Origin: a virus
Virus record (IMG/VR): IMGVR_UViG_3300033146_005954
Span: 1-64,000 of that record
DNA: 64,000 bases
Strand: one strand, 5' to 3'
Part shown: piece by piece, positions 1-64,000 of the stretch
How the letters are laid out: each line of letters starts with the position of its first letter
How positions within the stretch are numbered: the first letter of the stretch is position 1
Position numbers and translations under genes: made by a program
Notes under the pieces: model-generated
Told to the model about the DNA's origin: nothing
The model's input: only the letters and a program-made list of their open reading frames with translations
The model's database searches: none

Positions 1-216
1 AGTAAAGGGCTTGTGACTTATCCTGTAAAGTGGAGAACAGTAGAAAATGTAACAATTGAGCTTGCAGATTCTACAGAACTTACAACTTTTACAGCAACTA
101 TGATGGGGTATGTTCAAACAGTATTCCAAGAAAGTTGGGTAGTAAAAGATAATATTGAAAATGCAACAACAATTGAAGAAGTAGACTTAATATATAATAA
201 CTATATAAATGAATAA
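1..216 (+). CDS. C-terminal end of a phage structural protein (partial)
   Basis: The reading frame is open from the first base to a TAA at 214-216, so the start lies outside the window. The visible 71 residues mix beta-prone and acidic segments (TYPVKWRTVENVTIELADST) and end in an acidic helix with a C-terminal NYINE. There is no recognised domain. The remnant that follows is a tail collar/fibre-type protein, so a tail or baseplate role is inferred from position only. Confidence 0.5.
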   Translation, partial: SKGLVTYPVKWRTVENVTIELADSTELTTFTATMMGYVQTVFQESWVVKDNIENATTIEEVDLIYNNYINE

Positions 217-239
217 TAATATAACGGGAACCACAAACT

Positions 240-746
240 ATGGGAATCAAATTTAGAGCTTTTCATATAAAGAACCAGGAAAATCAGAAAATTTTAATAG
301 ACTTTTAAAAGATTTAATGCCTGTAGGTATATATGAAGGTGGTTTATTAACAAGAATAGATACTGTAACAATTCAAATATCACAAATGTCTTTTTTATTG
401 AAGGCACTATAAATAATGTGGAAATGAAAATATCAACTACGACTATTTCAGATAATGTAGATACATTATTCTATCCTACACCCCTCCTGGGTTTTACAGT
501 AGATCAGGTATTCCTAATTCAGCTTCTATAGATGCTACTACTGATATATCAACAGGTGATAATACTGGTTCATTTTTGAAAGGGGCTACTGGTTCTGATA
601 GTACAGGAACAGGCTTTGTTGTTGGTAGTGATGCATCAAGAACTCATGATATAGATACAGCTAATAGTGATGGTAGAACAACTAATGAAACAAGACCTAA
701 AACAGCTATTATGTTTGGTTATATAAAAGCAAATTATGTTTTATAA
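240..746 (+). pseudogene. Frameshifted tail-fibre/collar-like structural gene
   Basis: No intact ORF spans this stretch, but one protein can be followed by changing frame about three times. Pieces in order: MGIKFRAF, then KEPGKSENFNRLLKDLMPVG, then NITNVFFIEGTINNVEMKI, then from about 456 a frame containing FLKGATGSDSTGTG and ending TRPKTAIMFGYIKANYVL at 746. The last part is typical of phage tail-collar/fibre C termini (FLKG..G..., T.P.T.A..YYIKA-type endings). The switches lie near 285, 385 and 480, the last beside a CCCC run. It is either a decayed fibre gene or a sequence-error hotspot. A perfect terminator follows directly. Confidence 0.6.
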
Positions 747-749
747 AAA

Positions 750-780
750 AAAGACACTCTTAATTGAGTGTCTTTTTTTT
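750..780. terminator. Bidirectional Rho-independent terminator
   Basis: The stem AAGACACTC/GAGTGTCTT with loop TTAATT is flanked by A and T runs on both sides. It lies between the plus-strand tail remnant and the convergent minus-strand DHH gene, whose stop codon is inside the T run. Confidence 0.85.
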
Positions 781-3154
781 ATTTACTTCTTGCTTTTATA
801 GCAGCAGCAATTCCTTTATTATTTCTTTCAATTTTCTCTTTAGCTAACTTTAAAGCTTCACTGTTTTTATAACCTTTTCTTATAAAATTTTGTTGTTCTT
901 CTTGTTCTTCTTTTTCTTCTTTTGTTAAATTAACATTTTCTTTTCTTTTCTTTTTTATAATTTCTTGTTTTTGTTTAAAACTCATTTTTTTATAATTTCT
1001 TCTACCTTCATCAGCTAATTTATCTAATTCATCATCACTCATTTTAGATTTATCAACTTTTCCTTTTACTTCAAAATTATCATTAGTTCCTTTTAATTCA
1101 ATTTTATATTTTTCGACTAATTTATTAATATTTTCTTCAAATTTATCAATAATAGATTGTTTAATTTCTTTAGCTTTTACATCATAAACATTTTTTTGAT
1201 CTAACAATTCAGCTTTTCTACTAGCTTTATTAGGAAATAATTTTTCTAAAGTAGGCATTAATTTAGCATCTAATAATTTAGCTTCTTTATATCTTTTTTC
1301 TTCATCAGGTTTTATTTTAGTCATTATTTTAATATGTTTCTTTAAAGATAAATCTTTTTTATTTTTAAAGATATCACCTTTTGGCATAATATACTTACTA
1401 TTATCTTTTTTCCATTTATCATATTCATCTAATACTTTACCATTAATTTTTTCATTATTAACTAATTTATTTAATTCAATTTTCAATCTATTAAATAAAT
1501 CACGATCTTCATCAGTTAATGGATCTTTTTTTTCAACAGCATTTATTATTTTTTTAGCATTTTTTAGTTTTACTTTATCTTCTTCACTTAATTTTCTACT
1601 TCCATAGTTTTTTAAAGCTTTAATTCTTTTTTCAAATGATGAAATATATTTTAATTCATCTCTTATTTTTTTAGGAGCTAAATTAATTAAATTCAAAGAG
1701 GCTATATTAGTAATTCCTTTATGACCACCAGAACTTTTTTCAATTATATCAAAACTCCAATCTTGAAATTTATCATTTACTTCTTTTTTGACTTCATCCA
1801 TTATTTTTTTTCTAATAACATTCAAATCAATTTTACTTTTAACTTCATCTGGTATAGATGGGTTTACAGCTACTTGTATCATTGAACCAAATTTTTTTAT
1901 CACAAAAGGGGATTTAATTCCATTTTTTTGTAATAAAGCCCATAAGTATCTTTGAGTTCCTGAAGGGGCAAAAGTAACATTCTTTTTTCTTTCAAATTTA
2001 CCTGTAGCATCTTTTTTATATTCATTAGTATGTTTTTTTAAAGAACTTTCTCTTTTACTTACTATTTTTTTTATAGGATCAGACAACTCTTTAATTCTAT
2101 TAATTACTTCAGGAGTTTGTTTGCTCTTTTTTAATAATTTAACTTCTTCTCTATCTTCAAAAGCTCCTTCTTTTAAACTCTTATATTTAGCTTCTCTTTT
2201 TAATCTTTTAGCTTCTTCGTCTTCTTTTCTTTTAGTTAAAGCCTTTGCTCTTTCTTCTTTTGTTAAGCTATTTTCTTTAGTTCTCTGTTTCATCATTCCT
2301 TTACCAACAACTGCTTCTCGGCTTCTTTTATCAGGCATTTCTTTTCTAATTTTTTCAACTAAATTCCAATCAGGATTAGCAGAAGCTAATTCTTTAATAC
2401 CTTGTTTTTGAACATTACTTAAACTAACATAATTAAACATTTGATTATAAACAGATGTTAAAGAAGGATTAACTTTTTTTATAAAACCTTGTAATAAAGA
2501 GGAATTATTCCAAAGTCCAGTATCTGACATCATAGCATTTATTAAAATAGCCATTCTTTCCATTCTATTTTTTTTCTTAAAATCTTTTCTTAAAGTAAAA
2601 GTATCTTCAATACTTTTATAAGAAGCTGAATCAACTGCATTAACAGCTTTTAAAGTAGCAGAATCTATTAAATTATTAGTATGTAATGTAGCTAAATGAT
2701 CTGTATCACTTTTAAATTCAGTAGCACCTATTCTTCCACCGGCTTTACTTATATTTTTTCCTTTAACATTTCCTTTAACATATCCTTCTGGTTTCTCATG
2801 ATGATCACTCCAAAAATCAGGTCTTCTTGTTTTAACTACTTCACCTTTTTCATTTTTATAAGTATCTTCTAATCTTGCAAAATCAACTAAAACAGTAGCT
2901 GTTTTACCACTTGCATTTAATAATCTACCTAATTTATCATTATTATTATATTGAATACCATCTAATTTTATATCTTTTGATTTAATTCCTTGTTTTAATA
3001 ATTGGTTATATGCTACTATAGCTGAAAATACACCGTCAAGGTCTTGATGATGTATTATTTTTACGGATTTTGTCCCGTTTGGAATTTTAATTCCTGATTC
3101 GTTTAAATTACCCATCACCAATTTGACCTCCTCTAATATTTGATTTGTATTCAT
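779..3154 (-). CDS. DHH-family phosphoesterase domain protein with long Lys-rich tail, probably virion/late
   Basis: 791 aa. The N-terminal 180 residues carry the DHH superfamily motifs in order: HHQDLDG (35-41), VDFA with D91, DHH (117-119) and NAVDSASY (D175). This family (RecJ, nanoRNases, pyrophosphatases) uses these acidic/His residues to bind Mn. The remaining 600 residues are highly charged, Lys/Glu-rich and largely helical, with no recognised domain and no visible DHHA1 glycine motif. The start is set by TAGGAG seven bases upstream. A late-type motif TGTAAAGATAAATATA sits immediately before the Shine-Dalgarno, as for the capsid protein, so late expression and packaging in the virion are inferred. 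The substrate is unknown. Confidence 0.7.
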   Translation of the reverse strand: MNTNQILEEVKLVMGNLNESGIKIPNGTKSVKIIHHQDLDGVFSAIVAYNQLLKQGIKSKDIKLDGIQYNNNDKLGRLLNASGKTATVLVDFARLEDTYKNEKGEVVKTRRPDFWSDHHEKPEGYVKGNVKGKNISKAGGRIGATEFKSDTDHLATLHTNNLIDSATLKAVNAVDSASYKSIEDTFTLRKDFKKKNRMERMAILINAMMSDTGLWNNSSLLQGFIKKVNPSLTSVYNQMFNYVSLSNVQKQGIKELASANPDWNLVEKIRKEMPDKRSREAVVGKGMMKQRTKENSLTKEERAKALTKRKEDEEAKRLKREAKYKSLKEGAFEDREEVKLLKKSKQTPEVINRIKELSDPIKKIVSKRESSLKKHTNEYKKDATGKFERKKNVTFAPSGTQRYLWALLQKNGIKSPFVIKKFGSMIQVAVNPSIPDEVKSKIDLNVIRKKIMDEVKKEVNDKFQDWSFDIIEKSSGGHKGITNIASLNLINLAPKKIRDELKYISSFEKRIKALKNYGSRKLSEEDKVKLKNAKKIINAVEKKDPLTDEDRDLFNRLKIELNKLVNNEKINGKVLDEYDKWKKDNSKYIMPKGDIFKNKKDLSLKKHIKIMTKIKPDEEKRYKEAKLLDAKLMPTLEKLFPNKASRKAELLDQKNVYDVKAKEIKQSIIDKFEENINKLVEKYKIELKGTNDNFEVKGKVDKSKMSDDELDKLADEGRRNYKKMSFKQKQEIIKKKRKENVNLTKEEKEEQEEQQNFIRKGYKNSEALKLAKEKIERNNKGIAAAIKARSK

Positions 3155-3163
3155 ATATACTCC

Positions 3164-3179
3164 TATATTTATCTTTACA
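3164..3179 (-). promoter_or_regulatory. Late-promoter-like motif of the DHH gene
   Basis: The minus strand reads TGTAAAGATAAATATA, directly followed by GGAG and the start codon at 3154. It is identical to the element before the capsid gene (55411-55426). It overlaps the end of the small upstream ORF. Confidence 0.7.
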
Positions 3180-3336
3180 TTTTTTTATTGTAAATCTTAT
3201 TAAAACTTTTTTCAATAGTAATTAATCTTTCTAAAGATTTATAGTTTATATCATATAAAATACTTAACTCTTTAATAGATTTATTAGAATTCATTATATC
3301 ATTTATGTTATTTAAAAATTTATCATAATCACTCAT
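3175..3336 (-). CDS. Small helical protein, unknown (53 aa)
   Basis: 53 aa, starting MSDYDKFLNN and ending NKIYNKKM. It is predicted all-helical and the middle (SIKELSILYDINYKSLERLI) could form a helix-turn-helix-like pair. It is preceded on the minus strand by a TGTAAAGGTAGTTATAT late-type element and lies upstream of the DHH gene, so probably the first gene of that late transcript. Not recognised. Confidence 0.5.
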   Translation of the reverse strand: MSDYDKFLNNINDIMNSNKSIKELSILYDINYKSLERLITIEKSFNKIYNKKM

Positions 3337-3374
3337 ATATAACTACCTTTACAGAATTGTAAAGGTAATAAATA
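3337..3374. promoter_or_regulatory. Divergent pair of late-promoter-like motifs
   Basis: A perfect inverted repeat ACCTTTACA-GAAT-TGTAAAGGT (3345-3366) holds one TGTAAAGGTA element on each strand. The plus copy continues TAATAAATAGGAG into the gene at 3386. The minus copy continues GTTATAT into the 53-aa ORF. This is the back-to-back form of the late motif seen elsewhere in the window. Confidence 0.65.
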
Positions 3375-3385
3375 GGAGAATATAT

Positions 3386-4102
3386 ATGAAATTAAGAGAT
3401 TTTTTAAATGAAGAATATTTAAATGAGGGAATTACTTTCTTTAAAGATAGTAAAAAAATTAAAATGTTAATTGACAAATTAAATAAAAAAGTAAATGTAG
3501 TTGAGGATAGTAAAGAAAGAGCTAAATTAAAAGCTTATATTAAAAAAGTTAATAAAGTTTTTATTGAATTAAAAGATTTAGAAAAAGAATATAAATCAGC
3601 TGATAAAGAAGAAAAGAAAACTTTAAAACAAGAATATGGTAGTAAAGTTAGAAAATATAATGCTTTAATTAAAGAAAGTAAATATATGGAAGCTTTATTG
3701 AAGAAAACTGGTTTGTTTTTAATAGTTGGTGGTTTATTGGCAATTATTTTTATTAAATATATGAATCCAAATGAAAATGTAATAACTACTGATATTTCTG
3801 GTGATAAAACACAGATTATGAACAAAATTAATGGAATAGAAAGATCAAAAACAGGATTAAATAGTTCTGATATAAAAGGCGATTATTTTAATAATCAAAA
3901 ATCACAATTAGAATTAGTTCAAAAAGATTTGAAAAATACTTTTGGTAATATGTTAGATAGTTCTAAAGAATTAAAACAAGATATTTTTGGAAAGATTAAA
4001 GGTTTCTTTACATCAGCTCCTACTTATGAAAATCCTTTAGCAGCTGCTAAAGGGACTACTGCTAAAGCAATGGCATTAGCTAATTCAAATATAAAAGGAT
4101 AA
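3386..4102 (+). CDS. Internal-head-protein-like protein with capsid-targeting-like N terminus and one membrane helix
   Basis: 238 aa. The N terminus MKLRDFLNEEYLNEG resembles the T4 internal-protein capsid-targeting peptide (MKTYQEFIAE). LNE-G at 12-15 fits the T4 prohead protease rule (L/I-x-E before a small residue). Residues about 20-105 are a Lys/Glu-rich coiled coil, about 108-127 a hydrophobic segment (GLFLIVGGLLAIIFIKYM), and the rest is polar helix. It is preceded by a late-type motif and TAGGAG. A packaged internal protein is inferred; a membrane-active injected protein would fit the hydrophobic segment. No homologue is recognised. Confidence 0.55.
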   Translation: MKLRDFLNEEYLNEGITFFKDSKKIKMLIDKLNKKVNVVEDSKERAKLKAYIKKVNKVFIELKDLEKEYKSADKEEKKTLKQEYGSKVRKYNALIKESKYMEALLKKTGLFLIVGGLLAIIFIKYMNPNENVITTDISGDKTQIMNKINGIERSKTGLNSSDIKGDYFNNQKSQLELVQKDLKNTFGNMLDSSKELKQDIFGKIKGFFTSAPTYENPLAAAKGTTAKAMALANSNIKG

Positions 4103-4105
4103 TAT

Positions 4106-4393
4106 ATGAATTTACATGATTTTTTAAATGAAGAAGGAATGAGTTTAGGTAGTGGGAAGTTAGAAAACCAACAAAATGCTATTAATGAAATAAATAGATA
4201 TTATGATAGTTATTTAAAAAATAAAAATATTGTTAAAAACACTGGATATAATATAGGACCTTTGAAGATAGCTCAAAAAATTATTCATGGATTAAACAAT
4301 CCAAAACTGGATAAGTATGTAAAAAATGCAGCTGTAGTAATAAGGGCTTATACAACGTATAGAAATACTATAAGTAAAACACAAATGAAATAA
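4106..4393 (+). CDS. Small internal-head-protein-like protein
   Basis: 95 aa. It begins MNLHDFLNEEGMSLGSG, sharing DFLNEE and an 18-base identical DNA stretch with the gene just upstream (3386), which suggests tandem duplication of the N-terminal targeting module onto a different body. The body is helical, ending KNAAVVIRAYTTYRNTISKTQMK. It lies 3 bases downstream of its neighbour in the same late transcript and ends at a strong terminator. Function is unknown beyond probable packaging in the head. Confidence 0.5.
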   Translation: MNLHDFLNEEGMSLGSGKLENQQNAINEINRYYDSYLKNKNIVKNTGYNIGPLKIAQKIIHGLNNPKLDKYVKNAAVVIRAYTTYRNTISKTQMK

Positions 4394-4398
4394 AAAAA

Positions 4399-4420
4399 GG
4401 AAGCTTTTAAGCTTCCTTTT
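4399..4420. terminator. Bidirectional terminator
   Basis: GGAAGCTT-TT-AAGCTTCC followed by T8 and preceded by A7. It separates the late plus-strand pair (3386-4393) from the minus-strand holin-like gene, whose stop codon lies in the hairpin. Confidence 0.85.
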
Positions 4421-4604
4421 TTTTAACCATATTATTTAATTTATTACCAGTAACATAAGCAATTGATAATAATCCACTTATTTGAACTATACTTTCTATT
4501 GGTAATTCAACTTTTGTAAATATTTGAATAATTACTGAAATAGGAACAAATGAAGTCCAAGTAACTGTTAGCCAAAAAGTTCTACTCTTAAATTTTTCAT
4601 TCAT
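4407..4604 (-). CDS. Small membrane protein, holin-like
   Basis: 65 aa. A charged N terminus (MNEKFKSRTF) is followed by two hydrophobic segments, about 10-28 (FWLTVTWTSFVPISVIIQIF) and 38-55 (SIVQISGLLSIAYVTGNKL), and a Lys-rich tail (MVKKKEA). This layout, and the SRTFWLTV start, resembles small class II phage holins that permeabilise the inner membrane at lysis. It overlaps its upstream partner by 4 bases. No endolysin is seen in this window, so the lysis role is inferred. Confidence 0.45.
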   Translation of the reverse strand: MNEKFKSRTFWLTVTWTSFVPISVIIQIFTKVELPIESIVQISGLLSIAYVTGNKLNNMVKKKEA

Positions 4605-4906
4605 ATTTTAACCTCTTTCGTTTCATTCCTTTTTAAATTAAAGGATTTATTCATTATTTGTTTTCCACCTTCTTCTGCTATAACATTAACTATTGTATAC
4701 CTCTTATTAGATTCCCATTTAATAACAAATATTCTTTCTTTAATAACATCTATTAAATTCTTAGGAATTATTTGCTTTATAGGAAATCTTTCACTATAAA
4801 ATTTTACTCTAACTTTTAATTTCTTATCAGTTATTATTTTTATTTTAGCTTCACTTTCAATTATTATTTTGTTTTTTATTAAAAATTTTCTTATTTTCTC
4901 TAACAT
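4601..4906 (-). CDS. Hypothetical basic protein, partner of holin-like gene
   Basis: 101 aa, strongly basic, with alternating hydrophobic/charged strands (AKIKIITDKKLKVRVKFYSE) suggesting a beta-rich fold. There is a good Shine-Dalgarno (TAGGAGGTAAGA). It is translationally coupled to the holin-like gene by a 4-base overlap. No family is recognised. Its position could suit a lysis accessory protein, but nothing in the sequence proves it. Confidence 0.5.
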   Translation of the reverse strand: MLEKIRKFLIKNKIIIESEAKIKIITDKKLKVRVKFYSERFPIKQIIPKNLIDVIKERIFVIKWESNKRYTIVNVIAEEGGKQIMNKSFNLKRNETKEVKI

Positions 4907-4934
4907 TCTTACCTCCTAATTTATATATGTTATA

Positions 4935-5010
4935 TAGTAGTTTTTAAACTACTAATTTTAACATATATGTTAAAAAACACTTGACAAAATTTATATAGTT
5001 GAATTATGAT
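4935..5010 (+). promoter_or_regulatory. Promoter with two upstream palindromes
   Basis: TTGACA at 4981-4986 and TATGAT at 5005-5010 (18-bp spacer) form a plus-strand promoter reading into the non-coding region. Two palindromes lie just upstream: TAGTAGTTT-TT-AAACTACTA (4935-4954) and TTTTAACATATATGTTAAAA (4956-4975). They could be operators for this promoter or for the divergent gene at 4906. The region 4907-6170 has no credible gene. Confidence 0.5.
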
Positions 5011-5017
5011 CGTTTTT

Positions 5018-5165
5018 ATGTAGTAATTGGAGAAATTGGAGATAATAGACATGATTTACTGTATTAAACGATCACTTTAGTTCAAAAAACTATATTTTAA
5101 AATCATAATTAGAGTAATTGGAGTAATTGGAGATATTTTAGTTATTGGAGATATTGTTGGGTTTT
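5018..5165 (+). repeat. ATTGGAGAT iteron-like repeats, left non-coding region
   Basis: TAATTGGAGAAATTGGAGATAATAG, TAATTGGAGTAATTGGAGATATTTTAG and TTATTGGAGATATTG recur here as spaced copies of ATTGGAGAT. The first cluster is enclosed by inverted arms TGATCGTTT and AAACGATCA about 60 bases apart. The reverse complement (ATCTCCAAT within TCTAAAATCTCCAAT) is repeated in the other large non-coding region near 59.1 kb. Replication origin or protein-binding array is inferred. Confidence 0.5.
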
Positions 5166-5299
5166 TTTCTGAACACTTAAATAAGAGTATTAATTATTAT
5201 AATTGATTAAAGAATTACAAAAGTTTGCAAATAATTGCAAAGAGAAAAAAAGAAATTAAAAAAAGTTTCTAAAAAGATTTTCCAAATCTTCTAAAAAAT

Positions 5300-5566
5300 T
5301 ATAAAAGAAAAGAGTAGTCCAATTACTGTAAATTATCAGCTCACTGTGAAGTCCGAATTACCGAGCGTAGCTCAAATTGCCGAGTGTAGTGAGCGTAGCG
5401 AACGAAGCGAGCGCTGGAAGAAAACAAAAATAGTTTGAACGAGCGACAGCGAAGTTCAAATTGTTTCTCTTCCCAACTAAACCAAACTACTAAAAATTAG
5501 TCCAGAACCAGAAGTCCTGATGAAAAAGGTATGCGGAGGTCTGATTTCATGAAATCAGCATTTTTT
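5300..5566 (+). ncRNA. Candidate structured non-coding RNA ending in a terminator
   Basis: This stretch has far more G and C than its surroundings and no ORF. A nested hairpin is visible: outer arms GGAAGAAAAC (5416-5425) and GTTTCTCTTCC (5463-5473), inner arms TTTGAAC (5433-5439) and GTTCAAA (5454-5460). Several GAGCG/CGCTC-type elements lie in 5360-5415. It ends in CTGATTTC-AT-GAAATCAG followed by CATTTTTT (5541-5566), a plausible intrinsic terminator. The promoter may be the one at 4981. No Rfam class could be assigned by eye. Confidence 0.5.
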
Positions 5567-5828
5567 CTAAAGTTAATGTATTTTAAAAATGAAAATAATA
5601 TATCATTAATAATTTAATATATTTCAAAAATTGGAATAACGGACTATAATATATCATTAGTAGTTGATGTAATTTTAATGACTTGCCATTGGGCTGACTA
5701 CTGGACTATATTTCTGAATATAATTAAATAATTGGATCTGGAGTGATTGCTATAATTATAGGAGTACTGACTACTGGAATATATTTGGAGTAGCTGGACA
5801 GTCATTAGTAGCTGGACTTCTTTGTTAA

Positions 5829-5919
5829 TTCCGATGATATAATTGTGCTTCGCACAATAATCATCGGAAAGAGACATCAATGAAACTCGCAAGCTCGTTT
5901 CATTTTGCTCATTTTTTTT
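5829..5919 (+). terminator. Tandem strong hairpins followed by T8
   Basis: The first hairpin, 5829-5869, has a 10-bp base TTCCGATGAT/ATCATCGGAA topped by ATTGTGC-TTC-GCACAAT. The second, 5880-5903, has arms ATGAAAC/GTTTCAT, followed by TGCTCATTTTTTTT. Together they look like a structured RNA with an intrinsic terminator. They lie in the same gene-free region as the 5.3-kb RNA candidate. The stretch 5570-5828 between them shows only AT-rich sequence with a repeated ATAATATATCATTA and no gene. Confidence 0.55.
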
Positions 5920-5952
5920 AAAAATATAATTAATGTATTTAAATTAAATATA

Positions 5953-6145
5953 ATAATTTCTTTAATTTCAGCAATCTATTCCGTTTTTTATATAAAATTA
6001 ATTTCTTTAATTTCAACAATCTATTCCGTTTTTAATATAAAATTAATTTATTTAATTCAGCAATTTATTCCGTTTTTTATATAAAATTAATTTATTTAAT
6101 TTCAACAATTTCTTTAATTTCAACAATCTATTCCGTTTTTAAATC
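5953..6145 (+). repeat. Four-copy ~45-bp tandem repeat upstream of the gp26-like gene
   Basis: The unit is roughly AATTTCTTTAATTTCAACAA followed by TCTATTCCGTTTTTTATATAAAATT. The core CTATTCCGTTTT recurs at about 5976, 6021, 6065 (as TTATTCCG) and 6128, with spacings near 45, 44 and 64. The last unit has an internal partial duplication. The repeats abut the Shine-Dalgarno leader of the next gene. An iteron-like origin element or a multi-copy regulatory site is possible. Confidence 0.65.
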
Positions 6146-6170
6146 ATATATAACATTAGAGGAGAAGTTA

Positions 6171-7255
<1,085 letters not shown>

Positions 7256-7274
7256 TAAAGGTAATACTAAACAA

Positions 7275-7304
7275 TTGACAAATTGTTTTAAAACATGATA
7301 TAAT
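7275..7304 (+). promoter_or_regulatory. Early promoter before the HNH endonuclease gene
   Basis: TTGACA (7275-7280), 18 bases, TATAAT (7299-7304). The downstream leader AGTCCAAAACGACCAATTAGCCAA (7313-7336) is nearly identical to the gp32 leader at 8068-8090. Confidence 0.7.
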
Positions 7305-7312
7305 AAGCAAAT

Positions 7313-7336
7313 AGTCCAAAACGACCAATTAGCCAA
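7313..7336 (+). repeat. Duplicated gp32 leader element, copy 1
   Basis: AGTCC-GACCAATTAGCCAA-type leader. Copy 2 is at 8068-8090, directly before gp32. The copies flank the HNH gene, so the insertion duplicated the promoter/leader. Copy 1 now serves the endonuclease and copy 2 still serves gp32. Confidence 0.7.
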
Positions 7337-7346
7337 GGAAGAAAAA

Positions 7347-8036
7347 ATGATTTGTAATAGATGTAATATAGAAAAAAGTTTAGATAGTTTTAGTTTGAAA
7401 AAATCAACAAAAACAGGATATAATACAATTTGTAAAGATTGTATAAAAGACTATAATTCAAAATATTATAAACTAAATAAAAAAAAGTTAAAAGAAAAAT
7501 CCCTAACATATTATAATTTAAACAGAGACTCTATAAATGCCAACAGAAAAGGTGTTGTTAAAATTAATTATTATCTTTTAAATAAAGAGAGAATAGATAA
7601 TTATTATTATAAAAATAGAGAAGAAATCTTAGAAAGAGTTAAAAAATATAGAAAGAATAACAGGGATAAAATAAACACTTATATAAGTAATAGAAAAAAG
7701 AATGATCCTAATTTTTTAATTTCTTTAGTTTTAAGAAATAGATTTTCTAAAGTAATTAAAGAAATTTATACAGGGTCTAAAACAGATAAATCAAAAGAAT
7801 TATTAAATTGTTCTATAGAAGATTTTAAAAAACATATTGAAAATTTATTTACAGAAAATATGAACTGGGAAAATCATGGGAATAAAGGTTGGCATTTTGA
7901 TCATATAATTCCCATTTTTTCGTTTGATTTAACTTTAGAAGAAGAAGTTAAAAAATGTTTTAACTATTCTAATATACAACCATTATGGTGGTATGATAAT
8001 TTAAAGAAAGGTAATAAAGTATTGACAAATAATTAA
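7347..8036 (+). CDS. HNH homing-type endonuclease
   Basis: 229 aa. An N-terminal zinc ribbon (CNRC at 3-6, CKDC at about 31-34) is followed by a long basic helical linker rich in KKxx and YYxxN. The C-terminal HNH module reads GWHFDHIIPIFSF, then FNYSNIQPLWWYDNLKKGNK, with the catalytic DH and the NLKKGNK terminus usual for phage HNH nucleases. It sits between gp26 and gp32 inside a duplicated leader, as expected for a freestanding homing endonuclease. AAGGAAG lies before the ATG. Confidence 0.85.
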   Translation: MICNRCNIEKSLDSFSLKKSTKTGYNTICKDCIKDYNSKYYKLNKKKLKEKSLTYYNLNRDSINANRKGVVKINYYLLNKERIDNYYYKNREEILERVKKYRKNNRDKINTYISNRKKNDPNFLISLVLRNRFSKVIKEIYTGSKTDKSKELLNCSIEDFKKHIENLFTENMNWENHGNKGWHFDHIIPIFSFDLTLEEEVKKCFNYSNIQPLWWYDNLKKGNKVLTNN

Positions 8037-8050
8037 ATATATTGTATAAT
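8022..8050 (+). promoter_or_regulatory. gp32 promoter
   Basis: TTGACA (8022-8027), 17 bases, TATAAT (8045-8050). It is followed by leader copy 2 (8068-8090) and AAGGAGATCACATG. The -35 overlaps the last codons of the HNH gene. Confidence 0.8.
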
Positions 8051-8108
8051 ATATTATATGGCGAACAAGTCCAATTGACCAATTAGCCAAAAAAACAAAG
8101 GAGATCAC

Positions 8109-8969
8109 ATGACAGAACAAGAGAAAAAAGAATTAATCGAAGCGATGAAACATGACAAAGAAGGACAGAAGTCAAATTTTTGGAATATTCCAAAAAAAGA
8201 AGAGGGAACTTTCCCTATTAGATTTTTACCACCTTTAAAAAAATTAGGTGAGAAAACATTCTATTTTAAACATAAGGTTCATTGGATTGCTGGAAGACCG
8301 TATGAGTGTTTAAATCAATCAATGAATGATAAAAATGGAGTATTTCATGAAGCGGAAAATTGTCCTATTTGTAATTTTACAGATAAATTATATAAGACAG
8401 CACAGAAAGGTGATGATGATTTTAAATTAGCTGGATTAATCAGAGGAAAAGAGAGAAATGTAAGTAGAATAGTTGTTAGAAAAAGTGAAGATGAAACTGT
8501 AGCAAGATTTTATGAATATGGACCAAAATTATTTGAGATGTTATATCATATAATTACAGAAACAGATTTTGGAATGATAGTAGATCCTAAAGACGGAAGG
8601 GACTTTAACTTAACAAAATCTGGAACTGGAAGAAATACTAATTATGATACTTCAACCCCTTCAGCAAATTCTAATCCTATATTTACAGATGTTGAAATGT
8701 TGAAGAAGTTATTTACAAATGCTACTGAAATGAAATATACTGACAATATAGAATTTACAAGCTATGATAATTTGAAAAAAGTGCTTGAGTCATTTTTAGG
8801 AGATGAGCCTGAACCTATTTCAAAACCAGCTTCTGCTCCTATTTCAAAACCAGCTTCTGCTCCTATTTCAAAACCAGTTTCTGTTGAAAAAGAAGAAATG
8901 CCAGTTTCTGCTGAAACATCAGAAGAAGATGACGAATTGGATGCTATATTAGGCGAATTTACAAGTTAG
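8109..8969 (+). CDS. 32: T4 gp32-like single-stranded DNA-binding protein
   Basis: 286 aa (T4 gp32 is 301). A basic N terminus is followed by an OB-fold region with a gp32-type zinc site: H58, C67, C85 and C88 (ENCPICNF). FYFKHKVHWI and VRKSEDETVARFYEYGPKLF match the gp32 core. The C-terminal 60 residues contain three copies of PISKPASA and a very acidic end (SEEDDELDAILGEF), the tail that in T4 recruits replication proteins. It coats ssDNA in replication and recombination and heads the gp32-uvsX-gp31-uvsW block. Confidence 0.85.
   Translation: MTEQEKKELIEAMKHDKEGQKSNFWNIPKKEEGTFPIRFLPPLKKLGEKTFYFKHKVHWIAGRPYECLNQSMNDKNGVFHEAENCPICNFTDKLYKTAQKGDDDFKLAGLIRGKERNVSRIVVRKSEDETVARFYEYGPKLFEMLYHIITETDFGMIVDPKDGRDFNLTKSGTGRNTNYDTSTPSANSNPIFTDVEMLKKLFTNATEMKYTDNIEFTSYDNLKKVLESFLGDEPEPISKPASAPISKPASAPISKPVSVEKEEMPVSAETSEEDDELDAILGEFTS
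8814..8885 (+). repeat. 24-bp in-frame repeat in gp32 (three copies)
   Basis: CCTATTTCAAAACCAGCTTC followed by TGCT occurs perfectly at 8814 and 8838 and with changes at 8862. It encodes PISKPASA. It forms a flexible linker before the acidic tail, and its copy number may vary between isolates. Confidence 0.8.
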
Positions 8970-8977
8970 ATAAAATA

Positions 8978-8996
8978 CCCCCCCAACTAAGGGGGG
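8978..8996 (+). terminator. C6/G6 hairpin between gp32 and uvsX
   Basis: CCCCCCC-AACTAA-GGGGGG is a very stable stem in an AT-rich context. It lacks a T run and may attenuate readthrough or protect the abundant gp32 message. Confidence 0.5.
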
Positions 8997-9011
8997 ATAA
9001 TAGGAGAAAAT

Positions 9012-9887
9012 ATGGCAAAGAAAAAAATAGAAAAAGCAGAAGAAACTTCTTTTGAAGATATAGATAAAATAATTTCAAAACAATTTGGGGATTTAATTGA
9101 TTTATCTAAAGTAGATACTTCAGTAGATACTTTTTATGATTGGGGTGTTTATTCTTTAAATTATATTTGTTCAAAGAATTTATTTGGTGGTATTCCAAAA
9201 GGACGTGTAACAGGCATTGAGGGTTTGGCGGGCACGGGAAAGTCTTTATTAACAGCGGTTGCAGCAAAAGATCCAAGAATTGATTATATAATAGTAGTTG
9301 AAACAGAAGGTGGTGGACAAGGCGATGAATTAATGACATTTGCTGGAGTTGATAAAAGAAAAGTTAGAATAATGAAAGCAAATACATTTACAAGTTATAA
9401 AACAAATAAAAAGACTTTAAAAATAGAAGAAATAAAAGATAGTGAAATACCTAAAAAATTAAACACTGATACTTATCTATATACAGAAGGAATTACTTCT
9501 AAAATAAGAAGATTTATACAAGCTATTAATTTTGGAGGAGTTAAACAAAATATATTAATTATTTTAGATAGTTTGGCAAATATTCAATCAGTTAGAGCAC
9601 TTGCTGGTGGTTGTTATATTGGAGATACTAAAATCACAACAAAAAATGGTTTAAAAAGTATAAAAGATATTAAAGAAGGAGATTTTGTTTTAACTCATTT
9701 AGGATCACTCAAAGAAGTTGAAAAAATACATTCCTATGAAAATAAAAATGAAATAATTGAAATCGAAATTGAAGATGAAATAATAAAACTAACGCCTAAT
9801 CATAAATTATTAATTAAAAGGGATGGTGTAAAGAAATGGGAAATGGCAGGGAATGTTTTATTAACAGATGAATTATTTAAGATATAA
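9012..9887 (+). CDS. uvsX: UvsX/RecA-type recombinase, N-terminal part fused to N-half of a split intein
   Basis: 291 aa. Residues 1-200 are the RecA/UvsX core: Walker A GLAGTGKS (71-78) and Walker B ILIILDS (181-187). At C201 (nt 9612) an intein begins: CYIGDTKI (block A), KEGDFVLT, and block B TPNHKLL (261-267). The frame stops after 91 intein residues without endonuclease or C-terminal splicing blocks. Those are in the separate ORF at 10044. UvsX forms filaments on ssDNA for strand exchange. TAGGAGAAAAT precedes the ATG. Confidence 0.85.
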   Translation: MAKKKIEKAEETSFEDIDKIISKQFGDLIDLSKVDTSVDTFYDWGVYSLNYICSKNLFGGIPKGRVTGIEGLAGTGKSLLTAVAAKDPRIDYIIVVETEGGGQGDELMTFAGVDKRKVRIMKANTFTSYKTNKKTLKIEEIKDSEIPKKLNTDTYLYTEGITSKIRRFIQAINFGGVKQNILIILDSLANIQSVRALAGGCYIGDTKITTKNGLKSIKDIKEGDFVLTHLGSLKEVEKIHSYENKNEIIEIEIEDEIIKLTPNHKLLIKRDGVKKWEMAGNVLLTDELFKI

Positions 9888-9888
9888 T

Positions 9889-9987
9889 ATATTTTATATT
9901 GAAGAACTTAATTTATGTATTGAGTATAATGGAGACTATTGGCACAAAAACCCAAGATTTTATAATTATCTGGAAAATGGATGTTGA
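9889..9987 (+). pseudogene. Remnant of an endonuclease gene between the split-intein halves
   Basis: A short frame reads YIEELNLCIEYNGDYWHKNP then RFYNYLENGC and a stop. IEYNGDYWHKNP matches the core of Vsr-like homing endonucleases (E..GD.WH.NP). After a frame change, 9983-10042 continues VDKEFNNVVDKFKKKIGEKI, plausibly the same decayed protein. No intact start or length remains. This is the expected place for the endonuclease in a fractured-gene arrangement. Confidence 0.6.
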
Positions 9988-10043
9988 TAAAGAGTTCAAT
10001 AATGTCGTAGATAAATTTAAGAAAAAAATAGGAGAGAAAATAA

Positions 10044-10910
10044 ATGAATGAATTAAAAAAAGATGATATTTTTTTAGACAATTATATTCCTTTAAAAATA
10101 AAATCTATTAAAAGGAGGAGTGACAATATAGAAAAAGTTTATGATTTGACTGTTAAGGATGATAAAACTTATTGTGTTACAAAAAATAAAATTATTGGAC
10201 ATAATTCTGATATGGGGCTTAGGGGCCAAAATATTAATAGTTTTTTTAAAAACTTTGATAATGCTTTTGAAGAAGCAGGTATGACATTTGTATTTACAAA
10301 TAAATTATATACAAATTTTGATGAATATAATCCATGGGCTTCAGCAGGTGGAGTATCTCCAAGATATAATTCTTCTTTATATGTTAGGTTATCTACTACT
10401 TCTTTAACTGATGATGTATCTGATGGTGATATGAAAGAAGAAAAATTAAAAAGAAAATCAGCTTTAGGAAGTTCATTAAAAACTATAAAAGCAAGAGTTG
10501 AAAAAAGTAGATTTGGGACAGATATGAGAAATATTCCATTTCTTTTAGATTTTATATCTGGACCAGTTAAATTTAGTGGATTATTTACTTTATGTAAAGA
10601 TTTTGGTGTAATAACTTCTCCTTCTAATGGATGGTATGAAATGGATACTGTATTTGAAGGTAAATTTAGAAAAAAAGATTTTATTCCTTTTATAAAAAAG
10701 AATGAAAAAGAATTAATGACTAAAATACAAAAGTTATTAGAGAAAGCTGAAATAAGAATTAAAAAAGAACATCAAAATTTAGAAGTAAATGATATACAAG
10801 AAGCTAATGATGTTGAAGAAGATTTAGAAGACAAAGATAAAGAAAATCCTTTTGGAGAGACAGTATCTGATGATATAATGAAAGAAATGATTAAAGATGT
10901 TGAAGTATAA
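10044..10910 (+). CDS. uvsX: C-half of split intein fused to UvsX C-terminal part
   Basis: 288 aa. Residues 1-54 are intein C-half: block F KVYDLTVKDDKTYCV (31-45) and block G IIGHN (50-54), ending at the splice junction before S55 (nt 10206). Residues 55-288 continue UvsX: SDMGLRGQNINSFFKNFDNA, MTFVFTNKLY, then an acidic C terminus. It has its own Shine-Dalgarno (AATAGGAGAGAAAATAA). Trans-splicing with the ORF at 9012 would give an uninterrupted protein of about 434 residues. Confidence 0.85.
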   Translation: MNELKKDDIFLDNYIPLKIKSIKRRSDNIEKVYDLTVKDDKTYCVTKNKIIGHNSDMGLRGQNINSFFKNFDNAFEEAGMTFVFTNKLYTNFDEYNPWASAGGVSPRYNSSLYVRLSTTSLTDDVSDGDMKEEKLKRKSALGSSLKTIKARVEKSRFGTDMRNIPFLLDFISGPVKFSGLFTLCKDFGVITSPSNGWYEMDTVFEGKFRKKDFIPFIKKNEKELMTKIQKLLEKAEIRIKKEHQNLEVNDIQEANDVEEDLEDKDKENPFGETVSDDIMKEMIKDVEV

Positions 10911-11070
10911 AGTAGAATGGGAAAATGGAATAGTTGTTAAGAGAGGTGTTCTATTAGATTTTATTGTCAAAAACGATATATCATATGGAATAATTAAAAT
11001 AGGTAATAATTTAAAAGAAATTAAATTAGATAATTTAAAAATAGCAGAAGAAGAAAAGGAGAATATATGA
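10897..11070 (+). CDS. Small unknown protein (57 aa)
   Basis: 57 aa starting MLKYKVEWENGIVVKRGVLL and ending AEEEKENI. It overlaps the uvsX end and the next start (ATGA). It is predicted beta-strand rich with an acidic helical end. No recognised family. The coupled position between uvsX and the gp31-like gene suggests it is real, but its Shine-Dalgarno is weak. Confidence 0.45.
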   Translation: MLKYKVEWENGIVVKRGVLLDFIVKNDISYGIIKIGNNLKEIKLDNLKIAEEEKENI

Positions 11071-11423
11071 AAAATTTCAAACCGTGTGGAAATCAAGTCT
11101 TAATTAGATTTATCCCAACAAAGCCAAAAGAGAAAAAAACAGATGCTGGATTATTATTATTAGATGGAACAAAAACAACTAATATGAATGGAACTCAAAT
11201 CGAAGTAGATAAAATGTTATTTCAAGTAGTTAGTGTAGGTGAATTAGTAGATTTAAACAAGACATCATTTAAAATAGGAGATTTAGTAATCTTTAATGAC
11301 TTTGATATTAAATATTTAGAAGATGAAAATAAAAAAGGTTATTTATTAACTAAAGATGTTTCTATAATGGGAACTTATGAAACATCAGAAAAACCAGACG
11401 AAGGGTGGAGTTTGGATATTTAA
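11067..11423 (+). CDS. GroES/gp31-like co-chaperonin
   Basis: 118 aa. The layout follows the GroES beta-barrel: FKPCGNQVLIRFIP (4-17), a mobile-loop-like segment around 30-47 (GLLLLDGTKTTNMNGTQIEV), then FQVVSVGELV, FKIGDLVIFN and a closing YLLTKDVSIMGTYE. T4 gp31 replaces GroES in folding the major capsid protein with host GroEL, and a similar role is inferred here. GGAGAATATATG precedes it. It could also be another small GroES-fold phage protein. Confidence 0.6.
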   Translation: MKNFKPCGNQVLIRFIPTKPKEKKTDAGLLLLDGTKTTNMNGTQIEVDKMLFQVVSVGELVDLNKTSFKIGDLVIFNDFDIKYLEDENKKGYLLTKDVSIMGTYETSEKPDEGWSLDI

Positions 11424-11582
11424 TTGGCTTATATACCTGATGAATTTTTAGTAGAAAAATTAGTTGATTTAAAAACAGAAAAAGAAACAGAGATAGAGAT
11501 GAAAGCTTATTTCATCTCTATTTTAGAAATTATAGAAAGTGGCTTAAATCCTTTAGAAGATTGGAGTAGATTTATTGAATAG
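11424..11582 (+). CDS. Small acidic protein (52 aa), TTG start
   Basis: The frame opens directly after the gp31-like stop with TTG GCT (LAYIPDEFLVEKLVDLKTEK) and ends NPLEDWSRFIE. It is an amphipathic helical protein overlapping the next gene by 8 bases. The only candidate start is TTG, with AAGGGTGGAG further upstream than usual. No family is recognised. Confidence 0.4.
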   Translation: MAYIPDEFLVEKLVDLKTEKETEIEMKAYFISILEIIESGLNPLEDWSRFIE

Positions 11583-12048
11583 TAAGTTTATTAAATTAAA
11601 ATTGTTGGAGTATTACAGATTTAAAAGAAATATGTTAGCAGGAACAGAAGTTAATGTAGCTTATGGTATAGCTGATGTATTAGCTATTTCAATGGATTTA
11701 AAAAAAAGTATTGAAATAGAAGTTAAAGTAAGTATATCTGATTTAAAAGCCGATTTTAAAAATAAAGTAGATAAACATTCTAATGTAGAAAACGGAAAAT
11801 GGATGAATCCAAATTATTTTTTAATAGCTATTCCAGAAAATTTATTAACTAAAACATTAGATATATTAAAAGATAAAAATAGTAAATATGGTATAATAAC
11901 TGTAAGTGAAGAAGGAGTTATTAAAATTGTTAAAAGAGCAAATAAATTAAATTTAAGTGAAAATAATAAATTAAAACATTATTTAGATTTAAGAATAAAT
12001 AATCAATTAATAACAGTTTTACAAAAAGAGTTGAATGAGGGTTTATGA
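11575..12048 (+). CDS. PD-(D/E)XK-like (MmcB-type) predicted nuclease
   Basis: 157 aa, TTG start with TTGGAG 13 bases upstream. IADVLAISMDLKKSIEIEVK followed by VSISDLKADFKNKVDKHSN resembles MmcB-type restriction-fold proteins (D...E.K.S..D...D.K..KH), with candidate residues in ADV and EIEVK. Then come NYFLIAIPENL and a basic C terminus. It is directly coupled to uvsW (4-base overlap), so a repair or recombination role is inferred. Activity is not established. Confidence 0.5.
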   Translation: MNSKFIKLKLLEYYRFKRNMLAGTEVNVAYGIADVLAISMDLKKSIEIEVKVSISDLKADFKNKVDKHSNVENGKWMNPNYFLIAIPENLLTKTLDILKDKNSKYGIITVSEEGVIKIVKRANKLNLSENNKLKHYLDLRINNQLITVLQKELNEGL

Positions 12049-13469
12049 AACTATATATAGATGATAGAATAATTTCTATTATTTTTAAAACAAAAGAAAA
12101 TGAAGTAATATTTAAAAATTATTTTACATGGAAAGATGATTCAAAAGCTTTTTTTAGAGGAAAATATGACGTAACTAAAATAAAAAAAGTTTGTTTCATG
12201 AAACATCATAAATCAATGTATTTATTAAAATCAGGATTTCTACAAGAAGTAATGTTTTTAATAAAATCAAATGAAATTAAAGTAACTGAAATAGTTGATA
12301 AAAGAACTAAATTTAATTTCATGAAAAAAGAGTATTCTATTAAATCATTAGAAAAATATTTTCCTTTTGAATATGTAGATCATCAAACGTCTGCTTTAAA
12401 AAAAATTTTAAAAGTTAATAAAGGGATTGCTGTTTTACCAACATCGGCTGGCAAAACTGAAATTTTTTTGGCTTATTTGAAAATAACAAATTTGCCAACT
12501 TTAATAGTAGTGAATAAAGTTTTATTAAGTGAGCAAATATATGAAAGAATTATTAAATATGGAATTAATGATGTTGGTATAAATACCGGTAGTAAAAAAA
12601 GAAATTTAGAGGCAAAAGTAATTGTTTCAACTATTGGAAGTGTTAAAAATTTAAATTTAAGTAAATTTAAATGCCTCATTGGTGATGAAGTTCATAATTT
12701 TTCTTCAAAAACATTCCAAGATTTTTTAGAAAAAGTTTCCTTCCCAATTCAAATAGGATTTTCAGCAACTCCTAATAAAGGGAAACCGTATCAATATTCT
12801 ATAATTAGGCAATTTATGGGCGATGTAATAGCAGAAGTAAAATCAAAAGAATTGATGGATAATAAAGTAATGGCTGAACCGTTTATTTATTTTGTAAAAA
12901 ATAAACTAAATGATGGGTTAGATTATCATTCATCTTATTTAAAAGAAATAATACAAAATAGAGAAAGAAATAATAGTATTGTTAGAATAGTTGAAAATTT
13001 TGATACTCAAATATTAATCTTACTTCAAGATGTTGTTAATGGACAAGGTGAGTATCTAAAAGAAAAAATAGCAGAATTTGGAAAAAAGGTTGAATTTATT
13101 TCAGGAGAAACTAAAGATAGAAATTTTTATATAGAGAACTTTGAAAAAGAAAATATTAATGTTTTAATAGCTACTAATATTTTAAATGAAGGAATTTCAA
13201 TTAATAATATTAATTTATTAATTAATGCAGCAGGAATGAAAAGTTATTCACTTACTGCTCAAAAAATAGGAAGAGGTTTAAGAACAAAAAAGGGAAAAAG
13301 TTCTGTTGCAGTTGTAGATTTTATTGATGAAGGAAATAAATTTTTAGAAAAACATAGTAAGATTAGATATGATATATTCAAAAAATTGGGATTTCATAAT
13401 ATATTAAAATTGAACTTAGAGGAACTTTTGGAATATGACGAGAAAAGTATTATTAAAAAGACTAGATGA
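12045..13469 (+). CDS. uvsW: UvsW-like SF2 recombination helicase with replaced C terminus
   Basis: 474 aa. Helicase motifs in order: PTSAGKTE (132-139), DEVH (214-217), SATP (240-243), ATNILNEGI (376-384) and QKIGRGLR (406-413). VDHQTSALKKIL (111-122) is the Q-motif region. T4 UvsW unwinds branched DNA and turns off origin initiation. After LRT (412-414) the last 60 residues have a divergent second copy encoded at the end of the following endonuclease gene, indicating that insertion displaced the original 3' end. Confidence 0.85.
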   Translation: MKLYIDDRIISIIFKTKENEVIFKNYFTWKDDSKAFFRGKYDVTKIKKVCFMKHHKSMYLLKSGFLQEVMFLIKSNEIKVTEIVDKRTKFNFMKKEYSIKSLEKYFPFEYVDHQTSALKKILKVNKGIAVLPTSAGKTEIFLAYLKITNLPTLIVVNKVLLSEQIYERIIKYGINDVGINTGSKKRNLEAKVIVSTIGSVKNLNLSKFKCLIGDEVHNFSSKTFQDFLEKVSFPIQIGFSATPNKGKPYQYSIIRQFMGDVIAEVKSKELMDNKVMAEPFIYFVKNKLNDGLDYHSSYLKEIIQNRERNNSIVRIVENFDTQILILLQDVVNGQGEYLKEKIAEFGKKVEFISGETKDRNFYIENFEKENINVLIATNILNEGISINNINLLINAAGMKSYSLTAQKIGRGLRTKKGKSSVAVVDFIDEGNKFLEKHSKIRYDIFKKLGFHNILKLNLEELLEYDEKSIIKKTR

Positions 13470-14733
13470 AAAATATAAAGAATATAATTATATTTTAAAA
13501 AGTAAAAAAGATTATTTTACAAAAAAAGAAAGTATAACTTTTTTATGCCCTACTCATGGAGAATTTGAAAAAAAATTACCTTATTTTATTTATGGAAAAA
13601 ATTTTAGTTATTGTCCAAAATGTATTTTTGAAGAAAAATCTCAAAAAATGAGAATGCCACTAGAAGAATATGAAAAAAAATTACACAAAATACATAAAAA
13701 TAGATATAAAGTTTTAGAATATAACGGATTTAGTAAAGAAATTAAAATATTCGATACTGTTAGAGGTGTAAAAATAGTAGAACTTCCATACAATATATTG
13801 AAAAAATACTATAACGGAGAAGACGTTAAAAAAAGTAAATTAGAAAAACTTCAAAAAGATTTTTATGAAAAATATGTTAAGTTAAAAATACCTTATGAAA
13901 TTGTTGATTTAACTCAATATAAAAAAGCATTCTCAATGATAGAATTAAAATGTCCTATTCATGGAATATTTAAAGTAAGAGCAAGTTATATAATTTCTAA
14001 TGGTGGAAACTCTTGCCCTAAATGCTCTTATGACAACTTGAAAACAACTATTACTGAATTTACGAATATTTGTAATAAAATACATAAAAATAAATATGAT
14101 TATAAATTAGTAGAATATGAAGGTAATTTAAAAAAAATTAAAATAATATGTCCTATTCATGGAGTGTTTTTACAGCGACCTAAACAGCATAAAAAAGGGG
14201 AAGGTTGTCCAAAATGTTCTAAAAGTAAAGGAGAAATGAGAGTTTCTGCATTATTAGAGAATAACGGGATTCTATATAACCAACAGCATCATTATAGTGA
14301 TTGTATAAACCCAGAAACAAACCATGTTTTATATTTTGATTTTTATTTGCCTGATTATAATGTATTAATTGAGTTTGATGGGAGACAACACTATGAGCCT
14401 ATAAAGTATTTTGGAGGAAATAAAGAATTTATTAAAAGAAAAAGACTAGATTTGATTAAAGATGAATATTGTGTATTAAATAATATCAAACTAATTAGGA
14501 TTAAATACAATACAGATGTTGAGGCATTGGATATAAAAAAAATATTAAGAACCATGACAGAAGACAACATAATTATAAAAGATAGTGTGGTTGTAATAGA
14601 TTTTTTAGATAATGGAAATAGATTTACTGAAAAACACAGTAAAGAAAGGATGAGAATATATGAGAGTGAGGGGTATACTGATATATCTGTTATGAAAGTA
14701 GAGGAGCTAAAAACTATTGTAAAGATAAAGTAA
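13435..14733 (+). CDS. Zinc-module (DUF723-type) endonuclease inserted into uvsW, carrying the displaced uvsW 3' end
   Basis: 432 aa. Three Cys/His modules, each CP.HG.F followed by CPKC: about 38-59, 180-204 and 240-263 (IICPIHGVFLQRPKQH). A nuclease domain follows, YFDFYLPDYNVLIEFDGRQH, with FD, IE, DG and QH as in Vsr/DUF559-type enzymes, and KLIRIKY. The last 50 residues (SVVVIDFLDNGNRFTEKHSK onward) are not endonuclease but a second copy of the UvsW C terminus (SVAVVDFIDEGNKFLEKHSK). The ORF overlaps uvsW by 35 bases. Confidence 0.8.
   Translation: MTRKVLLKRLDEKYKEYNYILKSKKDYFTKKESITFLCPTHGEFEKKLPYFIYGKNFSYCPKCIFEEKSQKMRMPLEEYEKKLHKIHKNRYKVLEYNGFSKEIKIFDTVRGVKIVELPYNILKKYYNGEDVKKSKLEKLQKDFYEKYVKLKIPYEIVDLTQYKKAFSMIELKCPIHGIFKVRASYIISNGGNSCPKCSYDNLKTTITEFTNICNKIHKNKYDYKLVEYEGNLKKIKIICPIHGVFLQRPKQHKKGEGCPKCSKSKGEMRVSALLENNGILYNQQHHYSDCINPETNHVLYFDFYLPDYNVLIEFDGRQHYEPIKYFGGNKEFIKRKRLDLIKDEYCVLNNIKLIRIKYNTDVEALDIKKILRTMTEDNIIIKDSVVVIDFLDNGNRFTEKHSKERMRIYESEGYTDISVMKVEELKTIVKIK
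14718..14732 (+). promoter_or_regulatory. Late-promoter-like motif
   Basis: TGTAAAGATAAAGTA followed by AAGGAAAATTTATG of the next gene, inside the last codons of the endonuclease/uvsW tail. Confidence 0.6.
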
Positions 14734-14743
14734 AGGAAAATTT

Positions 14744-16549
14744 ATGAAATACGAAGATATATTTTTAAAAGCTTTTAGCACAGAAACAGTATATTTAGAA
14801 GAAGGAATAGCATTTACTCCATTTTTAGCTTTTTCTATATTTAGAGATAAAATTTTTAATAAAGCAAAAAAGACTGGGAATAAAATAGATGATACAATAG
14901 ACACAGCAGCAAGAGATGTTAAAGCAAAAGGGAAACTATTTAAAGAAAAAGCAAGAGCTGAATTAGGGGTTAGTTCAAAAGGAACTGTTTATAAATTAAC
15001 AAAAGAACAAAAAGAAATTATTAAAGAAATGTATGCTAAATATGGCAAAGAATTAATAAAAGATATCAGTGATTTTAGAACTAATATTTTAGCTCCTTAT
15101 TCTTTAATTAAAAGACAGGTAAGAGATAATCAAAGTGTTAGTTCAAAAGATATAACTGGATTAACAAAAGAGCAATTTAAATCTTCATTAGAATCTGGTA
15201 GAAGAAAAATTGAAGCTCGTGGTGAAATATATAAAGAAAAAAGTCGTGAATTACAAAGAAGAATGTTGAAATATAACGATCAAATATCTTCTTATAAAAA
15301 AGCTAAAATTGGAATAAATAGTGGAAAAGTAGATAATAATATTTTAAGTAAATTGTATAAAGAATTAGAATTATCTGATAATGATTTAAAAGGTTATAGC
15401 CCTGAAGAATTAAGAAGAATAACAAGTGAATTAAAGAAAAATACAAGAAATTTACAAAGATATGATATAAAAAAAGACAAAGCAGATGATGATCATGATA
15501 ATTTTGTTGATACATTAAATAAACAAAAAGAATTAAGAAAAGGAAGAGGTGTTGATTTAACTAAAAATAGAGAATTTAAAAGACATGGCAGTTTTGATAT
15601 AGCAATAGGAAAATATTTTTTAAGAAATGATATAAGGAAAGGGTTAATAAATGATAGAAATAATCCATTTATACCAACTTATATTTCTATTTTAGATAAT
15701 TTAATTGATAAAACAGAAAAGAGAAAAAAAGAAAAATTAGATAGTTTAGTAAGTATAAAAAAGACAACTGAATTTAACGAAAAAGAAAAAAAGATTTGGG
15801 AAAAAAGACCTACTGTAAAACATGATAGTAATAAAATAAGTGATTATTATCAAAAAATAAAAGAAGAAGATTTTTTAGATAAAAAAATATCTATTGAAAA
15901 ACCTGAAAAAGTTGTAGATGCTGAAAAAGAAATAAAAAACTTAATTAAAAAATTTGAAAGAGATTTAAGTAAAAAAATTGACCCAGCAGATTTAGAAAAA
16001 TTAAAAAAATATAGATTGATTAATAATTTAATTTCAATTAAAGAGTTAGAATCTCCAGATAAGTTATTTAAAACAGAGAAAGAAATAAGTAAAACAATCA
16101 CAAGTAATTATGTATCATCTGCTGATTTTATTAGAAAGATAAAAGAAATGGCCTCAAGAGAGTATGATAGTATTTCTGAATTAAATAAAGCTAAAAAAGA
16201 AGTTGATATATTAGTCAAAAATATGGAAGAAAATGATGAAAAAGAAGCTGTCGAGAAAGTAAGTGATATTATAAAAAGATTTAAAATAAGAAGAGAATTA
16301 AATAAACAAGATATTTTAGGTCATAAAACAGATGTTAAAGAATTAGTAGATATAAAAACAATTGAAGACTTTTTACAGAAAATGATTAAGCAAGATTATA
16401 GCGATTTTGATGATTATAAACAAGATAAAGAGTTATTAGATAAAATGATTAAAAAGTATAAAGCTGAAGATGAAGACAGTGAAGAAGAGTTGGATGATAT
16501 ACAATACCTTTTTGATAGATTAGAAAATAAAATGAAGAGAGGTGTTTAA
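14744..16549 (+). CDS. Large helical virion-type protein, unknown (601 aa)
   Basis: 601 aa, almost entirely charged helix with many Lys/Glu/Asp heptads. The N terminus MKYEDIFLKAFSTETVYLEE followed by G has a LEE-G site fitting T4 prohead-protease cleavage and resembles the other targeting-like N termini in this window. Residues 24-33 are hydrophobic (FTPFLAFSIF). The C terminus is strongly acidic. A late-type motif precedes it. Candidate roles are prohead core/scaffold or packaged internal protein. No homologue is recognised. Confidence 0.5.
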   Translation: MKYEDIFLKAFSTETVYLEEGIAFTPFLAFSIFRDKIFNKAKKTGNKIDDTIDTAARDVKAKGKLFKEKARAELGVSSKGTVYKLTKEQKEIIKEMYAKYGKELIKDISDFRTNILAPYSLIKRQVRDNQSVSSKDITGLTKEQFKSSLESGRRKIEARGEIYKEKSRELQRRMLKYNDQISSYKKAKIGINSGKVDNNILSKLYKELELSDNDLKGYSPEELRRITSELKKNTRNLQRYDIKKDKADDDHDNFVDTLNKQKELRKGRGVDLTKNREFKRHGSFDIAIGKYFLRNDIRKGLINDRNNPFIPTYISILDNLIDKTEKRKKEKLDSLVSIKKTTEFNEKEKKIWEKRPTVKHDSNKISDYYQKIKEEDFLDKKISIEKPEKVVDAEKEIKNLIKKFERDLSKKIDPADLEKLKKYRLINNLISIKELESPDKLFKTEKEISKTITSNYVSSADFIRKIKEMASREYDSISELNKAKKEVDILVKNMEENDEKEAVEKVSDIIKRFKIRRELNKQDILGHKTDVKELVDIKTIEDFLQKMIKQDYSDFDDYKQDKELLDKMIKKYKAEDEDSEEELDDIQYLFDRLENKMKRGV

Positions 16550-17310
16550 TGAAAACATTTATGATTCAACCAAATAAAATAGCTGTTAAATTAGATAAAG
16601 TTAAATTGTTTAAAAATAATATAACTTTAGTTCCTATTATATCTAAAGATACTGGGAAATTATATAAAATGAATTTTATGTTAAATATTTATTTACCTAA
16701 AAAATATGATATAAATACTAAATTAAGCCCAAGAAATGTTAATATGATTTTTTTAAAAAATGCTATATTAAATAATATATCAGATTATGATAGAAAATAT
16801 ATGAGTTTAAGTTATTTTGATACTAAAAAAGCTACTTTTATATTTGAAAAAGATAAGTGGATGAAAGATGCTGTTAATAACTTATCTTCAAAAAAAGAAT
16901 TATCTAAATTTTCAAGAAGTTTTAAATTAAAAATAGCTCCCCCAAGAATGATACTTCAAGATATGAGTAGTGAATATTGGGGAAAATATATTTTAAGACA
17001 TTTTAAAAAATATGTAGATGATAAGAAAAAAGGAAAAGAGTTTTTTAGATACTTAATACCAAAAGAAATGGCTAAAAAATTAGAAAGAAAAATGGCTAAT
17101 ATGTTTGATTGGAATTATAATATCCAAACAAATAAAATAACTGCTGTTTTAAAAAGTTTTTGGGTTTTAGCCATCATGTATTCAGCAGCTAAAGTTTCTA
17201 AAAAAATAATAAATAAAGAAGCTTTTTTTAACGCAAAAGTAAAAAAGAATTTAAATATATTTAAAAATACTAATTATAATAAATATATTAATAAAAATAA
17301 AATTTTCTAA
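16549..17310 (+). CDS. Unknown basic protein of the same late operon (253 aa)
   Basis: 253 aa, overlapping the preceding stop by one base (TAATG). A beta-rich N-terminal half (NNITLVPIISKDTGKLYKMN) is followed by a basic helical half and a hydrophobic stretch near 203-216 (SFWVLAIMYSAAKV). It ends in an Asn/Lys-rich tail. Not recognised. The late motif upstream of its partner suggests a structural or assembly function. Confidence 0.5.
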   Translation: MKTFMIQPNKIAVKLDKVKLFKNNITLVPIISKDTGKLYKMNFMLNIYLPKKYDINTKLSPRNVNMIFLKNAILNNISDYDRKYMSLSYFDTKKATFIFEKDKWMKDAVNNLSSKKELSKFSRSFKLKIAPPRMILQDMSSEYWGKYILRHFKKYVDDKKKGKEFFRYLIPKEMAKKLERKMANMFDWNYNIQTNKITAVLKSFWVLAIMYSAAKVSKKIINKEAFFNAKVKKNLNIFKNTNYNKYINKNKIF

Positions 17311-17327
17311 TGTAAAGATAAAATATA
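17311..17327 (+). promoter_or_regulatory. Late-promoter-like motif before hsp20
   Basis: TGTAAAGATAAAATATA lies immediately after the preceding stop and just upstream of the early promoter at 17329. The hsp20 gene therefore appears to have tandem late and early control. Confidence 0.55.
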
Positions 17328-17328
17328 C

Positions 17329-17357
17329 TTGACAAAAACTTTTGTAAGTGTTATAAT
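17329..17357 (+). promoter_or_regulatory. hsp20 early promoter
   Basis: TTGACA (17329-17334), 17 bases, TATAAT (17352-17357). Confidence 0.85.
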
Positions 17358-17360
17358 GTT

Positions 17361-17407
17361 AAAAAACGCTCCGTATGGAGGTTTAATATATTTTTAAGGA
17401 GGGAGCT
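17361..17407 (+). promoter_or_regulatory. hsp20 5' leader, candidate RNA thermometer
   Basis: The leader contains GCTCC at 17368-17372 that can pair with GGAGC at 17402-17406, covering the Shine-Dalgarno AAGGAGGGAGC. A competing local hairpin CTCC-GTAT-GGAG lies at 17370-17381. Small-Hsp genes in bacteria often carry Shine-Dalgarno-masking thermometers. Here this is inference from pairing only. Confidence 0.35.
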
Positions 17408-17821
17408 ATGAATAATAGACCCGTATATTTCGATGATTTTTTTACAACACTTTTAAAGGACGCAGATAAGGTTTTTGAAAAAAACTTATCTTATAATTGT
17501 CCTTCATTTCCACCCGTTAATGTTTATTCCAAAGAGGACAAAACAATTGTTTATGAATTCGCTTTAGCTGGATATGACAAAAAAGATATCAGTTTGGAGT
17601 TTGAAAATAATTATATGGTCTTGAAGTTGGAAAAACCAAAAAGAGAAGATTATGGTAAAATAATTTATCAAAAATTAAAATTAAGCTCTGATGTAAAAAG
17701 ATATCATTTACCAAGTGATAAGTTCTTTTATGATAAAGCAGTTGCTACTTTTAAAAATGGTATTTTATTAGTAGAAATTCCAAGTAAAATTCCTGAAAAA
17801 GTTTTAATAGGTATTGAATAA
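17408..17821 (+). CDS. hsp20: Small heat-shock protein (Hsp20/IbpA family)
   Basis: 137 aa, the usual sHsp length. An alpha-crystallin domain spans about 35-130: FPPVNVYSKEDKTIVYEFAL, GYDKKDISLEFENNYMVLKL, KRYHLPSDKF and FKNGILLVEIP (GxLxVxIP variant), with an I-x-x-type C terminus (KVLIGIE). It binds unfolding proteins without ATP. Phage homologues are known in T4-like cyanophages and others. Strong Shine-Dalgarno AAGGAGGGAG. It is a monocistronic unit closed by a terminator. Confidence 0.9.
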   Translation: MNNRPVYFDDFFTTLLKDADKVFEKNLSYNCPSFPPVNVYSKEDKTIVYEFALAGYDKKDISLEFENNYMVLKLEKPKREDYGKIIYQKLKLSSDVKRYHLPSDKFFYDKAVATFKNGILLVEIPSKIPEKVLIGIE

Positions 17822-17824
17822 AAA

Positions 17825-17844
17825 AAAGCCCCGAAAGGGGCTTT
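17825..17844. terminator. Bidirectional terminator after hsp20
   Basis: AAAGCCCC-GAAA-GGGGCTTT with an A-run upstream, between hsp20 and the convergent minus-strand endonuclease gene. Confidence 0.85.
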
Positions 17845-19411
17845 AAACATTATATATAAACTTATCACTTCCACAATCCCATATCCTATCTATTCCATTA
17901 ATTAACATGTTTTGATATTCAGTTATATTTATATCAAAATAATCTAACTTTTTAGGCAATTCTTGCTTTCTATATCCAAATCTATGTTTCCTTATACCAT
18001 TAACTACATAGTAATAATTAACATTAGTTGAATCAACTTTTTTCATTCCTATATTTGTATAAAATGTTCCTTTATTCCATCTCCTATCACTAAATGTAAA
18101 TATAGTATCTACTTTATAATTTTTTATAAAATGCTGAAACATTTTACTCCCTAATCCCATTATTAAATACCCTGCTTTAACTGAAAAACGTGATAACTCA
18201 TATTCACCCTCTGTTTTTTTCTTTCTCCCTAACGCAACTCTAGGTTTTACAAATGTCATTACTCCAACTAATTCATTTAAATAAAAAGCTCCTAACTTAA
18301 TAGATGCTCTATCAACTCCTTGTATGTGAGTATTTAATAAAAATTCATTCTTTGTAGAAGCTTCTATTTCTTTAATTATAGTTTTTCTACCACCTATTTT
18401 AACATCATATATTCCAAGAAAATGTTTTATTCTATTTTTTACTATTAATTCTTTAAATATCCACTCATCTTCAAATATTTGAATTAATCTTATTCCTTTC
18501 TCTTTATATGATAACATCTTATTTAAATGAAATCTCTTATCACCTATTTGTTGCTCACTATGATAATGTAAATTATATATAGTAAATGCTATAGAATGCT
18601 TTTCTATATATATTATATCATCTTCTACTCTATATTCTGCTATGGATGATATGAAATCTATTAATTCACTTTTTAAATCTCTATTTGGAGAGTTCGCAAT
18701 AGAAGAAGCAAGTGATCTATTCGGTATGAATATATTTTTAGCTCCATTATTTTCAATATTTAATTTTCTAACATGATCTATCACTTCTTTATTTACAACA
18801 GGTTTTAAACATTCTTTACATCCACTCCCTCGTAAAAAATTCTTTGGAGCTACTGAAAAATCACCATGTTCTTTACATGTTATTATTAATTTCGTGTTAG
18901 TGTTTTTATATACTGCTTTAGTATATAAATACTTTGTCCCAAATTTAGCAATACCTTTTTTAATAAATTCATCAATTCCTAAACTTCTTTCTTTAGAAGC
19001 TTTCTCTTTACTACAAATAGGACACCCTGTTTTCCTACTTAAAAAAGCCTGTGGAGTTTTAGAAAATACACCATGTATTTTACATATTATTTTAACTTTT
19101 GTTTTATAATCTATATAATTTACTAATCTATAATCATATAAATCCCCATAAATTGCTTTCGCTTTCTCTATAAATATTTCATTTGTTAATCTCATAAATT
19201 TATGATACATTAAATAATAAATTTTGTCAATAGTTATTGTATTAAAGTATAATGTCTTATAACAATATTTTTCTTCAACACATTCTATTAAATATAATTT
19301 TTTCAATTTTTCTCTCAATGCTTTATCCTCTATTAATACTTCACAATCAACTGTAGTATCTAAAGCATCCATTAAAGCATAAAATTCACCTTTATCCAAT
19401 TTTTCCCCCAA
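17843..19411 (-). CDS. Composite endonuclease with two zinc modules and a C-terminal GNAT-like domain
   Basis: 522 aa. After about 70 residues of unrelated N terminus come two DUF723-type modules: NEIFIEKAKAIYGDLYDYRL with CKIHGVF and CPIC, then CKEHGDF with CKEC. A nuclease-like middle follows (AFTIYNLHYHSEQ, LIQIFEDEWIFK), then a C-terminal domain GVMTFVKPR, YELSRFSVKAG, FTFSDRRWNKGTFYTNIGMK common in phage homing endonucleases. The first TTG (19411) has no Shine-Dalgarno. TTG at 19399, behind GGGGGAAAAA, is a better start. It runs against the flanking plus-strand genes, which supports insertion. Confidence 0.7.
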   Translation of the reverse strand: MGEKLDKGEFYALMDALDTTVDCEVLIEDKALREKLKKLYLIECVEEKYCYKTLYFNTITIDKIYYLMYHKFMRLTNEIFIEKAKAIYGDLYDYRLVNYIDYKTKVKIICKIHGVFSKTPQAFLSRKTGCPICSKEKASKERSLGIDEFIKKGIAKFGTKYLYTKAVYKNTNTKLIITCKEHGDFSVAPKNFLRGSGCKECLKPVVNKEVIDHVRKLNIENNGAKNIFIPNRSLASSIANSPNRDLKSELIDFISSIAEYRVEDDIIYIEKHSIAFTIYNLHYHSEQQIGDKRFHLNKMLSYKEKGIRLIQIFEDEWIFKELIVKNRIKHFLGIYDVKIGGRKTIIKEIEASTKNEFLLNTHIQGVDRASIKLGAFYLNELVGVMTFVKPRVALGRKKKTEGEYELSRFSVKAGYLIMGLGSKMFQHFIKNYKVDTIFTFSDRRWNKGTFYTNIGMKKVDSTNVNYYYVVNGIRKHRFGYRKQELPKKLDYFDINITEYQNMLINGIDRIWDCGSDKFIYNV

Positions 19412-19889
19412 GTAATTTTAAATATTTTTTATATGGAAAATCTACTAACTTATCATCAGAACTCTCTTCATAATCTAAAAATATATTTATATCATTTATT
19501 AATTTCATTATAACTTTCTCTTTCTTATCTAAATTAGATAATTCAAGTATTTTACTTTTCGCTAAATCATCTATTACTCCCCTATTTTCTAAACTATTTA
19601 TAAAATCATAAAAATAACCCTCTATTGTTTTAGTTCCTATTATATCATTCTTATATTTATTAAATGGTAAAGAAAATAATCTCTTTCTATTATCTATTAC
19701 TTCAACTTTTATTTTACATTTATACTCTTTTTCATATTTCTCTAAACAATTAAAACACCAATATAATTGATTATTTAATACATTAGCATATCTCTCTTCA
19801 CATCTCATACATAAATGATCTATTCCATTTTTTAATCTTTCCTCTTTTATTTTATTATATCTTTTTTTATCATACTCTTTTTTAGTCAA
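19392..19889 (-). CDS. Zinc-ribbon hypothetical protein
   Basis: 165 aa. CMRC (27-30) and CFNC (45-48) form a probable zinc ribbon in a basic N-terminal half. The C-terminal half is helical and acidic (NSLENRGVIDDLAKSKILEL). It is translationally coupled to the endonuclease gene downstream and transcribed with it against the neighbours, so it may be part of the same inserted element. No function is recognised. Confidence 0.5.
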   Translation of the reverse strand: MTKKEYDKKRYNKIKEERLKNGIDHLCMRCEERYANVLNNQLYWCFNCLEKYEKEYKCKIKVEVIDNRKRLFSLPFNKYKNDIIGTKTIEGYFYDFINSLENRGVIDDLAKSKILELSNLDKKEKVIMKLINDINIFLDYEESSDDKLVDFPYKKYLKLLGGKIG

Positions 19890-19931
19890 AATGAACTCCT
19901 ATTATTCCACTTTTATTATATATGATTTGAT

Positions 19932-19947
19932 AGTAAAGTTAAATATA
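19932..19947 (+). promoter_or_regulatory. Late-promoter-like motif of the tail-tube gene
   Basis: AGTAAAGTTAAATATA, a one- or two-base variant of the late motif, followed by ATTAAGGAGAGAAAAATATG. Confidence 0.6.
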
Positions 19948-19964
19948 ATTAAGGAGAGAAAAAT

Positions 19965-20495
19965 ATGTCAATTTATATTAGTTCAAGTGAATCAAATACT
20001 TTAGAACCTATGAGGAAAAACCGTTGGGTTGTTTCCTTTACAACTGTTCCAGGATCAGATAAATCAGAAGCTTTATCTTTTGCTGCCCATACAGCTGCTC
20101 AACCACAAATTACTTTTAATGTTGGTGAACATCATAGAATAAATGAAAAAGTTTATACAGCTGGGAAACCAAGTTATAATCAAATCCCAATAGCTTTTTA
20201 TGATTTTATCAGAGGCGATAATTCAGCCGGTGATATTTTATATAATTGGGCCTCAACTATTTATAATCCTATCACTGGGCAGATGAGCTTTAAATCACAA
20301 TATTCTACTTCCGCTACTTTAGCACTTTTAGATCCAATGGGTGGAGTGGCTCGTTTGTGGAATTTATTCTATTGTTGGCCAAGTGAAGTTAATTGGAACG
20401 ATTTATCTTCAGAAGATGATGGACTTATGGATGTATCGATGACTTTACATTATGATTATGCCATAAAAGCGAAGGATGAAGACACGTCCAAGTAA
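19965..20495 (+). CDS. 19: T4 gp19-like tail tube protein
   Basis: 176 aa (T4 gp19 is 163). NRWVVSFTTVPG, FAAHTAAQPQITFNVGEHHR, KVYTAGKPSYNQIPIAFYDF and the C-terminal LWNLFYCWPSEVNWNDLSSE then VSMTLHYDYA follow the gp19 fold, with the conserved WP...V..L.W...... V.L..DY ending. It polymerises into the inner tube of the contractile tail. It is monocistronic, with a late-type motif upstream and a strong terminator downstream. Confidence 0.8.
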   Translation: MSIYISSSESNTLEPMRKNRWVVSFTTVPGSDKSEALSFAAHTAAQPQITFNVGEHHRINEKVYTAGKPSYNQIPIAFYDFIRGDNSAGDILYNWASTIYNPITGQMSFKSQYSTSATLALLDPMGGVARLWNLFYCWPSEVNWNDLSSEDDGLMDVSMTLHYDYAIKAKDEDTSK

Positions 20496-20513
20496 AATAA
20501 AATAAAATAAATT

Positions 20514-20545
20514 ATACCCTATCTAATATTAGATAGGGTATTTTT
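20514..20545 (+). terminator. Terminator of the tail-tube gene
   Basis: ATACCCTATCTA-ATAT-TAGATAGGGTAT followed by TTTT. Its T run merges with the -35 of the next promoter (20547). Confidence 0.9.
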
Positions 20546-20546
20546 A

Positions 20547-20575
20547 TTGACAAAATCTATTATTTAATGTATAAT
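20547..20575 (+). promoter_or_regulatory. Promoter of first tandem endonuclease gene, leaderless
   Basis: TTGACA (20547-20552), 17 bases, TATAAT (20570-20575). The ATG at 20581 is only five bases past the -10, so transcription should start at or next to the start codon, with no Shine-Dalgarno. Confidence 0.8.
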
Positions 20576-20580
20576 AATGT

Positions 20581-21681
20581 ATGCGAAGAAAAACAACTGA
20601 AGAGTTTATAGAAGAAAGCAAAAAAATACATGGAAATATTTATGATTATTCTAAAGTAAATTATATAAATGCTTATACAAAAGTAGAAATAATATGCAAA
20701 ATACATGGTTCATTTTTTCAAAGACCTGATAAGCACTTAATAGGACAAAGATGCCCTATTTGTAGTAAAGAAAAAACATCTTTAGGGAAAGAAGGTTTTA
20801 CAAAATTAGCAAAAAATATTCATGGCGATAAATATGATTATTCTAAAGTAAATTATATAAATAATAAAACAAAAGTAGAAATAATATGCAAAATACATGG
20901 TAATTTTTGGCAAAGAGTGGGGGATCATTTAAATAACCACGGATGTCCTTTATGTGGAGATTTAGTTATAAAAGAGAAACTATCAGATTCATCCGAAGAT
21001 TTTATAATTAAGGCAAAAAAAATACATGGTGATAGATATGATTATTCTAAAGTAAATTATTACAATAACACAACCAAAGTTGAAATAATATGCAAAACAC
21101 ATGGTAATTTTTGGCAAATCCCATCAGATCATTTAAGACATCATGGATGTAAAAAATGTTATTATGCAAAAATTTTAAGCAATACAGAAGATTTTATCAA
21201 TAAAGCTAATATAGTTCATAATAATTTATATGATTATTCTAAAGTAAATTATATAAATAATATAACAAAAATTGAAATAATATGTAAAATACATGGTAGT
21301 TTTTGGCAAATACCTTATATTCATTTACAAAATCATGGATGCCCTGTTTGTAATAGTAGTAAAGGAGAAATGCTAATAGCTAATTATTTAGAAAAACATA
21401 AAATAAGTTTTATTCCTCAAAAGAGATTTGATGACTGTAAAAATGTTAACCCATTACCTTTTGACTTTTACTTACCTAATTATAATATATTAATTGAATT
21501 TGACGGAAAACAGCATTTTGAAGTAAATGAGTTTTTTGGTGGAAAAGAAAATTTCATTAAACAACAAATAAATGATAATATAAAAACAAATTATAGTAAA
21601 GAAAATAATATATCTTTAATTAGAATAAGGTATGATGAAATAGATTATGTTGATAAAATATTGACAAAATATATTATTTAA
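20581..21681 (+). CDS. Endonuclease with four DUF723-type zinc modules
   Basis: 366 aa. Four repeats of about 70 residues, each reading (F/I)I..(A/S)KKIHG..YDYSKVNY followed by IICK.HG.F(F/W)Q...HL...C..C. The C-terminal nuclease domain has LPFDFYLPNYNILIEFDGKQ then HF, and LIRIRYDE, a Vsr/DUF559-like arrangement. A freestanding homing-type DNA endonuclease is inferred, with the zinc modules reading DNA. It is very similar to the next gene, pointing to duplication or repeated invasion between tail tube and gp47. Confidence 0.75.
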   Translation: MRRKTTEEFIEESKKIHGNIYDYSKVNYINAYTKVEIICKIHGSFFQRPDKHLIGQRCPICSKEKTSLGKEGFTKLAKNIHGDKYDYSKVNYINNKTKVEIICKIHGNFWQRVGDHLNNHGCPLCGDLVIKEKLSDSSEDFIIKAKKIHGDRYDYSKVNYYNNTTKVEIICKTHGNFWQIPSDHLRHHGCKKCYYAKILSNTEDFINKANIVHNNLYDYSKVNYINNITKIEIICKIHGSFWQIPYIHLQNHGCPVCNSSKGEMLIANYLEKHKISFIPQKRFDDCKNVNPLPFDFYLPNYNILIEFDGKQHFEVNEFFGGKENFIKQQINDNIKTNYSKENNISLIRIRYDEIDYVDKILTKYII

Positions 21682-21689
21682 TGTATAAT
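21661..21689 (+). promoter_or_regulatory. Promoter of second tandem endonuclease gene, leaderless
   Basis: TTGACA (21661-21666), 17 bases, TATAAT (21684-21689), ATG at 21695. It overlaps the 3' end of the first endonuclease gene and is nearly identical to the promoter at 20547, including sequence into the coding region. Confidence 0.8.
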
Positions 21690-21694
21690 AATGT

Positions 21695-22585
21695 ATGAGA
21701 AGAAAAACAACTGAAGAGTTTATAGAAGAAAGTAAAAAAATACATGGTGATAGATATGATTATTCTAAAGTAAATTATATAAATAATATAACAAAAATTG
21801 AAATAATATGTAAAAAACATGGAATATTTTTTCAAACACCTTTAGGACACTTAAAGACAAAAGGATGTCCTATTTGTAGTAAAGAAAAAACATCTTTAGG
21901 AAAAGAAGGTTTTATAAAATTAGCAAAAAAAATACATGGGGAAAAATATGATTATTCTAAAGTAAAATATGTTAATAATAAAACAAAAGTAGAAATAATA
22001 TGTAAAATACATGGAAGTTTTTGGCAAATACCTAACAGGCATTTACAAGGAAATGGGTGTAGTGTTTGTGCTAATAACTATAAATCAAATACAGAAGAAT
22101 TTATAAAAAAGGCTAATATAGTTCATAATAATTTATATGATTATAAATTAGTAAATTATATAAATGCTAAAACTAAAGTGGAAATAATATGTAAAAAACA
22201 TGGGATATTTTATCAAATACCAAATAGTCATTTAAATGGTAGAGGATGTCCTGTTTGTAATAATAGTAAAGGAGAAATGTTAATAGCTAATTATTTAGAA
22301 AAACATAAAATAAGTTTTATTCCTCAAAAAACATTTGATGATTGTAGAAATAAAAGAGTTTTACCATTTGATTTTTACTTACCTAATTATAATATATTAA
22401 TCGAATTTGATGGAAAACAACATTTTATAAATGATAATTGGGGAAAAGATAATTATAAAAAAACTGTGTTTCATGATAATATAAAAACAAACTATAGTAT
22501 AGAAAAAGGTATTAAATTAATTAGAATAAGATATGATGAAATAAATTACATAGGAGAGATTATTGAAAATTTTGTTAACAGCTGA
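21695..22585 (+). CDS. Endonuclease with three DUF723-type zinc modules
   Basis: 296 aa. Three zinc modules (for example IICKKHGIFFQTPLGHLKTK then GCPIC) and the same nuclease domain as its neighbour (FDFYLPNYNILIEFDGKQHF, KLIRIRYDE). The first 30 codons are almost identical to those of the gene at 20581, and one internal module has been lost or gained between them. Its 3' end overlaps the gp47 start by 23 bases. Confidence 0.75.
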   Translation: MRRKTTEEFIEESKKIHGDRYDYSKVNYINNITKIEIICKKHGIFFQTPLGHLKTKGCPICSKEKTSLGKEGFIKLAKKIHGEKYDYSKVKYVNNKTKVEIICKIHGSFWQIPNRHLQGNGCSVCANNYKSNTEEFIKKANIVHNNLYDYKLVNYINAKTKVEIICKKHGIFYQIPNSHLNGRGCPVCNNSKGEMLIANYLEKHKISFIPQKTFDDCRNKRVLPFDFYLPNYNILIEFDGKQHFINDNWGKDNYKKTVFHDNIKTNYSIEKGIKLIRIRYDEINYIGEIIENFVNS

Positions 22586-23537
22586 CTTACATTTAAAAAA
22601 AGGAATTAGAACTGATGTTGGTTTAAATTATTTAGATTATTTAGAAAAATATTATATTAAACATGATTTAAAATACTTAATATTTTTAGGTGATATATTA
22701 GATAAAAGTTCAAGTATAAAAAATGAAATGTTTATACCATTATCTTTGAAATTGTATGATATGAAAGAAAAAGGGATAAACATGATATTTCTTTTAGGCA
22801 ATCATGATATATTTAATGTGGACAATGACAGTATAGTAGAGACTTTTGCTCCGTTTGGGCAAGTGATAAAAGAAACGACTGTATTGAATATATTAGGGGA
22901 GGAGGTAATATTTTTACCATATACGAAGAAAGTGGAGGATATAGAGGAGTTAGATAGTTTAACATTATTCACACATTTATCGATAGCTGATTTTTCATTT
23001 GATAATAATTACCATGCTACTGAAAAAATAGCATTTCCTAAAAAGATGTTTGAAAGATTTGATAAAGTAATTACAGGGCATTTTCATAGGCATCAGGAGT
23101 ATAAAAATATAACTTATATAGGAAGTCCATTTCAAATGAATAGAGGTGAAATAGATCAATTAAAAGGATTTATGGTAATGGAGATGGATACATTAGAAAC
23201 AGAATTTATAGTATATAATGAAGCCCCAACATATATTAATATATCTATGGAGAATATAAAGAATTTAGACACAATGGATTTAACGAATAAAATAGCAGTT
23301 ATAAATGTGGATAGGAAGATAGAAGATTTTGCTAAATTAAGATATATTTTATTAGAAAAAGGGGTAGTAGATATATTACCTGTATTTGAGGTAGTAGAAG
23401 ATGATTTAACATTAGTAGAAGATGTTAAACTAAATAACAATTTAGAAGATATAGTTAAGGAATATATAATAGAACAAAATAAAGAATTTGAAGAAGATAT
23501 ATTATTTGCTTTTAATAAAGTGCTGGAGGAAGTGTGA
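22563..23537 (+). CDS. 47: T4 gp47 / SbcD-Mre11-like nuclease subunit
   Basis: 324 aa (T4 gp47 is 339), TTG start with TAGGAGAGATTA upstream. Calcineurin-like phosphoesterase motifs: TADLHLKKG (6-14), LGDILD, LGNHDIF, FTHLSIAD and GHFHRHQ, supplying the two-metal site. With gp46 it resects DNA ends for recombination-dependent replication. The endonuclease upstream overlaps its start, so the Shine-Dalgarno is within that gene. Confidence 0.9.
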   Translation: MKILLTADLHLKKGIRTDVGLNYLDYLEKYYIKHDLKYLIFLGDILDKSSSIKNEMFIPLSLKLYDMKEKGINMIFLLGNHDIFNVDNDSIVETFAPFGQVIKETTVLNILGEEVIFLPYTKKVEDIEELDSLTLFTHLSIADFSFDNNYHATEKIAFPKKMFERFDKVITGHFHRHQEYKNITYIGSPFQMNRGEIDQLKGFMVMEMDTLETEFIVYNEAPTYINISMENIKNLDTMDLTNKIAVINVDRKIEDFAKLRYILLEKGVVDILPVFEVVEDDLTLVEDVKLNNNLEDIVKEYIIEQNKEFEEDILFAFNKVLEEV

Positions 23538-25750
23538 AAATAATAAATATAAAAATACAGAATTTCAAATCGTATGGAGATAAGGAAATAGTATTTAATT
23601 TAGAAGATTTTATAACAAGAATATTTATAGGTGATAATGGGCAAGGTAAATCATCTATAATAGATGGATTAGTATGGTGTTTATATGGGTATAGTAATGG
23701 AAAAGCAGATAGTATTATAAATAGAGAGAATAAAAAAGATTGTAAAGTTGAAACAAATTTTATAATAGATAATGATTTATATTCTATAATAAGATATAGA
23801 AAGCATAAAGAGCATGGAAATAAAATATTAATATTTAAGAATAAAAAGAATATATCACCTTTAAAAGCTACAGATAGTCAAGCATTAATAGATGAAATTA
23901 TTGGAATAAATTTTATAGCAATGACATCATCAGTTATATTTTCAGCTGAAATGTATAGTTCTTTTTTAAAAAGCAAAGGGTCTGAAAGACTAAAAGTAAT
24001 GGATAATATATTAAATTTAAAAATTATTCAAAAGTGGAATGATATTGCTAAAAAATTAAAGAAACCTATTACAGATAAAATAGATGATTTAAATTTAAAA
24101 CATGAAAAGATATTATCTGGAGTATCTACTATAGAGGAAAATATAGAAGATTACAAAAAAACAAGTTATGATAAAATAGTTTCCTTTAAAAAAGAAAGAA
24201 AAAATTTAGAAGAAGAAGTTGTTAAATTAGAGGAAGAGATAACTGAAATTTCTAAAATAGATTATGTATCTGAATTAAAATTAATAAGTGAAATAGAGGA
24301 AGTAGTAGATAATAATTTAAAATATAATAATTTAATAAAAGAAGAAAATATATTATTTGAAGAAAAGAAAAAAGAATTAAATGATAAAACGGTAGAATTT
24401 GATTTACAATCTTTAGCTGATTTAAAATTAAAACAAGAAGAGTATAGCAAAATAGATTTTGATGAATTAATAAATTCTATTAAAAAAAATGAAGAGATAG
24501 AAAAGAAAATTAGTGTATTAGAAAATAAATTAAAATTAATTACAACAAGTGAAGTATCTTTATATACAAAAAACATTAAAAAATTACAAACAGAATATGA
24601 TAAGTTTTTAAAGCAAAGAAAGGAATTAGAGAAAAATATTTGTCCTATGTGTAAGTCAGTATTGGATGATAATAAAGATTTAATAATAGAAGTAGAAAAA
24701 GAAATTGATTATAGATTAAAAAAAATAGAAGAAATAAAGTTATTAAAAAGTAATTTAGAAAAAGAGAATTTAGAAAAAGAAGAGAAGAATTCATTAATAA
24801 ATGAAGAAATTAAATTGTTAAGAGAGGATTGGAAAATAATAACTGACTCAATGGATGAAGTATTATTAAAGAAAGAAGAATTTTCAACATTAAAAAATTC
24901 AATAAAGCTATTAACAAAAGATTTTGAAACAACTGATTTATTAAATAAAGAGTATATTAAACAAATAGATTCTTTAGTTTTAAATCATAATACTTTAATA
25001 GAGAATTTAACAGAAAATTTAATAGAAGAAAAAAACAATAGTAAATTTTCTAAAGATTTTTTAATGAATTTAGAAATAGAGGTTGAAAATTTAAATAAAG
25101 TAATTTATGAAAAAAAGGATGAAATAAAGAATATAAATGTAAAAGCAAAAGAATCATACGATAAGGATTTTATAATTAAATTAGAAAATAAAAAGAAAGT
25201 GTTAGTAAAAGGAATGAAAGAGGTTGTTAGTGAGATCAAAGAATATAAAATAAAAGAAGGGAGTTATATTAAATTATTACAATTATTATCTAATAAGAAT
25301 GGAGGAGTTAAGAAATATATAATTTCTAAAATAATTTCTTCATTTAATGAAAAAATAAATTATTATTTACCTATGTTTTTTGATTATAAAGTTGAGATAA
25401 TGTTTGATGAAGATTTAAATGAAACAATATTAGTTAAAGAAAAAGAGGTTGAATTTGATACATTTTCATCAGGAGAAAAAGCAAGATTTGAAATAGCAAT
25501 AGCTTTTTCATTATTTTTAATAGTTAAAAAGTTTTTTAGTTCATCAATTAGTTTTATAGTGTTTGATGAAATATTAGATAACAATTTAGACAATGAAGGA
25601 ATAAGAAGAATAATAGATGTTATTAAATCACTTGAAAAGAATAATTCTATTATTGTAATTTCTCATAAAGATGAATATAAAGATTTATTTAATAATAAAT
25701 TTTATATAAAGAAAGATAAAGATAATTTTAGTTATGTAAAAGCTGGCTAA
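23534..25750 (+). CDS. 46: T4 gp46 / SbcC-Rad50-like ATPase subunit
   Basis: 738 aa, GTG start overlapping the gp47 stop (GTGA). Walker A is GDNGQGKSS (33-41). A long coiled coil is interrupted by the zinc hook CPMC (370-373). The C-terminal signature is FSSGEKARFEIAIAFSLF and Walker B FIVFDEILDNN. It dimerises and drives the gp47 nuclease. It is longer than T4 gp46 (560 aa), with an extended coiled coil. Confidence 0.9.
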   Translation: MKIINIKIQNFKSYGDKEIVFNLEDFITRIFIGDNGQGKSSIIDGLVWCLYGYSNGKADSIINRENKKDCKVETNFIIDNDLYSIIRYRKHKEHGNKILIFKNKKNISPLKATDSQALIDEIIGINFIAMTSSVIFSAEMYSSFLKSKGSERLKVMDNILNLKIIQKWNDIAKKLKKPITDKIDDLNLKHEKILSGVSTIEENIEDYKKTSYDKIVSFKKERKNLEEEVVKLEEEITEISKIDYVSELKLISEIEEVVDNNLKYNNLIKEENILFEEKKKELNDKTVEFDLQSLADLKLKQEEYSKIDFDELINSIKKNEEIEKKISVLENKLKLITTSEVSLYTKNIKKLQTEYDKFLKQRKELEKNICPMCKSVLDDNKDLIIEVEKEIDYRLKKIEEIKLLKSNLEKENLEKEEKNSLINEEIKLLREDWKIITDSMDEVLLKKEEFSTLKNSIKLLTKDFETTDLLNKEYIKQIDSLVLNHNTLIENLTENLIEEKNNSKFSKDFLMNLEIEVENLNKVIYEKKDEIKNINVKAKESYDKDFIIKLENKKKVLVKGMKEVVSEIKEYKIKEGSYIKLLQLLSNKNGGVKKYIISKIISSFNEKINYYLPMFFDYKVEIMFDEDLNETILVKEKEVEFDTFSSGEKARFEIAIAFSLFLIVKKFFSSSISFIVFDEILDNNLDNEGIRRIIDVIKSLEKNNSIIVISHKDEYKDLFNNKFYIKKDKDNFSYVKAG

Positions 25751-25761
25751 CCAGCTTTTAC
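25736..25761. terminator. Palindromic terminator encoding both convergent C termini
   Basis: GTAAAAGCTGG-CTAA-CCAGCTTTTAC. The two genes overlap by 4 bases in the loop, and the stem encodes VKAG-stop on each strand. T-rich sequence follows on the plus strand (AATATTTTT). Confidence 0.85.
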
Positions 25762-27420
25762 AATATTTTTCTTATAAGGTAATTGTTTTTGATTTATTTT
25801 ATTAATTACTTTTTGATTTGGATTATTGTAAGAAGTAAATTTATTTATATTATAAGACTGTTGAGGTTTAATAGGAGGATTAGGTTTTTTAACAACGTTA
25901 TTTAAAGCGTTATTAACCTTCTTCTTTTTTTCATCTGATACTTTATCATCTACTTTAACAGTCTTTACTTTATCAACTACTTTGTTTACAGTGTTTTTTG
26001 TTTTATCAACTATATTTTCTTTTGTTTTGTCAATAACAGAATCTACTTTTTTAACATCTTTTTTAACTTTATCAGATACTTTATTAACTACTTTATTAAT
26101 AGCTTCTCCAGCTACATTAGCTTTAGATTTAATATTATTAATACCTTTTTTTATATTCTCTTTATTTATTTCTTTAGAAGCTCTGGCAATATTTGTTCCT
26201 ACTTCTTTTGCTTCTTTACCAATTGCTACTCCAGCAGTTTTTGTTCCTCTACCAATTGCTGATCCAGCAATTTTAGAAGCTCTACCAACTTTTGTATCTT
26301 TAATTTTTCCTAATTTTTCTTTCATAACAGAATAAGCATCTTTACTAACTCTTCCAACATGTTTAGCTGTATTTATAGGGTGTAATGCATTTATATCATT
26401 TTTTCTGCTCAAAGTTAAATTAAATTGAGAGTAAAGTCTTTTAGCATCATAATATGCGTTCATAGCAGTTCTTTCAGCTTTTGCTTTACTACTATCAGTA
26501 GGGTATACTGTAAATCCTCTTTCTGCTTTTTTAGCCTTATCTAAAAGTTCCCCTAAATCTTTTTTTAAGCCACTTATTCTAAATTTAGCTATTGAATTCT
26601 TTTTAGGATCTTTTTCAACTTTCTCAACTTTAGCTTCAACATCAGCTATTATATTTTTTATATCACTTTGATTTTTTTTAACTTTTTCTATTCCACTGAT
26701 ATCATCATCTATGTCATCATCATCATAATTAAATGTATCATCTTCAGTTTTAGTTTTAGTTTCACTATCATCTTCATCTTCATCTTCATCTTCATCTTCA
26801 TCTTCATCATCTTTTACTTCAACTGTTTTATCTTTTACTTTATCTTTTACTTCATCTTTTACTTCATCTTTTACTTTATCTTTTACTTCAGTTGTTTCAT
26901 CACCTTTATCATTTTTATTTTTAACTTCAGTTGTTTCATCATCTTTATCATTTTTATTTTTTACTTCAACTGTTTCATCATCTTTATCATTTTTATTTTT
27001 ATTTTTTACTTCAGTTGTTTTTTTATTAATATATTTTGATTTCATAATTTCAGCAAAACTATCTTCATCTTCCATGTTGAATTTAGAGAATAATTTTTCA
27101 GCCACATCTGGACTTATTTTTTGTTTTGTTCCACTATCTTTATTATTAACTGTTTTATTAGCTCTATCTTGTATAATAGCTAAAGCAGTCAAAACTCTTC
27201 TTGTGTCATGAGGAGCAGCAGATATGTCATCTTTATATTTTAAATAATCACTTTTTAATTGTTTTAATTCCTCAGATTCCCCGTTTTTACTTTTTGTCTC
27301 AAAATCTTGTAATATTGTTTGAGCTGTTTTTATATTATTCATATCTGCGTAAAAACTACGTAAATCTTTATTAAAATCAAAATCTTCAAATTTTTCTGTT
27401 AAGTATTGTTTAAAAGTCAT
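25747..27420 (-). CDS. Acidic/LEA-like repetitive internal head protein candidate
   Basis: 557 aa from the ATG at 27420 (GTAGGAGATTAT). The N terminus MTFKQYLTEKFEDFDF resembles the T4 capsid-targeting peptide (MKTYQEFIAE). The middle has three to four copies of TTEVKNKNDKDDE, then VKDEVKDKVKDK repeats and a run of about 12 alternating D/E. The C-terminal third holds amphipathic repeats (GRASKIAGSAIGRGTKTAGV) and LEA-like 11-mers (NKVVNKVSDKVKKDVKKV). A late-type motif precedes it. A prohead core or packaged DNA-interacting protein is inferred. Confidence 0.55.
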   Translation of the reverse strand: MTFKQYLTEKFEDFDFNKDLRSFYADMNNIKTAQTILQDFETKSKNGESEELKQLKSDYLKYKDDISAAPHDTRRVLTALAIIQDRANKTVNNKDSGTKQKISPDVAEKLFSKFNMEDEDSFAEIMKSKYINKKTTEVKNKNKNDKDDETVEVKNKNDKDDETTEVKNKNDKGDETTEVKDKVKDEVKDEVKDKVKDKTVEVKDDEDEDEDEDEDEDDSETKTKTEDDTFNYDDDDIDDDISGIEKVKKNQSDIKNIIADVEAKVEKVEKDPKKNSIAKFRISGLKKDLGELLDKAKKAERGFTVYPTDSSKAKAERTAMNAYYDAKRLYSQFNLTLSRKNDINALHPINTAKHVGRVSKDAYSVMKEKLGKIKDTKVGRASKIAGSAIGRGTKTAGVAIGKEAKEVGTNIARASKEINKENIKKGINNIKSKANVAGEAINKVVNKVSDKVKKDVKKVDSVIDKTKENIVDKTKNTVNKVVDKVKTVKVDDKVSDEKKKKVNNALNNVVKKPNPPIKPQQSYNINKFTSYNNPNQKVINKINQKQLPYKKNIVKAG

Positions 27421-27430
27421 ATAATCTCCT

Positions 27431-27448
27431 ACACTACTTACCTTTACA
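27431..27448 (-). promoter_or_regulatory. Late-promoter-like motif of the LEA-like gene
   Basis: The minus strand reads TGTAAAGGTAAGTAGTGT and then AGGAGATTATATG. It lies back to back with the early plus-strand promoter of dnaE at 27456. Confidence 0.65.
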
Positions 27449-27455
27449 AAAACTA

Positions 27456-27484
27456 TTGACAAAATACATTTTTTATTGTATAAT
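27456..27484 (+). promoter_or_regulatory. dnaE early promoter
   Basis: TTGACA (27456-27461), 17 bases, TATAAT (27479-27484), then AAAAAAGGAATATATATG at 27504. Confidence 0.85.
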
Positions 27485-27503
27485 ATATAAAAAAGGAATA
27501 TAT

Positions 27504-29891
27504 ATGACAGAATTACATTTACATACTAACATAGGAAGTAGGTTAGATGCTATGGCTTCTTCATTTGATTATGCTAAATTAGCTAAAAAAAATGGACATA
27601 AGTCATTAGCTATTACAGATCATGGAAGAATGACAGGTATTTTAAATCATCAAAAAGCTTGTTTAGAAAATGATATAAAACCTATTTTCGGAGTGGAGGC
27701 TTATTTAACAGATGAACTAACTTCTTTAAATGAAAAAAACAAAAGAATTAGAACAAAAACAAATCATATTATTTTATTAGCCAAGAATGAAATAGGTTAT
27801 AAAAATTTATTATATTTAAACTACATATCCTATAAAGATGTAGAACATTATTATTATAATAATAGAATATTAGAAAAAGAATTATTTGATAATAGTGAAG
27901 GTATAATAGTTGGAACTGCTTGTTTAGCTTCTAAATGGAATAGACTAATTATGGATGGTAAAATTAAAGAAGCTGAAAAGTTATTTGTTAAGTATAGAGA
28001 CCATTTTAAAGATAATTTTTATACTGAAATCCAAATAAATGAAATAACTAATACTATTGATAAAGCTGAATTCGGGCAGAAAACTGTAAATGAAGTTATG
28101 ATGTCTTTTGCTGAAAAATATGATGTCCCAATTTATATAGGTGGAGATGTTCATTATCTAAATCCAGGAGATGATTTACTTCAATCTGTTTCTATTGCTA
28201 TTAGAAATAAAGAAACTATGGATAATTTATCATGGGAATTAGAAAGTAGACATATGTATTATAAAAATGAAATAACTGTTTTGAAATTAAATAAAGAATT
28301 TGGCTATAATTATGATGAAAGAAAATTGAAAAACTATTTTAATAATTCTGATTTAATAGCTGAAAAATGTAATTTCTTATTACCTGAAAGAAAACAAATG
28401 TTTTTACCTAAATTATATGATGATGATGATAAAGTATTAATCACTAAAGCAAAAAATGCTTTAAATAAAATGTTCGATGAAATACCTGTAGAATATTCTA
28501 ATAGATTGAATTTAGAATTAGAACTTATTATTAGAAAAGGCTTTAGTTCTTATCTATTAGTTTTAGAAGATATTTTTCAATTTATAAAAAAAGAAAATAT
28601 ATGGGTTGGAGCGGGTCGTGGCTGTTATACAGAAAATGCTATGGTTTTTACAAACAATGGGTTTAAAAAAATTAAGGATGTAAAAATAGGTGATACTGTG
28701 ATAAATGAAAAAGGGGAGGAAGATACTGTAATAAATACTTTTATTTATGACATAAATGAAGAGCTTTATGATATAAGCTATGTTCATTCTTCTAATACTT
28801 TTTCACCTAAACAGTGCACTGGAGATCATAAACAATTAATAAGAAGAAATGAAAAGAACATCTGGGTTGAAACAAAAAATATAAATCCAGAAACAGACTT
28901 AATTTGTTTACCTAAAATAAAAGAAAAAAAAATAAATGAAATAAAAGAATTTGATTTGTTAGATTATAATATATTTAACTATGAATATGATGAAAATTAT
29001 ATATATGAAAAAGTAAATGCAAATAAAAACTCTTTTGTTATTAAGAAAATAAAAAGAAAAGTAAAAGTAGATAAAAACTTTTTCAGGATGATCGGATTGC
29101 TTGCTGGAGATGGTTGGGTTCCATATTATGATAGTAATTCTTCAAAAACAATTACATTAGCTATAAATAACAGCAATAAGAAAGATAAATGGAATAGAAA
29201 AGAATTTGAAATTTTTTATGATAAATTTTTTGACACAAGAGAGTTTTTATATGAAAATATTTCAAAAACAAAGAAACTAACTCAATTATATATAAATTCA
29301 AAGATTATATCTAATTTCGCTAAAGAAGAAATGATTTTTTACGATTTAAATAAACAAAAATATATTGATGAAAAATGGGTAAATCAAAGTAATAAAAATA
29401 TTAGAAATATATGGAAAGGACTGTTGTATTCTGATGGATATTGGAGAAGACAAAATAGAAGTTTGAAAATAAATTTTGATAATACTTCATTAAAATTAAT
29501 TACTAATTTTTGTGAAATTTCTAACAGACTCGGCCTTATTCCATCTATTAGTCATAAAGATAAATATTTATGTAATGAATCATACAAAGTAAGAACAGAT
29601 CTATTTGATCGTTCAAACCTTCAAGATGAAGATTATTATTATATGGATATAAACAAAATAAAAAAGCTAAAAAAAAGAAAATGTAAGGTTTATGATTTAA
29701 GTATAAAAAATCATCAATCCTTTATGATCGATAATATGATAACTCATAACTCAGGGGGCGGAAGCATCGTTCTATATTTATTGAATATTACCAAAATTGA
29801 TCCAATAAAATATAATTTATTATTTGAACGTTTTTTATCAAATGAAAGATCTATTGATGTAGTTTATGATTACTTTGGAGAAGCTAAATGA
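27504..29891 (+). CDS. dnaE: DNA polymerase III alpha (DnaE), N-terminal piece: PHP domain and palm start, with intein
   Basis: 795 aa from the ATG at 27504. The PHP domain has ELHLHTNIGS, AITDHGRMTG and GGDVHYLNP, so metal-binding residues are kept and proofreading is possible. The palm begins GFSSYLLVLEDI...VGAGRG. An intein interrupts between GRG and SGGG (28623-29750). After it come SIVLYLLNITKIDPIKYNLL and FERFLSNER, classical DnaE. The frame then ends (YFGEAK) before the catalytic aspartates, which are on the next ORF (ATGA overlap). Confidence 0.88.
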   Translation: MTELHLHTNIGSRLDAMASSFDYAKLAKKNGHKSLAITDHGRMTGILNHQKACLENDIKPIFGVEAYLTDELTSLNEKNKRIRTKTNHIILLAKNEIGYKNLLYLNYISYKDVEHYYYNNRILEKELFDNSEGIIVGTACLASKWNRLIMDGKIKEAEKLFVKYRDHFKDNFYTEIQINEITNTIDKAEFGQKTVNEVMMSFAEKYDVPIYIGGDVHYLNPGDDLLQSVSIAIRNKETMDNLSWELESRHMYYKNEITVLKLNKEFGYNYDERKLKNYFNNSDLIAEKCNFLLPERKQMFLPKLYDDDDKVLITKAKNALNKMFDEIPVEYSNRLNLELELIIRKGFSSYLLVLEDIFQFIKKENIWVGAGRGCYTENAMVFTNNGFKKIKDVKIGDTVINEKGEEDTVINTFIYDINEELYDISYVHSSNTFSPKQCTGDHKQLIRRNEKNIWVETKNINPETDLICLPKIKEKKINEIKEFDLLDYNIFNYEYDENYIYEKVNANKNSFVIKKIKRKVKVDKNFFRMIGLLAGDGWVPYYDSNSSKTITLAINNSNKKDKWNRKEFEIFYDKFFDTREFLYENISKTKKLTQLYINSKIISNFAKEEMIFYDLNKQKYIDEKWVNQSNKNIRNIWKGLLYSDGYWRRQNRSLKINFDNTSLKLITNFCEISNRLGLIPSISHKDKYLCNESYKVRTDLFDRSNLQDEDYYYMDINKIKKLKKRKCKVYDLSIKNHQSFMIDNMITHNSGGGSIVLYLLNITKIDPIKYNLLFERFLSNERSIDVVYDYFGEAK
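28623..29750 (+). other. Intein with LAGLIDADG-type endonuclease domain in DnaE
   Basis: 376 aa, from Cys of CYTENAMVFTNNGFKKI (block A) to NMITHN before Ser (blocks F/G: KVYDLSIKNHQSFMIDNMIT). CTGDHKQLI is block B. FFRMIGLLAGDGWVP and IWKGLLYSDGYW are the two endonuclease motifs. It sits at the conserved GRG/SGGGS site of the DnaE palm, where loss of splicing would inactivate the polymerase. Cys1, terminal Asn and Ser+1 are all present, so splicing should be functional. Confidence 0.88.
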
Positions 29892-30754
29892 AATATTTAA
29901 AAGAAATGTGCGAGAAAAGTGAAAGATTTAAAACACTTTCTGTAGAAAATATGAAAAAATATAAAAAAGAAATTATTGTAGCTAAACGATTTTATAATAA
30001 TGGTAGAAATCTATTTAATGAATTAAGAGAAAGTAAGAATTTGAAAACTCAATATGTTATTCCTTATTTACTAAATTTAACTAATTTAATAACAGATGAA
30101 AAAATGGAAATGGTTCAAGTAAAAGCCGGAGCTTCAGGGGGAATAGATGTAGATGTGGATGTTCAACCGTCTGCTCGTGAGAGGATCTATATATATTTAA
30201 AAAACAAATATGGAGAGGATAAAGTATTTCATATAATAACATTTAGTAAATTAAAATTAGCATCTGCTACAAAAGATATAATGAGAGTATTTAAAATAGG
30301 TGATTTCAAAACAAATAATGAATTTACAAAATGTTTAGATGGTGATTTAACATTTGAAGAAAATATACAATTATTAAAAGCAGAACATCATAAACAATAT
30401 AAAATGTATTTGGATAATAAAGAAGTATTTGATATAATTCCAAAAATGTTAAATATACCTCGTGGAGCTGGAAAACATGCTGGAGGAATAGCAATATTAG
30501 ATAGGCCAATTTATGACTTAATTCCAGTTGAGAGAATTAATGGTGATTTAGTGACTGCCTACCAAGAGAACGGATCACAGACTGATCTCGATGAAGCCGG
30601 AATCGTTAAGTATGATGTGCTTGGAATTACGATATTAGATATAATTGAAAAAGCATATGATTTAATAGATGAGAAATTATATTTAATAGTAGAAGATGGA
30701 ATAGAAAAAATAGTTTCAGAAAGTTATTTAGATGAGGAATTGAAATTGTTATGA
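29888..30754 (+). CDS. dnaE: DNA polymerase III alpha, middle piece with catalytic aspartates
   Basis: 288 aa. About 110 helical residues precede GGIDVDVDVQ, the counterpart of DnaE PDIDIDF with catalytic Asp residues. Then come IYIYLKNKYGEDKVFHIITF, SATKDIMRVFK, RGAGKHAGGIAI and AGIVKYDVLGITILDII, carrying the third catalytic Asp. It stops shortly after, without fingers. It overlaps the N piece by ATGA. Together with the pieces at 27504 and 31635 it accounts for a whole polymerase; assembly of separate chains is inferred. Confidence 0.85.
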   Translation: MKYLKEMCEKSERFKTLSVENMKKYKKEIIVAKRFYNNGRNLFNELRESKNLKTQYVIPYLLNLTNLITDEKMEMVQVKAGASGGIDVDVDVQPSARERIYIYLKNKYGEDKVFHIITFSKLKLASATKDIMRVFKIGDFKTNNEFTKCLDGDLTFEENIQLLKAEHHKQYKMYLDNKEVFDIIPKMLNIPRGAGKHAGGIAILDRPIYDLIPVERINGDLVTAYQENGSQTDLDEAGIVKYDVLGITILDIIEKAYDLIDEKLYLIVEDGIEKIVSESYLDEELKLL

Positions 30755-30830
30755 AATTGTTGAATGAAAAAAAATAATATATTTTTAATTAAAAAAGAAG
30801 TTAGATAACATATATAAAATAGGAGAATAA

Positions 30831-30986
30831 ATGAGTGATGATTTAGTTTTTAGAAAAGTATTATATTATTTTTTAAAGAGTTTTTTAGAGAATAATGATT
30901 TAGAATATATGACCTATACAGAAGATAAAGAATATAAACTTTGGATAGAAGACGAAAATATAATAATAGATAGTGAGGAGATATAA
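30831..30986 (+). CDS. Small acidic protein (51 aa)
   Basis: 51 aa, MSDDLVFRKVLYYFLKSFLE to IIIDSEEI. Shine-Dalgarno TAGGAGAATAA. It overlaps the next start by one base. No family is recognised. It lies between dnaE pieces. Confidence 0.5.
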   Translation: MSDDLVFRKVLYYFLKSFLENNDLEYMTYTEDKEYKLWIEDENIIIDSEEI

Positions 30987-31186
30987 TGGCATATACAAAT
31001 AGCGAAACAAGTAAATTATTAAATAAGAGAATAGTTGAATTTGAAGATTCAATTAATTTAATGGAAAAAGGGATGAATAAGAAAGGTGATGAATTTGATA
31101 AAAGTTTAATAGCGTTTCAATTTGGGAGAATGCAATCAATCTATATACAAGTAGCAGAACTATTAAAGAACTTAAAAGTGATATAA
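30986..31186 (+). CDS. Small helical hypothetical protein (66 aa)
   Basis: 66 aa, MAYTNSETSKLLNKRIVEFE ... QVAELLKNLKVI, all-helical. GAGGAGATATA precedes it. It is coupled to the 51-aa ORF. Not recognised. Confidence 0.5.
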   Translation: MAYTNSETSKLLNKRIVEFEDSINLMEKGMNKKGDEFDKSLIAFQFGRMQSIYIQVAELLKNLKVI

Positions 31187-31191
31187 AACAC

Positions 31192-31220
31192 TTGACAAAT
31201 AATATATAATATGTTATAAT
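31192..31220 (+). promoter_or_regulatory. Promoter of the sigma-factor-like gene
   Basis: TTGACA (31192-31197), 17 bases, TATAAT (31215-31220), a perfect consensus, 17 bases before the ATG. Confidence 0.85.
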
Positions 31221-31237
31221 ATATTCATGGAGCAACT

Positions 31238-31642
31238 ATGGATATAGACAAAGACAAATTAAAAGAAGAATTTTTAAAAAAGAATTATGATTATTTTTTT
31301 AAAGAAGCGAGAGTTATTACAAATTTTTTATTAATTCAAAGTTTTAAAATTTACAATCAAGATATTCGAGAAGATATGATTCAAGAATGTTTAGAGAATT
31401 TATGGAAAAAAGTTGTAAATAACAAAGTTAAATCGGAATATAATTTATTTGCTTTTATTTGGAAAAACAGTCAATTTAGAATATTAGAAATTTTCAGAAA
31501 AGAAAAAAACAGAAACAGGATAGCACCTTTTACCTCTTATGATGAATTAGATGATATAAAAATATCTAATTATATTGACTCAAGAAAAGAAATAGGATAT
31601 AAATATGTTGATACTCAATTAAAGGAGTTATGGATTGCTTAA
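31238..31642 (+). CDS. 55: gp55-like late sigma factor
   Basis: 134 aa (T4 gp55 is 185). The centre reads IREDMIQECLENLWKKVVNN, then YNLFAFIWKNSQFRILEIFR then KEKNRNRIAPF, matching sigma-70 region 2 as in T4 gp55 (EMIADGIEA...N.[20 protein letters not shown]). Region 4 is absent, as in gp55, which needs a clamp and co-activator. It would direct host RNA polymerase to late promoters; the TGTAAAGRTAAATA motif is the likely target. Other sigma-70-fold proteins (ECF type) cannot be excluded. Confidence 0.65.
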   Translation: MDIDKDKLKEEFLKKNYDYFFKEARVITNFLLIQSFKIYNQDIREDMIQECLENLWKKVVNNKVKSEYNLFAFIWKNSQFRILEIFRKEKNRNRIAPFTSYDELDDIKISNYIDSRKEIGYKYVDTQLKELWIA

Positions 31643-33143
31643 AGTAATAAGAGAAGTTAAAAAAAGTGAATTAAAAGATTTTTTATATAATATGGATTTA
31701 ACTGATGAAAATTTATATAAAGAAGCTAATTCAGATACTTCATTAGGGATTTTCCAATTTACAGGGAAAACAGCTAATAGATTATTAAAAGAAGTTAATC
31801 CCTCCTCATTTGAGGAATTAGTAGCTATAAATGCTTTATCAAGACCTGGAAGTATTGAAATGTTGCCACAATATTTAGAGGGGATGGAAGGAAAAGAAAG
31901 TCATTACCCGAGAGAATTAGATCCTATATTAAAATCTACAAATAATACTATTTTATTTCAAGAACAAATAATGGCTATTTTTAATAAAATAGGGAACTTT
32001 ACTTTAGAGGAAAGTAATAGTATCCGTGGTTTAATGAAGGTATTAGGAAAAAAAGAAAAAAAGCAAGAAGATTTAGATGCTTGGGATAGAGCAGTTAAAA
32101 GATTTATAAAAGGGGCTGAAAATAATAATATAAAACCTTTTATGGCTAAAAAACTGGCAGACGATATGGTGGCCTTTTCTGCTTATAGTTTCAATCGTTC
32201 ACATGCAGTAGCATATACATTAGTAGCTACAATGACATTATATCTTTCATATTATTTTAGGAAATATTTTTATTCAGCTATTTTAGATTATGAAATAGAT
32301 AAAGATAATGAAATTTTAACAGTTTTTAATAAAGTAAAATTAAATAATTATGATATAATGCCTCCTGATATAAATGAAAGTTATACAAATATGTATCCTA
32401 TTGATAATACAATATTATATGGGTTATATAATATAAAATTTGTTGGAGAGAAACCTTGTGCGAAAATAATAGAAAATAGACCATATAATAGTTTATTTGA
32501 TTTTATAATGAAAACAAGAAGTAGAGAGGTAAACTCAAAAACAATTAAAGCTTTAATATCAGTTGGAGCATTTGATAAATTTGAAGAAAATAGAAAAAAA
32601 TTATTATATATATTTGAAAGATTTTGGAAAGAAAAGAAATCAATTAAGATAGTTGAGAAATTAGAATATATATATAATAATATAGAAAAAGAAAGCGAAA
32701 GAATGATTGGATTAAATACTACTTTAAGTGATTTAAGAAAATATGAGAAGGAATTTTTTGGATTTAATTTTTTCACATCAGTTTTTTCACCTGAATTAAC
32801 AAAAGCATTTATAGAAATGAGTAAAAAACATTTAATATATTTTGATATATCAGATGTTAGTAGAATATCTAAAAAATTACCTGTTAACATTTCATCAATT
32901 AGAACTTTAATAGATAGAAATGGGAAAGAAATGGCATTTTTAGAAATAGAAGATTTAACAAATACTAAAATAACAATTCCTGTTTTTGGTAGTTATTGGA
33001 TTTATATTAAAGATATGATACAAGAAGATGAAATATATTTATTAAATGTTTATTTGGATGATAAAGATAATATATTATTTGGAGAGAAGAGTTGGGGACT
33101 ATCTGAAGGTAAAATAATAAGAATGGTTAAGAAGGTTGGGTAG
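31635..33143 (+). CDS. dnaE: DNA polymerase III alpha, C-terminal piece (fingers, thumb-distal, OB-like)
   Basis: 502 aa, TTG start 8 bases after AAAGGAG, overlapping the sigma stop. It begins in the canonical DnaE segment DTSLGIFQFTG, followed by SFEELVAINALSRPG, LFQEQIMAI, KVLGKK and AYSFNRSHAVAYTLVATMT, then the helix-hairpin-helix region (ALISVGAFDKF) and an OB-like C terminus. No beta-clamp-binding motif was confirmed. The break between this and the middle piece has no intein blocks, so these are separate chains. Confidence 0.85.
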   Translation: MLKVIREVKKSELKDFLYNMDLTDENLYKEANSDTSLGIFQFTGKTANRLLKEVNPSSFEELVAINALSRPGSIEMLPQYLEGMEGKESHYPRELDPILKSTNNTILFQEQIMAIFNKIGNFTLEESNSIRGLMKVLGKKEKKQEDLDAWDRAVKRFIKGAENNNIKPFMAKKLADDMVAFSAYSFNRSHAVAYTLVATMTLYLSYYFRKYFYSAILDYEIDKDNEILTVFNKVKLNNYDIMPPDINESYTNMYPIDNTILYGLYNIKFVGEKPCAKIIENRPYNSLFDFIMKTRSREVNSKTIKALISVGAFDKFEENRKKLLYIFERFWKEKKSIKIVEKLEYIYNNIEKESERMIGLNTTLSDLRKYEKEFFGFNFFTSVFSPELTKAFIEMSKKHLIYFDISDVSRISKKLPVNISSIRTLIDRNGKEMAFLEIEDLTNTKITIPVFGSYWIYIKDMIQEDEIYLLNVYLDDKDNILFGEKSWGLSEGKIIRMVKKVG

Positions 33144-33149
33144 ATAATT

Positions 33150-33164
33150 GGTAAAGATAATAGT
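33150..33164 (+). promoter_or_regulatory. Late-promoter-like motif
   Basis: GGTAAAGATAATAGT directly before the ATG at 33165. It is a weaker match, with almost no room for a Shine-Dalgarno. Confidence 0.4.
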
Positions 33165-33620
33165 ATGTTAGTTTTAAACAAAATACAAAAAACGATTACT
33201 GGGAAAACTGTTAAGCCTTTTACTGTTCAAGGAGATACAGTTTATTGTATTGATAAAAAAGGAAATGTTGTATATATAGATGTTAATGAATTTGATAACA
33301 ATTTAGTTAAAAAAAAAGAAGTTGTTGTTGTTAATCCAATAGAACATTTAAACACTGATACTATATTTGATGAAGTAATTGAAAATGATGGTTTTTTTGA
33401 AGTTCCAATAACTCCAATAACTCCAATAACTCCAGAAACTCCAGAAACTCCAATAACTCCAGAACCTATAAAAACTCCAGGAGCTAAAGAACCTATAAAA
33501 ATTCCAGAACCTATAAAAACTCCAGAAGTTATAAAAACTCCAGAAGTTATAAAAACTCCAGAAGTTAAAGAAGTTATAAAGCATAAAGAAGTTTATATAT
33601 CAGATGATGATTATATATAA
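33165..33620 (+). CDS. Proline/threonine-repeat protein, probable virion component
   Basis: 151 aa. A compact N-terminal domain (KTVKPFTVQGDTVYCIDKKG NVVYID region, 13-45) is followed by a repetitive tail of PIT/PET triplets and PIKTPEVIKTPEVIKTPE, an extended proline-rich stalk. It has a late-type motif upstream, and the next gene carries a targeting-like N terminus. Function is unknown; a flexible linker or head/tail decoration is plausible. Confidence 0.5.
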   Translation: MLVLNKIQKTITGKTVKPFTVQGDTVYCIDKKGNVVYIDVNEFDNNLVKKKEVVVVNPIEHLNTDTIFDEVIENDGFFEVPITPITPITPETPETPITPEPIKTPGAKEPIKIPEPIKTPEVIKTPEVIKTPEVKEVIKHKEVYISDDDYI

Positions 33621-33629
33621 GGAGAAAAA

Positions 33630-33911
33630 ATGAAATTAAGGAAAATAATAGATGAGATATTTGATGAAATAGCTTTAAAAAAAGAGATTCAAACTGCTGA
33701 AAATTTAAGTAATCAACATACTCAAACAATTGGGAAAATTAAAGATCAAATTAATGATCTTGAAAAAGAAAAATTTGAGAAAGAGAAAGAAGAACAACGA
33801 AAAGCAAAACAACAACAGTTAGATGCTGTTAAAGCAAAAAAAGTTTTAGCTCAAACAGAATTATCGAAAAAAAATGGGATAACAACTCATCAATTAACAC
33901 CAGTAAGTTAA
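33630..33911 (+). CDS. Small coiled-coil protein with targeting-like N terminus
   Basis: 93 aa. MKLRKIIDEIFDEIAL resembles the other MKLxxF(L/I)xE N termini here (IDE as possible protease site). Residues 35-75 are an uninterrupted charged coiled coil (KIKDQINDLEKEKFEKEKEE). AAGGAGAAAAA precedes it and a terminator follows. A packaged internal or scaffold protein is inferred. Confidence 0.5.
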   Translation: MKLRKIIDEIFDEIALKKEIQTAENLSNQHTQTIGKIKDQINDLEKEKFEKEKEEQRKAKQQQLDAVKAKKVLAQTELSKKNGITTHQLTPVS

Positions 33912-33926
33912 TCTTACTGGTTTTTT
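33899..33926 (+). terminator. Terminator
   Basis: CCAGTAAG-TTAAT-CTTACTGG followed by T6. The T run leads straight into the -35 of the promoter at 33928. Confidence 0.9.
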
Positions 33927-33927
33927 A

Positions 33928-33956
33928 TTGACAAAATATATATAATATGCTATAAT
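33928..33956 (+). promoter_or_regulatory. Early promoter
   Basis: TTGACA (33928-33933), 17 bases, TATAAT (33951-33956), followed by ATAGGAGGGAATTTG. Confidence 0.85.
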
Positions 33957-33973
33957 ATATTATAGGAGGGAAT

Positions 33974-34219
33974 TTGAATAGTTTTTGTAAAGATTGTGAG
34001 CATAAAAATGTTCCAGCTATTTTTAAAGAAAAATATAATACATCAGTTAATAAGTTTTTTATAGAATGTCCGTTACATGACGAAAAAGTCGTATATTGTT
34101 TCAATAAAAATTTTAATATAAAATGGCAGGAATTTTATGAATGGCTTGTATCTAAAGGGATGTTAAGTAAAAATGAAAGAGAATTTTTGGAAGCAAACGA
34201 ATGGAAAATTTCTTCTTGA
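33974..34219 (+). CDS. Small Cys-containing hypothetical protein (81 aa)
   Basis: 81 aa, TTG start six bases after AGGAGGG. CKDC (5-8) plus C32 and C42 may bind zinc. The C terminus is helical (EFYEWLVSKGMLSKNEREFL). It overlaps the next gene. Not recognised. It is the first gene of an early operon that reaches the exonuclease. Confidence 0.55.
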   Translation: MNSFCKDCEHKNVPAIFKEKYNTSVNKFFIECPLHDEKVVYCFNKNFNIKWQEFYEWLVSKGMLSKNEREFLEANEWKISS

Positions 34220-34817
34220 AAGAGAAGCTTTAAATCTATCTTTTATATATTATAAAGAATATAGAAAATATAGTAGAAAATATATAAATACTGCTAAAGT
34301 AAAAGATAGTAAATATTGGCAGTATTTTATTAAAACAATTGAAATGTATGGAAGTAAAAATGAATGGAACGCTAATAAATATATTGAAAGTGTATTTTAT
34401 AATAATGGTAAAGTGTTTCCAGCTCAATTAATGAGAAAAGATTTTTGGGATAATTATGTTGGAGAATATAGAAGAGGATATGTAGATAAAAGTAAATCAA
34501 TAGCTTATTTTTTGTTATCTTCCTATAAAAAAATTGAAAAATGGAATAAAAACAAAGGAAATAAAGTAATTGATTATGAAAATTATATTAAAAGTAATTT
34601 AATGATGTTAGATAGAATGATTTTAGATCCTTATTTTTTATCAATTAGTAAATCATTTAAAAATTATTATTTTACTTTAGATATGTACGAACAATATAAC
34701 ATTAGAAGTCCTGATGGTTTAGAGTCAAATAGAAGAAGTGTGTTTACAGAAAAGAAAATTTTAGCTAAAATGAAAGAAATTTTAGGGGATGAGTTTGATG
34801 GGAGGAGTTTTCTATGA
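34173..34817 (+). CDS. Hypothetical helical protein (214 aa)
   Basis: 214 aa, rich in Tyr, Lys and Asn, almost all helical (SFIYYKEYRKYSRKYINTAK, NWNANKY-type motifs). It overlaps the preceding gene by 47 bases and the next by 4. No family recognised. Its place beside exonuclease and replication genes suggests DNA metabolism, but nothing in the sequence proves this. Confidence 0.5.
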   Translation: MKENFWKQTNGKFLLEREALNLSFIYYKEYRKYSRKYINTAKVKDSKYWQYFIKTIEMYGSKNEWNANKYIESVFYNNGKVFPAQLMRKDFWDNYVGEYRRGYVDKSKSIAYFLLSSYKKIEKWNKNKGNKVIDYENYIKSNLMMLDRMILDPYFLSISKSFKNYYFTLDMYEQYNIRSPDGLESNRRSVFTEKKILAKMKEILGDEFDGRSFL

Positions 34818-34996
34818 AAATAAGTGTAGATAAAGATTATAGTTTAGAATTTGAAGATGTTTTCACACCTTTAATTATTAAACAAGATAAAGAAAGAGTT
34901 TCTATGGTAGCAAGAGATGGGGGATTTGAAATAATTTATGATAAGAGCTTGATTATTTTAAAAAATGGAGTTATAGAGGCGGTGAAAACTAAATGA
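34814..34996 (+). CDS. Small hypothetical protein (60 aa)
   Basis: 60 aa, beta-rich (ISVDKDYSLEFEDVFTPLII). Coupled by 4-base overlaps to both neighbours. GGGAGGAGTTTTCT precedes it. Not recognised. Confidence 0.5.
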   Translation: MKISVDKDYSLEFEDVFTPLIIKQDKERVSMVARDGGFEIIYDKSLIILKNGVIEAVKTK

Positions 34997-35958
34997 AAGT
35001 ATTAGTGGATATGTTAAATATCATTTTTATAGAGTATCATGTAGCAAGAAGAAAATTACATGATGAAGGAAAAGTTCTTGATGAGGAAAATCTTCCTTTT
35101 TATGCTCATTTGTTATTTAACAAAATGAATTCTATTTTTCAAACTTATGGAGAATTAGAAATTTGTTGGGAAGGTAAAAAAAGTTTAGATTTTAGAAGAA
35201 GTATTTATCCAGAATATAAAAGGAATAGAGAAAAAAATAAAACAGAAGATGAGTATCAAATTTTAAAATCTTTTATTCCTAAAATAGAAGAAGTTTTAAA
35301 TTATTATCCTTGCAGACAGTATAAAATTGAAAATGCCGAAGGTGATGATTTAATGTATAGTTTATGTAAAACTTTTGTAGAGGATTATGATGAAAAAGTA
35401 ATTGTTTTATCAACAGATGGTGACTTAGTTCAATTTCAAAATTTTTGGGAAGATAAAGTTTCTGTTTATAATCCAATTAAAAGAAGTTTTGCAACAACTA
35501 AACCTAATATATTATTAGAAAAAGCAATAGTTGGAGACAGTTCAGATAATATTCCTGGATTATTTAGAGTAGGAATTAAAACATTAGAAAAAATGTTAGA
35601 TGATAAAAATAAATATAATGAAATAATAAACAAAGGAAATAACAAAGAGTTATTTACTATGTTTACTAAAATAGTTGATTTAAGGAAAGCCCCTGAAAAC
35701 ATATTAATTGAAATAAAAGAATTGGTTAAAAAGCCATATAATGTTTTCCAAGATGGTGAAATAGAATTATTTTTCTGGGAAAGTAAACTACAAGATAATA
35801 TAAAAAGATGGATGTTTGTTAAAGATGAAATCTGGCAAAAAATAAAACAAAAACAAGTCTATAAAGAAATAGAGACAGATATTATATTAGATGAAACAAA
35901 AATAATTAGTAAAATAGAAGTAGATGAAATAGATAAAATTTTAAGGGAATATGTATGA
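34993..35958 (+). CDS. rnh: 5'-3' exonuclease / flap endonuclease (T4 RNase H-like)
   Basis: 321 aa (T4 RNase H is 305). A PIN-like core: VDMLNIIFIEY with D6, SIYPEYKRNREK (arch basic patch), AEGDDLMYSLC and LSTDGDLVQFQ metal-site aspartates. The helix-hairpin-helix AIVGDSSDNIPGLFRVGIKT follows. It removes RNA primers and 5' flaps on the lagging strand, before sealing by the LigA encoded at 49826. Confidence 0.85.
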   Translation: MKVLVDMLNIIFIEYHVARRKLHDEGKVLDEENLPFYAHLLFNKMNSIFQTYGELEICWEGKKSLDFRRSIYPEYKRNREKNKTEDEYQILKSFIPKIEEVLNYYPCRQYKIENAEGDDLMYSLCKTFVEDYDEKVIVLSTDGDLVQFQNFWEDKVSVYNPIKRSFATTKPNILLEKAIVGDSSDNIPGLFRVGIKTLEKMLDDKNKYNEIINKGNNKELFTMFTKIVDLRKAPENILIEIKELVKKPYNVFQDGEIELFFWESKLQDNIKRWMFVKDEIWQKIKQKQVYKEIETDIILDETKIISKIEVDEIDKILREYV

Positions 35959-36137
35959 ATGAAGAGGTTTTAAATATTTGGGGAAAATTAAGTGACATTC
36001 CTGTAAATAATTATGGAGAAATAGAAGAAGATTTTTTACATTTTCCAATTGGAACAGAAAGAGAAGAAATTTGGTTATGGTTAGAAGAAGAATATAATAT
36101 AAGTGTAGTTGAATTAATGTATAAAGGAGAAAAATAA
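35955..36137 (+). CDS. Conserved small phage protein (60 aa)
   Basis: 60 aa. FLHFPIGTEREEIWLWLEEE followed by YNISV resembles a short conserved phage/plasmid motif (F..FP.GT.RE.IW.WFEE.F..SV). Function unknown. Coupled to the exonuclease gene. Confidence 0.55.
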   Translation: MNEEVLNIWGKLSDIPVNNYGEIEEDFLHFPIGTEREEIWLWLEEEYNISVVELMYKGEK

Positions 36138-36362
36138 ATGAAAGTAACAGTAGGAAATAGTGTGGGGATGACAATTTCTCCAAAACCTTATGAAAGCATA
36201 AGAGTTGAAACAACTTTTATGATTGAAAAAGATATAAAAGAAGGGGAAGAAGAAGCTTTATTTGAAAAAGTTGAAAAAAAAATAATGGAAGATTTAGAAA
36301 ATAAAATTAGGAAAGTCTATAAAAAACAACTTGATTTGAAGAGTTCGTTAAATAACTATTGA
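36138..36362 (+). CDS. Conserved small phage protein (74 aa)
   Basis: 74 aa. Strand-rich N terminus with PYESIRVETTFMIEKDIKEG, resembling small phage proteins of pattern Y.S..V......I..GE, then a helical Lys/Glu tail. AAAGGAGAAAAATAAATG. Function unknown. Confidence 0.5.
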   Translation: MKVTVGNSVGMTISPKPYESIRVETTFMIEKDIKEGEEEALFEKVEKKIMEDLENKIRKVYKKQLDLKSSLNNY

Positions 36363-36387
36363 CAATAAATGATTTTTATTGTATAAT
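36359..36387 (+). promoter_or_regulatory. Promoter of the FtsZ/tubulin-like gene
   Basis: TTGACA (36359-36364), 17 bases, TATAAT (36382-36387), then ACTATAGGAGAGTAAATG. Confidence 0.85.
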
Positions 36388-36404
36388 ATACTATAGGAGA
36401 GTAA

Positions 36405-37430
36405 ATGAAGATAATTGGAATAGGTAATACAGGTGCTAAAATTGCTTTAATGTTAAACAAAGAAGCTACTGTTATTTTAACAGCAGAACAAGATACAAAT
36501 AATTTTAAAGAGAATAAAAATGTATTTTCTGTAACAGAAGAAGGAGCCTCTAAAAGATTTAAGACTGGATTAGAAATATGGGAAAATAATTCTGATAGAT
36601 TAAGAAATATTATTAAAAATTTTAAAAATGATTATATAATAGTTTTTTCAGCCATGGGCGGAGGTTCTGGGAGTAGTGCTTTAAATCCTGTTTCAAATAT
36701 TTTATTGGAAAACAATAACAAAGTATTAGTTATTGGAATTCTACCATATAAAGGAGAAAGTAATCCTCCTTTAGCTAATTCTGTTCAATCAGTAAATAGT
36801 TTACTTCCTTTATTAAATAAAATAACTTTAATGTTATTTGATAACACTTATTTAATAAAATTACTTGGAACAAATTGGGATTTAATAAATAAATTCATTT
36901 CTCAAAGAGTCGATTATATGATTAATTTATTAGAAAAATATAATACCAATAATTATTCCCCTGTAACTTTAGATAAGAGTGAGTTATATTCTGTTATTTT
37001 CGGAACAGGGTTTTTAGATTTTAGTAATGATTTTTTAGAGGAAACTTTCCCAAAATTTACTTATAGCAAAATGGATAAAAATGCTAAAAATTGCCTTATA
37101 GGTATGTTTGTAGATGATAAAATAGATAATGAAAATATTAGCAAATATCATAATATATTAACTGATGTAATAGTTAAAATGAGTAAAAAAATACCTAACT
37201 CAAGAATGATTCCCGGTATTTTAAGGTATTCTATTAATAAATCAGGAAGTGCAGATAAATCAATTAAAGATAGAGCTTATTTCACAATTGTTTCCGGTTT
37301 AAATGCTGATAATTATATGAAAAAAATTGAGAAATTAAAAGATCAAGCTGTTAAAAAAGCCATTGCTTATAATGTAAAAGCTGATAAAGTAAAATTAGAC
37401 AAAAAGGATTTAAAGGTATTAGATATATGA
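36405..37430 (+). CDS. FtsZ/tubulin-family GTPase
   Basis: 341 aa. GIGNTGAKIA (5-14) and SAMGGGSGSSALNPV (82-96, the tubulin/FtsZ signature GGGTGS variant) define the GTP-binding fold. VLVIGILPYKGE is the following strand/loop. The C-terminal half (about 200-330) is divergent, ending in a basic segment (KADKVKLDKKDLKVLDI). Phage members (TubZ, PhuZ) form filaments that position DNA or capsids. It could instead interfere with host FtsZ. The T7 catalytic loop was not confidently identified. Confidence 0.75.
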   Translation: MKIIGIGNTGAKIALMLNKEATVILTAEQDTNNFKENKNVFSVTEEGASKRFKTGLEIWENNSDRLRNIIKNFKNDYIIVFSAMGGGSGSSALNPVSNILLENNNKVLVIGILPYKGESNPPLANSVQSVNSLLPLLNKITLMLFDNTYLIKLLGTNWDLINKFISQRVDYMINLLEKYNTNNYSPVTLDKSELYSVIFGTGFLDFSNDFLEETFPKFTYSKMDKNAKNCLIGMFVDDKIDNENISKYHNILTDVIVKMSKKIPNSRMIPGILRYSINKSGSADKSIKDRAYFTIVSGLNADNYMKKIEKLKDQAVKKAIAYNVKADKVKLDKKDLKVLDI

Positions 37431-37720
37431 AAGATTTTGAATTGACATTAGACATTTTAGAAGAAAAAACAAATAATATAGGGTCAACTGTTAAGAAAAT
37501 AAGTGATTTAGTAGATGATTATAAAGACGAAATAACAGATGATTATGATCTACCTGATTTAGATTTAGCTAAAATAAGTGAAAAGAAAGTTTTCACTTTA
37601 AAAATAAAAGACGTTGAAAATTTTATTGAATTAGCTTTAATTTTATTAGACTCTGGATATAAAATAAGTAAATTAGGTGATTTAATAACTATAGAAGAAG
37701 ACAGAGAGGTTTTTTATTGA
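37427..37720 (+). CDS. Hypothetical acidic protein coupled to the GTPase
   Basis: 97 aa, overlapping the GTPase stop (ATGA). An acidic helical N terminus (SDLVDDYKDEITDDYDLPDL) precedes an alpha/beta C terminus (FTLKIKDVENFIELALILLD). Partner of the GTPase by position. No recognised family. Confidence 0.5.
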   Translation: MKDFELTLDILEEKTNNIGSTVKKISDLVDDYKDEITDDYDLPDLDLAKISEKKVFTLKIKDVENFIELALILLDSGYKISKLGDLITIEEDREVFY

Positions 37721-38394
37721 GAAATTGTAGAATTTGTAAAACACCTTGTGTGTCTGAATATAGAAGAATTACTAATTCTGGTAATAGTAGTTATTGTTTT
37801 ATAGAAGCATTAGAATATAAAAGATCATTAAAATATAATAAAATAAAAGAGGGAATGAAAAGTATGAAAGAATTTATTAGTGAAGAAAGTATTAAAGTAA
37901 TGGTTGAAGAGTTAGCGAATAAAATTAATGAAGATTATAAAGAAATTCATTTAATTGGATTACTAAAAGGATCATTTGTTTTTTTAGCTGATTTAATGAG
38001 AAAAATAACTATCCCAGTTACTGTTGATTTTATGTCTGTTAGAAGTTATGAAGGAACTGAAAGCACTGGCGAAGTTAAAGTTTTAAAAGAATTAAATGAA
38101 AGTATTTATGATAAAGACATTTTGATAGTAGAAGATATAATAGATACAGGAAATACATTACGGTCTATCATAGACTTGTTATTATTGAAACATCCAAAAA
38201 GTTTAGAAATAGTTACTTTATTAGATAAACCAAGTAGAAGAATTAAAAAAATAAATGCTAAATATACAGGTTTTACAATAGAAGACAAGTTTGTCGTAGG
38301 GTACGGAATCGATAGTTCACAGGCATATCGACAACTACCTTACATTGGAACTGTTCCATATAATGTTTCTGTTGGAAAAGAAGAAATAAAATAA
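37717..38394 (+). CDS. hpt: Hypoxanthine phosphoribosyltransferase with Cys-rich N-terminal extension
   Basis: 225 aa. Residues 50-225 are a full-length HPRT: LIGLLKGSFVFLADL (PPi loop), VDFMSVRSYEGTESTG, the PRPP motif ILIVEDIIDTGNTL (136-149), VTLLDKPSRR and FVVGYGID. The first 49 residues hold CRICKTPC and YC, unlike HPRT. GAGGGA ten bases before the ATG at 37864 could start the enzyme alone, while the TTG at 37717 has its own AGAGAGG. It makes IMP from hypoxanthine and PRPP, and the next gene is PurA, which uses IMP. Confidence 0.85.
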   Translation: MRNCRICKTPCVSEYRRITNSGNSSYCFIEALEYKRSLKYNKIKEGMKSMKEFISEESIKVMVEELANKINEDYKEIHLIGLLKGSFVFLADLMRKITIPVTVDFMSVRSYEGTESTGEVKVLKELNESIYDKDILIVEDIIDTGNTLRSIIDLLLLKHPKSLEIVTLLDKPSRRIKKINAKYTGFTIEDKFVVGYGIDSSQAYRQLPYIGTVPYNVSVGKEEIK

Positions 38395-38411
38395 AAAAAG
38401 TAGTATAATAA

Positions 38412-39809
<1,398 letters not shown>

Positions 39810-39823
<14 letters not shown>

Positions 39824-40049
39824 TGATGATAAGCAAAGAGTGAAGCATTTGTTTAATAATTGGTTAGAATTGAAAGATAGTAAAAAGTCTTTAACAGCAG
39901 AACAAAAAGATTTGGTAACTGAAGCATCAGATATTTTAGAGAGTAAAAAAGGGTTGGTTTCTAAACTGTTTTCTTTTTTAGAAAAAAAATTAGAAAATGG
40001 AGAAGATGAACTAGACGAGCTATCAGAAATAGCATCCTTAATAGATTAA
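39810..40049 (+). CDS. Small helical protein, possibly DsbA-like dsDNA-binding
   Basis: 79 aa, all helical, acidic C terminus. LVTEASDILESKKGLVSKLF followed by SFLEKKLENGEDELDELSEI loosely recalls T4 DsbA, the small dsDNA-binding protein associated with late transcription, in length and in an AxxxLxxxxxLxxKLF-type helix. The match is weak. CAGGAGGTAGCAA precedes the ATG. Confidence 0.4.
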
Positions 40050-40065
40050 TTTATATTTCCTCTTT

Positions 40066-40080
40066 TGTAAAGATAATATA
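40066..40080 (+). promoter_or_regulatory. Late-promoter-like motif
   Basis: TGTAAAGATAATATA followed by AGAGAGGAAAAATATATG. The flanks TTCCTCTT and AAGAGAGGAA are complementary, so the motif lies in a potential hairpin loop. Confidence 0.6.
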
Positions 40081-40095
40081 AGAGAGGAAAAATAT

Positions 40096-40374
40096 ATGAA
40101 ACCAGTTGGAAATAAAGAATTATTAGAATGGATAAATGATGAAATCCCTACAGTAGCTCCTATGGGAATGGGACCAAGAGATGGAAGTGGTCCAAGGTGT
40201 AATCCTGATAATCCATTAAATAAAATATTAGAACCTGAAGTAATTGTTAAGAAGGTTGAGATTGAACCAGAACCAGAATCTGCTTTACCAAGGAGTGAAG
40301 AAAATAGGAAAATAGCTTTAGCTAAATTGAAGTTAGCATTTTCTGAAATAAATAATTTGCTTCAAGAATTATAA
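40096..40374 (+). CDS. Small late protein with Gly/Pro-rich segment
   Basis: 92 aa. PMGMGPRDGSGPRCNPDNP (20-38 region) is an unusual Gly/Pro/Asp segment. The C-terminal third is a helix (KIALAKLKLAFSEINNLLQE). It is the only gene of its neighbourhood with a late-type motif, so a virion or assembly protein is inferred. Not recognised. Confidence 0.45.
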   Translation: MKPVGNKELLEWINDEIPTVAPMGMGPRDGSGPRCNPDNPLNKILEPEVIVKKVEIEPEPESALPRSEENRKIALAKLKLAFSEINNLLQEL

Positions 40375-40511
40375 TGGAAAAAGAAATTTTAGAAGAAATA
40401 AAAAAAACAAATAGATTATTAGAAAAATTAATAGGGGAAGTTCAAATACTTGATGAGCCTATTGATAAAAGTTATCATGATCTTGTTAAAAAAGAGGTAA
40501 GAGTGCCTTAA
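40374..40511 (+). CDS. Small helical protein (45 aa)
   Basis: MEKEILEEIKKTNRLLEKLI then GEVQILDEPI...KEVRVP. It starts in TAATG of the preceding stop. A leucine-zipper-like first half. Not recognised. Confidence 0.45.
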   Translation: MEKEILEEIKKTNRLLEKLIGEVQILDEPIDKSYHDLVKKEVRVP

Positions 40512-40531
40512 AATAAAGAAAGGGAGAGGGA

Positions 40532-40966
40532 ATGGAATTTGTGGAAATACCTATTTCAATAAATATTGAAATAGGAGAAATGTTTAAAATAATTTATAGT
40601 TATAAGAAAAGAAATAAATATAACAAATTCATGAAAGATAAGAGATTTAATATATATGATAACTTTGAAAGAAAAATTTTAGAAAAAAGTCCAAATATCC
40701 CATCTCTTCAATATGATAGAAGAAAAGATTATGAAGATAGAACAGAAATATATTATATTATAATAAATGAAATCCCAGATTATATAATAAATAAATTAAA
40801 AGGAATGTTTGTTGTTTCCGGATGGATTCCTAAAAGTGCTGGTTGTGTTGATTGTGTATATAAAAAAAATGACACAGATATAATGTTTTTCTGTGATGTT
40901 AAACAAAAAACTTTAACAAATTATGTGAAAAATTGTAAATTCTTTCAGCAGGAAAAATATAAATGA
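40532..40966 (+). CDS. Hypothetical protein with C-terminal Cys cluster
   Basis: 144 aa. The last 45 residues hold five Cys (GCVDCVY, FFCDVKQ, NCKFF), a possible zinc or iron-sulphur site. It is coupled by 4 bases to the primase gene. AAAGGGAGAGGGA precedes it. No family recognised; a primase accessory role would be only positional. Confidence 0.5.
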   Translation: MEFVEIPISINIEIGEMFKIIYSYKKRNKYNKFMKDKRFNIYDNFERKILEKSPNIPSLQYDRRKDYEDRTEIYYIIINEIPDYIINKLKGMFVVSGWIPKSAGCVDCVYKKNDTDIMFFCDVKQKTLTNYVKNCKFFQQEKYK

Positions 40967-41985
40967 AAATACCTAAATCAGTAGATAGAAGTTATTTAAT
41001 TAAAGAATTAAATCCTGTAGATAAGGGAAGTTATTATTTAGCAAATTGTCCTTCTTGCGGAAAAAGAGAATTATACGTTTATAAAAATAAAGATTTTATG
41101 GTTTGTAATAGATTAAATAAATGTGGATATGTTAATAATATACTTAATTATTTAAAAGAGGATGGATTATCAAAAGCAGAAATTTCAAAACTTTTATTTT
41201 CTTCTGATAGTATTGAAGAGGAAGTAATAGAACAACAATTCATAACACCATTAAAAAACGTAAATTATTTCAACTCAGCTAATAAAAATTTTTCTTATAG
41301 ATTAGCATATAATTATTTAAAAAAAAGAGGAATAAAAGATAATGTAATAAATGAACTAGGATATGTTAGCACAAATAGTTCTATAAAAATATATATACCT
41401 TTTTATGAGAGTGATATATTAGTATATTATACTTTAAGAGATATAAATAAAAATGCTTATTTAAGATGGACAGACCCTAAAGGAATAAATAAACATGAAT
41501 ATGTTTATAATTTAGATAATATAAAAAATACTGTTTTTATATTTGAAGGCTTAATGGATGCTTTATCGCTAGATAGTCAAATAGGAACTGCTATGCTAAC
41601 TTCTAATTTAGGGAAAGTTCAAATAACAAAAATAATGGAACAGTCCCCTAAAAATATTGTTTTAGTTCCAGATATGGATAAAGCAGGTGTTTTATCTATT
41701 AAAAAAAATATTAATTTATTAAAAGAATATACACCTCCATCTTTAGATGTTAATATATTACTTTATATTTTAGATCCTATTAGATATGATTTAATAAATA
41801 ATATTTTATCTATGAAATATAATTTAATAAAAGAAAATGAATTAATTAACAAGTTGAAAGGGTTTAAAGATTTTAATGAAACAAATAGAAGTTATATTGA
41901 TTTAAAAGATTGTGTAAATCAAGATAAAAAAGGTATAGCTTTTGATTTATTAAAAAATTTTCAAAAATCATATATAAAAATATAA
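40963..41985 (+). CDS. 61: DnaG-type DNA primase (gp61-like)
   Basis: 340 aa (T4 gp61 is 342). The zinc finger is C29-P-S-C32 with C48 and C54 (CNRLNKCGY). The Toprim core is FIFEGLMDALSLD (E then D) and LVPDMDKAG (DxD). The C-terminal 90 residues probably contact the helicase encoded at 43768. It makes RNA primers for lagging-strand synthesis. YLKKRGIKDNVINELGY is the usual pre-Toprim helix. Confidence 0.85.
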   Translation: MKIPKSVDRSYLIKELNPVDKGSYYLANCPSCGKRELYVYKNKDFMVCNRLNKCGYVNNILNYLKEDGLSKAEISKLLFSSDSIEEEVIEQQFITPLKNVNYFNSANKNFSYRLAYNYLKKRGIKDNVINELGYVSTNSSIKIYIPFYESDILVYYTLRDINKNAYLRWTDPKGINKHEYVYNLDNIKNTVFIFEGLMDALSLDSQIGTAMLTSNLGKVQITKIMEQSPKNIVLVPDMDKAGVLSIKKNINLLKEYTPPSLDVNILLYILDPIRYDLINNILSMKYNLIKENELINKLKGFKDFNETNRSYIDLKDCVNQDKKGIAFDLLKNFQKSYIKI

Positions 41986-42003
41986 TTTAATATAGGAGAA
42001 TAT

Positions 42004-42150
42004 ATGAAGAGTGTCTTAATAGATAATTCAATACATGAGTTATTAAAAAAAGCATCTGTAGAGTCAGGTGTTAAAATAAAATATATTACAGAAATAGCTA
42101 TTTTAGAAAAATTAGAAAAATTAGAAAAATTAGAAAAGGACGATAAATGA
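42004..42150 (+). CDS. Small ribbon-helix-helix-like protein (48 aa)
   Basis: 48 aa. KSVLIDNSIHELLKKASVES followed by GVKIKYITEIAILEKLEKLE has the strand-helix-helix order of ribbon-helix-helix repressors (Arc/ParG-like), ending in a Leu-Glu-Lys repeat (an imperfect triplicate LEK). TATAGGAGAATAT precedes it. Function is inferred only. Confidence 0.5.
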   Translation: MKSVLIDNSIHELLKKASVESGVKIKYITEIAILEKLEKLEKLEKDDK

Positions 42151-42668
42151 AAGAAGATGTATATGAAATAATTTTAAGTAATGAATTAGAAAAAATAGTT
42201 GAAACACATGATGTATTAGAAGATGAATTAACAGAAGCTATTGAAATAGGGGAAAAAATGATTAGAACATGTGTTCTAAATGGAGGTATAGGTTTAGCAG
42301 CCCCTCAAGTAAATATAAATAAAAAAATAATAGTTTATTCATATAAAGAAGAAAATGATCAAATGTTATATAAAATAGTTTTTAACCCAATGTATATTCC
42401 CCAAGAAAAGAAGATGACATCTGTATGGGAAGGATGTTTATCTTATTTAGATAAAGTATTTGCTATTAAAAGATATAAATATATAAGAGCCATTTATTAT
42501 TCCTATTTACCAGAAGACAAAAAACTTTTAAAAATAACTAAAAATTTAAGAGGTGATGAAGCAATTGTATTTCAGCATGAAACAGATCATTTGTATAATA
42601 AACATATTGGTTTAGTTGGAATAGAAGTTGACATGAAAGAAATAGAGGATACAAATGCCGAAGATTAA
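42147..42668 (+). CDS. def: Peptide deformylase
   Basis: 173 aa. All three family motifs: GIGLAAPQV (47-55), EGCLS (95-99) and QHETDH (143-148; HExxH variant), giving the Cys and two His metal ligands. It removes formyl groups from nascent proteins. Phage deformylases are known in cyanophages and Vibrio phages, where they are thought to favour high-rate synthesis. ATGA-coupled to the small gene upstream. Confidence 0.9.
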   Translation: MKEDVYEIILSNELEKIVETHDVLEDELTEAIEIGEKMIRTCVLNGGIGLAAPQVNINKKIIVYSYKEENDQMLYKIVFNPMYIPQEKKMTSVWEGCLSYLDKVFAIKRYKYIRAIYYSYLPEDKKLLKITKNLRGDEAIVFQHETDHLYNKHIGLVGIEVDMKEIEDTNAED

Positions 42669-43143
42669 TTCAAAAAAGAAAGGAAATCGAGTAGAGCGTG
42701 AATTTGCTAAAGCGTTAAATAATAGATTTAATTTAGACAATGCTTTTCGTAGAGTTCCTATGAGTGGTGCATTTACAACTAATAATATTTTCACTGATGT
42801 TAGACAAGATGCAAAAGAAATACTATCCGGTGATTTAATAGTTCCTGAAAATTTTAATTTTAGTATTGAATGTAAGGGAAGGCAGGATTTTAATTTTTGG
42901 GATATGTTGAATGATGATACACTTCATTTAGAAATTGATGATTGGATAATACAAGCATCAAATGATGCCTCTATTAGTGGAAAAGAACCTTTATTATTAA
43001 TAAAGGTTAATAATAGAAAACCTTTTGCTTTGTTTCCAGTAAAGTTAAAAGAAACCAATATTAGATATAAAGAATTTAGTGTTTTAAGATTTGATTATTT
43101 ATTAAAATTAGAAGATAAATTCTTTTTTAAAGGGGAAATATGA
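42655..43143 (+). CDS. Holliday-junction-resolvase-like PD-(D/E)XK nuclease
   Basis: 162 aa. KKKGNRVEREFAKAL (7-21; E14), RRVPMSGAF, SGDLI (D60) and FSIECKGR (E72, K74) match the archaeal-Hjc-like resolvase/endonuclease fold. It may resolve branched DNA before packaging (replacing T4 gp49) or act in repair. The C-terminal half is less conserved (ALFPVKLKETNIRYK). It overlaps the deformylase by 14 bases. Confidence 0.75.
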   Translation: MPKINSKKKGNRVEREFAKALNNRFNLDNAFRRVPMSGAFTTNNIFTDVRQDAKEILSGDLIVPENFNFSIECKGRQDFNFWDMLNDDTLHLEIDDWIIQASNDASISGKEPLLLIKVNNRKPFALFPVKLKETNIRYKEFSVLRFDYLLKLEDKFFFKGEI

Positions 43144-43718
43144 AATTAAGTGATTATATATTAGAAATTGAATTAGAAGCAGATAAAGGATCAGAAGCAG
43201 TTTTCAACACTATTTTAAAACAAGTATTTACAAAAGAATATTTAGCTAAAATAGAGAAAATAATAGTTAAAACTATTAAATTTAAATATGGTTCTTTACC
43301 AAGTTCAGCTCCTGTAGCTACACAAGGAAGAACTATTATTATTGATAAAGAAAAGTATGATAAAATACCAAATCATATAAAAACAAATTATATTTTACAT
43401 GAATTTATTCATATATTACAAAATACTAAATCATTTTTAGTATTAAATGCTTTTAAAGAAATTCACTTATTAACAAATGAACTAATGTCTATTTTTAAAA
43501 AAAATTCTGTAAAGCCTTATTCAGTGTTTTTAACAGGGCAAAATCAAAATATTGGAAGAGGTGGGAAAATGGAATTAGTTTCTTATTTAATGAATAATTC
43601 TTTTAATCCTTCAGCTTTAACTATTGAAGGAAAAAAACTATTTAAGAATGCTTTAATAAACTCAGATATTTTTAATACCTCCTCAAATTTTTGGAAATTA
43701 AGACTTAATAGATTTTAA
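43140..43718 (+). CDS. HExxH metalloprotease-like protein with targeting-like N terminus
   Basis: 192 aa. NYILHEFIHILQN contains HEFIH, a zinc-metalloprotease motif. A third ligand is not obvious. The N terminus MKLSDYILEIELEADKG resembles the capsid-targeting-like leaders of the internal-protein candidates here. It has no late motif and is coupled to the resolvase gene (ATGA). Candidates are an injected protease or an unrelated HExxH protein. Not assigned. Confidence 0.5.
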   Translation: MKLSDYILEIELEADKGSEAVFNTILKQVFTKEYLAKIEKIIVKTIKFKYGSLPSSAPVATQGRTIIIDKEKYDKIPNHIKTNYILHEFIHILQNTKSFLVLNAFKEIHLLTNELMSIFKKNSVKPYSVFLTGQNQNIGRGGKMELVSYLMNNSFNPSALTIEGKKLFKNALINSDIFNTSSNFWKLRLNRF

Positions 43719-43721
43719 CTA

Positions 43722-43750
43722 TTGACAAAATTTATAAAATGTTATATAAT
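43722..43750 (+). promoter_or_regulatory. Helicase promoter
   Basis: TTGACA (43722-43727), 17 bases, TATAAT (43745-43750), then AAGGAGGGTTAATG. Confidence 0.85.
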
Positions 43751-43767
43751 ATGAACAAGGAGGGTTA

Positions 43768-45087
43768 ATGTCTGAAAATTTAAAATTTGCTACTCAAAAA
43801 TTAGAACCTTTAATATTAAATAATTGTATATTAAACCCATCTTATTTTCTGAAATTTAAAAAATACTTACAGACAGAAAAAGATAAAACATATTTTAATG
43901 ATAAAAAATATCAAATGATTTTTAATATATTAGCAAAATATTATGATAGATTTCAAAAACTTCCCGTAAAAGAAACTTTTGAAATAATAACTGAAAAACT
44001 ATCAAAAGATGATTTAGAGTTAAAAATGTATTATACTTCTATTATAAATAATATGTATTTAAAACAAGAAATAGATAATGATTTTTTAATGGAAGAAACA
44101 GCCAAATTTATTAAAGAAGCAAGAGTCTATGAAGCTTTGATGAATTCTCAAAACTTAATTGAAAAACAAGATTTTTCAAAAATAGTTTCCGAAATGGAGG
44201 AAGCTGTAAGAGTTAATTTTGATACAGATTTTGGAATATCTATTAAAGAAGTTGGAGAAGTTTTTAGACAAATAGATTTAACTGAAAATGTAAAAGTAGT
44301 TAGTAGTGGGTATTCAGCTTTTGACAGTATAATAGGTGGAGGTTTTAAACCAAAAAATCTATATGTTTTATCAGCTCTTCCAGGTTATGGTAAAACATTA
44401 TTTAAAGGTAATATAGCCTTAAATATGGTTTTGCAAGGATATAAAGTAGTTTATTATTCTATGGAAATGTCTGTTTCTCAAATGATGACAAGATATTATC
44501 AAAATATAATTAATGTGTCAAAAACAGAACTTATAATTCATGAAGAAGAAAGTAAAGAATTGCTAAATAAAAAACTTAATTTAATAGAAGGTGATTTAAT
44601 ATTAAAAGAATATAACTCAAATTCTGTTTCTTCAAATGATATAATGGCTCATTTGAGAGATTTAAAAACTTATGAAAATTTCATACCAGATATCGTATTT
44701 GTTGATTATATTATGATTATGCTTCCAAACTCATATAATAAAGACGCAAGTATGTATGAAAAATATAATGATGTAGCTATAGAGTTGAGAAATATAGGAA
44801 AAGAATTTGATATTCCAATAGTTTCCTCTATTCAAATAAATAGAGAAGGAATGGATGATAAGGGTGGAACTAAATCGTCTGTCTCATCTAAAGCGCTTGC
44901 TGGAAGTAGAGGAGTTTTAGATACAGCTGATGGATTATTTATAATTGGAGCATCAAAGAAAGAAAAAGAAAAGAATTTATTTAAGTTAATAACAGATAAA
45001 AACAGGCATGGTCCAACAGACACAATTGTTAATTTTGAAATAGATTATGATCACATGAGAATAAATGAAAAGAGTGTAATGAATTAA
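43768..45087 (+). CDS. 41: Replicative DNA helicase (gp41/DnaB family)
   Basis: 439 aa (T4 gp41 is 475). N-terminal helical domain 1-150. The RecA-like motor has SALPGYGKTLFKGNIALNM (Walker A near 207), YYSMEMSVSQMMTRYY, IVFVDYIMIM (Walker B), PIVSSIQINREG (sensor Gln) and LAGSRGVLDTAD, DKNRHGPTDT. It unwinds the fork 5'-3' on the lagging strand and pairs with the primase at 40963. Confidence 0.88.
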   Translation: MSENLKFATQKLEPLILNNCILNPSYFLKFKKYLQTEKDKTYFNDKKYQMIFNILAKYYDRFQKLPVKETFEIITEKLSKDDLELKMYYTSIINNMYLKQEIDNDFLMEETAKFIKEARVYEALMNSQNLIEKQDFSKIVSEMEEAVRVNFDTDFGISIKEVGEVFRQIDLTENVKVVSSGYSAFDSIIGGGFKPKNLYVLSALPGYGKTLFKGNIALNMVLQGYKVVYYSMEMSVSQMMTRYYQNIINVSKTELIIHEEESKELLNKKLNLIEGDLILKEYNSNSVSSNDIMAHLRDLKTYENFIPDIVFVDYIMIMLPNSYNKDASMYEKYNDVAIELRNIGKEFDIPIVSSIQINREGMDDKGGTKSSVSSKALAGSRGVLDTADGLFIIGASKKEKEKNLFKLITDKNRHGPTDTIVNFEIDYDHMRINEKSVMN

Positions 45088-45992
45088 TGAAACGAGAGGA
45101 GTTTATATCTAAAGCAAATAAAATATATAATAATAAATATGATTATTCTAAAGTAAAATATATAAACAATAAAACAAAAGTTGAAATAATATGTAAAATA
45201 CATGGTTCTTTCTTTAAAGAGCCAAGTAGTTTTTTAAAAGGAGTTGAATGTAATATTTGTAAAAAAAATAAAATAAGAGAAAATGAAAAAGAAAAATTTA
45301 TTTTAAAAGCAAATAAAATATATAATAATAAATATGATTATTCTAAAGTAAAATATATAAACAATAAAACAAAAGTAGAAATAATATGTAAAACACATGG
45401 ATCTTTTTTTCAAAAACCAAATGATCATTTGATGAAACATGAGTGCCCATCTTGCTCTTTAGAAAAAAACAAAGACACTTTTAAATTAGGTAAAAATAAA
45501 TTTATATACAAGTCAAACAAAATACATAGAAATAAATATGATTATTCAAAAGTGGTATATGTTAATAGCAGGACAGCTATTAATATAATCTGTCCTATTC
45601 ATGGGTCTTTTTTTCAGAAACCTCATGAACATTTAAGAGGTCATGGATGTAGGTTGTGCAATACACATTCAAAAAATGAAGAAAATATTTATTACTTATT
45701 AAAAGACAATAATATTAATTTTGATTCTGAAAAAACATTTGATGATTGTATAGATAAGAGAAAATTGCCTTTTGATTTTTATTTACCAGAACATAATACT
45801 TTAATTGAATATGATGGGAAGCAACACTATGAATCAATAGATTTTTTTGGAGGAGAAAAAGCATTTATTAAAAGACAATTACATGATAAAATGAAGAATG
45901 AATATGCTAAAAATAAAGGAATTAGTTTAATTAGAATTCCTTATTGGAAGGATGAAATAAAAGAAGTAAGTAGTTTCTTAAAAAATCATTGA
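45087..45992 (+). CDS. Endonuclease with three DUF723-type zinc modules
   Basis: 301 aa. Three modules (FI.KANKIYNNKYDYSKVKY ... IICKIHGSFF, with C..C after each). The nuclease domain is LPFDFYLPEHNTLIEYDGKQ then HYES, and SLIRIPYWKDE. The first two modules are nearly identical at DNA level (45108-45200 and 45309-45400), a recent internal duplication. It begins directly at the helicase stop (TAATGA) with no promoter of its own and is followed by a promoter. An insertion after the helicase gene is inferred. Confidence 0.75.
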   Translation: MKREEFISKANKIYNNKYDYSKVKYINNKTKVEIICKIHGSFFKEPSSFLKGVECNICKKNKIRENEKEKFILKANKIYNNKYDYSKVKYINNKTKVEIICKTHGSFFQKPNDHLMKHECPSCSLEKNKDTFKLGKNKFIYKSNKIHRNKYDYSKVVYVNSRTAINIICPIHGSFFQKPHEHLRGHGCRLCNTHSKNEENIYYLLKDNNINFDSEKTFDDCIDKRKLPFDFYLPEHNTLIEYDGKQHYESIDFFGGEKAFIKRQLHDKMKNEYAKNKGISLIRIPYWKDEIKEVSSFLKNH

Positions 45993-46017
45993 CAAAATTT
46001 ATTAAATGTGATATAAT
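45989..46017 (+). promoter_or_regulatory. Early promoter
   Basis: TTGACA (45989-45994), 17 bases, TATAAT (46012-46017). The -35 overlaps the endonuclease stop codon. Confidence 0.85.
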
Positions 46018-46034
46018 AAATTAAAGGAAAAGAA

Positions 46035-46316
46035 ATGGTAATAGAAAGAGAAAAAGAGAGAGAAGTTGTAAAGGTAGATGTTCATAAATTAAGTATAAAT
46101 GTAAAAACAAGGGATAGTTTTTCTTGTTCATTATATGATAAAGAAAATAATAAAATAAAAGAATATATAGGATATGTTCCTGATTTTATGCCAGAAGAAC
46201 ACTATGGGGATTATTTAATGTTAGATATAGACATAGATACTGGACAAATTATGAATTGGAATGTTACAAAAAAACAGATAGAATATTTCATTAAAGGAGA
46301 GGAAAATGATTTATAA
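46035..46316 (+). CDS. Conserved phage protein (93 aa)
   Basis: 93 aa. YVPDFMPEEHYGDYLMLDID followed by IDTGQIMNW is a conserved segment I associate with hypothetical phage/bacterial proteins (PDF.P..HYGDY..L.ID..TG.I.NW). An acidic domain of unknown function. AAAGGAAAAGAA precedes it. Confidence 0.6.
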   Translation: MVIEREKEREVVKVDVHKLSINVKTRDSFSCSLYDKENNKIKEYIGYVPDFMPEEHYGDYLMLDIDIDTGQIMNWNVTKKQIEYFIKGEENDL

Positions 46317-46464
46317 AGTAAAATTAAAGGTTGAGGATGAAGTAAAAGATACATCTATTTTAGTAGAAGCAGAAGATGAAAAAAGTGCTTTACAAATTTT
46401 TAAACAACAAAGACTATATGAAAAAGGAATTTCTAAAAAAGATTTTATAGTAGAAAAGGCATGA
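46306..46464 (+). CDS. Small hypothetical protein (52 aa)
   Basis: MIYKVKLKVEDEVKDTSILV to KKDFIVEKA. A beta-alpha-type small fold, GGAGAGGAAA before the ATG, overlapping both neighbours. Not recognised. Confidence 0.5.
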   Translation: MIYKVKLKVEDEVKDTSILVEAEDEKSALQIFKQQRLYEKGISKKDFIVEKA

Positions 46465-46697
46465 AATATATTATAAATGGTGGAAAATATTATGAAGGAC
46501 CTGAAAATAAAGTAGTTGATTTTGAATATAAATCTTTTAGATTATTAGATGATGATGGAATAATATATTTCACTGGATTAGCAGAAGTAGATTTATATGA
46601 TACAGAAGAAGGGTTTGAACCTTTAGATGAAATAGGTGCAGAGTATGGGTGTATTGACATACAGTATTTAGAAGATGGAGAATATGTTTCTTTATGA
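46461..46697 (+). CDS. Acidic hypothetical protein (78 aa)
   Basis: 78 aa, strongly acidic and beta-rich (FRLLDDDGIIYFTGLAEVDL). Coupled by ATGA overlap on both sides. Such small acidic phage proteins often bind host proteins, but this one is not recognised. Confidence 0.5.
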   Translation: MKYIINGGKYYEGPENKVVDFEYKSFRLLDDDGIIYFTGLAEVDLYDTEEGFEPLDEIGAEYGCIDIQYLEDGEYVSL

Positions 46698-46891
46698 AAG
46701 ATGAAGAATTGTTTAAATTATTAAAAGATAAAAAAATTTTAAAAGCAGGGCAAAAAAATAATATTTTATATATAGAAACAGAAGATGAAGTATATGAAAC
46801 ATCTAATAATTTTCTGACAATATATGAAGTATATGCCTCTTTAAGTAGATATAGAGATCCTATATGGGGAATAAGAGAGAAGGTTGCTTAA
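46694..46891 (+). CDS. Small hypothetical protein (65 aa)
   Basis: 65 aa, MKDEELFKLLKDKKILKAGQ with a beta-hairpin-like middle. Coupled to its neighbours. Not recognised. Confidence 0.45.
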   Translation: MKDEELFKLLKDKKILKAGQKNNILYIETEDEVYETSNNFLTIYEVYASLSRYRDPIWGIREKVA

Positions 46892-47292
46892 TGAAAAATG
46901 AAGATCCTTTATTTAATATCAGTGATAATATATTAAATTTAGATAATTTTGAGTTAATTGATAAATTCAAAAAAATTTGTCAATTAAAAGTAGATTTAAA
47001 AAATGAAAAATTAGTTTTTGAAAAAGAAGAAATTTATTTATACAAAGAGGGATTAGTTTATTTATTCATAATAGATAATAATATAATTAAAATAGGAAGC
47101 ACTATAAAGTCTATTAAGGATAGGTTGATTTCTTATAACTCTGGAAAAAAAAGTTATAGGAAATCAGGAACTTGTTCAACTACTAATTATTTCGTTTTAC
47201 AAACTTTAATAAATTTAAATAAAAATATAGATGTTTACGCTTTGTTTATGGATAATATAAAAATAGATGTTTTTGGGGAAATAAAAAAATAA
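46891..47292 (+). CDS. GIY-YIG-like nuclease, truncated by a frameshift at A7
   Basis: 133 aa from the ATG at 46891 (TAATG overlap). VYLFIIDNNIIKIGSTIKSI followed by KDRLISYNSG matches the GIY-YIG/T5orf172 core (VYL......KIG.....R...Y..G). The frame stops after FGEIKK at an A AAA AAA T run. In the -1 frame the sequence continues ISVPPKIFEKEILKKLKKKG then LMPILCTQT to a stop at 47376-47378, as the C terminus of this family does. Either a programmed -1 shift or a broken gene. Confidence 0.6.
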   Translation: MKNEDPLFNISDNILNLDNFELIDKFKKICQLKVDLKNEKLVFEKEEIYLYKEGLVYLFIIDNNIIKIGSTIKSIKDRLISYNSGKKSYRKSGTCSTTNYFVLQTLINLNKNIDVYALFMDNIKIDVFGEIKK

Positions 47293-47362
47293 GTGTTCCT
47301 CCTAAGATATTTGAAAAAGAAATTTTAAAAAAACTTAAAAAGAAAGGACTAATGCCTATATT

Positions 47363-48559
47363 ATGTACACAGACTTAAAAAATAAATTAGATTTATTAAA
47401 TAAAGACTTATCTCATTTTGAAAACAGTAATGATATTTGTACTCCTATGGATTGTGTAGAAGAAATGGTTGATAAAATTCCAAATGAATTGTGGGAAAGG
47501 GAAGATATTTCTATTTTAGATCCTTGTGCTGGAAATGGAAATTTTCCAGCTTATATTTTAACAAAATTGAAAAATAAGTTTATTTTGGATTGTAATGAAA
47601 TAAATCCCGTTAGAATAAAAAATATAAAAAAATATATTAAAGCAAATATAATAGAAAAAGACTTTTTTGAATTTAAAGATAAAGAATATGACTTAATAAT
47701 AGCGAATCCTCCATATGCTTTATTTACTAATGGAAAAAGAACAGCAAAAAATCATAGTGTTTCAAAAGATTTTGTGAAAAAATCATTGGGTCTTTTAAAA
47801 GAAAATGGATATTTAGTTTTTATAATACCTGATAATTGGATGAGTTTAAGTGATAGAAATGATTTAGCAAATATATTAAGTAATTATCAATTTATATATT
47901 TAAACATACATGATATAAAAAAATATTTTCCTTCAGTAGGAAGTAGTTTTACTTATTTTATAGTAAAAAAAACAATGAATAAAAAAAGTTTTATTGTTAA
48001 AAATGGATATAAATTAAAAACAACAGATGAAGTATTTTTACCAAAAGTAAAAAATATTCCATTATACTTAAACAATAAAGTTTTGTCAATTATTGACAAA
48101 ACTTTAAACAACTCAAGTGAAAAATTTAGAATAGAGACAACATCATATTTGCATAAACATACAAAGAAAGAGTTTTTAAATAATTCAAAGACGGATACAT
48201 TTAAGTATAAAATAATACATACTCCTTCTCAAATAGTATATAGTAAAATAGAACATAAATTTCAGAAAGGATATAAAGTATTTATAGGATTAACTTCATA
48301 TTATAAAGTCTTTATAGATGATTGTGGAATGACTCAAAGTATTGCTTTTATTAGAGTTAATGATATTAAAGAAGCAAATTATATAAAAAATATATTAGAA
48401 CATCCTTTATATGTTTTTTTAAATAATATACATAGATATGGGAATTTTAATAATATAAGAATATTACAAAAATTTCCTATCCCAAAAAATGAAAATATTT
48501 ATGAAAATTTTAATATATCAAAAGATGAGATTAATTTAATTAATAAATTTAATAATTGA
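47363..48559 (+). CDS. DNA N6-adenine methyltransferase (orphan)
   Basis: 398 aa. ILDPCAGNGNFPAYIL (SAM-binding FxGxG-type, 51-66), then IIANPPYALF (115-118 NPPY, catalytic) followed by LKENGYLVFIIPDNWMS, the layout of Eco57I/TaqI-class N6-adenine methyltransferases. The C-terminal target-recognition region is variable. There is no adjacent restriction enzyme, so protection of phage DNA against host restriction or regulation is inferred. Confidence 0.8.
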   Translation: MYTDLKNKLDLLNKDLSHFENSNDICTPMDCVEEMVDKIPNELWEREDISILDPCAGNGNFPAYILTKLKNKFILDCNEINPVRIKNIKKYIKANIIEKDFFEFKDKEYDLIIANPPYALFTNGKRTAKNHSVSKDFVKKSLGLLKENGYLVFIIPDNWMSLSDRNDLANILSNYQFIYLNIHDIKKYFPSVGSSFTYFIVKKTMNKKSFIVKNGYKLKTTDEVFLPKVKNIPLYLNNKVLSIIDKTLNNSSEKFRIETTSYLHKHTKKEFLNNSKTDTFKYKIIHTPSQIVYSKIEHKFQKGYKVFIGLTSYYKVFIDDCGMTQSIAFIRVNDIKEANYIKNILEHPLYVFLNNIHRYGNFNNIRILQKFPIPKNENIYENFNISKDEINLINKFNN

Positions 48560-48608
48560 CAAAACTTATTAAATATGTTATACTATAGGAAACTATAGTA
48601 TTTTTTTT
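48556..48608 (+). promoter_or_regulatory. Promoter whose -10 is part of a terminator hairpin
   Basis: TTGACA (48556-48561), 17 bases, TATACT (48579-48584). ATACTATAG-GAAA-CTATAGTAT (48580-48601) followed by a T run can terminate transcripts from the methyltransferase gene. The stem includes most of the -10. Confidence 0.75.
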
Positions 48609-48618
48609 GGAGGATAAA

Positions 48619-48894
48619 ATGTTTAAATTGGGTGATAAAGTAATTCCGAAAAGTAAGTTGTTTCATGAAAGTATTAAATCTTATTTGAAATATTCAAGTA
48701 ATGATATTTCTAATTTTTTAAAAGAACATGGATTTCTATATTTTTCAAGTTATGATGCAAATTGTTATGAGGGAGTAGCTGTTTTAGTATCTTCTCCATT
48801 AGAAAAAAACACTGGTGATTTTTTTAAAATAGAAGGATTAAAGAAGTTTCAAGAAGTTGATGAATTAGGAAATTATTTATTGGAGTATGTATGA
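48619..48894 (+). CDS. Hypothetical protein (91 aa)
   Basis: 91 aa from the ATG at 48619, set by TTTGGAGGATAAA. FKLGDKVIPKSKLF is an SH3-like opening. The rest is alpha/beta (EHGFLYFSSYDANCYEGVAV). Coupled by ATGA to the nucleotidyltransferase downstream. Not recognised. Confidence 0.5.
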   Translation: MFKLGDKVIPKSKLFHESIKSYLKYSSNDISNFLKEHGFLYFSSYDANCYEGVAVLVSSPLEKNTGDFFKIEGLKKFQEVDELGNYLLEYV

Positions 48895-49829
48895 CAATTT
48901 TTAAAACATTAACAGGATCTCATTTATATGGATTGAATACAGATACATCAGATATAGATTATTTATCTGTTTATCTCCCTGATAAAAAAGATATTTTTGG
49001 ATTAAATACAAAAGATTTTATAAACTTATCTACTAATAAAAATACTAAAAATACTGTAAATGATATAGATGAAATGTCTTATAGTTTAAAAAAATATTTA
49101 AAATTATTATTAAAAAATAATCCTAATATAATAGAAACTCTATATAGTAGAGGAAAAAATTTAATAACATTAGATCCTATATTTGAATATTTATATATAA
49201 ATAAAAACAAAATAGTTTCTAAAAAAGTATATACTACTTTTTTAGGGTATGCTAAAAGTCAAAAAGATAAATTATTAAATAAAAGTTTAAGATTTAATAA
49301 TTTAACTAAAGCAATAAAAGATATTGAAATAAAATATAATAAATTATTAAATACTAAATATAAATTAACAGAAGAAGATAGTATATATTTTAATACAATT
49401 TTAAAATATTATAAAGGAACAAAAAATAATACAAATTCATTTCATAAAGGAATGTATTTAGATGAAATATATTCTTTAGTTTTAAGAGAAGTTAATTTAT
49501 ATGGATGGAGAGTTAAAACCCCTGAATTTACTATGTATGGCTTAGATTTAAAATTTGCATACCATTTAGTAAGGATGGTTGGTGAAGCTAAAATGTTATT
49601 AGAATATGGAAAAATTGTTTATCCTATTAAAGGAGATTTAAAAACTCAAATAGTAGATATAAGAGAGGGAAAACTTAACTTAAATGAAATATTAGAATTA
49701 ACAGATTATTATGAAAATGAAATAAATAAATTATATAAAACAAGTTGGTTAATTAATGAGCCAGATTATGAATGGTTTAATGATTGGCTAATAGATGTTA
49801 TGATGAATTATGTAAAGGAGATGATATGA
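48891..49829 (+). CDS. RlaP-like nucleotidyltransferase
   Basis: 312 aa. GSHLYGLNTDTSDIDYLSVY (9-28) is the polymerase-beta-type nucleotidyltransferase motif (GS.LYG..T..SD.D), followed by a long helical domain with HLVRMVGEAKMLLEYGKIVY. This matches the RlaP family linked to RNA repair and ligation. With PNK (56106) and RNA ligase (63301) it could form an RNA repair set against host anticodon nucleases. The substrate is unproven. Confidence 0.75.
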   Translation: MTIFKTLTGSHLYGLNTDTSDIDYLSVYLPDKKDIFGLNTKDFINLSTNKNTKNTVNDIDEMSYSLKKYLKLLLKNNPNIIETLYSRGKNLITLDPIFEYLYINKNKIVSKKVYTTFLGYAKSQKDKLLNKSLRFNNLTKAIKDIEIKYNKLLNTKYKLTEEDSIYFNTILKYYKGTKNNTNSFHKGMYLDEIYSLVLREVNLYGWRVKTPEFTMYGLDLKFAYHLVRMVGEAKMLLEYGKIVYPIKGDLKTQIVDIREGKLNLNEILELTDYYENEINKLYKTSWLINEPDYEWFNDWLIDVMMNYVKEMI

Positions 49830-51664
49830 GTTTGGAAGAAGAAGTTATTTATCATATGGATAAATATTATAATTTTACCCCTGAAATAAGTGATAAAGAA
49901 TTTGATAAGTTAGTTGAGTTATTGAAAATTCAAAACCCTGATAGTAAATTATTGAAAGAAGTAGGGGAAACTTCTTGGGAAGGGTTTGAAAAAGCAGAAC
50001 ATTTAATGGTGATGGGGAGTCAAGATAAATTAAACTCTTTTGATGAAATTGATGATTGGATTAGAGTAAAGAATATTAAATTTCCTGTCATAGTAGAACA
50101 CAAATTAGATGGTTTATCAGTTGAATTACAATATAAAAAAGGCGCTTTAAAAAAATGTTTAACAAGAGGAAATTCTGTAACGGGAGATAATATTACCTCT
50201 AATGTTATTAAAATGGGGGATGTTGTTTATTTATTAAATGATGAAACATTTACAGGAGCTATTAGAGGAGAAATTGTTTTAACAAGAACTTATTTTAATA
50301 ATTTTTTCCCAGATGCTAAAAACCCTAGGAATATGGCTTCTGGAATTGCTAAAAGAAAAGATGGGGAAGATAGTGAAAAATTAAATGTAGTAGTTTATGA
50401 TGTGTTTGGGAAAGAGTTTAAAACAGAAAGTGAAAAGATAGAGTTTTTACATAATGAAAATTTTAATACAGTTGAAGGTGTTAAATGTAATAATAGAGGA
50501 GAGCTTATATCTATTATTCAATTTATAGAAGAAAATAAAGATACGTTTGAAGTTTCTATTGATGGAATAGTTATTAAGCAAAACTTAATTGTTGAAAGTG
50601 ATTTAAGTAGAAAAAGGCCTGAGTATCAAAGAGCTTATAAATTTGAAGATGAAACAGCTACTACCAAAGTATTAGGGATTGAGTTTAGTAGAAACGGGAT
50701 GAACTACAGCCCTGTGGCTGAGCTTGAACCAGTTGAATTAAATGAAACAATTGTTAAAAGAGCAAGTTTAGCTAATTTAGATAATATTTCTAAATTAGGT
50801 TTAAAATTAGGAGATACTGTTTTAATCAGAAAAGCAAATGAAATAATTCCACAGATTATTTCAGTAATTGAATCTAATAATGGTCCAGAATTAGTTGTCC
50901 CAACTAATTGTAAAGTTTGTAATTCTAAATTAGAAATTACTGGAACAAGAATTTATTGTCCTAATTTAGATTGTTTAGGGAGAAAAAACCATAGAATTGC
51001 TAAATGGATTGAGAAAACAGGGGTTAAAGGTTTTGGTCCAGCCTTAATAGATTATTTATTTTTGAATGAGTTTGTAGAAGATATAATTGATTTATATACA
51101 GTAGATGTAGATTCTGTATTAGAAGCTACTAATTTGAAGAAAGCTACTAAAAAAGCTTTTGAAAATTTATATAAAGTAAAAGAATTAAGTTTAGAAAAAT
51201 TCATATCAGGATTTGATATAGAAGGAATTGGAGAAGGGGTTATTAAATTTGCTATAAAAGCGGGGTATAAAACATTGGATGATATAGTAAATGCTACTAT
51301 AAAAGATTTTGAAAAAATAGAGGGTTTTAGTTCTGTAAGAGCTGAAATATTACATAATGCTTTAAAAGATTTAAAGCAAAGTCTATATGAATTACAAGAA
51401 ATTGTTAAAATAATTGAAGTAAATAACACATCTACTTTAGAAAATAAAAATTTTTGCTTTACAGGAAGTTTGAAAAATATGACAAGGAATGAAGCAAAAG
51501 ATTTGGTTTTAAAAAATGGTGGTAATTTTAAATCGGGTGTGTCTAATACATTAGATTATTTAATAAATAATGATAAAGACAGCAATTCTTCAAAAAATAA
51601 AAAAGCAAAAGAATTATCTATTCCTATTTTAAATGAAGAGGAGTTTATGAAACTATTGACATAA
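49826..51664 (+). CDS. ligA: NAD-dependent DNA ligase
   Basis: 612 aa from the ATG at 49826 (bacterial LigA about 670). Adenylation motif EHKLDGLSVELQY with K93, TRGNSVTGDNIT, NPRNMASGIAKRKDG, SIDGIVIKQN. OB domain (LGDTVLIRKANEIIPQI), four-Cys zinc finger (CKVCNS ... YCPNLDC), helix-hairpin-helix repeats and a C-terminal BRCT domain (KNFCFTGSLKNMTRNEAKDL). It seals nicks, replacing the ATP ligase (gp30) of T4. Start set by AAGGAGATGAT. The family N-terminal NMN domain is abbreviated. Confidence 0.92.
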   Translation: MSLEEEVIYHMDKYYNFTPEISDKEFDKLVELLKIQNPDSKLLKEVGETSWEGFEKAEHLMVMGSQDKLNSFDEIDDWIRVKNIKFPVIVEHKLDGLSVELQYKKGALKKCLTRGNSVTGDNITSNVIKMGDVVYLLNDETFTGAIRGEIVLTRTYFNNFFPDAKNPRNMASGIAKRKDGEDSEKLNVVVYDVFGKEFKTESEKIEFLHNENFNTVEGVKCNNRGELISIIQFIEENKDTFEVSIDGIVIKQNLIVESDLSRKRPEYQRAYKFEDETATTKVLGIEFSRNGMNYSPVAELEPVELNETIVKRASLANLDNISKLGLKLGDTVLIRKANEIIPQIISVIESNNGPELVVPTNCKVCNSKLEITGTRIYCPNLDCLGRKNHRIAKWIEKTGVKGFGPALIDYLFLNEFVEDIIDLYTVDVDSVLEATNLKKATKKAFENLYKVKELSLEKFISGFDIEGIGEGVIKFAIKAGYKTLDDIVNATIKDFEKIEGFSSVRAEILHNALKDLKQSLYELQEIVKIIEVNNTSTLENKNFCFTGSLKNMTRNEAKDLVLKNGGNFKSGVSNTLDYLINNDKDSNSSKNKKAKELSIPILNEEEFMKLLT

Positions 51665-51687
51665 TTTATTAAAAATTATATAATAAA
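51644..51687 (+). repeat. 44-bp promoter-containing direct repeat, copy 1
   Basis: Begins TTTATGAAACTATTGACATA and carries TTGACA (51656-51661), 17 bases, TATAAT (51679-51684). Identical to 52003-52046. It overlaps the ligA 3' end (codons for FMKLLT-stop). Confidence 0.85.
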
Positions 51688-51703
51688 GAAAAGGGGGAAT
51701 AAA

Positions 51704-52009
51704 ATGATAATAAAAATAGATTATCAGGGTGGGGATGTTGTTTCAGACAATCATATAGTTTCTTTTCTTCAAGAAAAATTAAGATTAGGGAAAGATTTTA
51801 CAATAGGTTCTGCTTTGATGTTACATGCTTTAAGGGTGGAAGTAAAATCAGGAAGATATAGAGAAAATTTTTATGTAGAAGGTATTGAAAAATCAGTAGT
51901 AGTTGTAGAATATGAAGATGAATTATATTATATAAAAGAAGATGGGAAAATGGATTGTTATATTCCATCATTATTAGATGAGTTATTAGATAAATTATTA
52001 GATTTATGA
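51704..52009 (+). CDS. Hypothetical protein (101 aa)
   Basis: 101 aa, beta-rich core (VEVKSGRYRENFYVEGIEKS VVVVEYEDELYYI region) and an amphipathic Leu/Asp helix at the C terminus (SLLDELLDKLLDL). AAGGGGGAATAAA precedes it. It lies between the two copies of the duplicated promoter. Not recognised. Confidence 0.5.
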   Translation: MIIKIDYQGGDVVSDNHIVSFLQEKLRLGKDFTIGSALMLHALRVEVKSGRYRENFYVEGIEKSVVVVEYEDELYYIKEDGKMDCYIPSLLDELLDKLLDL

Positions 52010-52046
52010 AACTATTGACATAATTTATTAAAAATTATATAATAAA
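52003..52046 (+). repeat. 44-bp promoter-containing direct repeat, copy 2
   Basis: Identical to 51644-51687, with TTGACA (52015-52020) and TATAAT (52038-52043). It drives the coiled-coil/vWA/PurA-like cluster. Confidence 0.85.
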
Positions 52047-52076
52047 TTAAATTAAAAGAAAATATAGGAGAGAGAA

Positions 52077-52430
52077 ATGAGTGATGAAATAGATTCTGTA
52101 GTAGACAAAAAAGGGGCTTTTTTAAATTCTTTAGTAAGAAATAATAAGCAAATTAGAACAGATCGTGCACAAGCAATTGGAGAAGATACTGAAATTCTTT
52201 ATAAAAGAATGATTGAAGATCTTCAACTTGATATTAAAAGAATGAAAAGAGATCAGGAAAATATGCTTGATCTATCTCCAACAACCGCTCAAAGTTTAGT
52301 TTTAGCAAGTGACTTTAATTCAACAGAGTTTGTTGAAAAAGATATTCAATTAGGTGTGAAAATTAGGAATTTAGAAATTAAATTGGAAATTGCGTCTAAA
52401 AGATATGATTATTTGTTTGGAGGTGTTTAA
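52077..52430 (+). CDS. Conserved coiled-coil phage protein, partner of the vWA gene
   Basis: 117 aa, helical. LSPTTAQSLVLASDFNSTEF followed by VEKDIQLGVKIRNLEIKLEI, which I associate with a conserved phage hypothetical family. Shares TAATGG with the vWA gene start. It may be the ligand or regulator of the vWA protein. AGGAGAGAGAA precedes the ATG. Confidence 0.6.
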   Translation: MSDEIDSVVDKKGAFLNSLVRNNKQIRTDRAQAIGEDTEILYKRMIEDLQLDIKRMKRDQENMLDLSPTTAQSLVLASDFNSTEFVEKDIQLGVKIRNLEIKLEIASKRYDYLFGGV

Positions 52431-53266
52431 TGGGGTCAGGAACTTATTCAGCTGTAAGAGTAAATAGTAGATCAGTAAGTTATGGAAATATGAGAACTGA
52501 AGATATTTTTGTAAATAAAATGAATGAAGAAATGAGTCCTGTAGGAACTATAAGAGAATGTTGTGACTCAACTGAACATCCAAATACTATTCCAATTATA
52601 ATCGCTTTGGATATAACAGGATCTATGGGGTATATCCCAGATAATTTTATTAGAGAAGAAATGGGTAAAATGTTGGGGAATTTGTATAAGAAAGGTTTAA
52701 CAGAATCTCAAGTATTATTTCTAGGAATTGGAGATCATGAATGTGATAATTATCCTCTTCAAGTAGGTCAGTTTGAAGCAGATGATCAACTGATGGATAA
52801 GTGGTTGAAAAATATTTATCTTGAAGGCGGAGGCGGAGCAAATAGTGGAGAAAGTTATTTACTTGCTTGGCTATATGCTGCGAGACATACAAAGCTTGAT
52901 TCTTTTGATAAAAGGGGAAAGAAAGGATTTTTATTTACAATTGGGGATGAACCTAATTTAAAAGGCATTTCAGTAGAGGCTCAGAGAAAAATTTTTGGGG
53001 ATAATGGAGAATATGAATATATTTCTTCAGCTGAACTGTTAAAAGAAGTAAGTTTAAAGTATAATGTATATCATCTTAATATTTGTGAAACCAGAAGTGG
53101 GGCAAAAAAAGCAGTTCAAGATGGATGGATACAGAATTTAGATGAAAATGCAATTATGTTAGAAAGTTATAAAGATATTGAAAAAGTGATTGTTGAATTT
53201 GTAAGTAATCCAAATGAAATAAATAACACAATAGTTGATAAACCAGAAGTAGAGGATATGTTGTAA
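52430..53266 (+). CDS. von Willebrand factor A domain protein
   Basis: 278 aa. IIIALDITGSMGYIPDNF carries the MIDAS DxTGS motif (D61). VLFLGIGDHECDN and FLFTIGDEPNLKG are the next core strands, giving a full Rossmann-type vWA fold. GGGGANSGESYLLAWLYAA is characteristic of the phage version. No signal peptide, so cytoplasmic or virion-associated. Coupled by TAATGG on each side to the coiled-coil gene and the PurA-like gene. Role unknown. Confidence 0.8.
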   Translation: MGSGTYSAVRVNSRSVSYGNMRTEDIFVNKMNEEMSPVGTIRECCDSTEHPNTIPIIIALDITGSMGYIPDNFIREEMGKMLGNLYKKGLTESQVLFLGIGDHECDNYPLQVGQFEADDQLMDKWLKNIYLEGGGGANSGESYLLAWLYAARHTKLDSFDKRGKKGFLFTIGDEPNLKGISVEAQRKIFGDNGEYEYISSAELLKEVSLKYNVYHLNICETRSGAKKAVQDGWIQNLDENAIMLESYKDIEKVIVEFVSNPNEINNTIVDKPEVEDML

Positions 53267-54372
53267 TGGATAAAGTAGTAATTGGATTGGGTTTTGGTGA
53301 TGAAGGAAAAGGAAGTGTCGTAAATTGGTTAGCTAAAAAAGGAAATCCAATTGTAGTAAGATACTGTGGAGGACATCAAGTAGGACACACTGTTGTTGAA
53401 AAAAATCAACATACTTTTTCAAATTTTGGAGCAGGGACTTTATTTAATGTTCATACAGAATGGAACGCAGATACATGTGATCCAGTTGGGTTTAAAAAAG
53501 AATATTTAGTATTAGAAGAAAAAGAAATTATTCCTTCTATTTATATAAACCCTAACACTCCAGTAACTACTATATATGATAAAATGTATAATTTAAAAGT
53601 AGAAGAAACAAATAATCATTCAACTATGGGGGTTGGTTTTGGAGCAACAATTAAAAGAGAAGAAGATAATTATCATCTTTTGTTTAAAGATTTGTTTTTT
53701 AAAAATGTATTAAAAGAAAAAGTAAAAATGATTAAAGACTATTATAATAGAAAAGGTGTTACTATAAGAGAAGAAGATAAAATAGAATTTTTTGAATCCT
53801 GTGATTTCATGATAAAACATATTAATTTTGGATATGTTAATAAGTTAGATAAAATATATGAAAGTTCTCAAGGCTTAATGTTAGATAAAGACTATGGATT
53901 TTTTCCTTTTGTTACTAATTCACAAGTAGGAACTCAAAAATTAGATGTAAAAGAAGATACTGAATTTTATTTAGTTACAAGAGCTTATCAAACAAGGCAT
54001 GGTAATGGTTATTGTTCTGATGAAAAAATGACTCCTAATATAGGAATCCATGCTGAAACAAATGTTATGAATGATAATCAAGGGGAATTTAAAACAAGAG
54101 TATTAGATTTAGATTTGTTAAATTATGCTATGTTATCAGATGATAAAATAAAATATCATAAAAGAAGTAAAAAACATGTTGTAATAACATGTTTAGATCA
54201 CTTACAAGAATATAAATTAACATTTGGAAATGAATTAAAAAGTTTTAAAACAGAATCTGATTTTTTAGATTTTATATCATTTAATTTAGTAAATATTAAT
54301 AAAATCTATGTTAGTCATGGCCCAGAATCTCACAATATACAATTATATAGAAGTAACCTTACTTTTCAGTAA
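53266..54372 (+). CDS. Divergent PurA-like (adenylosuccinate-synthetase family) enzyme
   Basis: 368 aa. GFGDEGKGSVVNWL (9-22) and GGHQVGHTVV with H41 match the PurA nucleotide and catalytic motifs. HSTMGVGFGATIKRE, SSQGLMLDKDYGFFPFVT and VTRAYQTRHGNG parallel PurA loops, but the C-terminal domain is much altered and the GRPR motif is replaced by TRAYQTRHG. It differs strongly from the PurA at 38427, so a different acceptor or nucleotide is likely. The Asp lost in PurZ is kept. Confidence 0.75.
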   Translation: MDKVVIGLGFGDEGKGSVVNWLAKKGNPIVVRYCGGHQVGHTVVEKNQHTFSNFGAGTLFNVHTEWNADTCDPVGFKKEYLVLEEKEIIPSIYINPNTPVTTIYDKMYNLKVEETNNHSTMGVGFGATIKREEDNYHLLFKDLFFKNVLKEKVKMIKDYYNRKGVTIREEDKIEFFESCDFMIKHINFGYVNKLDKIYESSQGLMLDKDYGFFPFVTNSQVGTQKLDVKEDTEFYLVTRAYQTRHGNGYCSDEKMTPNIGIHAETNVMNDNQGEFKTRVLDLDLLNYAMLSDDKIKYHKRSKKHVVITCLDHLQEYKLTFGNELKSFKTESDFLDFISFNLVNINKIYVSHGPESHNIQLYRSNLTFQ

Positions 54373-54380
54373 GGTTACTT
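54351..54380. terminator. Terminator between convergent PurA-like and capsid genes
   Basis: AAGTAACCTTA-CTTTTCAG-TAAGGTTACTT, an 11-bp stem overlapping the last PurA-like codons and the space before the capsid stop. A T-rich stretch follows. Confidence 0.75.
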
Positions 54381-54384
54381 TACC

Positions 54385-55398
54385 TTAATAAGGGAAATTT
54401 GTAGGAGCATTAGTTAGAAAAACTTTATGATAAAAAGTGTTTCCACCTTTAAGTTTTGTTATAGCATATCTGGCAAATAACGCTTCATTTACAGAGAAAT
54501 TAGAAACGTCAGGAACATCTGAAAAGTTTTCTATTTTATAAGGTGAATAAATTATACCAGCACCTATTTCAGAATCTGGTTTTTTACCAACATACATATC
54601 ATAAGATGATGTGTCAAATGTATTTATATAAACGTTTAAATACCCTAATTTACCTATTTTAGATAAAGGTCCTAATTTAGGTTCAGGGTCAGCTATAAAA
54701 CCTGGCATTGAAGAAATAACACCTTGTAATTTTATAGGAACTAATATAAAATTAGCCAATCCTTTTCTTGTGGCAGAAGCTATATTACCTGCTGCATTAA
54801 AAATAGCTACTTTTAATTCATATAAAGGATTTTGATAACTTTCTGTTTTATTATTATCCCAAGTATATTCAATTGGTGTATGGTAATCACTATGATCTTT
54901 AATAGCTTTAACTATATCAAAATCAATAGCTGTAGCTATTTCAGACCCAACTAATTTTGTTTTTTCTTCACTCATGTTAAATTTTAACACTTTTAAATCT
55001 TGTCCTAATTCAACTGTATAATTTAATTTAACTTTTCTACTTTTAACAGTAGCTTTTTCTTCATTTAATTCAAGAACTAATTCTTTTAAATTAGCTCCTT
55101 CGGCAATATCTGAAAAATTTTCATCAAAAGTTCCCATTGCCTCCATACCAGAAATAACTTCTCCACTATCGTTTTTTAATACGAAGCCAAAAACTTTTCC
55201 TTCTTTAAAATCAATTGGTTGAACCCCAACTAATTCTTTGGCTATATTCTCTTTTTGAACATAGTTTATTAAAGGAACAATTACTTGATCTACATACGAT
55301 GAACCAGATGAAGTTGGATCTTCATTAATTACACCATAGCTATTTTCTAATATAGTATTAGCTATATTTTTATCTTTCTCGTTTAAATTTTCAAACAT
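54385..55398 (-). CDS. 23: Major capsid (gp23/gp24-type) protein
   Basis: 338 aa from the ATG at 55398 (TTAGGAGAAAAT). NIAKELVGVQPIDFKEGKVF, KATVKSRKVKLNYTVELGQD followed by LKVLKFNMSEEKTKLVGSEI, and FILVPIKLQGVISSMPGF follow the order of T4 gp23/gp24 motifs (AKSRALKAEYTVELAQDLKA). It ends with the P-loop/A-domain strands (GAGIIYSPYKIENF). Short compared with T4 gp23 (521 aa) and gp24 (427 aa). The N terminus may be cut after maturation. Strong late-type motif upstream. Vertex protein is the alternative. Confidence 0.75.
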   Translation of the reverse strand: MFENLNEKDKNIANTILENSYGVINEDPTSSGSSYVDQVIVPLINYVQKENIAKELVGVQPIDFKEGKVFGFVLKNDSGEVISGMEAMGTFDENFSDIAEGANLKELVLELNEEKATVKSRKVKLNYTVELGQDLKVLKFNMSEEKTKLVGSEIATAIDFDIVKAIKDHSDYHTPIEYTWDNNKTESYQNPLYELKVAIFNAAGNIASATRKGLANFILVPIKLQGVISSMPGFIADPEPKLGPLSKIGKLGYLNVYINTFDTSSYDMYVGKKPDSEIGAGIIYSPYKIENFSDVPDVSNFSVNEALFARYAITKLKGGNTFYHKVFLTNAPTNFPY

Positions 55399-55410
55399 AT
55401 TTTCTCCTAA

Positions 55411-55426
55411 TATATTTATCTTTACA
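55411..55426 (-). promoter_or_regulatory. Late-promoter-like motif of the capsid gene
   Basis: The minus strand reads TGTAAAGATAAATATA then TTAGGAGAAAATATG, the best reference copy of the late element. It lies back to back with the early promoter at 55437. Confidence 0.75.
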
Positions 55427-55436
55427 ACTAAAATAC

Positions 55437-55465
55437 TTGACAAAAACTTATTAAAATGATATAAT
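55437..55465 (+). promoter_or_regulatory. Early promoter, leaderless start
   Basis: TTGACA (55437-55442), 17 bases, TATAAT (55460-55465), ATG at 55471, five bases past the -10. Confidence 0.8.
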
Positions 55466-55470
55466 AAGGT

Positions 55471-55710
55471 ATGAAAATAAAAGATTTTCAATATTCTCGA
55501 AAGGATGGTGTAGAAAAAAACTACAAACTTCTTATTTTAAATGAAGATAAAGAATATCTAAAAGGTATTTCATTATCTTCATTAAGTAAAGAAGAAGAAA
55601 AGGCTTTAATGAAAATAATCGAAGATTATGAAGAAAAATTAAAACCTTTCATGAAACACTACAGACAATTTATTGTCGAAAATATTTTAGAGAATAAGGA
55701 CGGAGAGTGA
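55471..55710 (+). CDS. Conserved small phage protein (79 aa)
   Basis: 79 aa. FQYSRKDGVEKNYKLLILNE followed by DKEYLKGISLSSLSKEEEKA is a conserved arrangement of small phage proteins (strand-strand then helix, K.Y..F at the end). Probably translated from a leaderless mRNA. Closed by a terminator, so monocistronic. Function unknown. Confidence 0.6.
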   Translation: MKIKDFQYSRKDGVEKNYKLLILNEDKEYLKGISLSSLSKEEEKALMKIIEDYEEKLKPFMKHYRQFIVENILENKDGE

Positions 55711-55730
55711 TTTATCACTCTCTTATTTTA
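55703..55730 (+). terminator. Terminator
   Basis: GAGAGTGA-TTTA-TCACTCTC followed by TTATTTTATT. It overlaps the last codons of the preceding gene. Confidence 0.75.
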
Positions 55731-55744
55731 TTATAGGAGAATGT

Positions 55745-55924
55745 ATGAAACAGCAAGTATGTATAGAAGCAAAAGTTTTATTTCAAAAAGAAAATTATAA
55801 TTTAATTGAAATAGATACAGCAGGGTATAATTCTATTTATTTAATTATTAATGAAATAGGGGAAGTCATATCTGGAGAATTAGGAAATAAAGAAAATATT
55901 TTAGAGTTATGGGAGAAAATATGA
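55745..55924 (+). CDS. Small hypothetical protein (59 aa)
   Basis: MKQQVCIEAKVLFQKENYNL to ILELWEKI, beta-rich. TATAGGAGAATGT before the ATG. It overlaps the PC4-like start (ATGA). Not recognised. Confidence 0.5.
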   Translation: MKQQVCIEAKVLFQKENYNLIEIDTAGYNSIYLIINEIGEVISGELGNKENILELWEKI

Positions 55925-56109
55925 TAAAAATAAATGATATAAAAATTGAGAAAACATCTTTTAGAGGAAAAGATTATGTTGCTGTAAGAAAATATTATAT
56001 TTCTAAAGAAGGAAAAGAGCTTCCTTCAAAAAGTGGAATCAATTTTTCCATAGATGAATGGAATATGTTTGTAAATAAATTTGAAGAAATTGTAGAGGAT
56101 GTAAAATGA
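55921..56109 (+). CDS. PC4/YdbC-like ssDNA-binding transcription coactivator
   Basis: 62 aa from the ATG at 55921 (GGGAGAAAAT). TSFRGKDYVAVRKYYISKEG followed by KELPSKSGINFSIDEWNMFV matches the PC4 domain (F.GK.YVD.R.Y......PG.KGI.L...W..L). PC4-type proteins dimerise and bind melted DNA at promoters or recombination sites. Here it could aid transcription or repair. Coupled by ATGA to the PNK gene. Confidence 0.75.
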   Translation: MIKINDIKIEKTSFRGKDYVAVRKYYISKEGKELPSKSGINFSIDEWNMFVNKFEEIVEDVK

Positions 56110-57023
56110 AAATGAAAGTAATATTGACAAAGGGACTTCCAGCTAGTGGAAAAACAACATGGGCTAAAAAATTATGTAAAAGTAATAAAACTTTTAAAAG
56201 AATTAATAAAGATGATTTAAGAGCCATGGTTGATGATAAAGTTTTCAGTAAAGAAAATGAAAAATTAATTATTAAATTAAGAGATAATATGGTTTTAAAT
56301 TTTTTAAAAGAAGGGTATAATGTCATAATTGATGATACAAATTTACATCATAAACATTTACAGAATATTACAAAATTGGTTAAAGGAATTGCTGAAGTAG
56401 AAGTGAATGATAGCTTTTTATCTGTGTCTGTTGAAGAGTGTATTAGAAGAGATTTAGTTAGGGAAAACCCAGTAGGGGAAAAAGTAATATATAGTATGGC
56501 TAAACAAATTGAAGGATACTCTAAAAAAGATAAAAAGACTCATTGGGAGAAAACTCTTATAAAAGAAGGCATGCTGATTGCTAAACCAAGAGTTTTTAAT
56601 AAAGATTTACCTAACTGTATTATAGTAGATATGGATGGAACATTATCTATGATGAATGGAAGATCTCCTTATGAATTTAAAAGATGTATTGAAGATTTAC
56701 CTAATTATCCAATTATAAACATTGTTAAAAACTATAGAGGAAATAATTTAAGTAATAAAATATTTATTGTTTCTGGTAGAGAAAATATAGCTTATGAAGA
56801 AACAAAACAATGGTTGGAAAAATATAATATTCCTTTTGATAATATTTTTATGAGAGAAAAAGATGATTATAGAAGTGATGTAATTGTTAAAAAAGAAATT
56901 TATGACAGAGCTTTTTTAAATCAATATAACATTCATTTCGTATTGGACGATAGAGAAAAGGTAGTTAAAATGTGGCGTGAGAATGACTTAACTTGTTTAC
57001 AAGTAGCAGAAGGAAATTTTTAA
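56106..57023 (+). CDS. pseT: Polynucleotide 5'-kinase/3'-phosphatase (T4 PseT-like)
   Basis: 305 aa (T4 Pnkp is 301). The kinase domain has KGLPASGKTTWA (9-20, P-loop) and DLRAMVDD, VIIDDTNLHHKHL. The C-terminal HAD phosphatase has IIVDMDGTLSMMNGR (D175xD), FIVSGREN and VLDDREKVVKMWRE. It heals cleaved RNA ends (2',3'-cyclic phosphate and 5'-OH) so that RNA ligase can reseal host tRNAs. Confidence 0.92.
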   Translation: MKMKVILTKGLPASGKTTWAKKLCKSNKTFKRINKDDLRAMVDDKVFSKENEKLIIKLRDNMVLNFLKEGYNVIIDDTNLHHKHLQNITKLVKGIAEVEVNDSFLSVSVEECIRRDLVRENPVGEKVIYSMAKQIEGYSKKDKKTHWEKTLIKEGMLIAKPRVFNKDLPNCIIVDMDGTLSMMNGRSPYEFKRCIEDLPNYPIINIVKNYRGNNLSNKIFIVSGRENIAYEETKQWLEKYNIPFDNIFMREKDDYRSDVIVKKEIYDRAFLNQYNIHFVLDDREKVVKMWRENDLTCLQVAEGNF

Positions 57024-57331
57024 TGAAGGCTGAAGATGTTAAAATAGGAATGAAAGTTGTTCCTTTTCAAAGAACAATTGGAAGGAGATATGATAGCTTT
57101 TATTACTCAAAAGAAAATTTTAAACATGCTTTAAAACATAAAAATGAATTATATTCTATTACTTGTTTACAGGAAAAAGGATATACTTATGTAAAACATA
57201 TTTATAGAGATAAAACTGTTTTATTAAGTTATTTAGACAGTCCAATGCATGTAGGAAATACATACAATCCAGAAGATTTTATACAATATGTGGAATCAGA
57301 AAACAAACAATATATAATGGAGTTTAAATGA
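57023..57331 (+). CDS. Hypothetical protein (102 aa)
   Basis: 102 aa from the ATG at 57023 (AGAAGGAAATTTTTA). MKVVPFQRTIGRRYDSFYYS then a beta-rich middle. It resembles small phage proteins starting with an SH3-like KxGMKVVPF segment. Coupled to PNK and DHH genes by overlaps. Function unknown. Confidence 0.5.
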   Translation: MKAEDVKIGMKVVPFQRTIGRRYDSFYYSKENFKHALKHKNELYSITCLQEKGYTYVKHIYRDKTVLLSYLDSPMHVGNTYNPEDFIQYVESENKQYIMEFK

Positions 57332-58317
57332 AAAATGTGTTAAAAGAATTTATAGAAAAACATAAAGATAAAAAAATAGCTATAACTTCACATGTATCTC
57401 CTTTAATAGACCCTGATGGAATGGCTTCTTGTTTGGCTTTAAAAGAGTATTTTAAAGTTTTTAAAATAGAATCTAAAGTATATTATAATGGAGAGCTTTC
57501 TCATCCTCAAAATAAAACAATAGTTAATGTTTTAAATATGGAAATGGAAAAAGAAGAAATTCCTGATGATAGTATATTAGTAATTGTGGATGCTACAGAA
57601 ACAAATGTTGTTTGTAAAATAAAACCATCTTTGGTAATAGATCATCATAAGAATAATAGTAAAGCAGAATTTCAAATAATTGAGTCAAAATATGGTGCTT
57701 GTTCTACTATAATTTGGGAATTAGTAAAGGATGATATTGTTAAAGAAAATAGTGATGTTTTTACTGCTTTATTATTAGGAATAAGAACAGATACAAATGA
57801 TTTAATTTCTGAAAATATGATTGAAAATGATTTTATAGCTTATCAAGAATTATTATCTTTAAGTGATAAAGAAAAATTACAAAAAGTAATGAATTATCCT
57901 CTTCCAAGATATATTTATGATGCTCGATTAGAATTAAGGAAAGATGGTAATTTTTATGAAGGTGATGGAGTGTTTATTGGAGGCATTGGAAATATACCTT
58001 CTTCTCAAAGAGATGTAATATCTCTTTTAGCTGAAGAAAATAATAGAATGGAATCAATTCAAACATCTATTATATTTGCAATAACTGATAAAAAAGATTT
58101 AGAAGTTTCTGTTCGCTCAACAAATGTTTCTTTAGATGTTGGTTCAATGTGTAAAGAATTATTCAATGGTGGAGGAAATTCTTATAAAGGTGGAGCAAAA
58201 ATACCTCTAACTTTTTGGAATGATTTAGAAAATGGGGAGAAATTTAAATTTTGGGAACTTACTTGTAAACATATGTTTAGAAAAGTAATGAAAGAAAACT
58301 TAAAGGAAGAAAAATAA
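57328..58317 (+). CDS. DHH/DHHA1 phosphoesterase (NrnA-like)
   Basis: 329 aa, typical NrnA length. SHVSPLIDPDGMAS (21-34), VIVDATETN, LVIDHHKNN (DHH) and LLLGIRTDTNDL (D) are the DHH motifs. The DHHA1 domain ends in FNGGGNSYKGGAKIPL, the substrate-binding GGG..A loop. The family degrades nanoRNA or dephosphorylates pAp and cyclic dinucleotides. Removal of signalling oligonucleotides or nucleotide recycling is plausible. It differs from the DHH protein at 779-3154, which lacks DHHA1. Confidence 0.85.
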   Translation: MKNVLKEFIEKHKDKKIAITSHVSPLIDPDGMASCLALKEYFKVFKIESKVYYNGELSHPQNKTIVNVLNMEMEKEEIPDDSILVIVDATETNVVCKIKPSLVIDHHKNNSKAEFQIIESKYGACSTIIWELVKDDIVKENSDVFTALLLGIRTDTNDLISENMIENDFIAYQELLSLSDKEKLQKVMNYPLPRYIYDARLELRKDGNFYEGDGVFIGGIGNIPSSQRDVISLLAEENNRMESIQTSIIFAITDKKDLEVSVRSTNVSLDVGSMCKELFNGGGNSYKGGAKIPLTFWNDLENGEKFKFWELTCKHMFRKVMKENLKEEK

Positions 58318-58880
58318 TGTTAGTTAATTCAGAGAATATATTTTTAAATGCTGAAGTAACATTTAATAATAAAAAATATTATGTTGTTAAAATAAATAAT
58401 GTTACTTGTTATATATCTGATAAAAAAAATTTTTTACAAAGATTTAAAGAAAGTGATTTAAAATGGAAAGATTATTGTAAAAGACACAATGGTATAATGG
58501 TAAAATATAATTTATTGTCTATTGATAAAAATGAATTATTAAAAAAAGATGACTTTATTTTAAAAGAAAAAAAGAAAAGATATTTAACTTCTTATGAAGG
58601 AAGAGAATTAAAAGAAATTTGGAATAGAATTAAATTAAATTATAAAAATGTTAAATATGGAAAATCCTATATGTATACTGTTGAGTATAGAGGAAACAAA
58701 TTTTATAGAGTTTTGAAAGCAAATTACTTAGAAGGGTGGATGCTCTTAAATGTTAATAATGAATATGTTTTTTATGACGTAAAAAATAATGAATGGACTT
58801 TATTTGATAAAACAATACATATTAAAAATAATTTTATCCGAAATGTAAAAAACAATGATTTTATTGAAAAAATAGCCTAA
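58317..58880 (+). CDS. Hypothetical basic protein (187 aa)
   Basis: 187 aa, basic, strand-rich N terminus (NAEVTFNNKKYYVVKINNVT) and a repeat-like second half (YTVEYRGNKFYRVLKANYLE). TAATG overlap with the DHH gene. The last gene before the large repeat region. Not recognised. Confidence 0.5.
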   Translation: MLVNSENIFLNAEVTFNNKKYYVVKINNVTCYISDKKNFLQRFKESDLKWKDYCKRHNGIMVKYNLLSIDKNELLKKDDFILKEKKKRYLTSYEGRELKEIWNRIKLNYKNVKYGKSYMYTVEYRGNKFYRVLKANYLEGWMLLNVNNEYVFYDVKNNEWTLFDKTIHIKNNFIRNVKNNDFIEKIA

Positions 58881-58942
58881 AAATAGCACTTTTTTAAAAA
58901 AATAGCACTTTTTTATAAGAAATAACACTTTTTTAAAAAAAG
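58878..58942 (+). repeat. Tandem 20-bp repeats after the last gene of the block
   Basis: AAATAGCACTTTTTTA recurs three times (58880, 58901, 58921 as AAATAACACTTTTTTA). This is followed by inverted arms ACAGGTATATA (58953-58963) and TATATACCTGT (58979-58989), possibly a terminator or operator cluster. The stretch 58943-59078 otherwise has no gene. Confidence 0.6.
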
Positions 58943-59078
58943 TTAAAATGCTACAGGTATATAAAATATTATACATTCTATATACCTGTATATAGAGTCT
59001 ATACTTAGAAATTTTTCTCTCAAACTTTCAAAACGCTATTAAAATGGTTTAGATTTATTTTAAACCATTTAAACTACT

Positions 59079-59210
59079 CTAAAATCTCCAATTCCTCTAA
59101 AATCTCCATTATATATTCTAAAATCTCTAATAACTCCAATTGCTCTAAAATCTCCAATTATTCTAAAATCTCCATTATATATTCTAAAATCTCTAATAAC
59201 TCCAATTGCT
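59079..59210 (+). repeat. TCTAAAATCTCCAAT iterons, right non-coding region
   Basis: Six copies of TCTAAAATCTC(C/T)(A/T) lie in 59079-59210, including a 49-bp exact direct repeat (59096-59144 and 59162-59210, period 66). They are the reverse complement of the ATTGGAGAT repeats near 5.1 kb. 59211-59288 holds no gene or repeat I can define. Confidence 0.65.
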
Positions 59211-59288
59211 TTATTTTCTCTATTATGTTAAAAAAGTCAAGCAAATCGTATTTTTTAACTTTCCTATATAACGATAACTAAAAAGTGA

Positions 59289-59318
59289 TTGACATAACAA
59301 TTCACTTTTTGATATACT
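59289..59318 (+). promoter_or_regulatory. Right-end early promoter 1
   Basis: TTGACA (59289-59294), 18 bases, TATACT (59313-59318). Arms AAAAGTGA and TCACTTTT flank the -35 as an inverted repeat. Confidence 0.75.
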
Positions 59319-59397
59319 CCAAACAGTTAAAAAAAATAAATTATTTTAGTTATTTAACTTTTTATGATACTTAAAAAAACAGTATGAAAAAAAGTGA

Positions 59398-59427
59398 TTG
59401 ACATAATGATTTATTTTTTGATACTAT
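59398..59427 (+). promoter_or_regulatory. Right-end early promoter 2
   Basis: AAAAGTGA directly before TTGACA (59398-59403), 18 bases, TACTAT (59422-59427). Confidence 0.65.
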
Positions 59428-59471
59428 GTTTTTAGTTTATTAGTTCAAGTTAATAGACTAATAAAAAGTAA

Positions 59472-59501
59472 TTGACATAATAATTACTTTTTTGATACTA
59501 T
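59472..59501 (+). promoter_or_regulatory. Right-end early promoter 3
   Basis: AAAAAGTAA before TTGACA (59472-59477), 18 bases, TACTAT (59496-59501). AAAAGTAATT/AATTACTTTT is an inverted repeat around the -35. Confidence 0.7.
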
Positions 59502-59560
59502 GTTTTTATTAGTTTTACATTATCAAAAACTAATTATATCATATTTGAAAAGAGGGAAAT

Positions 59561-59905
59561 ATGAACTTAGAAGAAATAATGGAAGAAAAAGGAAAGAGTA
59601 TTTTAGTTCCTTTAGGAACTCATAAAATGCCTGTAAAAAAATACAGGCGAAAGTCTACTTTAGGTTATACTCATGGAATTAAAACAGAAAGAATGAAAAT
59701 TTTCTGGAAACCGGGATATTCTCCTAAAGATAGAATGATAAAGAAAACTAAAATTGGTTCTTTGGTTTTTATATCGTTCAAAGGTGTTATGGAAGTAGGA
59801 AAAGTGACTTCTTTTCATGGAGAAAAGTTTACAGTAAAAATGGCAAAAACAAATAGACTTTTTGCTGTTCCATATAATTTATATAAATCAACTATTTTAC
59901 TGTAA
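59561..59905 (+). CDS. Early basic protein (114 aa), unknown
   Basis: 114 aa. The middle is basic (KKYRRKSTLGYTHGIKTERM), followed by IGSLVFISFKGVMEVGKVTS, SH3/KOW-like strands. AAGAGGGAAAT before the ATG. Three promoters in the preceding 270 bases indicate strong early expression, as for host-takeover proteins, but no function is recognised. Confidence 0.55.
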   Translation: MNLEEIMEEKGKSILVPLGTHKMPVKKYRRKSTLGYTHGIKTERMKIFWKPGYSPKDRMIKKTKIGSLVFISFKGVMEVGKVTSFHGEKFTVKMAKTNRLFAVPYNLYKSTILL

Positions 59906-59913
59906 AAAAGTAG

Positions 59914-59943
59914 TTGACATAATATTTTCAAATATATTACTAT
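59914..59943 (+). promoter_or_regulatory. Right-end early promoter 4
   Basis: AAAAAGTAG before TTGACA (59914-59919), 18 bases, TACTAT (59938-59943), then AAGGAGGGCTATC and ATG at 59967. Confidence 0.7.
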
Positions 59944-59966
59944 GTTTGAAAAGGAGGGCTATCTTT

Positions 59967-60482
59967 ATGAATAAGATAGAAAAAACATATTTCTATCTTG
60001 TTAAGTATAAAGATAGAGATTTGTATAAAATTGGAATAACTGAAAAAAAGTATTCCAGTATTCAAGATTGTATTATAAACAGATACAAAAATGAAATAGG
60101 ATATAGAAACCCCGATAATCTTGAAATATTATATCATAAATATTTCAAGAAAAGAAATAAGGCAAAAAAATTTGAAAGTGATATAAAAAAATCACTCTCA
60201 AAAGTAAGGATAGGATTTTCAGAGGATTTTAATTATTCTGGGAACCGAAAAAGTTTGATCAATTTTATATCTAATTATGATAAAAAAATTGATTATAAAA
60301 TAACTATAGAAAAAACTTTTGTAAAAGGTTATAGTTATTTTAATAAAAATGGAACTGAAATAATTGTTAAAGGTTATTTCAGAAAATCCAACTTCAAAAA
60401 AGTAGTTGACAAAAAACTAGATTTTTTGTATAATCTTTTTAAAGTTGAATACGGGAATAGAAATAATCCTGTATTGATATAA
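59967..60482 (+). CDS. GIY-YIG/T5orf172-like protein (171 aa)
   Basis: 171 aa from the ATG at 59967. TYFYLVKYKDRDLYKIGITE followed by a conserved Arg (IINRYKNEI) resembles the GIY-YIG/T5orf172 nuclease core (YL........KIG.......R). The C-terminal half is basic with YSYFNKNGTEIIVKGYFRKS. The catalytic set was not fully traced. An early-expressed nuclease or DNA-binding protein is inferred. Confidence 0.5.
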   Translation: MNKIEKTYFYLVKYKDRDLYKIGITEKKYSSIQDCIINRYKNEIGYRNPDNLEILYHKYFKKRNKAKKFESDIKKSLSKVRIGFSEDFNYSGNRKSLINFISNYDKKIDYKITIEKTFVKGYSYFNKNGTEIIVKGYFRKSNFKKVVDKKLDFLYNLFKVEYGNRNNPVLI

Positions 60483-60493
60483 AGGGGAAAATT

Positions 60494-60655
60494 ATGATTA
60501 GATTATTTAAAGTTGTAAAAGTTAGCTCACATATTAGATATGTGAAAAATAAAAATGAATTGGTTCCTGTATTAGGACATAGCAGAAAATTAAAGAAAGT
60601 AGTATCATTTAATAAAATAAGTGATTATTTGAAAAAAGGCTATAGTTTTATATAG
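60494..60655 (+). CDS. Small basic early protein, paralogue A (53 aa)
   Basis: MIRLFKVVKVSSHIRYVKNK ... VVSFNKISDYLKKGYSFI. It aligns along its whole length with the ORF at 60752 (V(K/R)VS.HIR, K(K/T)VSF, L..GYSF). AAAGGGGAAAATT before the ATG. Unknown family. Confidence 0.6.
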   Translation: MIRLFKVVKVSSHIRYVKNKNELVPVLGHSRKLKKVVSFNKISDYLKKGYSFI

Positions 60656-60663
60656 AGGAAAAG

Positions 60664-60741
60664 ATGGTAAGTATATTAAATTTATTCACTTCTATTATTG
60701 TATTAGTTAGTGTTATAATGTTATCAACAATATTTTTTTAA
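60664..60741 (+). CDS. 25-aa membrane micropeptide
   Basis: MVSILNLFTSIIVLVSVIML followed by STIFF. A single hydrophobic helix with AGAGGAAAAG eight bases upstream, lying between the two paralogues. Too small to recognise. Supported by the ribosome site and its placement in an operon-like row. Confidence 0.4.
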   Translation: MVSILNLFTSIIVLVSVIMLSTIFF

Positions 60742-60751
60742 AGGGGAAAAT

Positions 60752-60907
60752 ATGATAGTTTTGAAAAAAAGAGTAAGAGTATCAAGGCACATAAGATCTA
60801 CAAAAAACAGAATTTTATTAAATCCTGTAAGATATAGAACTATAAAAAAGACTGTAAGTTTTCAAGAAATGTTAGTTCTATTAAATCAAGGGTATTCTTT
60901 TAAATAA
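60752..60907 (+). CDS. Small basic early protein, paralogue B (51 aa)
   Basis: MIVLKKRVRVSRHIRSTKNR ... KTVSFQEMLVLLNQGYSFK, a divergent duplicate of the ORF at 60494. AAAGGGGAAAAT before the ATG, the same ribosome site as paralogue A. Confidence 0.6.
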   Translation: MIVLKKRVRVSRHIRSTKNRILLNPVRYRTIKKTVSFQEMLVLLNQGYSFK

Positions 60908-61049
60908 AGATTTTTCCCTATTAGCTATATAATTTATTATGATAGTGTTACTTTCAAAAGTAAAATAGGGAATAAATATTATAAAATATAATACTTAACA
61001 TAACAGTATAGAATATTATATAGTATTTTAACAATATAAAAAAAAGTAG

Positions 61050-61314
61050 TTGACAAAATAATTTATTTTTTGATATAATGAATTATTAAAAAATGTTTTT
61101 ATTAGTTTTTACATTATTAAAAATTAACCATAGACTACTAAAAAGTAGTTGACAAAATGATTTAATAAATTGTATAATGAATTATTAAAAAATGTTTTTA
61201 TTAGTTTTTACATTATTAAAAAATGTTTTTATTAGTTTTTACATTATTAAAAATTAACCATAGACTACTAAAAAGTAGTTGACAAAATGATTTAATAAAT
61301 TGTATAATGAATTA
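61050..61314 (+). repeat. Tandem early-promoter repeats (three promoters)
   Basis: Promoters at 61050-61079, 61149-61178 and 61279-61308, each AAAAAGTAG-TTGACA-18 bp-TATAAT. A 64-bp block (61121-61184) recurs exactly at 61251-61314 (130-bp period). Between them ATTAAAAAATGTTTTTATTA with a following TTTTTACATTATT is repeated three times. 60908-61389 has no gene; AATAGGGA/TCCCTATT arms flank 60913-60972, and ATCATAC-ATA-GTATGAT lies at about 61346-61362. Confidence 0.8.
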
Positions 61315-61389
61315 AGATTATATCCGGATATGATCTTAAAAAAAATCATACATAGTATGATAAAAAAATATATTCTATAGGGGAATAAC

Positions 61390-61842
61390 ATGGAAGATTT
61401 TAACGCAAAGAAAGATCAGGTAGTAAATGACATTACAGAAATTTTTGCTAATATGAGCATTGAAGAAATTGATATCTTGAATAAAGCAATAAGAACTGAA
61501 GCAACTGCTGCAAAAAAAGCAATTAGAGCTGAAATTAAAGCAGTTGAAAAAGCTGAAAAGCTTGCTGAAAGAGAAAAGGTATCTTCCGAAAATAAAGAGA
61601 ACCTTGATAAAATTGAAGAGGGAACTTCTCTTACAATTTTGACCGGTTCTGGTAAGAATGTTGAAGAAGTAACAGGAACCTTTGTTAAAATGACAGAGAA
61701 GAGATTTACTGTTCTTGTCGATGGAAGTAAAAAGTCTGTAATGTTTCATAGACTTGTGTCTATAAATGAAGCAATTACAGAAGTATCTGAAAATGATACT
61801 TTTATTGATGACTCTGAAGATGATCTTGAAATAGCTCTATAA
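61390..61842 (+). CDS. Early acidic/coiled-coil protein (150 aa)
   Basis: 150 aa. Helical first half (IEEIDILNKAIRTEATAAKK), then a small beta domain (GTSLTILTGSGKNVEEVTGT FVKM region) and a very acidic end (DDSEDDLEIAL). TAGGGGAATAAC precedes it. Driven by three stacked promoters, so probably abundant early. More G/C-rich codon choice than its neighbours. Not recognised. Confidence 0.6.
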   Translation: MEDFNAKKDQVVNDITEIFANMSIEEIDILNKAIRTEATAAKKAIRAEIKAVEKAEKLAEREKVSSENKENLDKIEEGTSLTILTGSGKNVEEVTGTFVKMTEKRFTVLVDGSKKSVMFHRLVSINEAITEVSENDTFIDDSEDDLEIAL

Positions 61843-61853
61843 AAAATATGGTT

Positions 61854-61887
61854 TAGTAGTTCCATTCTAAAAACTACTACGTTTTTT
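61854..61887 (+). terminator. Terminator
   Basis: TAGTAGTT (61854-61861) pairs with AACTACTA (61872-61879), followed by CG and T6. Confidence 0.7.
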
Positions 61888-61902
61888 AAAAAAGGTTTTA
61901 AA

Positions 61903-62040
61903 ATGAATTTATCAGCAAGTGAAATTAAAAAAAAAGAATGGTTGAAGAAAAAACTGACTGATAATGAAAGATTATCTATTATTATTAGTCAAGAAAAAAA
62001 GGATAAAAAATGGATTTTAGAAAAATTAAAAATGAAATAA
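61903..62040 (+). CDS. Small basic protein (45 aa)
   Basis: MNLSASEIKKKEWLKKKLTD to WILEKLKMK. It overlaps the next start. AAAGGTTTTAAA is a weak ribosome site. Not recognised. Confidence 0.4.
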   Translation: MNLSASEIKKKEWLKKKLTDNERLSIIISQEKKDKKWILEKLKMK

Positions 62041-62381
62041 TGTTAAAATCATTTGAAAAATTTTTAGAAAACGATTCTTTAAGATTAGGACAGTGTGTAT
62101 ATATAGTAGCTCAATCTAAGTTTTTTAGTGAAGTATGTTCTATCTTAACAGAAGATGACTGTTTTTATGATGATAATAAAATAGACTTATTTTTTAAAAA
62201 ATTAGAAAATAAAATAAGTGAAAATAAAGTAAGTGATATAAAAAACTTTTATGAAGCCGTTTTATACAAAATAGCTTATAATGATTTATATGAAAGAGGC
62301 CTTTTTTTACCTATGGACGATTTTGATGAAAGAGTAAAAAAAGAAGTTTTATACTATAAAACTTCTTTTTTAGAGGAATAA
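62010..62381 (+). CDS. Hypothetical protein (123 aa)
   Basis: 123 aa, helical and acidic. AAAGGATAAAAA sets the ATG at 62010; an alternative ATG at 62040 lies in TAATG of the small ORF. Contains LGQCVYIVAQSKFFSEVCSI. Unrecognised early gene. Confidence 0.5.
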   Translation: MDFRKIKNEIMLKSFEKFLENDSLRLGQCVYIVAQSKFFSEVCSILTEDDCFYDDNKIDLFFKKLENKISENKVSDIKNFYEAVLYKIAYNDLYERGLFLPMDDFDERVKKEVLYYKTSFLEE

Positions 62382-62384
62382 AAA

Positions 62385-62777
62385 ATGAAATTAAAATTTT
62401 CTTTAGATAATATAAATTATGAATATGAATTAAATCTTCCAGAAAAATATAATTTAGTTAATGAAGATTGTTTAACAGAAGAAATATTAGAAAATATGAA
62501 TATTGAAAAAACATGTGATATAGGATTTAATTTTGAACCTGTATTAAAAATGGACGATAATATAAAATATATTTTATATGATTATAATAATCCAGATTAT
62601 TTTCTGAAAACTTCTACTAAAAATTTTGAAGAATCAAAAAAAGATTTTGTAAAATATATTTTATATGATTATGATGATCAAAATTATGTTGATTATACTA
62701 TGGTAGATGTCAAAACTTTTGAAACAAAAACTTTGAATGTTACTGTAAGAAAAGATATAGACATTGAAGTAATATAA
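62385..62777 (+). CDS. Hypothetical acidic protein (130 aa) with an internal repeat
   Basis: 130 aa. ILYDYNNPDYFLKTSTKNFE and ILYDYDDQNYVDYTMVDVKT are a clear internal duplication about 32 residues apart (nt 62571 and 62655 share ATATTTTATATGATTATRAT). The N terminus is MKLKFSLDNINYEYELNLPE. Unknown function. Confidence 0.5.
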   Translation: MKLKFSLDNINYEYELNLPEKYNLVNEDCLTEEILENMNIEKTCDIGFNFEPVLKMDDNIKYILYDYNNPDYFLKTSTKNFEESKKDFVKYILYDYDDQNYVDYTMVDVKTFETKTLNVTVRKDIDIEVI

Positions 62778-62795
62778 ATAATAAAGGAATAAAGA

Positions 62796-63116
62796 ATGGA
62801 CATAGATACAATTTTTTACAATTTCAAAAATAATATAGAAGTATTATTTAATCATGTTATGTATTGTGATAAAAATGATACTTTTTCAAGCACAATCTCT
62901 TCAATTGAAAAAGATAAAAAAGATTATATTATTTATGACAGTAAATATGAAAATGTCCATAGAATAGAAGAAATAACAGAAAATAATAAAACTTCTATTT
63001 TGATTGAAATAAATGATATAAAAAATATAGATATAGAAAATACCTTAAAAAATATAGAAAACACTTTAAAAATAAATTGTATTGATTTTAGTAAAGTAAT
63101 AAGGGTAGATGAATGA
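62796..63116 (+). CDS. Hypothetical protein (106 aa)
   Basis: 106 aa, acidic, ending with a near repeat NIENTLKNIENTLKIN. AAAGGAATAAAGA before the ATG, coupled to the next gene by ATGA. Unrecognised. Confidence 0.5.
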   Translation: MDIDTIFYNFKNNIEVLFNHVMYCDKNDTFSSTISSIEKDKKDYIIYDSKYENVHRIEEITENNKTSILIEINDIKNIDIENTLKNIENTLKINCIDFSKVIRVDE

Positions 63117-63304
63117 AAAAAAATATAAAAGAAATAATCATGGAAAGAGATAATTTAACAGAAAAAGAGGCTGATAATTTAATTTCAAAAGCTCAAGATC
63201 AATTTGATATTTATTTACAAGAAGATGATACGGAAGGTATGGAAAATATTTGTCAAGAATATTTTAATTTAGAACCGGATTATTTAATGGAATTCATGTT
63301 ATGA
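63113..63304 (+). CDS. Small acidic helical protein (63 aa)
   Basis: MKKNIKEIIMERDNLTEKEA followed by DNLISKAQDQFDIYLQED. A helix-turn-helix-shaped acidic protein resembling small phage proteins of pattern DN.TE.EA...I. Coupled by ATGA to the RNA ligase gene. Function unknown. Confidence 0.55.
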   Translation: MKKNIKEIIMERDNLTEKEADNLISKAQDQFDIYLQEDDTEGMENICQEYFNLEPDYLMEFML

Positions 63305-64000
63305 AAAAATCTATTTTTGAAGTTATATATAATAAATCATTTGATGAAATAAAAAATATAGTAACTAAAGAACCATATTTTTTTAAAACAGATGAAACAG
63401 AAGATTTATTTTTATTAAAATATGATCAAATAAAAACTGACATGAATTATCTTGCAAGTAGGCAAAGTAGGGGAATAATATTTGAAAAACAAACTAATAA
63501 ATTAGTTTGTTATCCATTTGATAAATTTTTTAATTATGGAGAACTTTTAGCCGATAAAATAGATTTTAAAAAAGCCTCTATTTTAGAAAAAGTGGATGGT
63601 TCAATAATTAAAGTTTTTTATTATAAAAAATGGTGTGTTGCTACAAATGGGAAAATTGACGCTTTTACAACAATTTTACAAAATGACACAATTTTTAAAA
63701 ATTTTGGAGAGCTGTTTATTGAAGCAATGAGTAAAGTAAATCTTAATTTATTTGATAATTTGAACAAAAATAACACATATTTGTTTGAATTAACTTCCCC
63801 TTATAATAGAGTTGTTGTTCCTTATAAAGATATTAAAATAACACATACAGGAACAAGAAATAATATAACTTTAAAAGAAATAGAAGAGGATATAGGAGTT
63901 GAAAAACCGAAAAAATATTTTTTTAATTCATTTGATGATATTTTAAAAAATGTTGAAAAATTACCATATAATAAAGAAGGATATGTTTTATTAGAAAATT
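63301..64000 (+). CDS. rnlA: RNA ligase, T4 Rnl1-like (partial, runs off the end)
   Basis: 233 residues visible. YLASRQSRGIIFEKQTNKLV precedes the active-site motif LEKVDGSIIKVFYY with nucleophile K97 (KxDG). YLFELTSPYNRVVVPY is motif IIIa/IV-like (FE). GYVLLEN is the beginning of motif V (EG.V). Order and spacing fit the Rnl1 family, which reseals tRNAs cut by host anticodon nucleases after PNK treatment. Confidence 0.85.
   Translation, partial: MKKSIFEVIYNKSFDEIKNIVTKEPYFFKTDETEDLFLLKYDQIKTDMNYLASRQSRGIIFEKQTNKLVCYPFDKFFNYGELLADKIDFKKASILEKVDGSIIKVFYYKKWCVATNGKIDAFTTILQNDTIFKNFGELFIEAMSKVNLNLFDNLNKNNTYLFELTSPYNRVVVPYKDIKITHTGTRNNITLKEIEEDIGVEKPKKYFFNSFDDILKNVEKLPYNKEGYVLLEN

What the first reader, a model, noticed from the sequence alone, without database searches (positions are those of the whole stretch)
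9012..10910. uvsX is a fractured gene with a split intein and a decayed endonuclease between the halves
The N-half ends 91 residues into an intein (C201, blocks A and B). The C-half begins with 54 residues carrying blocks F and G and HN-S. Each half has its own Shine-Dalgarno. The 156 bases between encode only a remnant IEYNGDYWHKNP of a Vsr-like homing endonuclease. This is the arrangement described for phage/metagenomic fractured genes with split inteins, here in a recombinase, with the endonuclease already dying. Such inteins are often fast.
Basis: partly seen in the sequence, partly recalled or inferred. Interest (0 to 1): 0.8.

Follow-up and report, generated by a model that had tools for sequence, protein, structure and literature searches.

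The report
Split-intein phage recombinase, endonuclease lost
In this phage the DNA-repair gene uvsX is cut into two genes whose proteins each carry half of a self-splicing element (intein) that should stitch them back into one recombinase, and the selfish DNA-cutting gene that once sat between them survives only as a dead remnant whose last bases still start translation of the second half.

Summary
uvsX is two ORFs (9012-9887 and 10044-10910) ending and beginning in halves of a class 1 intein (91 + 54 residues) with every splicing residue present. The joined 434-residue product aligns without a gap to about 20 uninterrupted UvsX relatives, and the break lies in the RecA/UvsX L1 DNA-binding loop. 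Two metagenomic phages have the same split intein at the same site: L142 with an intact 335-residue endonuclease, and L155 with only about its last 26 codons. In all three, the C-half's Shine-Dalgarno lies inside the endonuclease's last codons; both decayed alleles kept just that end. Window and L155 inteins are 51% identical while their exteins are 29% identical, and intein and extein trees disagree, so the element has probably moved between distant phages. Best reading: a fractured gene past the homing stage, in which the endonuclease is dead and trans-splicing is retained. Splicing is inferred, not shown. Fractured genes are known (Dassa 2009, not readable here); this is an endonuclease-less variant with a rare decay series.

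The parts
9002..9006 (+). Shine-Dalgarno AGGAG of the uvsX N-half
   Evidence: sequence
9012..9887 (+). uvsX N-half gene (N-extein 200 aa + intein N-part 91 aa)
   Evidence: (phrog_97 E 5.8e-13)
9612..9884 (+). Intein N-part: Cys1 (9612-9614), block B TPNH (9792-9803)
   Evidence: Pfam Hint_2 1e-5 (below cut-off)
9895..9963 (+). Endonuclease remnant 1, YIEELNLCIEYNGDYWHKNPRFY (equivalent to residues ~250-273 of the L142 enzyme); frame differs from both uvsX halves
   Evidence: HMM 4e-14, biased because the motif was used to fetch the family; E 5e-6, unbiased query
9959..10051 (+). Endonuclease remnant 2, FIIIWKMDVDKEFNNVVDKFKKKIGEKINE* (equivalent to residues ~309-335); third frame; stop overlaps the C-half start
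   Evidence: same junction in L142 and L155
10030..10034 (+). Shine-Dalgarno AGGAG of the uvsX C-half, lying inside endonuclease remnant 2
   Evidence: sequence
10044..10910 (+). uvsX C-half gene (intein C-part 54 aa + C-extein 234 aa)
   Evidence: (phrog_97 E 1.3e-15)
10044..10205 (+). Intein C-part: block F VYDLTV (10137-10154), block G ..IIGHN (His-Asn 10200-10205); +1 residue Ser (10206-10208)
   Evidence: Pfam Intein_splicing 7e-4 (below cut-off)

Best explanation
uvsX of this phage is a fractured gene carrying a naturally split class 1 intein. The two halves are translated separately from one region, each with its own ribosome-binding site. The intein halves associate and fold into a Hint domain. 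Cys1 and Ser+1 act as nucleophiles and Asn54 cyclises, joining ...VRALAGG to SDMG... into a 434-residue UvsX with an intact L1 DNA-binding loop. The break came from an ancestral intein whose Vsr-like homing endonuclease was a separate gene between the halves. That gene spread the element between phages by cutting intein-free uvsX (homing). In this phage it has been deleted to two out-of-frame scraps. The split persists because loss of the endonuclease does not rejoin the halves, and because the 3' end of the endonuclease gene contains the Shine-Dalgarno of the C-half and so cannot be lost. Shown: anatomy, intact catalytic residues, Hint-type fold prediction, fit of the joined product, homologous alleles with an intact and a nearly absent endonuclease, the shared gene junction, and the intein/extein mismatch. 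Inferred: actual splicing, past homing, and selection on the retained 3' end.
For: Anatomy and motifs. The spliced sequence aligns without a gap across the junction to intein-free relatives, e.g. VRALAGGSDMGLRGQ versus L007 VRQLAGGYDMGMTGQ. The site maps to the RecA L1 region just before (H/D)MG. Intein profile against the PDB: best hit is the gp41-1 split intein 6qaz, E 2e-20. AlphaFold of the read-through intein gives a Hint-like fold; 43 Foldseek hits at E<=1e-3, and those listed are inteins or relatives. Same-site alleles: L142 with intact endonuclease, ORF 1851-2858, and L155 with gap relic IIIWEKDYTESPKKIVRQLLRSINDD*, E 5e-7. In all three the C-half ATG overlaps the endonuclease end (INE*/INDD*) and its AGGAG or GGAGG lies in the endonuclease's last codons. 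Window/L155: intein 51%, extein 29%; window/L142: 53% and 51%. Extein tree puts L155 outside a 100/99 clade holding 20 intein-free relatives, while in the intein tree window pairs with L155 at 91/84.
Against: No expression or splicing data. Only three alleles were found at this site, and grouping their inteins as one clade has moderate support (75/89). Remnant 2 is weakly similar on its own; its assignment leans on the shared junction and the L155 relic. Read-through model confidence is moderate (mean pLDDT 61, meaningless linker included).
Confidence: 0.9

Rival explanations
1. The halves are made but no longer splice; they work by non-covalent association (as described for split NrdA in phage Aeh1), or uvsX is dead.
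For: No splicing data exist. Function of a phage protein as two separate peptides after endonuclease insertion is reported for a ribonucleotide reductase (PMC10448857).
Against: All catalytic residues are kept in three alleles whose inteins are only about 50% identical, while exteins fall to 29%. Non-splicing halves would leave 91 and 54 foreign residues inside the L1 DNA-binding loop. Conserved UvsX positions are intact in both halves.
Confidence: 0.06
2. Assembly error, frameshift or metagenomic chimera; the true gene has one continuous intein ORF.
For: The record is a single metagenome-derived contig.
Against: The same split at the same residue, with the same endonuclease-stop/C-half-start overlap, occurs in two contigs from other metagenomes (L142, L155). 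The gap has stops in all three forward frames. Each half has its own Shine-Dalgarno.
Confidence: 0.02
3. The gap is not an endonuclease remnant but a short regulatory RNA or random spacer.
For: Remnant 2 alone is only 8.6 bits.
Against: Remnant 1 matches an independently found endonuclease at 63%, E 5e-6. Remnant 2 lies at the right distance and end, and L155 keeps the same end at E 5e-7. The gap folds no better than shuffles (z 0.18). No Rfam match at the gathering threshold.
Confidence: 0.03
4. The three split inteins descend vertically from one ancient allele, with no lateral movement, and the intein-free relatives lost it.
For: Window and L142 exteins group weakly together (84/72).
Against: It needs repeated precise losses among 20 intein-free relatives, and an intein more conserved than its extein in the L155 comparison only (51 v 29%), although intein and extein are equal for L142 (53 v 51%).
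Confidence: 0.12

Closest known systems
Fractured genes with split inteins and Vsr-like homing endonucleases (Dassa et al. 2009, doi 10.1093/nar/gkp095; not readable here, recalled from its abstract)
   Same: Phage DNA-metabolism gene broken by a split intein; Vsr-like endonuclease family between the halves (intact in L142, relic in window and L155).
   Different: The endonuclease is dead here; the broken gene is uvsX at the L1 loop. Whether uvsX is among the eight gene types of that paper could not be checked.
gp41-1 and NrdJ-1 split inteins (PDB 6qaz, 8ubs)
   Same: Class 1 split inteins with Cys1 and similar split point; gp41-1 is the best PDB sequence match of the intein profile (2e-20).
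   Different: About 25% identity; the C-part here is 54 aa versus 37-40, with an extra N-terminal segment conserved in the three uvsX alleles.
AceL NrdHF fractured gene (PMC7891396)
   Same: Metagenomic phage gene, fractured, IntN 98 aa and IntC 48 aa, endonuclease in between.
   Different: Class 3 intein with a GIY-YIG endonuclease still present; here class 1 and a dead Vsr-like enzyme.
I-Bth0305I (EDxHD/Vsr-like homing endonuclease, PDB 3r3p)
   Same: Predicted catalytic fold of the L142 endonuclease matches Vsr and I-Bth0305I best, weakly.
   Different: The motif here is IEYNGDYWHxNP; no sequence-level PDB match.
Homing cycle, decay phase (PMC3229294)
   Same: Endonuclease decays after fixation and the self-splicing element stays.
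   Different: In that model decay leads to a contiguous mini-intein and then precise loss; here it ends in a permanently split intein.

Membership tests
Fractured gene (Dassa-type) | Conserved DNA-metabolism enzyme gene broken into two ORFs | tested here: met
Fractured gene (Dassa-type) | Split intein at the break, halves on facing ends | tested here: met
Fractured gene (Dassa-type) | Free-standing endonuclease gene between the halves | tested here: not met
   Only two out-of-frame relics remain in the window; met in the sister allele L142. The window is filed as an endonuclease-less derivative.
Fractured gene (Dassa-type) | Endonuclease of the Vsr-like family | tested here: inconclusive
   Foldseek of the L142 model: 1vsr E 0.014 prob 0.94, 1cw0 0.11, 3r3p 0.18; Pfam MTES_1575 weak in homologues; DUF7487 only in L142 itself
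Class 1 split intein | Cys1, TxxH (block B), block F Asp, His-Asn (block G), Cys/Ser/Thr +1 | tested here: met
   conserved in L142 and L155
Class 1 split intein | Hint fold | tested here: met
   AlphaFold and Foldseek, N-part and most of the C-part at pLDDT ~58-87
Class 1 split intein | Trans-splicing activity | not testable with these tools
   needs co-expression
UvsX/RecA recombinase | Walker A and B, L1 loop, C-terminal UvsX domain in the joined product | tested here: met
   (T4_UVSX_C 5e-4, below cut-off)

The most novel reading that the evidence does not exclude
A one-way ratchet that makes split inteins permanent. A homing endonuclease gene settles between intein halves and its 3' end supplies the ribosome-binding site of the second half. 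Once the endonuclease decays, everything but that 3' end can be deleted (two cases here, window and L155), yet the halves can no longer rejoin without an exact in-frame fusion, so the host gene stays split and dependent on trans-splicing. The three uvsX alleles would be an intact-to-relic-to-trace series at a single intein site, plausibly the route by which endonuclease-free split inteins arise.
Probability: 0.4. Interest if true: 0.65.

Novelty: new variant of a known kind. Interest (0 to 1): 0.52.

Why it matters
It turns a single oddity into a three-stage series at one insertion site (intact, remnant, last codons only). That gives direct comparative evidence for how endonuclease-free split inteins form and why they stay split. 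It also supplies three naturally split class 1 inteins with Ser+1, from one site, as candidates for protein-ligation tools.

Tried and rejected
DNA-level search of annotated phages found nothing. Cultured phages have no allele at this site; the tblastn hits are UvsX matches ending at the extein, or Lak phages split at another site. The first viral scan with the C-half alone found nothing. The genome-contig scan found no relative. A structured RNA or intron in the gap was rejected (the one sub-threshold PsrR1 match on the minus strand at 8973-9051 is taken as chance). A block-B pattern scan found no further alleles beyond L142 and L155. The idea that the C-half start duplicates the N-half end (NELKKDDIF v NVLLTDELF) was considered: the extension is conserved in the three alleles but low-confidence in the model, so no claim is made. 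Dassa 2009 is not held, and no held paper pairs UvsX with split intein.

Full report
What is there. The window is 64 kb of a 67.9-kb IMG/VR virus record, GC about 24%. Downstream of a gp32-like ssb gene (8109-8969, Pfam gp32 6e-15), uvsX appears as two ORFs, 9012-9887 (291 aa) and 10044-10910 (288 aa), 156 bases apart. Both match the UvsX family phrog_97 (5.8e-13 and 1.3e-15). The first ends with 91 residues that start at Cys201 and contain TPNH; the second starts with 54 residues that contain VYDLTV and end IIGHN, followed by Ser. Each ORF has an AGGAG ahead of its ATG.

The joined protein fits. Removing 91 + 54 residues gives 434 residues that align without a gap at the joint to uninterrupted UvsX proteins of related viral contigs (up to 55-56% identical). 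The joint, VRALAGG/SDMGLRGQ, sits where L007 reads VRQLAGGYDMGMTGQ. A profile of these proteins maps the joint to the L1 region of RecA, just before its HMG.

The intein. Pfam Hint/intein models match weakly in each half. A profile of the intein halves finds gp41-1 (6qaz) as best PDB sequence match, E 2e-20. An AlphaFold model of the region read through the gap stops gives a Hint-like fold with an unstructured linker (mean pLDDT 61; N-part blocks about 74-87), and Foldseek returns inteins and their relatives (43 hits at E<=1e-3). All class 1 splicing residues are present.

The gap. A pattern for IEY(N/D)GDYWH brought in 80 listed viral loci, most with one endonuclease family. In L034, L073, L075, L082, L090 and L096 it lies between split-intein halves of DNA polymerase, in L054 of a clamp-loader-like ATPase, and in L088 ahead of a DnaE intein C-half (gene names read from the sequences by eye). 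A profile of this family finds two pieces in the window gap: residues around the motif, and the C-terminus in another frame (the first is biased because the motif was used to fetch the family). The second piece is matched by 2 of 2000 dinucleotide shuffles.

The decisive comparators. A profile of the UvsX relatives returned L142: same split intein, same site, halves 54% and 49% identical to the window's, with an intact 335-aa endonuclease between them. Used as an unbiased query, this enzyme hits one place in the window record, 9892-9963, 63% identity, E 5e-6. A profile of the C-halves returned L155, a 189-kb contig with the same split intein at the same site and a gap of about 90 bases. That gap encodes only the endonuclease C-terminus, IIIWEKDYTESPKKIVRQLLRSINDD, E 5e-7 in six frames. 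In all three alleles the C-half ATG overlaps the endonuclease's last codons (AAT GAA TGA, AAT GAG TGA, AAT GAT GAT TAA), and the C-half's Shine-Dalgarno lies inside them. This conserved junction makes the assignment of the second remnant firm and argues against assembly error.

History. Window and L142 are 51% identical in exteins and 53% in inteins; window and L155 are 29% and 51%. In the extein tree L155 lies outside a 100/99 clade that holds window, L142 and 20 relatives with no intein at this site. In the intein tree window pairs with L155 at 91/84, and the three form one group at 75/89. Lateral movement, presumably by homing before the endonuclease decayed, is the simplest reading. The endonuclease has decayed differently in the window and in L155, and in each the last codons with the C-half's ribosome-binding site stayed.

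Control element. In L142 the endonuclease start is preceded by a 17-bp hairpin that sequesters its AAGGAG (-25.9 kcal/mol, z -7.9). The window has lost it.

Endonuclease type. The modelled C-terminal domain of the L142 enzyme (residues ~212-335, pLDDT ~57-91) matches Vsr (1vsr, 1cw0) and I-Bth0305I (3r3p) best, with weak E-values 0.014-0.18; there is no sequence-level PDB match. Vsr-like is therefore likely, not proven.

Known and new. Fractured genes with split inteins and Vsr-like endonucleases are a published class (Dassa 2009; not held; recalled from its abstract). The homing cycle predicts decay of the endonuclease after fixation (PMC3229294). No held paper mentions UvsX together with a split intein. 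What appears new is the endonuclease-less state at this uvsX site, the three-stage series, and the capture of the endonuclease's 3' end as the ribosome-binding site of the second half. Because the free-standing endonuclease, a defining feature of fractured genes, is not met in the window, it is filed as a derived variant.

Limits. Trans-splicing, its speed, and selection on the retained 3' end were not tested. Three alleles are few.

Noticed in passing
window 28623-29750: DnaE/PolC-type polymerase gene (27456-29891) carries a contiguous intein with a LAGLIDADG domain (GAGRG|C ... THN|SGGG); Pfam Intein_splicing 2e-13.
   Followed up: partly
window 27456-33143: The same polymerase is spread over three ORFs (27456-29891, 29888-30754, 31635-33143) with extra sequence at both breaks and a 134-aa ORF in the second; no split intein or Rfam intron seen at these breaks.
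   Followed up: partly
window 13435-14733: A homing endonuclease ORF overlapping the end of the UvsW-like helicase ends in a copy of the helicase C-terminus, 58% identical over 38 aa to the L002 helicase: insertion seems to have displaced the original 3' end.
   Followed up: partly
window 20581-21681, 21695-22585, 45087-45992, 17843-19411: Several further zinc-finger/CapR plus IEFDGKQH-type endonuclease-like ORFs; the phage is rich in homing endonucleases.
   Followed up: no
window 53266-54372 and 38427-39578: Two adenylosuccinate synthetase genes; the divergent one at 53266 best fits phrog_1211, annotated as a 2-amino-type synthetase, though NCBIfam PurZ is far below cut-off. A modified-purine genome is possible.
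   Followed up: partly
L132 3184-3858; L135 2149-3009: Contiguous inteins at a different uvsX site, the Walker A loop (GLSG|C ... HN|TGKS), one of them with an HNH-like endonuclease segment.
   Followed up: partly
L150 1278-2381; L019 5592-7427 (Prevotella phage Lak-B2): uvsX fractured by split inteins at yet another site (GG|C ... HN|TGIYYS or MG|C ... HN|SGIVYN), with HNH-like (L150) or other (Lak, TAG-recoded) endonuclease-like ORFs between.
   Followed up: partly
L006 6750-7745: UvsW-like helicase with a contiguous LAGLIDADG-type intein at its Walker A motif.
   Followed up: no
L142 1798-1870: 17-bp hairpin hiding the endonuclease's ribosome-binding site, z -7.9.
   Followed up: yes
window 8978-8996: C-run/G-run inverted repeat between ssb and uvsX just ahead of the uvsX ribosome-binding site, a possible control hairpin.
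   Followed up: no
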